Of a DNA stretch of 64,000 nt, positions 1-64,000 are shown piece after piece. Source of the stretch: Carposina sasakii (Eukaryota; Arthropoda; Insecta; Lepidoptera; Carposinidae). A program made the position numbers and the translations under genes. Within the stretch, counting starts at the first letter, position 1, and each line of letters begins with the position of its first letter. The stretch is taken from positions 9,858,001 to 9,922,000 of the forward strand of contig CP053169.1 in NCBI GenBank assembly GCA_014607495.2, read 5' to 3'. The notes below the pieces were generated by a model, which was not told where the DNA came from, did no database searches, and saw nothing but the letters and a program-made list of their open reading frames with translations.

Positions 1-3000
1 CCAGTTCAGATTTTCGGGAGAAGCACCTTGGAGGAAAGAATTAACATATCAATCGGATTACGTTAAAGAACGTCTTGGATCCTTATATAGGTATCCTTAT
101 ATATATATATTATAAGTGGCAAAGTGCCCTTTGTATTAGATACTGATTATGTACCTAATGATGTTTATAAAACTATTCCTATATTTCTCTACATTAGCGA
201 CACGGGTGTGTTCCCGAAATGGAATAGCCAGAACTGCTGGATCATAAAGGGGATCCCAGCTGATGTATTCTAGTGAAGCCCCGCATCAGCACAGGTTTTT
301 CTCTAGCACGTTAAAATTTATATTTAAAAAATGTTTACGTACCCAAGGTCCAAGTACGACCCCATCCGCTGGCAGTGAGCCTGACGCCCTGGTAGTTCGC
401 GTTCTGGTCTACGGAACGTTGGATCCTGATCGGTTGGACCAGTTCTGAAAGATAGAAGACCAGGTTTGTCCATAACTTCTGTCCCAGCATATGATAGGAG
501 AATGATGAAGGAAGAGATAAATAGAGAGAGTGCAGATAACCATCGAAGAAAATCAATCATTTGAACATAACTTATTTTGGTCTTATAGTAATCCTGGGTG
601 CAAACACATGTTACATCGTTTTGCATTGACGTTCGTTTTCGTATTACTCCCACCAATAACGTTTGGTTGGCAAAAACCATCGATTCGATCGAGACAACTT
701 TGTCTAAGCCCCTGGTACCTTCTTTACCAATCATTTCAGCCATACTGCAGAACAAAATGTCATGTCTAAATGTAAATTCATCTTCCATGTACATGAACAG
801 GAGACAAACACAAAGATCACACTCACCATTGAACTGAATAGATCTGCCAAACTTAATAAGGCCGATATCATTAGGCTGCACAACAGACTGCAGAGCCTCG
901 ATGTAGCTGGGATGGTTGTAGTACTCAGTTGTCTCGAAAATGTTGACCGGTCTGGTCAGGTTGACGGTACCCACGCGGACGACTATGGTCACACGCCTGA
1001 GAAATAAAGTTCATCATTAACTTATTGAAACAAAATCAAGTTCAACCCAAGCGCGGCCAGGCCCCGGCGTCAACCGAGTTCACCGAAATTTGTATCATCA
1101 GTGCATGCACTTGGTCGCTTGACATTTCGGTAAGAGAAAGACAGCATATTTATTCGCCATTTAGAACTATCAGCCTATTAAAGTTCTGCCTTAAATGAAA
1201 GACGCGTGGATCAGGTAGAATTTTAGGGTTAGATGCTTGAGCGTTATGTCCACTGATCAGTATTGATGTACTGAACCATAGGCCCACTTGTCCAGTGCGG
1301 GTCGGAGGGTTTTACGTCAAAACCTTGTTCGTTGGACTACAGAATGAATGAATGGCTTGGGCTTCAGATGTTGTGAGGAACCCCCCATCTTGGATCATTA
1401 TATCAATGCGAAAGTAAGTATTTTGCACTACTTCTGACCCTGTATACTGACTATTCCGTGGCTGTACCTATCTCCAACTAAGTACTTACAAAGCTGTGCA
1501 GTGGGCAGCAGTAAGACCCCATTCCGAGTGGATGATGGAGCCTCCACACCCGGAGACGGCCCCCAAAGCGCTGACCATCCTCAGGTTGAGCTGGTAAGGG
1601 AACTGGCCCTCTTCTGCCTCCCATCCTGATACGATTCTGGTGGCGCCTGAGTTAAAAAGGTGGACGATGATTACAGATTTATTACGAGTGTTTTATTGAT
1701 TCGCCGTATCGTATGTAAGAACTCCAGAATTATGAACAGATATGAAAAATTATCATAACTATTCAGAAACCATCCAAAAAATTTCAGAAACAAAATCACA
1801 ATATGTTTATTTTTTCAGATAGTATGGAGAAATTCCTTAACAACTAGGGAATGTTCATAGAATCTTGAAAAATAAACATAAGTATTGTGATTTCGATAAA
1901 TAGGTTTTTTAGTGGTAAGAGAGTGGGTCAAAATCATAGCCGTTTTGTTACACTCTGTATACTCGTATGACCAAAATAGCAGAACGGAAGTGTAGTAAAA
2001 TTACCTAATACTCATCCCTGATAATTCCTTAGCCTTTTTACTTTGGACAGGTATACATATGAATAGGTTTCGGCGGTCTTTATCTTTGAACGGTCATCAT
2101 CAGATCAATGTTTATCACTGACGGAGAAAAATCTTCGAATTTATTTTGTTTGTAATAAAGTCATCATAAGTTAATTTTACCTCCACGAGCGACTTCAGGG
2201 AAAGTGGCAGACGGCTCGGAATATACCTGAAAAAAAAGGTGTATTAGTTCACTTGAAGAAATCTCCTAGAAAGCCTATAAGTAGGTACCTATTTATCTAG
2301 CTACATATAACTATAAACTGATTAGATATATAAGTAGTACTTATAAGTATTATTAGATAATATCCTAAATTATCATAGGGATTAAAAGATTATACATATC
2401 AATAGTAATTTCCCGATTGGTACCTATAAAGGGTGTTTGTGACAGCCAGGAAAATATCGATATGGTGACTTCGGACAATGATTCTGAGATGAAAAGCAGT
2501 GAAAATTTTCTCAGGAAAATTTCGAAATTTTCCGACTTTTTCTAAATTCTAAAATAGTGTAGTTCATTTAAGTAAGTCTGAAATAATAGGTAAGTTTAAA
2601 ATAAAGTTCCCTCAAAAAAGTTCTATTAACTGATCAACCCCAAAAGAGAGTCACAAGTGATGTAAAAGACACCAGTAATGTATCACACAATAACCAATAA
2701 GTCTATTTAACTAGTCACAGGATCGCCCGATACAACTGGCGCGGAAAGCAAACATTGCGTATAATCAAATGAAAAATTAATTTGATGCTAGTAATAACAC
2801 TGTCGTATAAATCAAAACAAGGGTACTTGTTCAGTATTTCAGTATTTTCCTGGCTGTCACACACACCTTGTATACTCGTAGGTATACCTAATATTTTTCT
2901 ACAAAAATATCTCTTACAGGAGAGCATATCTTAGATGAAATAGATTTATATTACTTTAGAAATAAGGGGTTTTTTCGAAGATTTACATGAAGATGTAAAA

Positions 3001-3742
3001 ATATCTATAATTAACTTTACGAAATTCCCACGGGAACGGCATTAACGGAAATTTTAAATTTTTATTAACTTGTCAGCAAATAAAAGTTATTTGCTTAATA
3101 AGATTCTTTGTGCCCTACCTATACTACCTATAGTCTCGAGTACTTAAGTAAAAACAATACATTTATACAGGGTGTACAGGAGGGGTGTATTTTAAGCGAG
3201 AACCAGTCGATAGAGTAGGTAGATACTTTGACAAAAGTCTTAGCTTTGTAAAATTATTAAGAACTATATATATACATATATATTGTATGTATATATGTAT
3301 TCTAGTAAAGCTCCGCACCAGTATAATTTTTGAAAACTTCAACATCACCTGCTCGTGGTGTACCCTGCCATTTAACGGACGAGGCTTTGATGCTAATAAG
3401 TACCTACCTATTTATAATGGCACCGTAACATTTCCCATTTCAAAAGTTACCGGTAGCTAGATAGTTATTTTTGTATCCGAAAAGCGGCGGCAGGCTCACC
3501 CCTTTCCACGTGGGACTTAATAGGCTAAAAAGTGGGTGTGAAATTTGCACAATTCCGCCCAACCTTTGGGGGATAATAGGCGTGACCATATGTATGTAAG
3601 TATTTTCGAAAAAAATTTCAATATTTATAAAATTTATGCACAAATCGTGAGAAATCCGCTTAAAAAACACCAAAAATAATTTTAAAAAAATTACCGAGCT
3701 TCCGGCCACCGCCAAAACAAACAGAACACTCCACACTTCCAT
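1..3742 (-). CDS. Chymotrypsin-like secreted serine protease, 3' end missing
   Basis: Six exons fit with continuous reading phase and GT/AG sites: 3695-3742, 2181-2226, 1490-1646, 827-996, 343-444, and 1-26 running off the window. They give 183 residues. The start codon is followed by a hydrophobic signal peptide of about 16 residues, a short propeptide, then an activation site R/IVSGW. The catalytic histidine is in LTAAHC (exon 3) and the catalytic aspartate in NDIGLIKF (exon 4). Exon 5 carries the family block LTASGWGRTW. The GDSGGP serine exon must lie left of the window. Known for the family: extracellular endopeptidase, often a midgut digestive enzyme in caterpillars. Inferred: chymotrypsin-like rather than trypsin-like, from overall resemblance only, because the S1 pocket residues are not visible. 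Intron 2 holds a decayed MITE fragment. Confidence 0.9.
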
Positions 3743-4031
3743 TATTACTAACCGACTAATTACTCTGCATTAATTATCCAAGTCAACTCCCTTCGATTAC
3801 GCTGGATTATCTGATAACAGTTGGATTAATGTGATTATAACAATCTATTCCACACTCGACTGATTAATTTCTAAATTGTGTAAAAAATACTTACTTAGGT
3901 GCTAATTCGGTTTTTAATTTCGAAAAGATTAAACACATCGAATCAGCCAGAAGGGTTGCCTGCTCTTTGCTAGCCTTTGCGTTATAGTATATCCGTCTAC
4001 ATGGTGTAGGTATCTACTTATACATACATAC
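3743..4031. other. 5' flank of the protease gene
   Basis: AT-rich upstream region of the minus-strand protease. No TATA box or initiator could be picked out with confidence, and no other gene is visible. Confidence 0.4.
3807..3817. promoter_or_regulatory. Possible GATA-factor site upstream of the protease
   Basis: The palindromic word TTATCTGATAA lies about 65 bases upstream of the protease start codon. GATA sites are common upstream of insect midgut genes, so this is a plausible control site. The assignment rests on the motif and its position only. Confidence 0.25.
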
Positions 4032-4215
4032 ATAAAATCACGCCTTTATCCCTTACGAGGTAGGCAGAGCACCAAGGGCTGATAGAACCACATGGTGCCA
4101 CTTCTGAACAATTTTGAGGGTATAGTTGAGATGTACAAGTTCGGTTAGTAGTGACAGGTGGTCAGCCCATCGCCTACAAAACACCAAGACCCTCTTGTCC
4201 CTGTACTGACTACTT
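4032..4215 (+). repeat. Dispersed repeat family 'CGCCTTTATCCC', truncated copy
   Basis: Shares a long near-identical block (ATCACGCCTTTATCCCTTAC, then GGCAGAGCACCAAGGGC) with copies at 39768-40017 (minus), 47812-48034 and 52287-52545. Full copies are about 250 bp and end near ACTCCCAGAGCAG. No coding content or inverted ends were found. It is an unclassified, probably SINE-like, interspersed repeat. Confidence 0.75.
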
Positions 4216-5519
4216 ATATCAACCATATACACGGCAATGTTACCAATTTGGGGTCGCCAGAACTGCAAGACTGCGAATGATGCCCCACAGCCATTTACGA
4301 GTATATACGCGGAGCTAGTAAAACATCTGTCAGTCAAGTTCCTAGCTCATCGCCTGGAATCGCCTCTGAGTTCTCGTCTCTTACGACATGCATGGAAGGT
4401 GATGCAGCTGATGTATTGCAGCTGCACTATCACAGGCTAGATATGCATCAACCTAGCTACCTACAACTTACACAACTTTAATACCGTGAAGATTTTATAT
4501 ATTTCCAACAAAAAATTTGCTCCTTCATTCTAGACTGTCACGTTGGTTTAGTTAAATTTTGAATAAAAAATTGTATAGGTAGGTAAGTACCAACTTTAGT
4601 ACTACTTACTTAAGAGCCAGCAGTCAAATAAAAGTCCCACGGTTGCTCCGCCCACATACCCCGCCACCCGCAATGCAAGGATACGCGTTAAGATCTGCGT
4701 AGTGTTAAAATTCGAAATTCGCGCGCTTTCGAGCAGGCGGGTCAACGCTAGGTCAAACGCAGAGAACATAAAAACCCATAGAGTCGTTATTATAATTAAT
4801 TTCAATGTTATGTTTATTTTATTTTTGTTTGCAAAATACAATTAAATTAAATTAATTTATTTATTAATAAGTAATATAGGTATGTTAAAAAATCATTCAT
4901 ACAATAGAACACATTACCTGCATCATAGTTATATTTATGTATGAAATTCATCCAATGCAACAAGTATTAGGAAGTTTTGAATAAAACGGATTAATGGTAG
5001 ATATCAAAGATTTATTTTATATATCACAAAAAATAGTATCCGATACATATGTGAAATGGGACCAATTTACTCATGTAGATCGCTTTTAAAAAGGCTTTTA
5101 GGTGAGTCAATATGTTAAAATGTTACAAGTAGTAACTTAACAAATTTTAATATTAAGATGATTATGTAAAAAAATGCCGTTTCATTTAGGTAAATTGCTG
5201 TATGTTAAATATAAATAGTAGGTGTTTTTTAAAAATAAAGGGTTAACAGGTATGTATAATGTGCATTCGCAATATTAGCTGTGCATAAATAAAAAAAGCT
5301 TTATTTAAAGATAAATAGCGGTATGCGTATGCCACAAATATAAATTGCAGTTTGATTAGCAATATTCTCATTTGAGGATTTTGCTGTGCAGTCAGTAATT
5401 TTTATATGAATTCCAATTATTTGTGACTAAAAAAAATAATTTTATTTGATGTGCGTTTAAATACTATACAATTAAATTAAATGATTTTTCTTACTAATCC
5501 TCTACACTCCCCAAGAAAT
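4216..5519. other. Intergenic AT-rich sequence, no gene recognised
   Basis: A locally GC-richer patch at about 4615-4770 contains a 79-codon minus-strand frame without recognisable similarity. The rest is AT-rich. Nothing here could be supported as a gene. Confidence 0.4.
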
Positions 5520-6322
5520 ATATATGTTGCCCGCGACTTCGCCCGCGTCAACAAACAGAATAAAATATTTTAAAGTACTTCTGCGTAAATTATATTTTTT
5601 GTTTTATTTTCTTGTGGCAGAAGAACATACTGATTTTCTCCGCAACCCGATCTTGACAACGCGACATATAATTGGCCGTGTGAAAAGCAGTCTTGACGTA
5701 AGTCAATTCCAACGTGTTTAAACGTTTGCCCCTGTGATTTATTAATTGTTACAGCAAAAGATAACTTAACAGGGAATTGAATTCTTTTAAAATGTTGAAT
5801 AACTTTTCCTAAGACGGTATTTTCATATCTCTCAAAATTTAGCTGGGCTGTTAAGGGTTCTGCATCAGGTTATCTAGACCTTCAATTTTATTACGTTATT
5901 AGAAAGTGCTTATCATGCTGAGCAACTTTTTCTAAGACGGTATTTTCATATCTCTCAAAGTTTAGCTGGGCTGCTAAGGGTTCTGCATCAGGCAGTCTAG
6001 ACCTTCAATTTTTTCTTTCATATCATTTCTACGTCATTTTATTCTTTCATACAAATTTTTTGGATAACTTGAACCGTTTACGCAGCGCACGCAACGGAAG
6101 TCTCCAAAGTTGAATAATTATCCCCGTTTTTTCCACATTTTCCTCTTATTCTTCGTCCCTATTGGTCGCACTGTGATGATATATAGCCTAAAGCCTTCCT
6201 CGATAAATGGACTATCCAACACAAAAAGAATTTTTTAATTCGACCCAGTAGTTCCGGAGATTAGCGCGTTCAATCAAACAAACAAACAAACAAACTCTTC
6301 AGCTTTATAATATTAGTATAGA
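5520..6322 (-). mobile_element. Helitron remnant with helicase C-terminal fragment (copy A)
   Basis: Read on the minus strand, it starts at 6322 with the Helitron-type 5' end TCTATACTAATATTATAAAG, preceded by A. It ends in a GC-rich hairpin next to GCGGGCAACA, where the expected CTAG has decayed. Between about 5530 and 5790 the minus strand encodes the end of a Pif1-type helicase: [13 protein letters not shown] (motif V-like) and [10 protein letters not shown] (motif VI-like). The Rep domain and most of the helicase are gone, so it is an internally deleted, non-autonomous copy. An internal 85-bp block (around 5800-5880 and 5930-6010) is duplicated. It closely matches copy B at 13877-14721. 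Confidence 0.85.
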
Positions 6323-6982
6323 TTTACCTTATACAGTAAAATACCTTCTGTTCTATGCTCCACCTTATCTGTTACCATCAAACTGTCAATCGGAGAGCTA
6401 AAATATGAAATGAGTTTAAAAATATCAAAAAAGTTTTAGTAGCCAAAAGTGAAAACAAGTGAGCAAAAACAACAAAATTATAGCAGGTAGGTAGGTTCTC
6501 ACTCACTTTTCTTCAAACATTACAGGTGGTATTAGTTCGGTATAAACTTTAACGGGCGACTCCAGGACTTTTTGTTCGGCACAATTCAAAATATTGTAGA
6601 TAAGGAACTGCTGCCGAAGATGCTACGTAGTAAGTAAAGATGGGTCGGATTAGGTAAAAATCGTACCTGTTCGACCTAATACATACTAATATTTATGCAA
6701 TATGGCCGTTCCATTACTGTGATCCATTACGTATTAGATAAATACGTAGAATCTTTATTCGGTGAATATTTAGTATCGGTTTTCGGTGAATGATCCATTA
6801 TCTAATAAATACCTACGTAGAAAGAATAGTTGTGGAAATAGAAAATATCGTGATAATAGCGAAATGCATTTTTTATATTAGGTTAAATTTTTAATATTTA
6901 GTTAAATTGTTTTTAGTTTGTGTCACATATTTTGTTTAAATAAAGGATTTTAATTTTGTAAAAAAAAAAGGAAAAAAAAGTA
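6323..6982. other. AT-rich intergenic sequence
   Basis: No coding frame or recognisable element. Short duplicated words (ATCCATTACGTATTAGATAAATAC-like) occur near 6720-6800. Confidence 0.35.
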
Positions 6983-7062
6983 TTGACTGTACCCGGATAC
7001 GAACCAGGAATATCTGATTTACGACTCCGCCGATGTAACCGCTGGGCTATCATAAACTTGTT
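6983..7062 (-). repeat. tRNA-like sequence (SINE head or tRNA pseudogene)
   Basis: The minus strand reads like a tRNA: a D-arm-like AGCCCAGCGGTTAC, a variable middle, and a T-arm-like CCTGGTTCGTATCCGGG. The A-rich stretch just before 6983 would be its tail. The acceptor arm does not pair cleanly, so a functional tRNA gene is unlikely. A tRNA-derived SINE fragment is the better reading. Confidence 0.5.
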
Positions 7063-7209
7063 AAAGACGGTGAAAATTATCTTCATATTCTAATGATATT
7101 GTAGTATTTTTGCTAAATAATATAATTGAAACTTATAGTCTATGCCTTACGGTTGATTTCTCATAATAAGATTATTTTTATGCGATACCTAATACCTAAT
7201 GTCGTCTTG

Positions 7210-7645
7210 TATCTGAATGCTGGGCCGTAAAGAAGGGTAAAAATCAATTCCATGTAAGCAAGATGAGAATGTTGAGATGGATGTGTGGAGTTACAAGAAT
7301 GGATAAAATAAGAAATGTGTACATAAGAGGAAGTTTGAAAGTTGCGCCGATCACAGACAAGTTACGAAGTAACCGTCTGTCTTGGTACGGGCATGTAAAG
7401 CTATATTATGAGTCTATGATGTAAAGCGACGGGATGAAAGTCATATTTTACAGAGAGCTTTGTGCATGAGTGTGGATGGATATAAAGGAAGAGGTAGACC
7501 AAAGAAATGTTGGATGGACTGTGTGAGGGAGGATATGCGTGTACTGGGAGTGAGCCATGAGATGACGGATAATAGGGATGAATGGAAGAAAAGTACATAT
7601 TGTGCCGACCCCAAATAAATGGGAACAGGGCAGGAAGATGATGAT
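7210..7645 (+). mobile_element. RTE-type LINE, 3' end of the reverse-transcriptase ORF (pseudogene)
   Basis: The plus strand encodes the conserved carboxyl end seen in insect RTE-like LINEs: MRMLRWMCGVTR, then VAPITDKLRSNRLSWYGHV, and, after a small rearrangement near 7395-7430, GRGRPKKCWMDCVREDM and CADPK-stop. It ends with a GATGATGAT tail, as expected for RTE-clade elements. The break in frame and missing 5' part make it a dead, 5'-truncated copy. The clade call is by motif recognition. Confidence 0.8.
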
Positions 7646-9151
7646 GACCTAATCACGTTGTATTAGGTACCGACTAGTATTGAAAAATACCTAATCCACA
7701 TACCTATTCCAATATTTATGCCTCACCTGTAGTAGTAAGTAAGTTCCTTAGGTGAGTGAAAGATATTGTACCTACATATACTCGTAAATGTATATAAAAT
7801 TTGTGTATGTGCTTCATGTGTAAAGCAGTGCGCTTATAGAATACTTCTCATGCTGTGTGTGTGATTTCGGAACTAATTTCTTTTGTAGACTTTTACATAG
7901 ATAAACAAAGCAACTAGCGCCATCGTTCAAAGGAATTCTACCAATTTATAAAGGTGAAAGTTTATATGTGTGTGAGTGTGTATGTTTGTTACTTCATCAC
8001 GCAAAATCCTGAAATGTATGGAACAGCAGATTTTTTTCACTATATCGGAATTGGCCTCATAGTGAAAGTTGTTTCTTTTTACTTTCCTAGTTTCGTATCA
8101 AAGGCAAATCACTAATATCGGAAAGACCTTATATATTAGCTTAGGTACGTATCAGAATAACACATTATACTTTTTATCCCGGGTAAATATTTTATCCCGT
8201 AATTTCGACATTTTGTTTTTTCTGCTGTCCATTATAAAATGCATTCTCAGCATTAAACTTTACATACTTACTAATTATGATTATAGCTACTTACACCTTT
8301 GATTCTCTCCCCTTTTTAGAAAATTCTCTCCAACATTGAGCCATCTTCCTTTTGGAAACATATTTTTTAGTTTTATTTCCCATTAGTCCGAACTCAATCG
8401 AGTAATACCTACACCGCAAGATAATAAAAAATGCCACTGCCGTGGGCGAAAGCGACATAGACCCTACGTCGTCGGCGCACAGCGCGGTACTGAGCGTCAG
8501 CGGGCACGAAGTTACTATTTAACGCTTTTCTGTAAGCATTAGAGTTGAATATCGCTTGCACGCTAAACAACTGATTGAGCTCAGAAGTAAAGGGCGTAAG
8601 TCTCAAAAAGATTTTTATTAATTGTGTGTTCAATTACGATTGTTTTTTAATTTTGGCTTTACAAAAGTTTACTATCATTATTATCTTGATATCCGAATTT
8701 ATTATAAACACCTATCTCATGTAATAGCCGAAATAAAAGTAAAAATGACTAAAAAACATGTCGATTTCAAAAAACAAAACTATCGAGCGAAAATCATTAA
8801 ATCATGTTTTTGGCTTTACATGACATAGTTAAGGGTACTAAGAATATAGTGTAATAGTCTCACATTAAACAAACATGCACCCGTTTCAGCATATTTCATC
8901 AAAAAGATGCTAAATAAGGTCTGCCTCCTCTTAATAGCGAATATTCTTTGCAATATTTATTTTCTTGTTATCTTTAGTGGAACTTCTGTTAGAGATTAGC
9001 CATGACGTATATCAATAACAAAACATGATTAATATTTAATTATTAGATAATAATAGATTATTAATTCATGTATTTCCGGTAGGTAAATTTACAAACGGCA
9101 TCTTCTGTTCGTCAATAATAGGTCACGTTTTCAGCGACTAGGATTTGAACC
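7646..9151. other. Intergenic sequence, no gene recognised
   Basis: AT-rich with a GC-richer patch at about 8420-8600. Open frames there are short and show no motif. Small simple-sequence TG runs lie near 7850 and 7965. Nothing else could be supported. Confidence 0.35.
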
Positions 9152-9345
9152 TCTTCTTCAGCCTATTGCAGTCCACTGCTGGACGTAGGCCTCCCCCAGG
9201 GCACACCACAAGGCTACTGCCATAGGGGGGTTTGCCCATAGTCACCACGCTGGGCAGAGGGGTTGGTGACCGCAGTGTGATTTTCGGAGTATGTTGTCAG
9301 CACGGGAGGCGCTGCTGCCCGCCTCCCGGAAACGCCACCCTGCTA
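9152..9345 (+). mobile_element. SINE-like repeat, family 'CTGCTGGACGTAGGCC'
   Basis: Carries the block CCACTGCTGGACGTAGGCCT, CACCACGCTGGGCAG and GACCGCAGTGTGATTTTCGG. Near-identical copies lie at 22684-22866 (minus), 25535-26035 (interrupted) and 43427-43590, with fragments near 37755, 46340 and 50580. It is a short, high-copy, non-coding repeat typical of lepidopteran SINEs. Confidence 0.75.
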
Positions 9346-9644
9346 CGAACGAACACTAAACTTGTTTTATAGAATAGGTACCTCCTATGTCTGATTTCGG
9401 AACTAATAAGTATTTTTTGAATGCAGTGACGTAATGTAGTCATGCTCATAGTAACTAGCGCCATCATCCAATGGAACTTTTCGGTGAAACACACTCTACG
9501 TAATCCCTTCACAGCAATAAACCGTTTATCATCAAATTTCTATGTAGAATATTGTAGAAGCTGATCTGCGCTATTGCGAACTCACACAGTGCGGAAGCGA
9601 TGTCGAGGCGCGAGATCTCAATTTAAATTAGGATTATTATACAA

Positions 9645-10383
9645 CACTGGCGGACTAAGACTTTTTGAGGCCCGGGGCGGTCTTTAATTTTAGGGCCCCC
9701 TGGCGCCCGCCCTCCAGATTTACTGAATTAAACAAATGCAGATATCTTCCGGATATCTTATCCGCCAGATATGTGTGATGCCGTCTCTTTCGGTTCGTAC
9801 TAACAAGAGGGAGATGTCAATAGAGATATCTGTCAGATAATTATATCGGGCACTTATCAGTAAGTGTTAAAACAGGCCCTATGAATGCGTTATGAACAGA
9901 GGTCGGAATTAGGTAGAGTCATTTATGTACTTGCACTGATTTCATACAGCGAAAGAATAAAGTGGATATGCTTCAAATTACAAACTAATAAACATTTTAT
10001 GTTAATTATCTTTGTTTTATTTGTCTATCTCTGAGGGTTTTATTATTATTTATTTGTAATATTGTTGGCCACACGGGATTGTTCATTAGAAATCCTGGGA
10101 AGGTCCACATTAATATCAACATTTCGATGCAAGTACATAAATGACTCTACCTAATTCCGACCTCTGGTTATGAATCTTATCAACTTAGATGAATTAGGTA
10201 CCTACACCGTTTACTTATTATGGTAAATGATCGGAAGAATGGTTTAATTACAGCAGATTATGTTAAAATAACATTGTCTGAGTAGACAAGGAAATTTTTT
10301 TTTTATATATGCCAATCCGAGGCCCCTCAGTTGTGGGGCCCGGGGCGGACCGCCCTCACCGCCCCCCTATTAGTCCGCCAGTG
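9645..10383. mobile_element. Non-autonomous hAT element, outer member of a nest
   Basis: Ends are inverted: CACTGGCGGACTAA on the left and TTAGTCCGCCAGTG on the right. A perfect 8-bp target duplication TTATACAA flanks it at 9637-9644 and 10384-10391. The 8-bp duplication and CA...TG ends are diagnostic of hAT. The 739 bp include GC-rich subterminal blocks (GGCCCGGGGCGG on the left, GGGGCCCGGGGCGG on the right) and no transposase frame. A second element sits inside at 9897-10166. Confidence 0.88.
9897..10166. mobile_element. hAT MITE nested inside the 9645-10383 element
   Basis: Termini CAGAGGTCGGAATTAGGTAG and its inverse continue as an inverted repeat of about 40 bp through GTCATTTATGTACTTGCA. 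The perfect 8-bp target duplication GTTATGAA lies at 9889-9896 and 10167-10174. The 270-bp core is non-coding. Its position shows it inserted after the outer hAT element. Confidence 0.88.
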
Positions 10384-10582
10384 TTATACAAGCTTAGATT
10401 TGCCCATTACAAAATATATAGATAAGTACAAACAAAACTGCTGAGAACTTTGATTACAGATAACTTCGTGACTGACTTAATACTACAATGGTGAAAAGAG
10501 AGGTGGAAAGTTGAACGTTTTAGCTTAACTTTACTACTCTTTTGAAGATTGAATTTCTACCAATATTTGATTAAACAATTTT

Positions 10583-10977
10583 GGGATTCGGCGGGAAAAG
10601 CTGGAAGGGAATGGGTATAATTTTCTTGTGAAAATCAAAATTTATTTGTTAATGGCTTGCATGTGTCCGTAAAGTGATGTTTTCTGGTAGAGAAGTTATA
10701 TTTTGTTTACTTGTGATGAGAATCTAGTGCGTGTGCATGGTTTTATATGCAGGTAAGCTAAGTAAAACTTTAGTCGGAATACGATCTCTTCATGGGCTCA
10801 TGTAAGTTGTTTCTGCAATTCTTTTTGATCTTTACTAATTTTGCGCCCATTCTTGAGGATTTTCCCGACGTTTCCATTCATCATCATCATTATCATCCAT
10901 CATAAATTCTGAAATCATTTACTAAAGACAATGGCTGTATGGGCTTAGTTCCCCTTGCCTTGCCTTCGGGATAAACC
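10583..10977 (+). repeat. Dispersed repeat family 'GGGATTCGGCGGGAAAAGC'
   Basis: About 395 bp, from GGGATTCGGCGGGAAAAGC to CTTCGGGATAAAC. It matches copies at 55215-55555 (plus, interrupted), 56930-57325 and 57355-57735 (both minus). The shared blocks include TGTGTCCGTAAAGTGATG and TTCATCATCATCATTATCAT. No open frame or inverted ends. Class unknown. Confidence 0.75.
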
Positions 10978-13109
10978 AAACAAAAAAAATTACAGTTTTG
11001 TGCAGTGTTTCCACAATAAAGGGAAATTCCCATTTTGTGGGGAAATTTAGGTCCAGAGGGGAAGGAAAAGACATGAAAAGGGAATTGCGGAAATCATGGG
11101 TAAATCCTAGCCTAAAATATTGCAAAAAATTTCGGGACTAATTTTTTATAGACTATGCCGTAAACATAGATTACCTTCTAAAGATTCCGTTTCCAAAGAT
11201 TTTAGTATGAACTCTAGTTCACTGAATTTGGCGGAATGCAAAGAAGTGCGGGACGTAACACTGTACTGTGATTGGCTATTTCAAGGTCGCATTGAAAATG
11301 GCGAGGGAAATAGTGATGCGACAAAGAAGAACGAAACTATCTAAGTATCGATATTTATGCACTTTAAGCGATTTTTGTTTTATCGAAATCATTTTATTTT
11401 ACATACATACATATTCACACTTCTGTTCAATTCAGATTAATTCAGAAGGTCTCTGCGATTAAATTCATGTTTGCTTGAGTTGACAGAATTTATATATGCC
11501 AATAACATTATGTAAGAAAACAACTACAAACTTCAATAAATTTCAGTACGAAATTTGATATTCTACCAATTCGCCCCGTTTTACAGTATTTACAATGTTT
11601 GCTATTATTTTTACTCAGCTGCGGCAAGGCCAAAAAGGTATAATAATTTTAACAGACTATGTATGTATCTAAATTTATAGGTGTGTACTACAGTGGCTAA
11701 ACTATTCAATTAATTTTTGTAAATGAGGTGTAAATCGATTTTTTACTATGGTCCGGGTGACAGACTAAATTTTCTAGTAAAAATATATAAACAAATGTAT
11801 ATTACGGAATTTACAGCCAAAAAAGTAGGATGTTAAATGAAAGCAAATCCTGAGTTTAAAAATATAATAATAACACAATCAATATTAATGCGTAAAGCGA
11901 AAACGTTGTGCACTAGAACTACTTTTAATTAAATAATATATCGAAATACTCTAATATGGCCAAACGACCATGAGGTGACCACTTGATTCCGTTTCATAAA
12001 ATAGCTCGTATGCATGGTTTGGGAATTAACATTTTTTGTATGCAGTTACACAGTTAATGTATTCGGAAGATCAAATCTCTGCAAACGGTGTTCGCCCACC
12101 ACCGGTCCCTATACCCTCCACTGACCCTCGAATCTGACGATTAATGATTGTGATTACAGGCAACTATAGTCGCGATAAGAAACCACATCCCAGCACCTCG
12201 CATACGAATACGTACGTACATAGCTGATACTCCGAAAAACACTAGGATATAGTGAGTTTTTTTACTATTTTCTGCACTGTTTTGCCAGCACCTACGTTGC
12301 TTCGGTTTCGGAACATTTCTTTGTTATTCGGCTATCCTCAGTAAATATTGTGCTGCGCTTGCTATAGAAAACATAATATAGAAAATCTAATCTGAAGCAA
12401 TAGCCTATTACGCTCAATAACTAGTTACTATAGCTGTCGATATTGTATTAAGGTTATTGCCCTAATAATTGGTTACTGTAACTGATTACAATTTGCAAAT
12501 ACCTAGAACTACGTCAATGCAACGTACATTCGGATATGTAGATTTTGGTGGTGAAATTAAAACAGATTTCACTGACGAATGCACCGGACCTGGAAAAGAA
12601 CAATTTTTATTATGACAACTATACACATAAACGAAGTTTATGAAATTTATAAAAAAAAATAGGTAATCAATATTTTCTCATACTATTTAGAGATTATTTG
12701 TAGACTATTACGTCACATGTCACGTCGTTTTAGTATGGAGAGCCAGTTACTCCATAACTGCTTTGTCATCGAAACTACTAAATAACTATAAAATAAAACA
12801 TTTTATTCTATTGTTATCGATACAAAGTCGATTACGTTATACATTCACTTCACTAGCTCAATTCAATTCAATTTTGTTTAATGGCCACCATTGTGTCGGG
12901 CACAATAATTCCGCCAATGTCACGTAAGAGGAAAATACACGAAGGAGATTGGTCAGCAAAATGAAAAATAATTACATAAGACCAGATTGTATCTAAAACA
13001 AAAGAAAACACCACATTTATGTTAGTCAGACGTACACAAACGACGTACTATTACTGTTGACAGTGACAGTGACGTTGACATATGTAAGACAGTGACAACA
13101 ATAGTAATT
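10978..13109. other. Intergenic, AT-rich; one decayed MITE copy
   Basis: Around 12085-12235 lies a diverged relative of the 13116-13324 MITE (shared TCTGACGATTAATGATTGTG-like and CACTGACCCTCG words) without intact ends. Short plus-strand frames at 11120-11460 show no motif. No gene was recognised. Confidence 0.4.
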
Positions 13110-13115
13110 AATGTT

Positions 13116-13324
13116 CACTATGGGTGTGCCCACCACCGGGCCCTACACCCTCCACTGACCCTCGGATCTGATAACTCATAATTGCGACAACAGGCACTTG
13201 CACTAACTATAATCGCCATGAGAAACCAGACCCGAGCACCTAGCATGCAAGACGATACATTGCACTATTCCGAAATCAAAACTGTGTGAAAAAAGAAATG
13301 GGTGTGGTGGGCACACCCATAGTG
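13116..13324. mobile_element. MITE with CACTATGGGTG inverted ends
   Basis: The terminal inverted repeat CACTATGGGTGTGCCCACCA appears at both ends of a 209-bp non-coding unit. The 6-bp word AATGTT directly abuts both ends (13110-13115 and 13325-13330), consistent with a target duplication. Related copies lie near 12085-12235 and 29270-29445. Superfamily not assigned: the CACTA start recalls CACTA/CMC elements, but the 6-bp duplication does not fit their usual 2-4 bp. Confidence 0.8.
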
Positions 13325-13488
13325 AATGTTTGAACTTCCGAATTGTAGCGCCTAATACAATTTCATTTATAAAGTAATTAATGTGTTGAGAAAAAGAGAC
13401 GACATATTGTAGTGCGATTATTGACCAGTATAAACTGATCTCCGCGTCCATTGAAAAAAACATAAATAAAAAAAATTAATTTACTTAC

Positions 13489-13568
13489 CGGTGAAATGTT
13501 ATGCCATCTTTTTTGTAACTTGACGTCTTAGCGTTCTTTCCACACCATTTCAAGGAACAATAACCCAT
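13489..13568 (-). CDS. Orphan THAP-domain first exon
   Basis: The minus strand encodes MGYCSLKWCGKN, then KKDGITFHR, followed directly by a GTAAGT donor. This is the amino-terminal half of a THAP zinc finger (start methionine, Cys-x4-Cys, ending FHR). The splice position after FHR matches exon 1 of the THAP gene at 53524-56816. No second exon with tryptophan and Cys-x2-His was found downstream on this strand. It is either a truncated gene, an exon of a gene with a very long intron, or the N-terminus of a decayed THAP-bearing transposon. Confidence 0.55.
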
Positions 13569-13876
13569 GATGACACGGTTATTTAATGAAAAGTAATAAG
13601 TTTTAAAATAAAAACAATGCAATTTACATGCACGTGCGCACGGGTCATTAACTTGGTAACATACTGGGGCTAGCTTTCCGAGCGCGAAATTGTATACACC
13701 CCAGAAACAGTATGAGTGGCGCGCGTATCTTATCCTGTATGAGGTATCTTTAGGAGGTAATCTATGGCCGTAAACTAGAGTGCTACCATATAAAAAAAGC
13801 AGTGGCAACACGTGCAGGTTTTATATATTTCTGGTCAGGGTATAAATAAGAATACGAATTGTTGAATTATAATTTA

Positions 13877-14721
13877 CTAGCTGTTGCCCGCGACTTCGTC
13901 CGCGTCAACAAACAGAATAAAATATTTTAAAGTAGGTACTTCTGCGTAAATTATATTTTTTGATTTATTTTCTTGTGGCAGAAGAACATACTGATTTTCT
14001 CCGCAACCCGATCTTGACAACGCGACATATAATTGGCCCTGTGAAAAGCTGTCTTGACGTAAGTCAATTCCAACGTGTTTAAACGTTTGCCCCTGTGATT
14101 TATTAATTGTTACAGCAAAAGATAACTTAACAGGGAATTGAATTCTTTTAAAATGTTGAATAACTTTTCCTAAGACGGTATTTTCATATCTCTCAAAATT
14201 TAGCTGGGCTGTTAAGGGTTCTGCATCAGGTTATCTAGACCTTCAATTTTATTACGTTATTAGAAAGTGCTTATCATGCTGAGCAACTTTTCCTAAGACG
14301 GTATTTTCATATCTCTCAAAGTTTAGCTGGGCTGCTAAGGGTTCTGCATCAGGCAGTCTAGACCTTCAATTTTTTTCTTTCATATCATTTCTACGTCATT
14401 TTATTCTTTCATACATATTTTTTGGATAACTTGAACCGTTTACGCAGCGCACGCAACGGAAGTCTCCAAAGTTGAATAATTTTCCCCGTTTTTTCTACAT
14501 TTTCCTCTTATTCTTCGTCCCTATTGGTCGCACTGTGATGATATATAGCCTAAAGCCTTCCTCGATAAATGGACTATCCAACACAAAAATAATTTTTTAA
14601 TTCGACCCAGTAGTTCCGGAGATTAGCGCGTTCAATCAAACAAACAAACAAACAAACAAACTCTTCAGCTTTATAATATTATTATTAATTATTAATATAT
14701 TAATTAATATATTAGTATAGA
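13877..14721 (-). mobile_element. Helitron remnant with helicase C-terminal fragment (copy B)
   Basis: Both Helitron ends are intact. On the minus strand the element starts TCTATACTAATATATTAATT at 14721 after A. It ends with a hairpin built from CGCGGAC and GTCGCG, then GCAACAGCTAG, followed by T. CTAG fits the CTRR terminus, and the A/T flanks fit Helitron insertion without target duplication. The region 13885-14145 encodes the same Pif1-type helicase tail as copy A. Near-identity to copy A means both derive from the same internally deleted master. Confidence 0.88.
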
Positions 14722-14807
14722 TTCATGCTTAGTCTATTTTTTTTATTCGCTTGCAGTTGCATTGGACTGTACAAACTTAAGGTGTGGTATTTCTATCTGA
14801 TTTTTCA

Positions 14808-14990
14808 TTAGTTGTACAGAAGTTGTCCCGTTGTTTTTAAGCCAGTTTTTACAAACAGGATTGATGCAACCGTTTCATTATCCAGCCTATTACGTTTATC
14901 CGTTTTGATATTTTGAAGATCACTAAATAACCGTTCTACGGCAGCATTGGAAAAAGGCAGTGACATAAAATAATTTATCAAAATTGGCAG
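14808..14990 (-). pseudogene. hAT transposase C-terminal dimerisation fragment
   Basis: The minus-strand frame ending in TAA at 14808 encodes LPFSNAAVERLFSD, KTDKRNRLDNETV and ILFVKTGLK, the signature of the hAT C-terminal dimerisation domain. An in-frame stop lies about 30 codons into the upstream sequence, so this is either a last exon or a fragment. The Transib element at 15013 begins just upstream and separates it from any 5' part. A minus-strand frame at 19025-19222 with a GTAAGT donor, on the far side of the Transib, may be an earlier exon of the same gene, but it has no clear hAT motif. Confidence 0.75.
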
Positions 14991-15012
14991 TTAAGCGAAT
15001 TTGCGTCTGCCG

Positions 15013-15363
15013 CACGGTGGGCTGAAAAACGGCTTTCATAGACATAGGAATCAAAAGTGGCAAATACCGAATTTCTAATCGAATATCGCTTCTACTAGTT
15101 ATTATCATATACTCAAATGATACTCGCATCAATCTGCACAAAAACAAAGGACTTATAATTTTTTTACGAAAAATTTGTATGAAGCTAGAATAAAAATTTA
15201 ATTATCTCTTAAACGGCAAGGAAAACCGTAATATCCTTACAGGTAGTGTTAGTACTAATTATTTATGATTTTTTGACGTACTACAAATAACGGTTATCAC
15301 TGCCGATTTTTTTTAAAAAATCATCAAAATATTTTTATTTATTTTTACATATGAAACGGTTCC
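15013..15363. repeat. Transib terminal inverted repeat, left arm
   Basis: Begins CACGGTG and ends at AAACGGTTCC. It is the inverse of 18577-18927, with differences I could see only at an ACGGCAAGG/ATGGCAAGG site, a TGTTAG/TTTTAG site, one base in a T/A run, and ATATGAAAC/ATACGAAAC. The mirror-image short frames in the two arms are not genes. Confidence 0.93.
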
Positions 15364-15643
15364 CTTTATTGTCTAACTTAAGAAAATCGATATTATGAAT
15401 GTGGTTAACTCAAATGATATGAATTTATAGGTATAAAACAAGAAAAATATAAAAAAATGCTGTTTATTTTAAGTTACAAAAATGTTCTTAATTATACAAA
15501 ATATTCAATTAAATTATAATTGAACCAAATAGTACAGTAATCTTACATAATTAATAAAAAAAATTGAAAAATGAGAGTGATGAAAATTCGTATTTTTTTT
15601 TACATTAGAAAGAAAGAAAGAAAAGAAGTATATTTTTCTTATA

Positions 15644-17758
15644 TTACGAATTTTCATCATTCTCGTTGTCGGATTCCAATTCTGAGTCAGAATCCAAGTT
15701 AGTTACATCTAAAAACTCGAACTCAGTTTCCTGAAACTGGATTAAGTCGAGAGTTTCACCAAAAAAGCTTAGTTTTCTCTTACTATCTAGCTTAGGCCTT
15801 TGTGCACTTAATAAGGGATCAGAGGAAATGACAAGCATATTTAAAATATCTTGATTTGAATCTTGCCTGCTTCTTTTTCGCGAATGATTTTCCCGGAACC
15901 TCCTAAAATCTTTATTTCGCGACTCTGAGGCTTCTTCAGAGAGAGCCCCAATGGGCACAATGTCATTTTTCTCAATGATGTCAGCCCCGTGTATTAACAA
16001 TTTATGTACGGTTGCCGACATGTAGTACCAATCGTATAATTCTACGTACTTTTCTGCCGTTTTGCGGGAAAAATCTTTGAACTTGTTCACATCGATTTTC
16101 TCGCCAGATGTTATTGCTTGCAAAATCACAGCAAATCTTTTTATGAGCTCCTCATCCAACCCGGTAATAGCTGCAGTTGTATTTGGAAACTCGAAAAACT
16201 TTCGTGCGGTATTGCCATCATTGGTGGTTCCCGAGCCCTGTTTTACTATATCAATCAACAGATTGAGCTCATCTTTAAATTTGTCCTGAATGTGTTTTTT
16301 TCTTGTCTGCAACATTTCTTTGTGCTCATTACTTCTCGCTGCCCACTGTTTGAAGTCAAGCCTGTACGCAATATGTAACAGACATTCCATGCAATTTATA
16401 CGGGCGTGTAAGGATGACAAACCAAATTCATATACGTCAGAACACACAGTCTTCGAAGTTACAACATCTAATCGGTTCATTTCTGTTGGTTTTGCTAAGC
16501 ACAGGTAGCACGATGCGTTTGATCTGGCTTCAGAAAGGTACGTGCAGACTTTAGCGTCGATCATTGTCATCATTAGATGATGAGTCACCCTGTTATTATT
16601 ACTGCTCTCTGTGGGGATAAGATCCTTAATTTCATCATCCATTTGTCTTTTGTGATCAATTACAACTGCTTCACTCTCTTTTACAAAAGTAAACTGGACT
16701 GGACGACAATACAAAGCTGAGCATGGTTTTGGGTTCGTCCATAAAGTATTATCTCCATCTGTCAGTTTTAGTGGGACCAAAGAGGTCATAAAAATGCTGG
16801 AATCATCCTGCTCGCCCTCCATTTTCTGCTTGTACCGGCTTTGGTTGGAGGCACCATCAAATCCCCACTTGGATATCAGCTTTAGCTGCTTATTTTGCAC
16901 ATCGTCAGAAAGACTTTGAAGAATCCTCGTCACTGTGATGTCCAGTAAAGCTTGAAGTGTAATTCGAGCCGATGAATCCGTAACTGACACTGATTGATTC
17001 GGAGGGTAGCAACTAAGCTTAGTTTGTTGCACTTTGTAGTAAGATGGATATATATCATTAGCACCTTCGCGAATGGCAGCCTCTCGCAATGTAATATATT
17101 GCCACTTTGATAGTTTTAGTGAAAGAAGCAATCCAAGCGCTTTCTCTGCTGTAAAAACCACTTTTTTCACTGGTTTTTTAAGCGTCTCACTAATTGTAGC
17201 CGCTGCTTCAGGATTTTTCATCATATATTCGATCACTGAAGCGATATCTCCATGCCCTTCTTCTTTTAAACGTGCTGCAGCTGCATAGGCCAATTCACTG
17301 GAATCTTCGCTTGTATGGTCATCAGATCTTCTCTTTTTCTGTTTGTTTCCTAGATCTTCAAAGGGTTTTCGGGACCTTTTTGTCATTGTCCCAACAGACG
17401 ATGATGTTACTGCACTAACGGACGATGACGTCGACGGTTCTTGAGAGATGGTGTGTATATCATCAATAGTTTCTCGATTAACCAAAGTTTGCACACAACT
17501 TGGCCAATCAATATTTGCTTGCAGCCAATTTCCGTACAGTCTTCTGAAATTATCAAGGAATCTGCTGGATTTCTGCCACCTCTGTAAAGCAGCTCGCGTA
17601 AACCTTCGACAAAATTCTTTAACAGTTACTTGATCTTCGACAGAAAGGCAATCGCCTATGCGGGATACAAGTGCACCAAACAATACTTCATGATTAAATG
17701 AAGTAGTCTCACTTTTTAGAAGAACAAACAAGTCTAAATTGGTGATTAAACTTTCCAT
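15644..17758 (-). CDS. Transib transposase, RAG1-core-like, intact
   Basis: This 704-residue uninterrupted frame starts at the ATG of MESLITNLDLF; the frame opens six codons earlier without an ATG. Residue positions: about 110-155 is a Ser-rich then basic linker (KRSRKPFE, KQKKRRS). KWGFDGASNQSRYKQK with D301 is the first catalytic aspartate block. MIDAKV with D401 is the second. CYLC (C417, C420) matches the RAG1/Transib zinc cysteines, and HKLLIH (H585, H590) the zinc histidines. SEEASESRNKDFRRFRE (glutamates 608-612) is where the third catalytic acid belongs. The C-terminus is acidic. The length is normal for Transib. Known for the family: DDE cut-and-paste transposase using a hairpin mechanism like RAG1. 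All catalytic residues are present, so activity is possible but unproven. Confidence 0.95.
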   Translation of the reverse strand: MESLITNLDLFVLLKSETTSFNHEVLFGALVSRIGDCLSVEDQVTVKEFCRRFTRAALQRWQKSSRFLDNFRRLYGNWLQANIDWPSCVQTLVNRETIDDIHTISQEPSTSSSVSAVTSSSVGTMTKRSRKPFEDLGNKQKKRRSDDHTSEDSSELAYAAAARLKEEGHGDIASVIEYMMKNPEAAATISETLKKPVKKVVFTAEKALGLLLSLKLSKWQYITLREAAIREGANDIYPSYYKVQQTKLSCYPPNQSVSVTDSSARITLQALLDITVTRILQSLSDDVQNKQLKLISKWGFDGASNQSRYKQKMEGEQDDSSIFMTSLVPLKLTDGDNTLWTNPKPCSALYCRPVQFTFVKESEAVVIDHKRQMDDEIKDLIPTESSNNNRVTHHLMMTMIDAKVCTYLSEARSNASCYLCLAKPTEMNRLDVVTSKTVCSDVYEFGLSSLHARINCMECLLHIAYRLDFKQWAARSNEHKEMLQTRKKHIQDKFKDELNLLIDIVKQGSGTTNDGNTARKFFEFPNTTAAITGLDEELIKRFAVILQAITSGEKIDVNKFKDFSRKTAEKYVELYDWYYMSATVHKLLIHGADIIEKNDIVPIGALSEEASESRNKDFRRFRENHSRKRSRQDSNQDILNMLVISSDPLLSAQRPKLDSKRKLSFFGETLDLIQFQETEFEFLDVTNLDSDSELESDNENDENS

Positions 17759-18184
17759 TATTTGATTTAAAATCACAGAGCAAATATTATTTAGTGTTAA
17801 CAGTTACACGGATGTGAACAATTTAAATTAAAAGCAAAAGTTTAGTCCTTTTATAGCAAAAAATCGATAATTAGTTAACTACCCCCATTAGACTTTTCAA
17901 AGAAGTACTAAAGAAAACTTATAGTCGACAATATAACACATTAGCACAACTAATTACCACATTAGCTAATCAGAAAAAAGTGATGCAGTCCAAAGATTGC
18001 ATTGTTGCGCGATATTGCTAATTATTTAATCACCTATTTAGTCTCTTCAGAAGCCTAAATTATTAGAATTACTTAATCACTTACCTAGTTACAATGAAAC
18101 TAAACAATTACTTAACAATTCTTTATGGTATTTTTAATGTATCTAAAATTGAAAACTTATTTTGGTTGATCAATATCCCACTGA

Positions 18185-18440
18185 GGCCGTGTGGTGTCCG
18201 GCAGAATAGAATAGCACCAACCCTCCATACACAGGGGCGTAAAAGGCGACTAATACGCTTGTATTAGTCGCCGTTTAGCCTGAGCCTCAATAGACCAGAA
18301 AATGGGCAGCAGCATTTTCATTATACTATGGTCTTTTACATCGATCTCCAACCTGCCTGCCAAGCGTGGAGATTATGGCAACATTCTCCCACGGGAGAGG
18401 CTCAGGTCCAGCAGTGGACTGTTATGGGCTGATGATGATG
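18185..18440 (+). mobile_element. SINE inserted in the Transib element
   Basis: A 256-bp unit from GGCCGTGTGGTGTCCGGC to a GATGATGATG tail. It is flanked by a perfect 13-bp target duplication AATATCCCACTGA (18172-18184 and 18441-18453). It contains a hairpin-like pair GGCGACTAATAC/GTATTAGTCGCC and the SINE word AGGTCCAGCAGTGGACTG. The long duplication and 3' repeat tail show LINE-driven insertion after the Transib arrived. It lies upstream of the transposase start and could affect its promoter. Confidence 0.88.
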
Positions 18441-18576
18441 AATATCCCACTGAAAATAGATGTCTAAGTGCGGAAGTACAATAAACTTTTGCCTACCCTT
18501 TTGGAAGTAGACAGGGGATGCTAATTTTATATTTTGCGTTGTTAAAATTCTGTGTTTCTCAACTTAAACACGAAAA

Positions 18577-18927
18577 GGAACCGTTTCGTATGTAAAAATA
18601 AATAAAAATATTTTGATGATTTTTAAAAAAAAATCGGCAGTGATAACCGTTATTTGTAGTACGTCAAAAAATCATAAATAATTAGTACTAAAACTACCTG
18701 TAAGGATATTACGGTTTTCCTTGCCATTTAAGAGATAATTAAATTTTTATTCTAGCTTCATACAAATTTTTCGTAAAAAAATTATAAGTCCTTTGTTTTT
18801 GTGCAGATTGATGCGAGTATCATTTGAGTATATGATAATAACTAGTAGAAGCGATATTCGATTAGAAATTCGGTATTTGCCACTTTTGATTCCTATGTCT
18901 ATGAAAGCCGTTTTTCAGCCCACCGTG
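18577..18927. repeat. Transib terminal inverted repeat, right arm
   Basis: Inverse partner of 15013-15363, ending CAGCCCACCGTG at 18927, followed directly by the target duplication TGCCG. Confidence 0.93.
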
Positions 18928-19024
18928 TGCCGTCAACATTTTTTTTTTCAAACATTTTTTTACATTAGCCTACAGTATCCGTGGAATTGTTACAATCCAT
19001 ATCTGATTCTGCAAGGAGATTTCT

Positions 19025-19222
19025 CTATTCCTTGTCCAGCTCTGTTAAATCTACCGTAATGTGCGATGGAATGTGTTTTTTCTCGATTGACCAATAATAA
19101 ATATGAAAGAACATACTTACCGATTTTTTTGCAGAAATATTAATTAGCCACCGATCAACTTTTCTCTTTAAACAACCGTCGCAATAAATATTTGTAGCCG
19201 TAGATAGGTTTACTTGGAGCAT
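19025..19222 (-). other. Possible exon of an interrupted gene
   Basis: A minus-strand frame begins at an ATG (19222) and reads MLQVNLSTATNIYCDGC and VDRWLINISAKKS before a GTAAGT donor near 19120. It lies 5' of the hAT tail at 14808 on the same strand, with the Transib between them. It may be a first exon of that hAT-derived gene, but no diagnostic domain is visible. Confidence 0.3.
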
Positions 19223-19648
19223 TTAATTAATCGAACCTACAACATTTTTTTTTAAAATAAACGTGTACAAAATGTAAGTAGAAATGTACATTACAACGTA
19301 AATAAATTGACAGTTAGTGATGCGCAGTTAGTAGAAAATAGATTTTTTTAGTTATTACACTAGTGCCAAAGCTAAAAACTACAGCACAATAATCTTTGAA
19401 GGGGAAAAGAGTCCCGAGAAGGGGAAATCTGAATTGAGATGTGGGGAAAGGAAATCTTTAAAGTGGAAACACTGTTTTGTCAAGAATTTTTTCGGCTTAA
19501 GGACTTGTTTCCAGGCCAGTAAAATTTAATTTAAAAAAAAAGGCAAGGTGACGACGGTTTAGGGTTTATTGGTTTTTAATTTTCGTTCTTTAAAATTAAT
19601 TCTAATTTCGTGAAATTTCTATCTCTGTTATATCTCAAAATTGTCAAA

Positions 19649-26211
<6,563 letters not shown>

Positions 26212-27229
26212 CTGTATAACGGGTAGGTGCGAGGGAGACAGAGGACCTTTGGTGACCCTAAACTTGCAAGGATTGCTATTGCTACGAGAAAACGACGAAA
26301 AAACTGCGTATTTTGCACTTTTTGTATTTTTTGGTCCTTCGAACCGGATGCTAGTGCGATAGACTTATCTCACTCGTTAAAAAACTATAGTTTATAATTT
26401 ATTTCATTTGCAGTGTGTGCGAAAGAAACAAAATATGCAACACGCAGTTTCTCATGTTTGATTTGGATTGGTCAATTGCGATTAATTAAAAATAGTGTTC
26501 GCTAATACGCTGTGGAATGACATTTTTTTATTTTAAGTCTAAATCTTTATTTGGCTATAATTATTGATATTTTGTGTTTCTTTTTTAATTTTTGTTACGA
26601 CTGTGCTTTATACATAATACATAATAATACTTAATTTGAGTACATATTAATTGTATGAAAAATAATTATTTTTCTATCTCAAAGATATCTTTGTGAAACC
26701 AAATGAATATGTACCTAATATTTTTCTTATTTTTATATTGCAATGGATTCCTAATCCATAGAGCGAGATGCAATGCTGTCTCTCTTATCTCTCGCTCGCA
26801 CATCCAAATACTGTTGTTAAGTTCCAAAGCGAAAAAAATCCTGGATTTTTTGTGAATCGTAATCTATTAACTTAACTTTATAACCCTGCAAAGTTTCAGC
26901 GACAGAGGAATTATGTTGAGTCTCCATACAAAGGATTTCCTCGTCGATTGGTCTAATAAGGAGAAAGTACTGTCTCTATTTGGATCAACTTTCAAAGAAA
27001 GATGGCATCAACTTAATCCTTTAGCTATGGTTATCATTGTAAAAATCTACCCTTATTAAATGTAAAAATACCAGTGCTTATAAAAATATGTTTATCTAAT
27101 CTGTGATTTTGATTTACCTACCAATGTATAACATTTATAAGTAAGTCGACGTTTGTTAAATGTTTTTTGAAATTAAATATTTTGTAATACTTCAAGATTT
27201 TGGTATCAATTATTAGTTTAAGTCATAAT
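26212..27229. other. LRRC47 3' region and intergenic sequence
   Basis: Contains the LRRC47 3' UTR of unknown extent. No clean AATAAA close to the stop was singled out. No other gene. Confidence 0.4.
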
Positions 27230-27813
27230 CTGCACCCGTATGATGAATTTGGTGAGAGCGAGATCTTTTAAACGTCAAATCCACAGAGCTAAGTAATGAC
27301 TAGACAAGGCAAGTGTTTCTACTTGGTGTGTAAAAAGGGATTGCAAACCACTTCTATCAGCCCTAATTCACTCAGTCCTGGCTCGAGAACGTGTGTCTAT
27401 TCAAATTCTTAAGTCTATTTTTTACATGCAAAGTACACTTAGTTTATCTAGTTATTAATAACGAGTCTCGAGTGAGACATCTCGGTCTCACCAGCACCCG
27501 TATGATGAATTTGGTGAGAGCGAGATGTCTCACTTTTAAAGTAAAATTTACAGAGCTATCAATAACTAGATAAACTAAGTGGATATACTTTGCATGTAAA
27601 AAATAGTCTTAAGAGTTAGAATAGACACTCGTTCTCGAGCCAGGACTGAAGGAATTAGAGCTGTGTTAGAAGGAATTAGAGAGAAGTGGTTTGTAAACCC
27701 TTTTTACACACCAAGTGGAAACACTTGCCTTGTCTAGATATTAGTTAGCTCTGTGGATATGACGTTTAAAAGTGAGACATCTCGCTCTCACCAAATTCAT
27801 CATACCGGTGCAG
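27230..27813. repeat. 584-bp composite palindrome
   Basis: CTGCACCCGTATGATGAATT at the left edge is mirrored by AATTCATCATACCGGTGCAG at the right. The arms match over most of their length, including CAAGGCAAGTGTTTC and TTTTTACATGCAAAGTA in both orientations. The outer end sequence recurs near the centre (CACCCGTATGATGAATTTGG at about 27488), so the right half is itself a MITE-like unit and the left half an inverted partner. No target duplication was identified. Confidence 0.85.
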
Positions 27814-28044
27814 ATTCATCTACGGGGGCTGTTTTGGTTTACGGTCCCTATTGTGTGGACCAAAAATTCCGTCATAATAATGTTACGTAGAGATGAAGTC
27901 CATTAACACTTTAACGGTATTTAAAAATGACATATGACAGCTAAATGCATCGAATAGCCTGTGCTGGCTGATGTGGAGTTTCACTAGAATACATCAGCTG
28001 CATCTCCTTCCGTGCATGTCGTAAGAGTCGTCTAAGGAACTCGG

Positions 28045-28234
28045 CCCCCTGATTACCTAATTTGCAATAACAAAACCGAAGCAATGCGATAGCGAAAATT
28101 GTACAATATTCGCCTTGAAATGTCACAAGTTCCTTTGAAATTCATTTTACGTAATACGAATTTGACAAGCAATCGGCGATTTTTGTACAATTTTCGCTAT
28201 CGCTTTGTCTTTGCTAGTTAGGTAATAAGGGGGC
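28045..28234. mobile_element. Palindromic MITE family 'TTATTACCTAACTAGC', copy 1
   Basis: About 190 bp with inverted arms CTAATTTGCAATAACAAAAC...GCGATAGCGAAAATTGTAC and the mirrored GTACAATTTTCGCTATCGC...GCTAGTTAGGTAATAAGGGG. The centre is TTTTACGTAATACGAATTTG. Sister copies: 34831-34990, 37009-37196, 41793-41975, 49553-49742. Non-coding. Confidence 0.8.
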
Positions 28235-28411
28235 GGGCTTTCCTTTAGGCGATAAACTAGCAACTTGTCGCTGAACATTAACATCTGTCCCCGCTATGCC
28301 GAACGTGGGATGTCATTTAGGATCTACAACCGTGTCTATAATGTTTGTGTATGGAATAACTGTTTGACTTAACCAATGTTTATTTAATGTAATATTCTTT
28401 TGTAATAGCAC

Positions 28412-29251
28412 TACAGGGTGATTTTTGGTCGTCAACGTTACCGAAAACTACGGAATCTCATCATCACGATCATTTTTCTCCATGGAACCATACCTGGGAA
28501 GTGTCTGGTTTCCAAAATATTAGGGTCTAATGATGAATAAATATACTGCGGTTTTCTGCATAAATGCACACTGACCCGTATAGCAAGATTTTTTCACGAG
28601 AAATAATTATTATCTGTCTATGAAATAACTAGCTGTTGCCCGCGACTTCGTCCGCGTCAACAACTTATCATGCTGAGCAACTTTTCCTAAGACGGTATTT
28701 TCATATCTCTCAAAGTTTAGCTGGGCTGCTAAGGGTTCTGCATCAGGCAGTCTAGACCTTCAATTTTTTTCTTTCATATCATTTCTACGTCATTTTATTC
28801 TTTCATACATATTTTTTGGATAACTTGAACCGTTTACGCAGCGCACGCAACGGAAGTCTCCAAAGTTGAATAATTTTCCCCGTTTTTTCCACATTTTCCT
28901 CTTATTCTTCGTCCCTATTGGTCGCACTGTGATGATATATAGCCTAAAGCCTTCCTCGATAAATGGACTATCCAACACAAAAAGAATTTTTTAATTCGAC
29001 CCAGTAGTTCCGGAGATTAGCGCGTTCAAACAAACAAACTCTTCAGCTTTATAATATTATTAGTATAGATAATAGTATAGATAATAAATATAATAAACAC
29101 TGGACACTATAAATTTTGCCCGATCTAGTAATTTAAAAAAAAATCAAAAAATTTATATCGTTTCCCACCATTTTTTTGGCATAAACTTACTTTATTTGAT
29201 GTATAAAGTACGTATCCTTCGTTAAGGGTGGGAACGAAAAAACACCCTGTA
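28412..29251. mobile_element. MITE family 'TACAGGGTGATTTTTGG', carrying a Helitron insertion
   Basis: Ends TACAGGGTGATTTTTGGTCG and AAAAAACACCCTGTA are inverted. The same 390-bp unit occurs uninterrupted at 35485-35873 and 37218-37603. Here it is split by Helitron copy C at 28629-29069. TA at the ends suggests a Tc1/mariner-type duplication. Confidence 0.8.
28629..29069 (-). mobile_element. Helitron remnant (copy C), internally deleted
   Basis: Ends in the hairpin and CAACAGCTAG before T, and starts TCTATACTAATAATATTATA after A, as in copy B. It lacks the helicase fragment entirely. A second TAGTATAGAT word lies just outside at 29073-29082. Confidence 0.85.
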
Positions 29252-29269
29252 GGTATGTAGATTATTAAT

Positions 29270-29445
29270 CTAGTTTTTGATTTCGGAAATATAGTGCGAT
29301 GTATTATCTTGCATGCTGGGTGCTCGGGTCTGGTTTCTCGTGGCGATTGTAGGTAGTGCAAGTGTTTGTTTTCGCAGTTATGTGTTATCAGATCCGAGGG
29401 TCAGTGGAGGGTGTAGGGTCCGGTGGTGGGCGCACCCATAGTCAT
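29270..29445 (-). mobile_element. Related copy of the CACTATGGGTG MITE
   Basis: Inverted relative of 13116-13324, ending GGTGGGCGCACCCATAGT. It shares CAGATCCGAGGGTCAGTGGA and GGGTGCTCGGGTCTGGTTTC. The left terminus is not preserved. Confidence 0.7.
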
Positions 29446-31010
29446 TTCGTTTGGCATAGGGGATGGACAGAGGTGTGCAAAGTACACACCAACTTTAGCT
29501 CACTTTTTATCAATTAGCCTATTAAATCTAGTATGGCAAATGGTGAACCTACCGCCATTTTTCATTTTGCTAAATAATAATACTTTATGGTTCTTAACTA
29601 TTTTTGTTTTCGTCTAAGGTTCTTACCTAACAAACTTCATTAGATTTTGAAAATCACACCATGATTAAATGATTTGGAAACCCTTACGTAAGTATGGTAG
29701 GTTGTAAAATAACACAAAAAGGCTTATTATATCTATTAGGTAGATAGGTACCTAAAACACGCATGACAGAGTGTTGCAATATTGGAGCTGTTGAAAAAGT
29801 GAGGAGGTCACATTGAATCGCATAACGTCAAAAATAAATATTTATTTTATTTATTTATTTATTTAATCGACCGATATACATAAGTATGGGTCTCTAAAAG
29901 GAAAAATGATATGAATGGAGCAGGCTATGACTTAGAGACCAGCGAAGGGTTTTAAGAATACCATGAAAGCTCAGAGAACTAGTCCCCCAAATAAACTCAA
30001 AATCATTGTTTATAAGGTATGGCGAAATGCTATGCTATACCACATGTTTTTTTAAATTCTATAAACATTCCTGCCCCCCCTAGCATGACCACACATCGTG
30101 GATATCGTATCGTCTCTATACAAAATTCAATATGGCGGCTATATTTATTTTGACAGGCTAAATGTCGTTAAATCGGTTCATCATATCGTGTTTCGCAGGT
30201 CATGCTATGCTCGCTGAGCTGTTTGGGAATTCTCCATACCATCTCGAAAAATAAAAATGTGATTTCGTGTAACGTTGATGGGTTCTTCGAGGTTTGGTCT
30301 TTTCATAGCTTTCCGCTTAACATACCCCTCTTGTTACACCATGTATAAGAAGCACGATAAAGACGAATGCTTATTAAAAAAAATTAAGTTATGAAAACTC
30401 CGCTTCAGTTTTCCTTCGTGATGGTTAATTATGAAGTTGAAGAAAGTCATTGCGTAAGGAATAAAGTGCCTACATTTTTAGTACCTGCTTTTATTAGGTA
30501 CCTACCTACTTAATTTTAAACAGCTTTGTAGGTTCATTGTACATGATATACCTACTTATGTATCATTCCCGATTTACCTTTACAAATAGAATACCGGCAT
30601 AAACTTATTATATATATATCCTCACTATAGAGAACCTATTCCCAAAATTAGAGAATCGAAATCACATGTTTATTTTTCAAGATTTTATAAAGATTTCCGA
30701 GTTTTTTTTAGGAATTCTTCATACTATCTGGTAAAATAAACATGTCATTATTTACCGCTGTTGTTACATCCTGTACATACTCGTACCTACAGACTACAGC
30801 ATAATACAGCGACAAGCCCTAGTTTTACACGGGAGCAATGCTGATACTGTACCTAGTCCAGCCATAAGTTCTGTTACAAACGAAAATGTTTTTTTATTTA
30901 AATGAAGTACATAATGTAATAGCTATTATTAAAATTATACCTACATATTTATTAAAGTCTCAGCAAAAACTTTAAAAATATTCTATTCGAAATGGCCATA
31001 TTTTATCTTT
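29446..31010. other. Intergenic repeats, no gene recognised
   Basis: Contains fragments of the CAGGGTGTAACA MITE family near 30230-30350 and 30610-30780 (GAAATCACATGTTTATTTTT words). No gene. Confidence 0.45.
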
Positions 31011-31015
31011 CATGT

Positions 31016-31565
31016 AAATCTGTTTGGCCACGAAACTATGGATTTGCGCACTGTTTCAGAGGGAAATTTCGCCACTGCTTGCTCCAAAAATTTTTTAAGA
31101 GACGCCGTATCGCTTAGAGCAGAGACGCCGTGTCTAAAACTGACCATAATTTGTAGTCTAACTAAAGGGTTGAGGTCTGGGCTAGATGAGGGCCAGTCTT
31201 CAGCTCTTATAAAGTCCGGAACGCCCTTTCTGACTCCTTGATAAGACACGTCCCACCAAACCATCACTGACCCAAGATGACGACCACGTTGTACCTTTCC
31301 GACTACTTGAGCAGCTTCTTTAGAACTGTGAGCGTACACTTTATCATTTTGCTTGTTGTAGTGTTCTTCAATCGTGAAATTTTTTTTCATCGGTAAAGAG
31401 GATATTGCTCTGCCTCTCACCTACGTATCGCAATAGAAGGCGTTTTGATCGATCCACTCTCTTTAATTGTAAAGGTTGATTTAGGGAATGTCCTGTATAT
31501 CGACGATAAGCACCGAGCTTCAGGACTTGTTTTATAATATGCGACAGAGTCCTAGCGGGGAGTCC
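31016..31565 (-). pseudogene. Mariner transposase pseudogene
   Basis: The minus strand encodes mariner blocks in order: RTLSHIIKQVLKLGAYRRY, NILFTDEK (first catalytic aspartate), NFTIEEHYNKQNDKVYAHSS, GSVMVWWDVSYQGV, then VPDFIRAEDWPSSSPDLNPL and KAVAKFP-like text. A one-base shift in an A run separates the first two blocks. The part between SYQGV and VPDFIR, with the second catalytic aspartate, is deleted. No inverted ends were located. Not functional. Confidence 0.88.
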
Positions 31566-32860
31566 TTACCTGGGCCGGCCCGCCCATACGGCGAACGGAG
31601 TAGTCGCTCCAGGCGCCAAATCCTAGAGGGCGCTTAAATGGTAAGGATATAGATATATGTTATTAGGAGCAAACAGGAGAAGCGCCATAATTGGATTTCG
31701 CTCCATTCTAAAATTTACTTCGGACGGCGCTGGTCCTTACCCTTGATACATTTAAGTAAGTACTTACTTTACTATTAAACAATAGTCAATGCACCTATTG
31801 TGGAAGAGTCAATCAAACGTTGCTTTATGCGAATCAAATGAGTTACAAATATGAGGCGACCCTTGCTTAAACCGGTAATCATCTTTGTATGGTCCAAGTC
31901 TAACTAGATGATAACATAGATGTTAACAAAGCACACTACCTATCTGATAATGGAAATCTGCAGGGGAAATACATAACTTTCAAAAGCAAAGCCAAAGAAT
32001 TGCAATAGAGAAAATTTTGAAGTGCATGGAGTACACACATAAGTATCTCACAATTTTCTATGTTTCTAGAAGTTACTCACTTATCAGCTACTGGACAATG
32101 TGATGACCTTCCTCTATAAGCTTACAAATACAAATACAAATCATTTATTTGTTCAACACAGGTACAGTACAGAGTACATAAAGGTCTTAGTTTAGAGTTA
32201 GTTCTGCCATGTTGTGCCGCAAGGCATACAAATTTATAGAATTAGTTAATGAAGCTCCACCACACGATACATTTTCATCAACTAACTTGGCATCAAGCTT
32301 GGCCCAGCTATAGGTACAATATAGCATTATGGCGATGCCGTAGGTGTTAAGGAACTCAGAGGCGTTCTCTCAAGCGATGAACTAATAACCATGATAAACA
32401 ATAACGGACAGAGTGAAGCAGTCATAGTAAACTCGGCAACGATATTCGATGGAGTAGGGATGTGTATTGTCGCGTTATCCACCCACATATACAAACCATA
32501 GTAAGCTCGGCGCCTACTGGAAAATACGCACACATGATCAACGCGCCGCCTTTCGGTGCTTCAATCTGTGCAGTGACAGCATTACGTCCGTTGTTCTTTA
32601 TACGTTCATGCTCATAACTATCACTAATATTTTATAATAACTAACTCTTGTGCTAGACATGGCTATGGGATTTCCTTTACGATCCTGCAGTTCTGGCTAC
32701 CCCATTGCCGTGTGTATATGTAAAAAAAATACACGAATCAACAGAAAAAATATAGATCACATTCTAATGGTCGGGCCACTAGAACAGCAATCGCGATCGC
32801 TTACAACATGGGCCACTAAAAGCTTAGTGACGAAATGTATTTCGGCGGGGGCCTTAGAAA
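31566..32860. other. Intergenic repeats, no gene recognised
   Basis: Fragments of the GATCCTGCAGTTCTGGC repeat near 32340-32400 and 32640-32722 account for the short frames here. Confidence 0.4.
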
Positions 32861-32898
32861 AACTACACTATAGTATTTGCAACTTTAGTGTCGTTGAG

Positions 32899-32963
32899 TC
32901 AGTGTTGTGTGTTTGACTGTGGTGACTCTATTTTACGTATTTGAGGAATCTGAATAAAAAAAT
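32899..32963 (+). promoter_or_regulatory. Candidate first (5' UTR) exon of the acyl-CoA reductase
   Basis: An arthropod-type initiator TCAGT at about 32899 is followed 65 bases later by a GTAAGT donor. The coding exon at 34114 is preceded by an acceptor (TTGTCTTCAG) a few bases upstream, so a non-coding first exon must exist somewhere upstream. This is the best candidate I could see, and it is inference. Confidence 0.3.
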
Positions 32964-33338
32964 TGTAAGTTTTAAAATTTATATTGGAGTAAAATAGTAT
33001 TTTCGTGTAACTTCTTAATTAGAAAATAGTTAAGGCTTTAAAAGTTTTCCAAGAATACGGAGTTTCATATTTATTACTGTAACTTTTCCGCGGAGATTTT
33101 GTGTTTTCATAATAATGATTTTATCAGTGTCCTTTGGAAAAATAATGTTGATTTTATTTCTTGTGACTCTACCGGAAACTTTTTATTTGCTCTGTTATAT
33201 TTTTGTTAGACTTTTGTATTCTATGCGGAGATGATTTTCTAGTAAACATACCTAACATAAATTATTGTACCTAACAATATTGTTACGCAAAAAAAGTCTG
33301 GTACTCTAAATTCTAAATATTACTTATCTTATGACTAA

Positions 33339-33555
33339 CTAGCGGTCGCCCACGACTTCGTCCGCGAAAGGGGGCATTGCACCCGTGCGAAGCCGGGGTG
33401 GATTGCTATATACCCTATAGACTTCCTCGATAAACGGGCTATCTAACACTGAAAGAATTTTTCAAATCAGACCAGTAGTTCCTGAGATTAGCGCGTTCAA
33501 ACAAACAAACAAACTCTTCAGCTTTATAATATTATATATAATATATTAGTATAGA
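33339..33555 (-). mobile_element. Helitron remnant (copy D), 217 bp
   Basis: The minus strand starts TCTATACTAATATATTATAT after A and ends GTCGTGGGCGACCGCTAG before T. Only the two terminal regions remain. Confidence 0.8.
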
Positions 33556-34113
33556 TTTAGAGCTTAACATTTTCATCAGAATCTCATTGATCTCTTAAAT
33601 GTTTTCTATCGTTATAAAAATTTATTCTTTATAATAATTTTAGGTATAGAAGGTTTGGTAGTGGTATTTTATGAAGAGTCCATTTTTGGGTTCCGAAGTA
33701 CCTACTTGCTACCTATACCTACCTACCTACATCGTTTGTGTCGAAATACAAAACCCCCTAAACATATACTTAATATAAAATGTAATTATTATTTATTTGC
33801 TTAGAACATAGTCCAATAAAGTCATTATTACATCAAAGATACGTTTCGCCATAACACAAAATGTGACATGCAAATATTTTACTCAATCAACAACCTTACA
33901 AAAGGTTATATTTCTATTCTTACAAAACATATATTTCTATTTACAAAACATTATAACTACTTACTAGCGCCAAAAAATCGGCCAGTTTTTTAGCATAATA
34001 TTCAATTAACATATTTTCCTAATCGTGTTCTTCGTCACGATAAGGAACGTCTCAGAAGATAAAATGACAAAACCACCACAAAAGGTAAAACAAATATTGT
34101 CTTCAGGTCCACA

Positions 34114-37100
34114 ATGACCTCAGGCCCAGACATGGACCTCCCGGACCGTGTGGCCGAGACGTTCACGGGCAAGACCGTCATGATAACCGGAGGCACTGGC
34201 TTCATGGGCAAGGTCCTGGTGGAGAAGCTGCTCAGGTAAGCTGATAATGGAATAAACATTTAAGATTCTTTAATCTGTAGTCTATTCACGGCTACAAATA
34301 TATATAGATCCATACACATCCTGTGCTGTAGGGCTTTACTAGAATACATATCAGCTTACAATGCTTGAAAGGAGAACATTTCACGGGTTTATAGCAAGGC
34401 CTAAGGCCCTTCCTAAGAAGTTGTTAGTAGGAATGGCCCTACAGACTCACGATTAGAAGTGATAAACAACATTGATATGAAGTCGCATTGACGAGTTCTC
34501 TAACTATAGCCTGGAAAACAAGTAAAGGAAGAACTGTTAGATAGCTTATTAGACGAGTATTTTTCCAATTGCAATCTTGGGTTATATCCGTTCACATGTC
34601 GTCCGGGGTTTCACTAGATACATTAGCTGCATCTCCGTCCGCGCATATCGTAAGAGCCAACTAAACAACTTATCACTGATCTGTCCCCGCCGTGCTGAAC
34701 GTGACTCTGGGATCTCCTTTATGATCCTGGAGTACTGGCTACCCCATTTCGGGAACACAGCCGTGTGTGTGTAACCTATGTATGTACGTAAGGTACCTTT
34801 TATTCGTAGTCTGTCAAAGATGGAGTCACGGCCCCCTTATTACCTAGCTAGCAAAAGCAAAGCGATAGCGAAAATTGTACATAAATCGCTGATTGCTTGT
34901 CAAATTCGTATTACGTAAAATGAATTTCAAAGGAACTTTGACATTTCAAGACGAATATTGCACAATTTTCGCTATCGTTTTGCTTCGGCTTATACCGTAC
35001 ACCCTGTATACCGTTGCTATTACCGACGACACAAGACCTTAGGCATCTTAGTGTTAAGTTAACGTCTTGTGAAGTTTGTCACCAACATAGCTAATTGATT
35101 TTGCTATTTGCTGAGCATCCTATTACGGCAGCAAATAACCCATAACCGATGAGCTCGACTGCTTTTAATTGCAGTTGGACGCATGGAGTTTCTTTATTTC
35201 CTGTGATTTTGTCAACATTGTATCAATTTGTTGAGTCGATCATCCATGCATCTATCCGGAATATATTGCCAGTTTGCCACTCAATGGTAAAATCACTGTT
35301 AGAGGAGTAGTATGCCACAAGGGTATTATTAGAAATAGGTAGATACGTGTGTCTAGTTCCAATTAGACCCACAATAAAGAAATTCAACGGTAGCTAATGA
35401 CTAATTAAAGGAGTACTAGATACAAGGATATTACTCGTATTAGATACCATATGTGGGTCTAGTCCTATTTAAAAAAAAATCTTTGTACAGGATGTTTTTT
35501 CGTTGCCATCCTTAACGAAGGGTACATACTCTATACATCAAATAAAGTAAGTTTATGCCAAAAAATATTCTGGGAAATGATGTAAATTTTTTTGAAATAA
35601 AGTTTTTAATTACTTGATCGGATGAAATTTATAGTGTCCAGTGTTTATGCTAGTTTTTTCATAGACAGATATTAATTATTTCTCGTGAAAAAATCTTGCT
35701 ATGCGCGTCTATGTGCATTTATGCAGAAAAACGCAGTCTATTTACTCAACTTTGGACCCTAATATCTTGGGAAGTAGACACTTCCCAGGTATGCTTCCAT
35801 GTAGAAAAATGATCGTGATGATGAGGAGCTTTCGTAGTTTTCGGGAACGTTGACGACCAAAAATCATCCTGTATAAAATAAATAATAATTCGACGGATAA
35901 GTACGAAATTGAGCCTATGTTTCAGAAAATCCCCCAAGCTTTAGAACTAGCGATCTATACCTACGGAATAAATATAGGCATGTGTGTCACTTGTGTAATT
36001 TGAACATTTATGTTCAACCTCTTTTGGGTTTATGGGCGTAACTATTCGTATGTATGATGTAACTTAGAACCTATGCACAGGAGACCCGAAATCACACGTT
36101 GTTCATTTTTCAAGATGGTATGAACATTCCTGTATGTTGTCTGGAAAAATAAACATGTGATTTCGAGTCTCAAATTTTGTGGATAGGGTCCTCTAGGTTT
36201 GGTTATTTTCATAGCATTTTGTTTAACATATCCCTTTTGTTACATGTACCTACCTATAGCTATGACATTATTCCTAGTATATTGAAATGAAAAACAATCT
36301 TAGAGTCTAAGATGAAAATCATGTCGATTGTTAATTCATTACATCCTGCCTGGCATCAGGTAATCAGCAATGATAGGTATTTGTAACTTCTCTTTGAATT
36401 CTTATTAATTTTAACGAGTACAAACTGTAGCCAACAGCTATTACCTACTAGGTCACTGGGTCTAGATATAACATAACTCATAAACCCGAACAAGATTTTT
36501 GGGCCACGCCATAAACTTACATAACATTTTCAAAAAAACCATCCACTACTTTTGAAAGTGAGCTTGCTAGTCGGTTACTATTACTATGTCAAGGTCACTA
36601 ACACGATGCTTACTGTTACCAAACCCACCGCTATAGTGATGAAATGAGATAATAATCGGGCTGGTAACAAAAACGTCGGTGAATTTTCCGAGAACTTTCC
36701 TAATGGCGAGCATTTGTTGGTTTTTTTTTGAGAAAAAGAAGTTGTTTTTTTTTACTGTTTGAAATATTGGTCCGAGATGTTTTTAGAGTCTTTGTGTATT
36801 AGTCCAAAAGGTGTCTAGAGAAAGGAATATCTAATGAATACTCATCATTTAAAATGGGAATATTTTATGGCAAAAAAATATAATATTACCGTTAGACTAC
36901 GGAACAAGGTTACATAATAGCAAGAAATGTTTCGATAACTTTGTGAACTTCGCTATCGCTCGTAAAATTGTTACTAAGTATAGCCCTATTACTCGACAAA
37001 AAATAAGCCACCTTATTACCTAACTAGCAAAAGCAAAGCGATAGCAAAAATTGTACAAAAATCGCTGATTGCTTGTCAAATTCGTATTACGTAAAATGAA

Positions 37101-40100
37101 TTTCAAAGGAAGTTTGACGAATTTCAAGGCGAATATTATACAATTTTCGCTTTCGCTTTGCTTCGGCTTTGCTATTGCTTTTACGTAATCAGGGGGAAGT
37201 TCATTATAAGCTATATATACAGGGTGTTTTTTTGTGGCCACCTTTAACGAAGGGTACGTATTCTATACATGAAATAAAGTAAGTTTATGCCAAAAAAAAT
37301 GCTGGGAAAAAAAATTTTTTTTTGAAAAAAATTTTTAAATTCCTTGATCGTGCGAAATTTATAGTGTCTAGTGTTTATGTTAGTTTTTTTATAGACAGAT
37401 ATTAATTATTTTTCGTGAAAAAATCCTGCTACGCGCGTCTATGTGCATTTATGCAGAAAAACGCAGTCTATTTACTCAACTTTGGACCCTAATATTTTGG
37501 AAACCAGACACTTCCCAGGTATGCTTCCATGGAGAAAAATGATTGTGATGATGAGGAGATTCCGTAGTTTTCGGGAACGTTGACGACCAAAAATCATCCT
37601 GTATTATAAGCTGTATACCTTACATTTCCACATCTCTTTACAGAAAATGCGCCAATATAAAGGAAATCATACTTTTCATTCGGAACAAGAAGGGGAAGCA
37701 TCCGAAAGAGAGACTCATCGAGATTTTCAATGGTCCAGTAAGTAAATCGTTGTCTTTTGCAGCCTTTTGCAGTCCACTGCTGGACTTTAGTATACAGACA
37801 GACGATAAATCCAGATAAATTCTTCTATAGTTGTAATTTATTAGATTTGCTTGACCTAAACAAAAACAAGACGTGGATTTGCGAACTTGACCTCATCGAC
37901 CTTCATATTATTTAAACTAATAATAAACCTTTTTATTATTGCCCATTTATAAAAGTCTATCGGTAAAGTTTTTGCACATAACATGTACCTACACTTTTAA
38001 TTATAGCATAATTTATAAAATATTAATAATGGAAAAATAAAAACCACAGTTACTATTACATTTAAAATATTATGTATAACGGAGCAGGGGGTCCAAGAGA
38101 GTTTTTAAAAGTAGTGGCGTCGGCTCTGCTGACCCCACTATCATTGTCTACAGGTTCACTCATTGCAAATGACAACCACACTTAATGCAAAACAGTATTT
38201 ATTTTTACACAAAAAAGTATAATATCTAAAATCCTAAATTAATTGAATTAACAGAGGTAATATTAAAAATAGCTACTCACAAGATCAACAGCTCTCCAGC
38301 AATATTCACAATGGCAATGGCTTGGCTTCGCACATACCAGCCCTCCTCAGTTAGGATGACAGTGCGTAGTCAATACAGCTACTTATAAATACTAAACATT
38401 ACTTTGTTTAAGTTATCTTTACAGGCATACTGTAAATTATTTTAACTAATTATGGAGGCGTTTTACAAAATCAGATGATAATTATAAAAAAGCTAATGAG
38501 AGTTACCCACATCTTATTAAGAATATCAAATAATACGCGGAAGGCACCATGCTTTACAAAAGCCATAGTCAAGATACATCCTTACAATAATTACTTTACA
38601 TATTTGAAATAACTTTAGAACAGGAATACTGTAAATGTTTTAAACTAATTATTAAAACGAATAATTAATAGTTCCAAGGAATTAACTAATAGTTTAGACT
38701 AATAACATTTCAATTGTTTTTTAATGGCAACTTCGCTTTGCTAGAATGAATCCAAATCAATTTATTTATTTTAAGTTTTGTTACAATATCATTTTAAAAA
38801 CCTGCAGTTTATTTAGCATTTGAAAATCATGTTATGAATTTAGAATTACTTCATTTATTTTACGGTATACATTAAAATTGTCTTATATGACCAAAATGTC
38901 AACAAACATAAACAGTGATTTTATTTCTTTTTACTATAAAACTAATCTAACATTGAATAATTACGTTAGTAAATCAAATGTTAATTCATATCAAGAATAA
39001 TCAACCTACATGGCTAAGATTATTATTATAATAATGATGTGAGATGATCTTGCGTCGACATGTACTTATTCATTGGGATTAGTTAAGTAAATACAGTCAA
39101 ACCTGGATAAGCGAGAGTTCAAGGGAGCACAATCTCATTCTCGCTTATAGAGGTTTCTCACTAACCCGAGTTTCTCGCTAATGCAGGTACATGGTAGCGT
39201 TTCTCTCTTATAGAGGTACGCAGCAATAACAAGTTACAGTAAGTACGATTGTAGTAAATATGTAATATGATAACAATAAAAAAACAATGGTAGAAAGTTC
39301 CACGAAGGTTAAGAATGAGTCATAAAATAGCAGATGTTAAATTTGTAATTTGTTTTGTCATTTGTTATTGTATGAACCTATGTATTTTTTGTAGCAATAG
39401 TTCCTCCTAAATAATAAATAAAGCTCATCTCTCGCTTATAGAGGTATAGATAAGTAGCAGTCTCACTTACGGAGGTCCATGAGGGAAAAACGACTCTCTC
39501 TTACAGAGGTTTCTGTTTCTCGCTAATAGAGGTTTTGGGAGCTTAAAATGACGGGTCCTGGCTATTACTCTCACTTATGGAGTTTTCTCACTTATCCAGT
39601 TCTCACTTACCCAGGTTTGACTGTATTGCATTTTTAAATAAATTTATTATTTGGACTAGTGTCTTGTCTTGTATAACAATGATTTTTTTTTTGCTAAAAC
39701 AGAATTTAATGTCTTTTGGCATCTAAATAATAAACAAAATACACTAATAAGTTAAAAAATGTTTTATACTGCTCTGGGAGTGAATAAAACATATAATACT
39801 ACAGCTGCTTCTCTTCCCGGGCACACTGTACAAGTCAGTAGAGGGACAAGAGGGTCTTGTTGTTTTGTTGGCAATGGGCTGACCACCTGTCACTACTAAC
39901 CGAACTTGTACGTCCCAACCTCAACTATACCCTCAAAATTGGTCAGAAGTGGCACCATGTGGTTCAATCGGCCCTTGGTGCTCTGCCTACCCCGTAAGGG
40001 ATAAAGGCGTTATATGTATAAGTTAAAAAGTTTTCTTTCGAAATAGTCCTGGCGAAGTCTCGTAATCCGTAGCTTCATCCTAATTCGTAACAATACTCCA

Positions 40101-43100
40101 AATCCTAACAGTTCGTAGCATGTGCTATGTATCTATGTTTGTATGTTCCTTTGAAGTACTACACAGACCAAACGCTTCGACCGATTTTTTGACGTATGAA
40201 TTATAAAAATCGGCCGTGGCGTTTGGTCTGTGTAGTGCTTCAAAGGAACATACAAACATACATACATACATAGGCTGTTAAACACAATACCACTCCTTTG
40301 AAATATTAATAGCTTGGCTGTCGGATAATGGATCCCGACTGTTCAGTTGTTATATTACGATCATTAGAAAATATTTTATGTTCTTCAATAGTATTCATTC
40401 CATAATAATATTATAGAACTCTAGACCATGGTACATCTAAGTGCTTGTTTTTTTTTCTTTTCAGTTTTTTTTATTATGTATATTATTTGTTTCTTTTTAA
40501 TTTTCCTCTGTAATGTATCTCAGTAGTACAGTACATATAGGGGTGAGGTACAGAGGGGTGTAAGTGGGTTAGGGTCAAGTTAACCTCACCTGCCCGTGGT
40601 ACACCCTGTTATTTAACGGACGAGGCTCCGACACAAAAACATTTCCCATTGGATTCGTTAGCTGTAGCTAGATTGTTGCGCCAGAAAGAAACCATTCGAA
40701 ACTCATATAAAATGTAACAAGAAATCTTTATTAACAGTTGTACGAGAAAGCAGCAAAACTCCGCGGTGGAGTGGAAGCATTACTAGCCAAGGTGAAGGTC
40801 ATAAATGGAGACTGTATGGAGGCTGACCTGGGCCTGTCGTCTGCTGACCGTCAGTACATGATTGATAATGTGGACATCATCATCCATGTGGCTGCTACCA
40901 TCAGGTGAGGGTCTACGATATCTGTACCGAAGTATGTTGTGTTTTGAGTTTATTGGAAGAAATCTCTTTAGGTAATAGCTAGTTTTTGTACATTTTCTGT
41001 ATTGTTACGTGAAGTTACTATATTGTCCAATGTTACAAACAAAGTACGATAAAGAATATTTGCATATACAGGGTGTAACAGAAGGGTATTAAGTGAAAAT
41101 AGCCCACTATAAGTTATAGTGGGCTATTTTATATAAGTTATAGTCTATAACTATAGAGACCCTATCCACATATGATTGAGATACGTAATTAAGTACATGT
41201 TTTTCTATATTGTAGCTTTGAACATTTCTAAGTAGATTGGAATTCTCTCCATACTAACAGGATAAATAAACATTTGATTTCGAGTCTCGAGGACGGGATC
41301 TCTTAAGCCATTTTATCCCTTTCGGCCGTTTTGGTAACCGAATAAATATATTAACATACCCCCTTTGTTACACTCTGTATAATAATTGCGTGCGATGAGT
41401 GTTTGCTTAGATTCCATGAAACTGCACTAACGTACCTTGCCTACACTGGGATGTGCTAAATCAAAAGAATTTATCTTTATACGCCATTTTGTTCCTTAGA
41501 TTTGATGAGGCATTGAGAAAAGCTGTACTCTTGAACGTGAGGGGAACAAAACTTATTTTGGAACTCGGAAAACAATGCAAGCATTTAGAGGTAAGATGAC
41601 ATACGTGAACCTTTTTACGCGCCGTAAGGCTATCGACTCGCAAGCAAAATCTATAGCTGCCAGTCCATTAGAGGCAGCCTCGGATCGAGCAGCCTCCACT
41701 TGAAGCAAACAGCCTCGATCAATAGAAATTATTTCTATTCCTCGATCATATGGATACGATACGCGGCTACGTAAAGGCACGATGCATGCTGCGGCCCCCT
41801 TATTACGTAACTAGCAAAAGCAAAGCGATAGCGAAAATTGTACAAAAATCGCTAATTGCTTGTCAAATTCGTATTACGTAAAATGAATTTCAAAGGAACT
41901 TTGACATTTCAAGGCGAATATTGTACAATTTTTGCTGTCGCTTTGCTTCGGCTTTGCTATTGCTTTTACGTAATCACTATGACTAATAAAACCGACAAAT
42001 TATGGCTCGGCTCGCGGCAACGAATTTCGTCGTGTCGCGGCGTGCCGCAGCCGCTTGACCCGAGGCTGCCTCTAGTGGATTCAAGCCCTTAGAGATATGA
42101 CAGTTGGACTGAGTTGGACTATCGAAATTCGTGCTTACCCTACAGTTGTCACAAATTAAAAAGAAAGCCAATAAATCCTGTCTAAATAAATAATAAATAA
42201 ATAAATGTCTGTGTACAATAAAGAATAGAAAGAATAGAATAGAAATCCATTTATTAACAATGTCATGTGCTGATGTAGAGCTTCACTAGAATACATCAGC
42301 TGCATCTCCTTCCGTGCATGTCGTAGGAGTCGAGTAAGAAACTCAGGTGCAGGTGCGTTCTCTCAGGCAATAAGCCAGCAACTTGTCACTGAACTTTTAT
42401 ACATCTGGCTCCGCTATGTCAAACGTGGTTTTGGGACCTCTTTCGTGATCCTGCAGATCTAGCTACCCAATTTGAGGAACACAGCCATGTGTATATGAAG
42501 GTATACTTACTACATACATATGTACTTGTCACTGATCTTTTACATATGTCCCCGCTATACTAAACGTGGCAGCAGTATCTTCCTCGTGATCCTACAGCTT
42601 TCTTCTGGTTATTAGGTATATACAGGGTGTAACAAAAAGGTATGTTAAGCGAAATGCTATCTAAATAGCTCACTATAGAGAAGCTATTTCCAAAACTTGA
42701 AACATTCCTTTATTTTTATTTATTAAATTAGAAAGCCAACATAATATATAACAGTTCCGTTAAGATACAAGTTGGACAGGAGCACACGATAATATTATGT
42801 ATCACAATTACAGGCTAGCACAACTTTTACAATAAATGAAGTAAAACTATTTAACCATTATTTAAGTAATGAAGCGTAAAACATAAGCATGGACTAAATT
42901 GTATTAATCGATTGGAAAACTTTATGCTTAAATACATTTACAAGATCACCAGTTATATCAATGTTTACTGATTTGGATAATTTGTTGTAGGTATCCATTA
43001 ATCTTGTCAGAGGAGAATGCCTACCTAGATTAGTCTTATGCGGACTCGTTTCCTTGTTTAGGAACTCTCCATACTATCTGGAAAAATAAACATGTGATTT

Positions 43101-46100
43101 CGAGTCTGAAATTTTTGGGATAGGTTCCTTTTAGTAGGCTATTTACAAAACTTTTCGCTTAACATACCCCTTTTGTTACATCCTGCATGTGCATTATGAA
43201 TTCCTAATGATTTCTTGTCTTTGGTCTAACCTTAAACATTTCAAATCCAGCTTTTCGCCCACATCTCGACGGCGTACTGCCACCTCCACGAGAAGCTTCT
43301 AGAAGAGAAGCCGTACCCTCCACCTGCAGACCCTCACAAGATCATCTCCACCGCGGAATTCTTTGACGAGGCTACTGTAGAAAAATTGGCACCCAAGTAT
43401 GTAATGACTATTATTCTATACCAAACTTCTTCTTCTTTAGCCTATTGCAGTCCACTGCTGGACGTAGGCCTCCCCCAGGGCACGCCACAAGGCTACTGCC
43501 GCAGGGGGGTTTTGCCCATATTCACCACGCGGGTTGGCGAAAGCAGTGTAATTTTCGGACTATGTTGTCAGCACGGGATGCCGCTATAACCAGCGATTTT
43601 GTAGAACATCACGCTTGCACAACTACGAGTAAATTCAAGGGGTACATTTACCTAACCCGCAAAAAAAGCTGAGATTTCTCATCCGTTCTCATCAGCTGCT
43701 TATTTCATAAAGAAAATGGCGATAAAATGGTAAATAATATTTTGTGACCCATTTACTATCTCTAAATTATGGAAAGACGAAGAATTGCTCATCATGATGA
43801 TGATATCGTTACAGTATTTTAAATTTTCAGGCTTCTAGACAAACTGCCGAACACTTACGCTTTCACAAAGGCCTTGGGAGAGGCTCTAGCTGTGGAAGCC
43901 ATGGAACATATACCTGTGGTCATCCTCAGACCATCTATAGGTAAATATTTCCGACAATACAATACAATACACCCATAGTAAAAGACAATACAATTGTTTG
44001 TAACCTCACAATTTGTGGGTCTTATAAGTTGTTACTTCCCTTTCCCTGTACAAATACTCGTAATTCTGTATCTTCATGTGTTTTTTGGTCGTCAACGTTT
44101 CCAAATACTACGGAATCTCCTCATCATCTCGATTTTTTTTCCATGAAAGCATACCTTGGAAGTGTCTGGTTCCCAGGATATTAGGGTCCGAAGTTGAGTA
44201 AATAGACTGCATTTTTTGTACAGGGTGTAACAGAAAGGGTATGTCAAGCGAAAAGCTATGTAAATAACCCACTATAGACAACCTATTTCCAAAATTTGAG
44301 ACTCGAAATCACATGTTTATTTTTTAAGATGAACATTCCTGAGTTGTGTAGGAATTCTTCATACTATCTGGAAAAATAAACATGTGATTTCGAATCTGAT
44401 AGGTTCCTTGTAGCGGGCTATTTACATAGCTTTTCGCTTAACATACCCCTTTTGTTACACCCTGTATAAATGCACGTTAGACGCGTGTAACAAGATTTTT
44501 CCAGGACATCATAAATTCCGCCCGATCATCTTATTAAAAAAATATTTTAAAGAAAATGCACATCGTTTCCCAGCATTTTTTTTGGCATAAACTTACTTTA
44601 TCCGATGTATATAGTACGTACAGTCATCATCAAATCTAGCCTGTTAAGCGATTTATGTGTTGTTATAGTGCTCAGTGATTTTGAAAATCTGAATGTGTTC
44701 ATCGACTTTTGATGCTGACTGTACCTACCCGTATTTACCCTTCGTAAATGGACAGCCTGTATGCGTGTCACTGCATGGTTATAGGATTCGATGTCGGTAA
44801 TTAGCTCATCTATTTTTAGACTTTGTGCAACTGAGTGCAAAGTACTTAAAGTAGATCTTTTTTTTATTTATTTATTATACAGGATGTTTTTTTGTTTTCT
44901 GTATGTATGTATTACCAGCCAGGGATTATTCCCTTGGTCATCTAGGTGGGCCCTACATAGTTTACAGCTAAATTTTGCATATTACGTACTTAAGTATAGG
45001 TATAATAACAGCAGCTCTTGGTTGCAGTTATTCCAATTTGGAGAGAACCACTTCCCGGATGGACGGACAATATTAACGGACCTACCGGACTTCTTATAGG
45101 TAAGTTAAATTACTTAGTTACTTACATACTTAATGGTAATTAAATGTTTCTACCTAATGTAATTAACCTAACAGCATTTTTAACTACGAGTAGCTTGACA
45201 ATAATAGAAAAGATCATTTTCGAATCATACCAACTTAGGTACGAGTATTAAGTTTAACTTACTTAAGGTGATGAGGGAATGTGGTAGGTAGATAAAGGAA
45301 ATTAGGTCGTGAAAAGGTGATTAAAAGGATTTGTGGAAAAAAAAAGAAATCGTTTGTTTGTCCTTGCCACAATAAAATATAGCATTCTAAGGACTCAAGT
45401 ACCTACCTCTGTCTCCAACAGGTGCTGGTAAAGGAGTCCTGAGGTCGATGTACTGCCGCAGCGACACCTATGCTGACTACATACCGGTGGACGTCTTCGT
45501 TAATGGAGTCATGATCGTCTGCTGGAACTACTTGTGTTATGGGTAAGTTAATAAATAAAAAAATACACACTTTGCAACATATTAACCTAGTCCCATACTA
45601 AGATACCTAGTACCTAAGGTCTTGTGTCGTGGGTACTAAGCAACACATAATTATATTGAAAAGTATACAAGAAACCATGACTCGGAATGAGGACATCAAT
45701 ATTCATCATAGCAATGTTTCCACCTACCGAGATTGGACCGTAACTTGGAAACAGTTTTTCCTTCTTATTTCTGAATAATTTCGATGTTTGATTTTCTTTC
45801 TGTGGTCCATGCTGTTGAAGTCCACTAAACATGTTTTTCTTTCTAACAGCGATAAAAAATCCAATGTCTTGAACTTCACGAGTTCAGCTGAGGTGAAGAT
45901 CACATGGCACGACATGATTGAGACGGGCAGAGAAATCATCGTCAATAAGATGCCACTAAACGGAGTTGCGTGGTAAGTCTAGAGTCCATTTCACAGAATA
46001 GTTCTTTTCTCAAGTAAGGATACCTACCTATAAGTACAACATTTTTGGTATCCAAATATATAGATAATTAATGTATGTAGTCACACGGAGAGCAATTAGC

Positions 46101-49100
46101 ATCGCCAAAAAAACTGTTTGGCGAATTTGTAGGTTGGCATTTGGTAATACTTCTCAGTTGGTAAAATGCCGCTCGCCACGCTCGCTACATACCGTTGTCC
46201 CGCTCACTCACTAATCTAAGGTAATACTAGATCTTCTGTTGTTTTTATCCCTAGGGTCCTATTCTCGTGTCATTCGACATAATCTTAACTCGACGTAATA
46301 TTTAACTTCGTTAATAATCCTTGATCATCATCATCATTTACAGCCCTGGGAAGTCCACTGTTGGACATAGGCCTCCCCCATATAATCTTTTTCTTATTCT
46401 TTATTGCAAATACACAAACAATATAACATGACTACATATTATAAAACAAAGTCGCTTGCCGCTGTCTGTCCGTCCCTATGTATGCTTAGATCTTTTGAAC
46501 TATGCAACGGATTTTAATGCGGTTTTTTTAAATAGACAGAGTGATTCACAGGGAAGGTTTATACGTATAGTATCAGCTTTGTACCCGTGCGAAGCCGGGG
46601 CGGGTCGCTAGTACAAGATAAAAGAATGATGCATGTACAGTGGCAAGCTTATATATCTACAAGAGGTCTCTTCATTTTTACAAGAGATTTTCTTCATTTT
46701 CCTATTAAAATAATTTGATGATGATGATTAAATTAAGAATCCTTGTGACCTACTTAAGGCCCTTCTTTAAAAGTATTAAAATAATTTAAAAACAAAATGG
46801 CGGATTGGCGGAAATATTTTTTGCTTATAGATCGTGTTCCAAGAAAATCTTATCGGAAAATTTACAAGAAATACCCGTTGGTATATAGGTACCTACAATA
46901 ATAAACTTGTTTTCTAAGTACTTACTTTAGTAACCTTTTTCACGAAAACATGAGCCTAAGCACCTTTGACCTTAGCTGACACTGTATTTTTATTAAAGTG
47001 TTCATTACTTATGTGCCTACATGATTTGATTATGCATAACTTTGTAGAATATTTTTACTTATACTTAGCTATAATTAATTATGTTATGTAGGTATGTTAA
47101 AAAAAGCTATTTTAGCATTAAATTCACGACAGCAGCGTATGGAAGTTTTTATAGGTATTGCAGCATTGAATGCATCCTGGTTGCTATATAGAAATAGCAT
47201 GCATGGACCATTCTAGCTTGCAGCACGCTAAACATGCAGACGACGTCTCGAAGGTTTGCTGGTTTATAAATAAATAAATAAATAGACATCACATCCCTAC
47301 TTATCAACAGGTGAAAATCGTTTGGGTAACTTTATTTACCTCCATTTAAATAATATACTTTCCTCCAGGTATCCTGGAGGGTCTATGAAGAACTCCCGGC
47401 TGCTCCACAACATCTGTGTGCTGCTCTTCCACTGGATCCCGGCGATTCTGGTCGACGCCCTCCTCTATGTTCTTAGATACGAGCCTGTGTAAGTAGATTT
47501 CTACTTCTAGATTTCTTTATTCCTCGTCTAAGTTCACAGACCCAACAACTGATGATCCACCATACCCTGTGTTCCCAAAATGAGGTAGCCAAAACTGCGA
47601 GAGCACAAAGGAGATCCACCTATAGTCACGTTTAGCTTAGCGGGGCCAGATTTTGTAATCAGTGACAAGATGCCTGAGGGAACGCCCCTGAGTTCCATAG
47701 TCATAGATAGATATAGATATGCACCTATCTATATATAAGGAGATGCATCTTATGTACAATTCAACACAGGCTCTACCTATAGTGGCCTATAATGTAGGTA
47801 CATACATATAATCACCTTTTCACGCCTTAACCCTTACGGGGTAGGCAGAGCACCGAGGGCCGATAGAATCACATGGTGCCACTTCTGACCAATTTTGAGG
47901 GTATAGTTGAGATGTACAAGTTCGGTTAGTAGTGACAGGTGGTCAGCCCATCGCCTACAAAACACCAAGACCCTCTTGTCCCTCTACTGACTTGTACAGT
48001 ATGCCCGGGAAGAGAAGCAGCTGTAGTATATTCGAAATAGCTACATCGCTTATTACCTACATACGGCCAATAACCATCAAGTAGCTACCGAACTTGATAC
48101 AAGAGCACTTACCTAAATAACACGGCAAATATTTCCCTCAGTCTGAAATCAAACCCACTACCATACTCTTGAATATTTGCCGAACCGAAAACTAGGGCGT
48201 TATGCAATAATTACGCAAGTACCTACCTATCTCATGAATCACGCCATCTCTGTGATAGTGACCATGAGCGAAATGGTATTCTAAATTATAGGAGATGCCA
48301 GCAGCTTCAATTTCAAGAGCGACAGTTTACATTTAGTCAAAGGAAGCCGTTATTTAGCGCGTTCGCTAAAAGAACTAAGTACTTGATGTTGATCTAAAAA
48401 GAAATCTCTTGAAAAATAATTGTTCCCGTTAATGTACGGAATTTAATTTACAAAATCTATGTAAATACGCCTGCTTGTTTAGTTAGTATCTATGGAATTA
48501 TAGATACATTTCATTAAAAAGATGTGGTCAGAGACCTTGACACGGTTGGTTTTATAGTGACTCTGACTCGTAAGTTACAAAACGAGTATTTCTCGTTACA
48601 AACTACACGTGTTTGATCTTACGACAGCAAAACGTGTTTTACTATAGTCTGTCATTCATGACTAGTAAAAATATAAGCAAAATTTTGATTTGTAAAATTT
48701 TATAGAGACGATGAGATTTTTCATAGGTCATTTTGAGAAATACTTAGGTATGGTTTTGAGTTTTGTCTTAGCATAGGCCTTTGGCAAGTTTTTATGAACG
48801 ATTAACATAACTTAGTTCTAATTATTCAGGGAGGACTGAAGGAAGAAAAAGACTTAAAATCAAACGTCGCTTCAAGGTAGGTAGATACCTTCTTATCTTT
48901 AGTTTCTGTCAAAGAACGTACCTACCATATATCTTCATTCAACAATTATCTTAAACTATCCCTACAAGTACCTACGTACCTAATCTACCTACTAGGTACA
49001 CTATTCTATCTGACCTAGTCTATTCTGACTGCCGCACTGTAAACTTAATCTTAGTTTGGTCTATCCCCCTCCGTTCTTAACAAAATGGCTGAGATAACAG

Positions 49101-50797
49101 GTAGGACTAATTTTACGTTTAAGTTTGATGATCAGAATCGAACATAATATTCAACATGATACCTACTATATACCTATAGATTATATATATATAACTTTAC
49201 CAATTTTTTTCTACTCCAGCCTGGTTCGAGTTCAGAAGAGGATCAACAAAGGTTTCGAAGTGTTCGAATACTACACGAACAACCAATGGGACTTCCAGTC
49301 GGATGTGGGGCAGATGGTGCGCCAGCGGCTCAATGCGAGAGAGAAGGAAGATTATAAAGTGGATTCCGTAGGTAAGAAAGAGATATTCACACTTAACGTG
49401 TCATTTTATGATGGCTCCACACGATATGGGAGATTAGCCCTGTGCAGGAGATATGTATGTAGTGCACTCTATTCCTTCACGCTCATAGACAAATGGGACG
49501 GAATGCCGACACGGCCGGAGATAGTTTAGGCGCTGGACCAATGGTTTTACATGCCCCCTGATTACGTAAAAGCAATAGCAAAGCCGAAGCAAAGCGATAG
49601 CGAAAATTGTACAATTATTCGCCTTAAAATGTCAAAGTTCCGTTCAAAAACATTTTACGTAATACGAATTTGACAAGCAATCAGCGATTTTTATACAATT
49701 TTCGCTATCGCCTTGCTTTTGCTAGTTAGGTAATAAGGGGGATGCTTTCCGAGGCACGAGCTGAGTGACAATGTTACTACATTAAAATTGATTGATAGGC
49801 GCACGTCTAATTCATTGGCCACCATGAGCCACGTTGTTAGCATAGCGGACCATGATGTAAATAAATGATCATTGACAAGTCGCTAGCTCATCGCCTGACA
49901 GTACACCCTTGACTTCCTTAGAAGACTGCACGGAAGGAGATGCAGCTAATCGAGAAATAATACCTACTGACATAGTTTAGTAAAATAACATAATCTTTCT
50001 GTTATCTTCAGGGGTGGACATACCAAAATATTTCGAGGACTGCATCCACGCAGCCAGGATCTACATCCTGAAGGAAACTGATGACACCATACCAGCTGCG
50101 AAGAGGCATATGAAAGTGTACGTATCTTTTATGGGATAAGACAAGAAAATTATTTTATTGCGTATTGAAAAATTTAAATTGAATTGTTTACTTTAAGAGC
50201 TCTAACGATTATGACGCCTTTTTGTTTTTTGATAGATAGTACCTACTAGTATCTATCAAAGATACTAGAGTCTACTACAATAGTTTGTGGTAGAGACATT
50301 GGTAAAATATTAAAATTTACCGTGTATCGCATAAAATTAGTCCTACCTGTCCTTTTCTCTCTCAGCCACTTATGTTAAGAACGGAGAGATAGACCTGACT
50401 AAGATTAGGTTTAGGTTTAAGTGTTCCGGAATCGACCCTAATGTAGTCATACACAAAGTAACTAGTGATGGCGCTAGTTGGCGAAACGCACCAAGCGTAG
50501 CGTTGGGCGCCCTCCGGCCAGATGGCCCGATGACTTAAAGAGGACGGCTGGTAGCGACTGGATGACAAAAACGGGAGATCGAGCCATGTGGCGTACACTG
50601 GGGGAGGCCTACGTCCAGCAGTGGACTGCAATAGGTTGACGACGACGACGACTCTGATTAAATTTATAACCTTTATTTTTATATTAATGATTGTGAAAGC
50701 TTTATTTTTCAGCATGTGGACTGTGGACGTGATATGCAAAATTCTATTCTGGGGCTGGATTTTATGGAAGATTGCCGGATACCTATCACTGGTTTAG
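34114..50797 (+). CDS. Fatty acyl-CoA reductase
   Basis: Thirteen coding exons join in phase: 34114-34235, 37644-37737, 40738-40904, 41500-41590, 43251-43396, 43831-43940, 45028-45099, 45422-45542, 45850-45972, 47369-47488, 49220-49371, 50012-50117 and 50713-50797, giving 502 residues. TGGTGFMG (25-32) is the NADPH-binding Rossmann loop. ISTAYCH and YAFTK (about 216-220) supply the extended short-chain dehydrogenase Ser and Tyr-x3-Lys. [20 protein letters not shown] is the insect FAR block. A male-sterility/FAR_C domain follows, with hydrophobic stretches near 365-390 and at the C-terminus ([18 protein letters not shown]), fitting an ER or peroxisomal membrane enzyme. Known reaction: fatty acyl-CoA to fatty alcohol with NADPH, used for waxes and, in some moth paralogues, pheromones. 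Which paralogue this is cannot be told here. Stop TAG at 50795-50797. Confidence 0.95.
34831..34990. mobile_element. Palindromic MITE family 'TTATTACCTAACTAGC', copy 2
   Basis: In intron 1 of the acyl-CoA reductase. The right arm is truncated after GCTTCGGCTT. Confidence 0.75.
35485..35873. mobile_element. MITE family 'TACAGGGTGATTTTTGG', uninterrupted copy
   Basis: A 389-bp unit from TACAGGATGTTTTTTCG to AAAAATCATCCTGTA in intron 1 of the acyl-CoA reductase. No coding frame. Confidence 0.8.
36050..36248. repeat. CAGGGTGTAACA MITE fragment
   Basis: Shares GAAATCACA, GAACATTCCTG and GGAAAAATAAACATGTGATT with the better copies at 41069-41377 and 44221-44464. Only the right side (CCCTTTTGTTACA) is near intact. 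Confidence 0.6.
37009..37196. mobile_element. Palindromic MITE family 'TTATTACCTAACTAGC', copy 3
   Basis: Full-length copy in intron 1 of the acyl-CoA reductase, from CTTATTACCTAACTAGC to TTTTACGTAATCAGGGGG. Confidence 0.8.
37218..37603. mobile_element. MITE family 'TACAGGGTGATTTTTGG', second uninterrupted copy
   Basis: TACAGGGTGTTTTTTTGTGG to AAAAATCATCCTGTA, only 22 bp after the palindromic MITE copy 3 and about 40 bp before exon 2 of the reductase. Confidence 0.8.
37738..39093. other. Intron 2 of the acyl-CoA reductase, left part
   Basis: AT-rich intronic sequence with a short fragment of the CTGCTGGACGTAGG repeat at about 37755. Nothing else recognised. Confidence 0.45.
39094..39624. 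mobile_element. MITE with CAGTCAAACCTGG ends and reiterated inner motif
   Basis: Inverted ends CAGTCAAACCTGGATAAG and TTACCCAGGTTTGACTG, each flanked by TA, as in Tc1/mariner or pogo-type insertions. The 531-bp body repeats a short word of the form TCTCGCTTATAGAGG about eight times with small changes. No open frame. Confidence 0.82.
39768..40017 (-). repeat. Dispersed repeat family 'CGCCTTTATCCC', full copy
   Basis: Inverted full-length copy of about 250 bp in intron 2 of the acyl-CoA reductase. Starts GCTCTGGGAGTGAATAAAAC and ends CCCCGTAAGGGATAAAGGCG. Confidence 0.78.
40130..40272. repeat. Short hairpin repeat
   Basis: Arms TTCCTTTGAAGTACTACACA and TGTGTAGTGCTTCAAAGGAA face each other around a small loop, and continue through GACCAAACGC/GCGTTTGGTC. 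Likely a tiny MITE. No target duplication could be fixed because the flanks are TATG/CATA repeats. Confidence 0.75.
41069..41377. mobile_element. MITE family 'CAGGGTGTAACA'
   Basis: Ends CAGGGTGTAACAGAAGGGTA and CCCTTTGTTACACTCTG, flanked by TA, in intron 3 of the acyl-CoA reductase. Internal words GATTTCGAGTCTC and AGTATGGAG-like blocks recur in all copies. Confidence 0.78.
41793..41975. mobile_element. Palindromic MITE family 'TTATTACCTAACTAGC', copy 4
   Basis: Near-complete copy in intron 4 of the acyl-CoA reductase. Confidence 0.8.
42623..43186. mobile_element. MITE family 'CAGGGTGTAACA' with an inner insertion
   Basis: Outer ends CAGGGTGTAACAAAAAGG and CCCCTTTTGTTACATCCTG. The body is split by about 340 bp of unrelated sequence (about 42704-43050) rich in TTTATTTATTAAA at its left edge. 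The insert was not classified. Confidence 0.65.
43427..43590 (+). mobile_element. SINE-like repeat, family 'CTGCTGGACGTAGGCC'
   Basis: Copy in intron 5 of the acyl-CoA reductase, starting about 30 bases after the donor of exon 5. Confidence 0.75.
44070..44620 (-). mobile_element. MITE family 'TACAGGGTGATTTTTGG' interrupted by another MITE
   Basis: Left part (GTTTTTTGGTCGTCAACG onward) and right part (GGCATAAACTTACTTTATCC) match the 35485 copy. A CAGGGTGTAACA MITE occupies 44221-44464. Lies in intron 6 of the acyl-CoA reductase. Confidence 0.75.
44221..44464. mobile_element. MITE family 'CAGGGTGTAACA', nested copy
   Basis: Complete 244-bp copy, CAGGGTGTAACAGAAAGGG to CCCTTTTGTTACACCCTG, with TA on both sides. 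It inserted into the MITE at 44070-44620. Confidence 0.82.
46431..46611 (+). mobile_element. Short Helitron-like element, third type
   Basis: Body begins CTACATATTATAAAACAAAG and ends with CCCGTGCGAAGCCGGGGCGG, a hairpin, then GTCGCTAG before T. Non-coding, in intron 9 of the acyl-CoA reductase. The first base or two of the 5' end have drifted. Confidence 0.7.
47812..48034 (+). repeat. Dispersed repeat family 'CGCCTTTATCCC'
   Basis: Copy in intron 10 of the acyl-CoA reductase, containing GGCAGAGCACCGAGGGCCG and AGAGAAGCAGCTGTAGTAT. Confidence 0.75.
49553..49742. mobile_element. Palindromic MITE family 'TTATTACCTAACTAGC', copy 5
   Basis: Inverted full-length copy in intron 11 of the acyl-CoA reductase. 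Confidence 0.8.
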
Positions 50798-50969
50798 GCT
50801 GAGACTAAGATAAGGAATGTTAACGGTTGTAATATAAGTAGTAGGATTTATTAGTCTAAAAGACAATCTAATCCAGGGGTTCCCAACTTTTTTCCTCATA
50901 GACCCCTTTCAAAAGTTAATACCTACATAACAAAATAAATAAGTTATAGGTTGTGTTTTTAATTTTAAG

Positions 50970-50975
50970 AATAAA
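50970..50975 (+). terminator. Polyadenylation signal AATAAA after the acyl-CoA reductase
   Basis: AATAAA lies 173 bases after the TAG stop and is the first clean hexamer followed by a T-rich stretch. A fragment reading CCAGGGGTTCCCAACTTTTT at 50876, like a hAT end, sits between stop and signal. Confidence 0.5.
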
Positions 50976-51314
50976 GGCTTTATTGTACCTATATAAATAC
51001 ATACACACTACACGTACTTAATTATAATAAATGAGTGCTTGTACACAATTTTTTATAATTGTATAATAAAAATATTTTTTAACATTTTTCTAATATATTT
51101 TCTTAGATGATCCGCTCCGCTCAGAGCGGAGCGAAGACCAATCATTACTCTAAGTATATTTTCTTTAGAGAACCCTTTTTGAGACTCGAAATCGAAATCA
51201 CATGTTTATTTATCAAGATTGTATGAACATTCCTGAGTTGTTTAAGAATTCTCCATACTATCTGGAATATATAGACATGTCATTTAAAGGTAATGATAAC
51301 TTCAAAATTATGTA

Positions 51315-52254
51315 GAGTAAAGTAACCAAATATGGAATACCATTTTGTTTTTGTGTTATAGAAAAAAAAATACATTGTAAATCAATATTTTTTATTCTTA
51401 TTTATTATCAGTCATTCAGTTGCGCTTAAATTATTGACAGTATTTTTTTACATATATTAATTTAAAACACAAAATTTTCACAAAAACAAAGTCAACATAA
51501 AGGTAGCCAAATATGGAATAGGTACCCAAATATGGACTACTATAAAACTATAAATAATAAACCTTTACTTTTATGAGATACTACAGTAACTTTGTTCAAT
51601 TTTAAAAAGTTACTTAGGTCACTTGCAAAAATCATATATCCATGTATCGAACTCGGCACCTGCGCAATCACCATGGGCCCAGAGCCCGCACATTAGATAT
51701 TTGATGCATGTCTCTCCTCGAATGTCTTGAGAAAACAGACTGTTACTACAACATACACTCTGCATCTCCTGAGTCAGGAGCTCCCTGTCCTGTGACGGCA
51801 TCAGGTTCACTGTCTGTGTCAAAGTGCACTTCTAATAGTCCATATTTGAACCCCACGGGCTGTCCATATTCGGAAATTTCAAACTAATCAAAACGTACTA
51901 TCAGTTTTTTTAACTAAACACAATGAGACAAAAAAAAACATCTAAGACAATTGAAAAAACATCTAATTAACATTCATAAATATACAATATTATTTCCAAC
52001 TACGTATTGAGAAATACTTACGTTTTTGGTACTTTAAAAACTTTTCTCACAGCGCTAAAACAAAACAGTCTCACCGTGGCCCTGAGCCGTGGCCACAAGC
52101 GTCGCCCGACTGACAAGTCGAAAACTGTACGCGAGTATATTGATGGAAAGAAACAGAAGATCACTGTCTTTAGCAAGTAGGAGTAGGTATTTGTTTCCGA
52201 GAAATGGCGGTATTCCATTTTAGGGATACTATTCCATATTTGGTTACTTTCCTC
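51315..52254 (-). mobile_element. Pogo-like transposon remnant
   Basis: Inverted ends GAGTAAAGTAACCAAATATG and CATATTTGGTTACTTTCCTC are flanked by TA. On the minus strand a Psq/HTH-like AVRKVFKVPKT precedes a GTAAGT donor near 52020. A C-terminal cysteine block CGLWAHGDCAGAE then WIYDFCK lies at 51619-51700. Both are typical of insect pogo-type transposases. The DDE core is missing, so the copy is dead. The word CAAATATGG recurs inside near 51515-51535. Confidence 0.7.
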
Positions 52255-52286
52255 TAAGTATTGTAATAAGCAAAAATATACATACA

Positions 52287-52545
52287 TACATATAATCACG
52301 CCTTTATCCCTTACGGGGTAAGCAGAGCACCAAGGGCCGATAGAACCACATGGTGCCACTTCTGACCAATTTTGAGGGTATAGTTGAGATGTACAAGTTC
52401 TGTTAGTAGTGACAGGTGGTCAGCCCATCCCCTACAAAACACCAAGACCCTCTTGTCCCTCTACTGACTTGTACAGTATGCCCGGGAAGAGAAGCAGCTG
52501 TAGTATTATACGTTTTTTTTCACTCCCAGAGCAGCATAGAAGTAA
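52287..52545 (+). repeat. Dispersed repeat family 'CGCCTTTATCCC', full copy
   Basis: Full copy of about 259 bp, from ATCACGCCTTTATCCC to TTCACTCCCAGAGCAG, beside the pogo remnant. Confidence 0.78.
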
Positions 52546-53495
52546 GCAAAAATATTATACAAATAAATATAAAATTAACGAATAATTTAAATGAATTCTT
52601 ATTTATCTCATCGCGTTTATTTAAGTAGTAGTTAGTACAGCTAATGTGTAGATGTGTATTTATTTTCTGTATATCCGTAATGTAATATCAAGTTCCGGAA
52701 CCCAGAAAAGAGATGGAGCTTTAAATAACGTATGTGAGGGAGGCGACAGGAAATAACCGAGTTGGCACTCTATTCCTCTCTAATTGTTCTCATCTATTTA
52801 ATGATCGCACACTTTTGGCTCCGTGATCTTTGTTGCACACCGCGTGCGTTGAGTCCGCGATAAATCCTCGGCGTATTTTCCTCCCCCACGGAAAAAAGTA
52901 CGTCGTCTGCGTAGGCTATTAAAATAATTAAATTATTGGACAGAATGTAATAGGTATTCACAACAGATATTGCAATGAGAATGTAGTAGGTAAATAAATT
53001 AAACACAATAAAGACAATTTTCATAAAGATTTTTTTTTTTTTCATATGGTTCATACTTACATTATTTTATTTTGTGCCACACGTGTCATGACACGGGGGC
53101 TGAAGTGAAAATAATTAGGTAACATAAAAAGTTTTCTTACATCTTTGTTACTACCTACGTTATCTGGGTTAGGCAAACAAAATTGTACGGTAACAGTAAC
53201 ATGCAATAACAAGAGTAACATACATTAATTTTATACATTTTAATAACTCTGAATCTATGTACATATTTTATGCATTATGCACCTAGGTACAAAATATAAA
53301 TATTCACACACAATAGAACACACATTAACCTAGTCCCACAGATCCCTGAGGTCTTGTGTGATGAAAATCACTGTTTCGCTGACCTTTAAATAACACAATT
53401 TTATTTGAAAACAAAATGCGGATCTTTCTTCCTTTTGACACGCCATTTTCATCATATAATGTACTCTAACTTCCAATAACTTAAAACTTATAGCT
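52546..53495. other. Intergenic sequence, no gene recognised
   Basis: AT-rich with a short T run near 53030. No motif-bearing frame was found. Confidence 0.4.
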
Positions 53496-53501
53496 TTTAT
53501 T
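53496..53501 (-). terminator. Polyadenylation signal of the THAP gene
   Basis: AATAAA on the minus strand, 23 bases after the TAA stop at 53524. Confidence 0.5.
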
Positions 53502-53523
53502 AATAAAATTAAATGGTTGTTAA

Positions 53524-56500
53524 TTAGGCTTCTTCACAACCCACCAAAAACTTGCATTTAAGTTCATCTAGCACATTATTTAGATCAGCAGTTTTTTTCT
53601 TAAGACGTCTTCGCGACTGCCGCACAGCACGTAACTTTTTACTAAGCACTCTTAAACGATGTTGCATTTTAATAAATTTTTGGGTCATTTTTCTTTTCCA
53701 TGGCGACACTTCCATATCCTGTAAATTGAAACATATAATTACGCCCATTATCCCTAAAGAATTGGTAAGTTGGGAAGAACTGTGCAAAGCCAATTTTCAC
53801 CATGATCACAGAAGGGAAAAGTAAGATTAAGGATACTAAGATTAAGTTGGTAACGGCTCGGAAAGCCGGGGTCGCATACCCGTATACCATACCAGAACCA
53901 TCGGAAAGGCAGACCGGCATGAGTATCCCTAACTTAAATAATACCAAAGAGTATACAATTTAATACTTTTTACTAAGAAAAAGTTTTCGGTTGTATTTTT
54001 ACTTCACTAAAAATCACTCAATTATTATTAAAAATTATACAACATGTATATCATAATAACCTAGTCCAAGTCTTGGACTTGGCCCACAAATGGGTTCTCC
54101 ATTAGATATAAGATATTTTATGACATTTTATAAATTTTATTATGTTAATTTATGTATTTTAATTTGGAAATAAAAGACTTTATTATTATTATTATATCAT
54201 TATAAATAACATGTTTCTTATTAGTATTTGTCTATCGTCAGTATGGCCTATAGTTCTTCTATCTTTGGAAGTTACTTAGATTTAAAAATATAAATATCTG
54301 TAGGTAATATAGAACAATGCAACTTACAGCTCTCTTAGAAACACTTGGTCTTTCATCATCCAGTTGTTGTTTTGAGGTCATTAAAATCGCAGGTCGACTT
54401 GGCGAGCCTGTTAGTGGTAGCATCTGAAAGATTTAATATTTGTTTAAAAATCAGCATCAATATTGTAATGAAATATAGGCGATAGTATATTTTTTAATAT
54501 GGTATGCTATAACACTTAATATATTTAGATTATTTAAATCGCTAGTATCTGAACAATCTTGATGACGATTTGCAATACCGAAAATTTAAATTTGATTGCT
54601 GCACTTTGACGCTGAAGGAAAATTCTACATACAATGAGGGACGAGTGAGACATCTAAAGAGCATGAAATAGTATAAGTAAAATGCCTATTGATTATAAAA
54701 AAATACTCACTAAACATTGTTTTTTAACATAATTAACTAAGTCACACCTATGATGCAACAATTAAAAATTTAAGTATTGTAAGCAACAATAAAGTACATT
54801 ATTACATTAACAAATTTAGCTGGAACTGCATCTAAAACGAGCCTTGTGAATTTATTGATTTTTTTTATTTGTATATCTTCAAAATGGATAGAGCAGATTC
54901 TAGAACTGTTTTTTGGTGAATAATTTATTTGGCCTGTGGCATTTATCCACTTTTTTCTTACTATTGGATCTAAAGGAAACCTGAAAAAGAATAATTTTGT
55001 TTATTGTTTTATTACTGTTAGCATGCTCTTGTTTTATTTTTATATCAGTAATAGAAAAACGTACAAATCTCGTTCTAATTTTCTTATTCCATACAAAAAT
55101 ACAGTTTTAAATAAATCATAATATTAAAATTTATTTTTCAAGATTAAAACTGAAAAATATAATTGGGTAAAACTCCACCAATTTTGTGAAAATATTCTTC
55201 TTGCACAATAATATATATAAGGGATTTGGTGGGAAAAGCTGGAAGGGTGAAATGGCTTGCATGTGTCCATAAAGTGATGTTTTCTGGTAGATAAGTTATA
55301 TTTTATTTACTTGGGATGTGAATCTAGTCCGTGTGAATGGTTTTATATGCAGGTAAGCTGAGTAAAACTTTAGTTGGAATACAATCTCTTCATGGGCTCA
55401 TGTAAGTTGTTTCTGCAATTATTTTAGATCTTCACAAATTTTGCTCTTCTTCTTGAGGATTTTCCCAATGTTTCCATTCATCATCACCATAATCATCCCT
55501 CATAAATTCAGGAATCATTTACTAAAGACAATGGCTGTATGAGCTTAGTTCCCCTCATGGAGGAGAAATAAAAGAGGAGTAGCGGCTAAGTATATTTTCA
55601 TACAAAAATAGTGTGCCGTGGAGCGGGGGTGAAATATGGGACGAGGGGAGCATTGAACACTGTAGCCCTACTCATTTACATGTAGTGACTAGTCAAACTA
55701 CTTGCTCATTATCAATATGGTTCAAGATGGTCTTACTAGTGCAATTACTCATCACTAGATGGCAATTTTAGTAATAAAGTACCCTGGGGTGCGTTAAAAA
55801 TTATCTAGCGAGGGATCGCTGAACGGAGTCATAGTGCTTATGTCAATATCAGCTGTCAAATTCAATTGGCAGTTTGTCAAACAATATCTATTCAACTCGA
55901 CACTTGGAGAGTTTTTATTATTTTTGTTGTAATCTTCGTGATTTGGAAATAATTACACAGTTAAAATGGCAAACTCTACCTTCATTGTCGTAAATCATTC
56001 TGCCCCTTTCATCTACAACAATTTGCATTGAAATTTCATCCATGATCCACTCACACACAATACAATAAATTATTCACTCGTGTTTCAAGTTTTCAACTCA
56101 ATTTAAAAGTATTCAATCAAGGCGTGAATCGAGCAAAAAACAACAGACAGCTGTCATTAGTGTCAATCTGACAGCAGGATAAGATTTCGCGACCTAAAAA
56201 GCACGCTAGTATTTATCCTAGCCAGGCGAAAATTTATACCAGCGGACGAACGTGAACGGGTCGGATAAAATTTTGACAGTTTAATTTTTCGCCTCGCGGA
56301 GTGCTTGAACGGGGTGTTTGACATTTAGTCAGTTTAAATTTTAGACCAGCTAAGATTTCGCCGGCTTACACGAACGCACCCCTGATAAAAGCACTAGTGT
56401 CTTTGTAATTTTTATATGGTTACATTTTGGAACACAAGCGTGTAACAGCTACTGCGTTAAACTGGCGCTGAAGCTCCGCCCCTATCATGACACCATGGCC

Positions 56501-56816
56501 TCACGATTGCCACACGACTCACTTCATAGTCCCACCTCCTCTTTTATACCTTCTTCATGGTTCCCCTTGCCCAAAAACTACTAAGTATAATAAGGTTATA
56601 TTACTTTGACTGCAACATTTTTTTTTTATTTGATAACTGCGAATTAAAAATCAATATTATACTAAATAATATCACACAAGAAATTTATTTGGGACGAGCA
56701 TGTAGCTTAGGGTATTAGATATAGTATGTGAAAATGATTATTTACCGGTGGAAGCTAATTTCGGGATTTTTATTATCACTACGGCTTTTGCAGCCATGGA
56801 CACTACACCCAACCAT
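53524..56816 (-). CDS. Small THAP-domain, coiled-coil protein
   Basis: Four exons join in phase: 56746-56816, 54806-54980, 54328-54423 and 53524-53718, giving 178 residues. Residues 1-80 are a complete THAP zinc finger: MVGCSVHGCKS (Cys-x4-Cys), FHRFPLDP, KKWINATG (the invariant Trp), ICSIHF (Cys-x2-His) and AVPA near the end. A Ser/Pro-containing linker leads to a basic, heptad-like segment KKLRAVRQSRRRLKKKTADL, a probable coiled coil. Known for the family: sequence-specific DNA binding, often as dimers. No transposase core follows, so this is a host-type gene of THAP1/THAP2 size, not a P element. Exon 2 has two in-frame donors (after AAT, or after TTT six bases earlier). Intron 1 contains three nested transposons. 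The target is unknown. Confidence 0.82.
55556..56559. mobile_element. hAT MITE with CATGGAGAAG ends (copy 3)
   Basis: Ends CATGGAGGAGAAATAAAAGA and CTCTTTTATACCTTCTTCATG. The perfect 8-bp target duplication GTTCCCCT lies at 55548-55555 and 56560-56567, and the octamer is single in intact copies of the host repeat. Its body is split by the element at 55787-56381. Confidence 0.88.
55787..56381. mobile_element. MITE with GGGTGCGTT ends and CTG duplication (PIF/Harbinger-like)
   Basis: The 595-bp insert has inverted GGGTGCGTT ends and a 3-bp direct repeat CTG (55784-55786, 56382-56384). Comparison with copy 2 of the host MITE gives the empty site GTACCCTGATAAAAG, which confirms the borders. A 3-bp CWG duplication and GGG ends fit PIF/Harbinger. 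The short 9-bp inverted repeat leaves the superfamily provisional. Confidence 0.75.
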
Positions 56817-56929
56817 GATATTATAAGATTAAACACTGAAAAACATCCTATTATAACTTTAAAACAGCAATAATAATTTTACGAATTGTCAACCACAGAC
56901 TTTTTTTGTTTAGTTAGTTGTTGTTCAGT

Positions 56930-57325
56930 TTATCCCGAAGGAAAGGCAAGGGGAACTAAGCCCATACAGCCATTGTCTTTAGTAAATGATTTCTGAATTT
57001 ATGATGGATGATAATGATGACGATGAATGGAAACGTAGGGAAAATCCTCAAGAACAAGTGTAAAGTTAGTCAAAATGAAAAATTATTGCAGTAACAACTT
57101 ACATGAGGCCATGAAGAGATCGTATTCCGGCTAAAGTTTTGCTCGGCTTACCTGCGTATAAAACCATGCACACGCACTAGATTCATATCACAAGTAATAA
57201 AAATATAACTTATCTACCAGAAAACATCACTTTACCGACACATGCAAGCCATTTACAAATAATTTTTGATTTTCACAAGAAAATTACACCTGGACCCTTC
57301 CAGCTTTTCCCGCCGAATCCCTTGT
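56930..57325 (-). repeat. Dispersed repeat 'GGGATTCGGCGGGAAAAGC', inverted copy
   Basis: Full copy, from TTTATCCCGAAGGAAAGGC to TTCCCGCCGAATCCC, just upstream of the THAP gene start and in tandem with the next copy. Confidence 0.78.
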
Positions 57326-57354
57326 TTAGTTAAAGAGTAAGATATTCTTTGGTT

Positions 57355-57735
57355 TAGTTAGTTTATCCCAAAGGAAAGGCAAGGGGAACTAAGCCCATTC
57401 AGCCATTGTCTTTAGTAAAATGTATTCTGAATTTATGATGGATGATGATAATGAAATGGAAACGTCAGGAAAATCCTCAAGAACGAGTGTAAAATGAACG
57501 AAATTCAAAAACAGCTTACATGAGCCCATGAAGAGATCGTATTCCGACTAAAGTTTTACTTAGCTTACCTGCATATAAAACCATGCACACGCACTAGATT
57601 CACATCACAAGTAAACAAAATATAACTTATCTACCAGAAAACATCACTTTACGGACACATGCAAGCCATCTACAAATAAATTTTGGTTTTCAAAAGAAAA
57701 TTACACCCGCTTCCTTCCAGCTTTTCCCGCTTTTT
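57355..57735 (-). repeat. Dispersed repeat 'GGGATTCGGCGGGAAAAGC', second tandem inverted copy
   Basis: Near-full copy from TTTATCCCAAAGGAAAGGC to CAGCTTTTCCCGC, about 30 bp after the previous one in the same orientation. Confidence 0.78.
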
Positions 57736-57750
57736 AGTTTAGTCAATACG

Positions 57751-58074
57751 TTAGTGGACGCCCGCGACTCCGTCCGCGTGGACTACAGAAAAAACAAAAT
57801 GTCGAAATTATCCGGGATTAAAACATTTTCCCGGGATAAAAAGTAGCCTATATGTTAAGTGGGACCTGTCACAATATATAACTGAAAACTGCATCGAAAG
57901 CGGCTCTGCAGTTTCTGAGATTAGCGTGCACAAACGCACAGACAAACAGACAAAAATTCAAAAATATATATTTTTTTTATACTATTTCGTTAATAAAGGT
58001 CTTCTATAATATATTTTCTCATATATCTTCTATGTACAGACAGCGATCCGTTACATTTTTATTATATGTATAGA
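57751..58074 (-). mobile_element. Helitron-like non-autonomous element, second family
   Basis: The minus strand starts TCTATACATATAATAAAAAT after A and ends with the CGCGGACGGAGTCGCGGGCG hairpin then CCACTAA, which fits CTRR. Length 324 bp. Same family as 25043-25380. Confidence 0.8.
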
Positions 58075-58555
58075 TATATTGTTAAAATCACTGTGTGTTA
58101 GATTAAACTATGAATATGTACTGTTTGTCAGTTTTTGCAACTCCAAGGAATGAATTCCCCATACAACAAAACTTGTAAATATCGTAAACTCTTGTGAATA
58201 ATAAGTTATTAATGACTGTCCCAATAAAGTTTTACTGGTTTACATTTGTAGTTGTAAAAAAGTTTATCTATTATTTATTGTGTTTAGGACGACAGCATTG
58301 ACTTATGTTATGATTATAATATATATTTAATTATGATATATAATTTTCATACTACAGATTAGGCTGTAAGGATTTTGCCATTTCTTCGTCTTCGTAATAA
58401 ATAAACGACAAAAAGCTGTCAAAAAAGTTTCTTGTCCGTACATACTTGTTTGTTTTTATTTATTTAATTATTCAATTTATTCAACAATTTACTATGTTTA
58501 AAATGAATATTCAATCGTTAACATAAGGTGTAAATGATTCTAATTAGTGTACAAA
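58075..58555. other. Upstream region of RAD54
   Basis: AT-rich sequence with no clear TATA box. The start codon context is TACAAAATGAG. Confidence 0.35.
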
Positions 58556-60856
58556 ATGAGAAGAAGTTTAGCGCCGAGCCAGACTGGCTCTGGCGATAAT
58601 GTTTTCAAGAGTCCACTGCTGGATTCAAAACGTAAACGGCGGGAATGTGCAAGAATACCTCTTGCTCAAAAATCTTCTTCTCAGGCTATGACTACGTCCG
58701 AACACGAAAGTATTATAAAACAGATACTAAGCAAACCCTTTAAGGTACCTATAGCAAACTACATATCATCATATTGCAGCAAAAGTTTAGGTTTAAAGAG
58801 GACACAAGTCAGGCGAGCTCTCCACGACCCTGACGAGCCAAACGCGCTAGTTCTCTATCGTCCGCCTCATATTCCGGAGTACGAAAGGATGAAAATGGAT
58901 CCCAAAGACATCAGAGTCGCAGTTGTAGTCGATCCTGTACTTGGAAACATCTTGAGACCACACCAGAGGGAAGGAGTCCAGTTTATGTATAACTGTGTGA
59001 CTGGGAAACAGATAGAGAATGCCTATGGGTGTATTATGGCTGATGAAATGGGTTTAGGCAAGACATTACAGTGTATAACATTGTTATGGACACTATTACG
59101 GCAGGGTCCAGAGTGTAAGCCAACTATATGCAAAGCAATTATTGTATGTCCAAGTAGTTTAGTCAAAAATTGGTTCAATGAGATAGGTAAATGGCTAGGA
59201 CAGAGGATAAATGCAATGCCAATGGATGGAGGCACCAAAGCAGATATTACATTGAAACTACAGCAATTCATGAACACATACTCTGCTACAAGAGTAGCTA
59301 TACCTGTACTTATAATTTCATATGAGACTTTCAGGATATATTCAAATATATTACATTCATCAGAAGTGGGACTTGTTTTGTGTGATGAAGGCCACAGATT
59401 AAAAAACAGTGAAAACCAAACATATCAGGCATTAATGGGATTGAAAGCTAAAAAGAGAATATTGATATCTGGAACTCCAATTCAAAATGATCTAACTGAA
59501 TACTTTAGTTTAGTACATTTTGTTAATGAAGGTATACTGGGGACAGCTCAGGAATTTAAGAAGAGATATGAGAACCCTATCCTGAAAGGGCAGGATGCCT
59601 TAGCTTCAGACAGTGAAAGAGAAAGGGCCCAGGAATGTTTGCAAACACTAACATCTATAGTGAACAAGTGTATGATTAGAAGAACCAGTAGTCTCCTCAC
59701 AAAATACTTGCCGGTCAAATTTGAACAGGTCATTTGTGTCAAAATGACCCCTCTTCAGACTCAGCTGTACAAAAACTTCATCAACTCTGATTCAATCCGT
59801 AACAAATTTTCTGGAACCAGTGAAAAGAATGCCAACACATTGAGTGCATTATCCAGTATTACCACATTAAAGAAACTTTGCAATCATCCAGACTTAGTCT
59901 ATGATAAGATTGTTGAAAGATCGGAAGGCTTTGAAAAAGCGAAAGACTTACTCCCAAGTAATTATGATATTAAGGATGTAAAGCCAGAATTCTCAGGCAA
60001 GCTAATGATTCTAGATTGTATCCTAGCTAACCTGAAAACTAACACAGATGACAAGATAGTTCTCGTATCAAATTACACTCAAACACTAGATCTTTTTGAG
60101 AAATTGTGTAGAAAGAGATGTTATCAGTACGTAAGACTTGACGGTTCAATGACAATCAAGAAAAGAGCTAAGGTAGTAGAAAGTTTCAATAATAAAGATT
60201 CCAAAGAATGGATTTTCATGCTCAGCTCTAAAGCAGGAGGCTGTGGACTGAATCTCATTGGTGCAAATCGTCTAATCATGTTTGACCCTGACTGGAACCC
60301 GGCCAATGATGACCAGGCCATGGCAAGAGTGTGGCGTGATGGACAGAAGAAGCCATGTTACATCTACAGGTTATTAGCCACAGGTACTATAGAAGAAAAG
60401 ATATTCCAAAGACAAGCACATAAAAAAGCCTTAAGTGACACTGTTGTGGATCAGAATGAGGAGTCTTTAAGACATTTTACGTCTGACGATTTAAAGGATC
60501 TTTTCCGCTTAGAAGAGAATACTCTGTCAGATACACACACCAAGTTTAAATGCCGTAGATGTATAAATAATGTACAGATTACACTGCCTCCAGAGAATTC
60601 GGATTGTACATCTGATTTATCTAATTGGTACCACTGTGCTGATAAAAAGAACTTGGCAGATTTAGTTCTAAAGCAATGCTGGGACCTGGCGAAGACCATT
60701 TCATTTGTGTTCCACCACAGGTCTGCTCAAACTGAAGCTAGTAAAGAGAAGGAAGAAGACAACAAGGAAAACGTACAGGCTAAGAAAAGAAAGAGAATAG
60801 AAGATGATGAAGATTATTCGGAGCCTGATGATAGTGCTGATGAGGATTATGAGTAA
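58556..60856 (+). CDS. RAD54L: DNA repair and recombination protein RAD54, single exon
   Basis: A 766-residue uninterrupted frame starts at the ATG of [11 protein letters not shown], as in vertebrate RAD54; the frame opens three codons earlier without an ATG. SNF2/SWI2 motifs appear in order: [20 protein letters not shown] (Walker A, about 162-170), [13 protein letters not shown] (277-280), ISGTPIQND, then in the second lobe [34 protein letters not shown] and [13 protein letters not shown]. The zinc-binding C-terminal segment CRRC...DCTSDL is present, followed by a basic/acidic tail [11 protein letters not shown]. Known role: ATP-driven translocase that works with RAD51 in homology search and strand exchange in the nucleus (okra in Drosophila). 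No introns interrupt it, unlike its neighbours. Confidence 0.97.
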
Positions 60857-61084
60857 TTCATTTGATTTGATTTTTTTTAATATGTAAAGATTATGTAAGC
60901 CCTAAGTATTTAATTATGTTATTCATGCAACCTATACTTATAATTTTATTTCAGTTTGCAATTGAACCATGTTTTTCCTTTTTTTGTTTTGGTTTGTTTT
61001 CTTCAGAAGAATTATGTTATTATTTATTACACACTGTAAATGATTGTAAATTATAATAATATTAAAAAGGGATTAGGTATGAAA

Positions 61085-61109
61085 AATAAAACCTGTTAAT
61101 GTAAATAAA
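61085..61109 (+). terminator. Polyadenylation signals of RAD54
   Basis: Two AATAAA hexamers, at 61085-61090 and 61104-61109, lie 229 and 248 bases after the stop. Confidence 0.55.
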
Positions 61110-61462
61110 AATATATGTATATTTATAACAAAAACAATGCTTTTTCCTACACCTATTTGTAATATTAAAAAAAATATGGTATGTAATAATATCACAATAG
61201 TAAAAACAAAAATAATAAACAAAATTAAAAATCATTGTCATAATAACACATTTTTACTTAAAATAAAATGATTATATTCACTCAGATCATAAAAGCATGT
61301 CTGTCTTTATGTAAAAGTATAAAATTATACACAGCAAAATGTACTTTTAGTACAAATTATAAACTTAAAGCTGTGCTGAGCATTTTAATAATTTCTTGGC
61401 TGTATTTGAGTTTTAAGAACCCAGAAAAGTATGTGAAGTAATATGATACTTAATGGAACCAA

Positions 61463-61468
61463 TTTATT
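61463..61468 (-). terminator. Polyadenylation signal of SELENOO
   Basis: AATAAA on the minus strand, about 104 bases beyond the TAA stop of SELENOO. RAD54 and SELENOO converge here, with about 350 bases between their signals. Confidence 0.5.
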
Positions 61469-61571
61469 CAATCTGGTTTTTGGTTATTTCTACAGAAATA
61501 AGGGTTCCAAACCCAAAACCTATCCTAACCTATTACAAAAAATTATCAAAGTGAGGGTAGATGAACATAGA

Positions 61572-64000
61572 TTAACTGGAACAGCTCAGTTTGAGTCCGT
61601 AAGCCCAGCTGGGCGGTGGCGACGAATAGCCTCTCTCGTCTGCTTCTTTGTTAACTTCAAAGGGCTTTTTGAACAGCTTTACAAGAAATCTAACCTGCAA
61701 CAGTATAGATACATATTATTGGATACGTCTTCATCATGAAAACTGCATGAAAGTGAGACTAAAAAGGTGAGAGCAAATACGACGCATGAAACACATTCGA
61801 GTGATAGTTAGTAACTAGTACCACACTTGGAAACAAGGCAGGGAAATCTAGCACCAACTCTTCTGTTATAGTATAAAGTAATATATTATAGCGGCTGGCA
61901 CGGTTTGCAGCGGTCGTGGGTTCGATTCCCACTCGGGTGAAGAATTTTTTCCATTTTCTTTATTAATAATTTTATAATATATAATATCTTGACTAAGATA
62001 AATTTATAAAAACACTTCTCCATTAATATAATCCGTTAGGATATGGTTGATCGTTTCATCTTTAAACATTGTGCTGAGGGATTCAGCTTTGTTTGCCGAG
62101 ATTTGGCTAGTGTATAGCTATCGGGATGAAAAATAACGTTGCCAATATGTAATTTAGAAAAGAGATGGTAAAATTCGTCATCTGAGTAATTGACCCGGTG
62201 CCTTAGTGGTTATAGCGGCTGGCACGGTTTGCAGCGGTCGTGGGTTCGATTCCCACTCGGGTGAAGAATTTTTTCCATTTTCTTTATTAATAACTAGTGG
62301 ACGCCCGCGACTCCGTCCGCGTGGACTACAGAAAAAATAAAAAGTAGCCTATATGTTAAGTGTAAAAAGTAGCCTATATGTTATCGCGGTTGTCGTAAAA
62401 AATTAATTCACGTTTGTCCCCTTCCCGTGGGAATTTCGGGAAATCCGTTCCCAGTGCTACCTCGGGGTCCCAAATAAACATATATGCTCAACTTCAGATT
62501 CACATGTTTAACCGTTTTCGTAAAAAATAAATAATTCCCGTTGGTCTCCTTCCCGTGGGAATTTCGGGAAATCCGTTCTAGTGTTTCCTCGCAGTCCCTA
62601 ATGAACATATATGCCCAATTTCAGCTTCATATGTATAGCGGTTTTCGTAAAAACTATGAATTCCCGTTTGTCCCCTTCCCGTGGGAATTTCGGGAAATCC
62701 GTTTTTAGTCCTCCCTCGCTGTCCCCAATGAACATATATGCCCGATTTCAGCTTCATATGTATAGCGGTTTTCGTAAAAACTATGAATTCTCGTTTGTCC
62801 CCTTCCCGTGGGAATTTCGGGAAATCCGTTTTTAGTCCTCCTCGCTGTCCCCAATGAACATATATGCCCGATTTCAGCTTCATAGTATAGCGGTTTTCGT
62901 AAAAAAATATAGAATTCCCGTTGGGTCGCCCTTCCCGTGGGAATATCGGGAAATTCTTATAGCCTATGTTCATCCAGGTCCAATAAGGATTCTAACGGTG
63001 AAAGAATTTTTGAAATCGGTCCAGTAGTTTTTGAGCCTATTCATTACAACCAAACAAACAAAGTTTTCCTCTTTATAATATTAGTGTAGATAATTTTATA
63101 AAGTAATATGTCCTGACTGATTCACCAACGCCAAGGCAAAAGTACTGAAGCTAGAAAAGTGATATTTGCACCGTGGCTACCTTTTGCGACGTATAGGTCC
63201 ACTAAGAAGGGATTTCCCGACATTCCAACAGTAAGGGGAGTTAATTCACCTTTTCAAAGTCGTTGTTCTCAGCGTCCTTGATAGCTTCTTCCAACATCCA
63301 GTTCCGAGGCACGTACGCTGGATTCACCTGGACCATGCGGGACTTTCTCTCCTCTTCGCTCACTGAAAATATCATTGTTTTACTTAGTCAAGAACGAACG
63401 AATATTATCAAAGTTGATGTGGCGAAAGAGGTGAGTCAGGACCGCAGCAAGTGGAGTTCCGTGATCTCTGCCTACCCCCGGGAATGAGGCTTTATTTTAT
63501 GGCAGTGTTGCGACAACGAACGTCTCGATGCCAAACGATGTGAAATTGTCTAAGAACCCAGTTCTGCACGAATAGATTTAAAAAAATTGTACCACATTCT
63601 GTATCCAATCTCTTCTTATATTCTTCCACCCATATGCTCCAGCCCCTGGCTTTCTCCAACTTCTTTAGCGACCATTTTGTCTCAGGTATGCCATTTTCTA
63701 GCAGATCTTTTGTGTCTATCTGAAAATTTATTTACATATTTAAAACTAGCTGTTACTCGCGACTTCGTCTGCGTGAACTACAAAATGTGTGTCCTTCTCC
63801 GTACTTTAAGCTATATACTGGGTGTAAAAGGACAACTTTGTTCTTTTAATACCTCGTATTCTTTGTAACATCACGATCATTTTTTTCTATGGAAGCAACC
63901 CTGGGAAACCATGGGTTTCCAAGATATTGAGGTCCAAAATTACATGAATATCAGCATTTTTTTAAAATAAATCCATCTGGAAACAGTTAACAAACATTTT
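61572..64000 (-). CDS. SELENOO: Protein adenylyltransferase SelO, C-terminal exons (5' part beyond the window)
   Basis: Three exons on the minus strand join in phase: 63593-63719, 63250-63362 and 61572-61694. They encode KKLEKARGWSIWVEEYKKRL, VQVNPAYVPRNWMLEEAIKD, AENNDFEK and SSPPSWAYGLKLSCSS before TAA, the known carboxyl end of SelO/YdiU proteins (NPxxVxRN, then PPxWA...SCSS). More than 80% of the protein lies to the right, including the pseudokinase core. Known function: mitochondrial pseudokinase that AMPylates proteins and responds to redox state. In vertebrates a selenocysteine codon follows SCSS. Here the reading frame stops with TAA at that place, as in bacterial SelO. The 1.5-kb last intron holds tRNA-like repeats and a Helitron with an internal minisatellite. 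Confidence 0.9.
61890..61975 (+). repeat. tRNA-derived SINE-like repeat, 5'-truncated copy
   Basis: Contains GCGGCTGGCACGGTTTGCAG and the T-arm-like GTGGGTTCGATTCCCACTCG, then a GAAGAATTTTTTCCATTTTC tail. It duplicates the copy at 62196-62292 but lacks the first 20 bases. Confidence 0.6.
62196..62292 (+). repeat. tRNA-derived SINE-like repeat, longer copy
   Basis: Begins GACCCGGTGCCTTAGTGGTT and continues as in the 61890 copy. The D- and T-arm blocks resemble a tRNA, but the acceptor ends pair at only about five of seven positions and the anticodon arm is imperfect, so a working tRNA is unlikely. The Helitron end follows within two bases. Confidence 0.55.
62294..63090 (-). mobile_element. 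Helitron-like element with internal minisatellite
   Basis: The minus strand starts TCTACACTAATATTATAAAG at 63090 after A and ends with CGCGGACGGAGTCGCGGGCG and CCACTAG before T. Most of its 797 bp is the tandem array at 62389-62957. No helicase or Rep sequence. In the last intron of SELENOO. Confidence 0.8.
62389..62957. repeat. Tandem array, period 125-127 bp, about 4.5 units
   Basis: The word GTTTTCGTAAAAA (first unit GTTGTCGTAAAAA) starts at 62389, 62514, 62641, 62768 and 62893. Each unit carries CCTTCCCGTGGGAATTTCGG and AACATATATGCCCGATTTCA. Units 3 and 4 are nearly identical and the outer ones more worn. Repeated short open frames in this array are by-products. Confidence 0.93.
63747..63785 (-). 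repeat. Helitron 3'-end fragment
   Basis: ACTAGCTGTTACTCGCGACT and the following CGTCTGCGTGAAC match the Helitron 3' hairpin end. The 5' partner is not in the window. Next to it, 63820-63960 resembles the TACAGGGTGATTTTTGG MITE family. Confidence 0.55.

What the first reader, a model, noticed from the sequence alone, without database searches (positions are those of the whole stretch)
15008..18932. Young, apparently intact Transib transposon, a RAG1 relative
Seen: 351-bp inverted ends with about four differences, a perfect 5-bp GC-rich duplication TGCCG, terminal heptamer CACGGTG, and an unbroken 704-codon transposase with both aspartate blocks, the zinc Cys and His pairs, and the SEEASESRNK glutamate region. 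Established: Transib is the superfamily from which RAG1 and the RSS arose. Inferred: the insertion is recent, and the source or even this copy may still be mobile. Full-length copies with matched ends and a complete ORF are uncommon, so this could be a useful model.
Basis: partly seen in the sequence, partly recalled or inferred. Interest (0 to 1): 0.9.

Follow-up and report, generated by a model that had tools for sequence, protein, structure and literature searches.

The report
Fresh Transib invasion carrying foreign SINE
The window holds one of about seventy nearly identical, apparently working copies of a RAG1-related jumping gene that spread through this insect genome very recently, and the copies share a small passenger repeat not found elsewhere in the genome, which suggests the element came from another species.

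Summary
Window 15013-18927 is a 3,915-bp Transib with TGCCG duplications, long inverted ends and a 704-codon transposase. Its core is about 70% identical to the solved Helicoverpa zea Transib and keeps the DDE and zinc residues.

(1) A genome-wide burst: 140 exact 40-bp ends in 399 Mb and only 2 more within three mismatches. Of 41 copies read in full, 24 show no difference; 44 of 63 transposase loci are complete and identical. (2) Nine of this copy's ten arm differences were already in the founder, so arms do not date it: copy divergence gives about 5,000-29,000 generations, an arm clock 1.4-4.8 million. (3) A 256-bp SINE-like insert with perfect 13-bp duplications, found at 74 places, all inside Transib copies, unlike the host's own repeat tails.

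Best reading: recent arrival, probably from another species, then ordinary cut-and-paste amplification at CGNCG sites. A member of a known superfamily. Movement itself was not tested, and a genome-wide positive control for the host repeat did not complete.

The parts
15008..15012 (.). left target-site duplication TGCCG
15013..18927 (.). Transib element, 3,915 bp
   Evidence: ends shared by 140 exact 40-bp matches in the genome; 26 of 41 copies read have no indel against the majority sequence
15013..15385 (+). left terminal inverted repeat, 373 bp (first 351 bp best conserved); begins CACGGTG
15644..17758 (-). transposase ORF, 704 aa plus stop; residues 199-677 match HzTransib, 1-98 predicted helical bundle
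18172..18184 (.). 13-bp duplication AATATCCCACTGA, left of nested insert
18185..18440 (+). nested 256-bp SINE-like insert ending in (GAT)n, 427 bp upstream of the transposase start and on the opposite strand; found at 74 genome places, each inside a Transib copy
18441..18453 (.). 13-bp duplication AATATCCCACTGA, right of nested insert
18555..18927 (-). right terminal inverted repeat, 373 bp; holds this copy's one private base change (element position 3714, window 18726)
18928..18932 (.). right target-site duplication TGCCG

Best explanation
This is a complete autonomous Transib DNA transposon, one of roughly 70 copies made in a single very recent burst in this lepidopteran genome. Shown: matched ends, 5-bp duplications at CGNCG-type targets, an intact RAG1-like DDE transposase, near-identity of copies at independent sites, no further copies within three mismatches of the end beyond two, and a SINE-like passenger found in the 41 copies read and nowhere outside Transib at the sensitivity used. 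Inferred from the family: the transposase nicks at the CAC heptamer, makes hairpins on the flanks, excises the element and joins it to a 5-bp GC-rich target. Inferred from the passenger: the founder picked up the SINE in another genome, then entered this lineage by horizontal transfer or introgression (about 0.7 likely together) and multiplied within about 5,000-29,000 generations.
Against: No transposition, RNA or population polymorphism was observed. 11 of 41 copies have broken frames and 19 of 63 loci are broken, partial or without start codon. The nearest database transposase is only 88% identical, so no donor is in hand. The 40 fetched copies were picked by identity of the left arm, which favours young copies; the TIR pattern search is free of that, the protein search scored only 63 of 467 candidates. 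One TIR end (C5:4855171) has neither a partner at the expected distance nor the SINE nearby. The genome-wide positive control for the host tail did not complete, and SINE relatives beyond three mismatches were not sought genome-wide.
Confidence: 0.92

Rival explanations
1. Vertical persistence: a rare native Transib master, which took the SINE long ago in this same lineage, was reactivated and burst; the native SINE family has since decayed beyond recognition.
For: The host holds related repeat tails at 65-83% identity to the insert, so the broad SINE/LINE kind is native. Only 26 duplication bases test the age of the SINE insertion.
Against: Two 13-bp duplications without a mismatch. No SINE head or tail outside Transib within 3 of 38 or 42 bases. 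Only 2 TIR ends with 1-3 mismatches in 40 (2.5-7.5%) against 140 exact. Described lepidopteran SINE families include ones of 533 to 16,157 copies per genome (PMC8010984, passages).
Confidence: 0.2
2. Introgression: element and SINE came by hybridisation from a close relative rather than across a wide species gap.
For: It would give the same pattern: young, identical copies and a passenger foreign to this genome.
Against: A close relative would be expected to share most SINE subfamilies with the host; not tested.
Confidence: 0.2
3. Assembly or polishing made the copies look more alike than they are.
For: Several copies carry scattered indels typical of noisy consensus: 49 indel events against 13 substitutions in 41 copies; one stretch of L077 at 82.7% with 30 gap openings.
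Against: Copies sit at different sites with their own duplications. Private substitutions such as this copy's survive. The nine arm differences are kept apart in the majority sequence. Homogenising would not create CGNCG duplications.
Confidence: 0.05
4. The insertion is as old as the arm divergence suggests (millions of generations).
For: Arms differ at 10 of 373 positions; a naive arm clock gives 1.4-4.8 million generations.
Against: Nine of these differences are in the majority sequence of copies from many chromosomes, and 35 of 41 copies show exactly nine by ungapped comparison, so they were in the founder.
Confidence: 0.01

Closest known systems
Hztransib of Helicoverpa zea (3,518 bp; PMC1852546 passages; PDB 6PQN, 6PQX)
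   Different: this element is 3,915 bp with a SINE inside; it reads 704 aa, while the solved chain starts at the equivalent of residue 195 and the 2007 paper deduced 489 aa; here dozens of identical intact copies
Transib of Trichoplusia ni that jumps into AcMNPV baculovirus (PMC4735498 passages)
   Same: CGNCG target preference; a moth Transib caught moving
   Different: sequence not compared here; no SINE passenger mentioned in the passages seen
Transib copies of Helicoverpa armigera (PMC7764229 passages)
   Same: Transib families in a moth; Transib MITE duplications given as CNNNG; a recent burst at 98% identity reported for class II elements as a whole
   Different: sequences not compared here; no Transib-specific burst described in the passages seen
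RAG1 and ProtoRAG (RAGL) recombinase
   Different: single gene, no RAG2-like partner of 200 aa or more, symmetric ends with no nonamer or 12/23 spacing in my reading
Lepidopteran SINEs PxSE1 to PxSE5 (PMC8010984 passages)
   Same: 250-300 bp range, retroposed, simple-repeat tail
   Different: the insert's RNA-derived head was not identified and sequences were not compared; no copy outside Transib was found in this genome

Membership tests
Transib superfamily | transposase homologous to Transib/RAG1 core | tested here: met
Transib superfamily | catalytic D, D, E and zinc C2/H2 | tested here: met
   D301, D401, E612, C417/C420, H585/H590, aligned with HzTransib and RAG1
Transib superfamily | 5-bp GC-rich target duplications | tested here: met
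   39 of 41 copies perfect at 5 bp, CGNCG logo
Transib superfamily | ends beginning with an RSS-like CAC heptamer | tested here: met
   CACGGTG at both ends, 140 exact ends
Transib superfamily | single transposase gene | tested here: met
   one ORF of 200 aa or more in the element
Transib superfamily | cut-and-paste with flank hairpins | not testable with these tools
   biochemistry needed; reported for Hztransib in PMC6941560 (passages)
RAGL / ProtoRAG transposon | RAG2-like partner gene | tested here: not met
   no second ORF of 200 aa or more in the element; an intron-split partner was not sought
SINE (nested insert) | target duplications and simple-repeat tail from retroposition | tested here: met
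   13-bp duplications, (GAT)n tail
SINE (nested insert) | head derived from a Pol III RNA | tested here: inconclusive
   no tRNA found in the window; none of 5 weak Rfam matches in the element reaches its gathering score

The most novel reading that the evidence does not exclude
A RAG1-type transposon is caught in the act of invading a new species, with a piece of its donor's genome (the SINE) fixed inside its copies, so that the donor species can be named by looking for that SINE; the SINE, lying 427 bp upstream of the transposase start, may also have altered its expression and set off the burst.
Probability: 0.6. Interest if true: 0.72.

Novelty: new member of a known kind. Interest (0 to 1): 0.6.

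Why it matters
RAG1 is thought to descend from Transib-like transposons, and how far Transib spread by horizontal transmission is an open point in that history (PMC7204232 passages). A family with dozens of identical full-length copies gives natural target-site data, a full-length transposase with the N-terminal part that the solved HzTransib chain lacks, and, through the SINE, a direct test of where the element came from. It also shows that inverted-repeat divergence can overestimate insertion age fifty-fold or more when the founder's arms already differ.

Tried and rejected
Relatives in viral contigs: none by protein, by TIR end or by SINE pieces, so no viral vehicle was found. The N-terminal part as a separate known domain: a search with residues 1-100 gave 14 proteins, 13 of them Transib hits and one new (P0241, Arctia plantaginis, 392 aa, not examined); folding it alone gave pLDDT 55.9, so no fold search was run on it; VIA-align rows mostly cover 199-659, so its fold is untested. 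A nonamer-binding-domain resemblance at profile positions 125-249 scored only 0.7 bits and an equivalent domain in Transibs is already in print (PMC9435367, passage), so I claim nothing new there. A separate paralogous empty site was not searched; the flank reads as a decayed hAT transposase on the left side of the insertion (Pfam E 1.7e-8), and continuity across the junction is my reading. Distant Transib families in this genome (query P0055) and the transposase-piece pattern: not completed. Literature on a Transib burst or Transib horizontal transfer in Lepidoptera: searches listed no title or abstract start that describes this element; this covers the held open-access library only. PMC1131882 is not held, so Kapitonov and Jurka 2005 is known to me only through other papers.

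Full report

A passenger. Between the right arm and the ORF lies a 256-bp insert (18185-18440) with a GAT-repeat tail and 13-bp duplications that match at every base. It is SINE-like; no RNA-derived head could be shown.

The burst. The genome (unnamed; 399,040,036 bases in 31 contigs) is that of a moth or butterfly: the RAD54 protein in the window is 90% identical to Plutella xylostella and 88% to Operophtera brumata among named hits. The left arm matched at 100% in 40 of 40 scored places out of 164 candidates. The 40-bp end occurs 140 times exactly (69 forward, 71 reverse; reversed control 0) and 142 times with up to three mismatches. In the part of the list shown (100 of 140 places) I count 47 pairs, spanning 3,894 to 4,135 bp, none near the 3,646 bp expected without the SINE and one duplication; of six unpaired ends, four have a partner end with small errors at the expected place and two do not; one of these two, C5:4855171, also has no SINE nearby. 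I read 41 copies in full (this one and 40 chosen by the left-arm search, so biased to identical left arms). 24 of 41 have no difference from the majority sequence, 26 have no indel, and the total is 13 substitutions and 49 indel events. This copy differs by one G to A at a CpG in the right arm. 30 of 41 keep the 704-codon frame. A protein search of the genome gave 65 matches, which I merge to 63 loci (63 of 467 candidates scored): 44 are uninterrupted and identical over 704 residues; one more has an open frame but, by my reading (L044), has lost its start codon; 18 are broken or partial.

Age. At 2.8-4.1e-9 substitutions per site per generation (rates for insects in PMC10048334, passages), 13 substitutions in 41 copies give 20,000-29,000 generations (95% limits 10,500-49,500), and 2 substitutions in the 26 indel-free copies give 4,800-7,000 (580-25,300). 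The arm clock would give 1.4-4.8 million. It is wrong here because 9 of the 10 arm differences are in the majority sequence of the copies, hence were in the founder.

Targets. 39 of 41 copies have perfect 5-bp duplications. The position counts are C36, G37, any, C36, G28 of 39; 21 of 39 are exactly CGNCG; GC in 20 bp on either side averages 57% against 36% in the window. L037 reads as a 6-bp duplication and L062 has none that match. PMC4735498 gives CGNCG for Transib jumping from Trichoplusia ni into a baculovirus (passages), and PMC11844651 gives CGCCG as the target in the RAG strand-transfer structure (passages). This copy sits beside sequence for a hAT dimerisation region with stop codons.

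Origin. The SINE was sought in the whole genome. A 256-base search gave 40 of 40 scored places (169 candidates) at 100%. A 38-base head with up to three mismatches gave 73 places, a 42-base tail gave 70, reversed controls 0; together 74 distinct places. I placed 70 inside Transib copies by their distance to the element end or to the ORF and four by reading the DNA. None lies outside. In 138 kb of host DNA the host's own version of the tail occurs within three mismatches at 7 distinct places, the insert's version at none. In one search, 11 host tails (10 distinct places; L010 and L040 are one place read twice) were compared: the nine others have a best host partner at 0.88-0.98, while the insert's best is 0.83. 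PMC8010984 lists lepidopteran SINE families of 533 to 16,157 copies per genome (passages). A SINE that jumped recently enough to leave unmarred duplications should have left kin in the genome where it jumped. I infer that this was another genome. Two papers show moth Transib and SINEs in baculoviruses, a possible vehicle; no viral copy was found here. The genome-wide count of the host tail, the control I most wanted, did not complete, and relatives of the SINE beyond three mismatches were not sought genome-wide.

Family context. In a tree of 36 proteins the window copy falls in a supported group of seven (100/100; with P0001, P0002, P0003, P0005, P0006 and P0007), near a group holding P0013, whose residues 195-685 match HzTransib almost throughout. 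P0013 has 705 residues, so the solved HzTransib chain lacks an N-terminal 194 residues that this close relative has. Residues 1-98 of the window protein are predicted as five helices; their role is unknown.

Judgement. Ordinary in kind, unusual in state: a clean, recent, largely intact Transib invasion with a built-in tracer of its origin.

Noticed in passing
L037 and L062: Two of 41 copies lack a matching 5-bp duplication: L037 reads as a 6-bp CGCCGC duplication, L062 has CACCG against CGACG, perhaps recombination between copies (interpretation mine).
   Followed up: partly
window 15644-17758, residues 1-98: A conserved N-terminal helical region is present in Transib relatives of about 700 aa but absent from the solved HzTransib chain.
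   Followed up: partly
P0105 and P0113 in alignment A1: These two relatives have Asn where the second catalytic Asp stands (MINGK for MIDGK); P0113 stands for 40 member sequences.
   Followed up: no
window 18245-18272: The nested insert holds a 12-base inverted repeat with a 4-base loop (GGCGACTAATAC / GTATTAGTCGCC).
   Followed up: no
window 9152-9197, 22746-22867, 43431-43476, 46329-46379, 50600-50645: Copies of the host's own SINE/LINE tail module, 69-77% like the insert's tail.
   Followed up: partly
window 58559-60853: RAD54-like gene as one uninterrupted 765-codon ORF.
   Followed up: no
window 19634-20284: Leucine-rich-repeat ORF of 217 codons just beyond the Transib.
   Followed up: no
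L046, L049, L068, L077: Some copies carry many scattered small indels, which looks like uneven assembly quality in repeats.
   Followed up: partly
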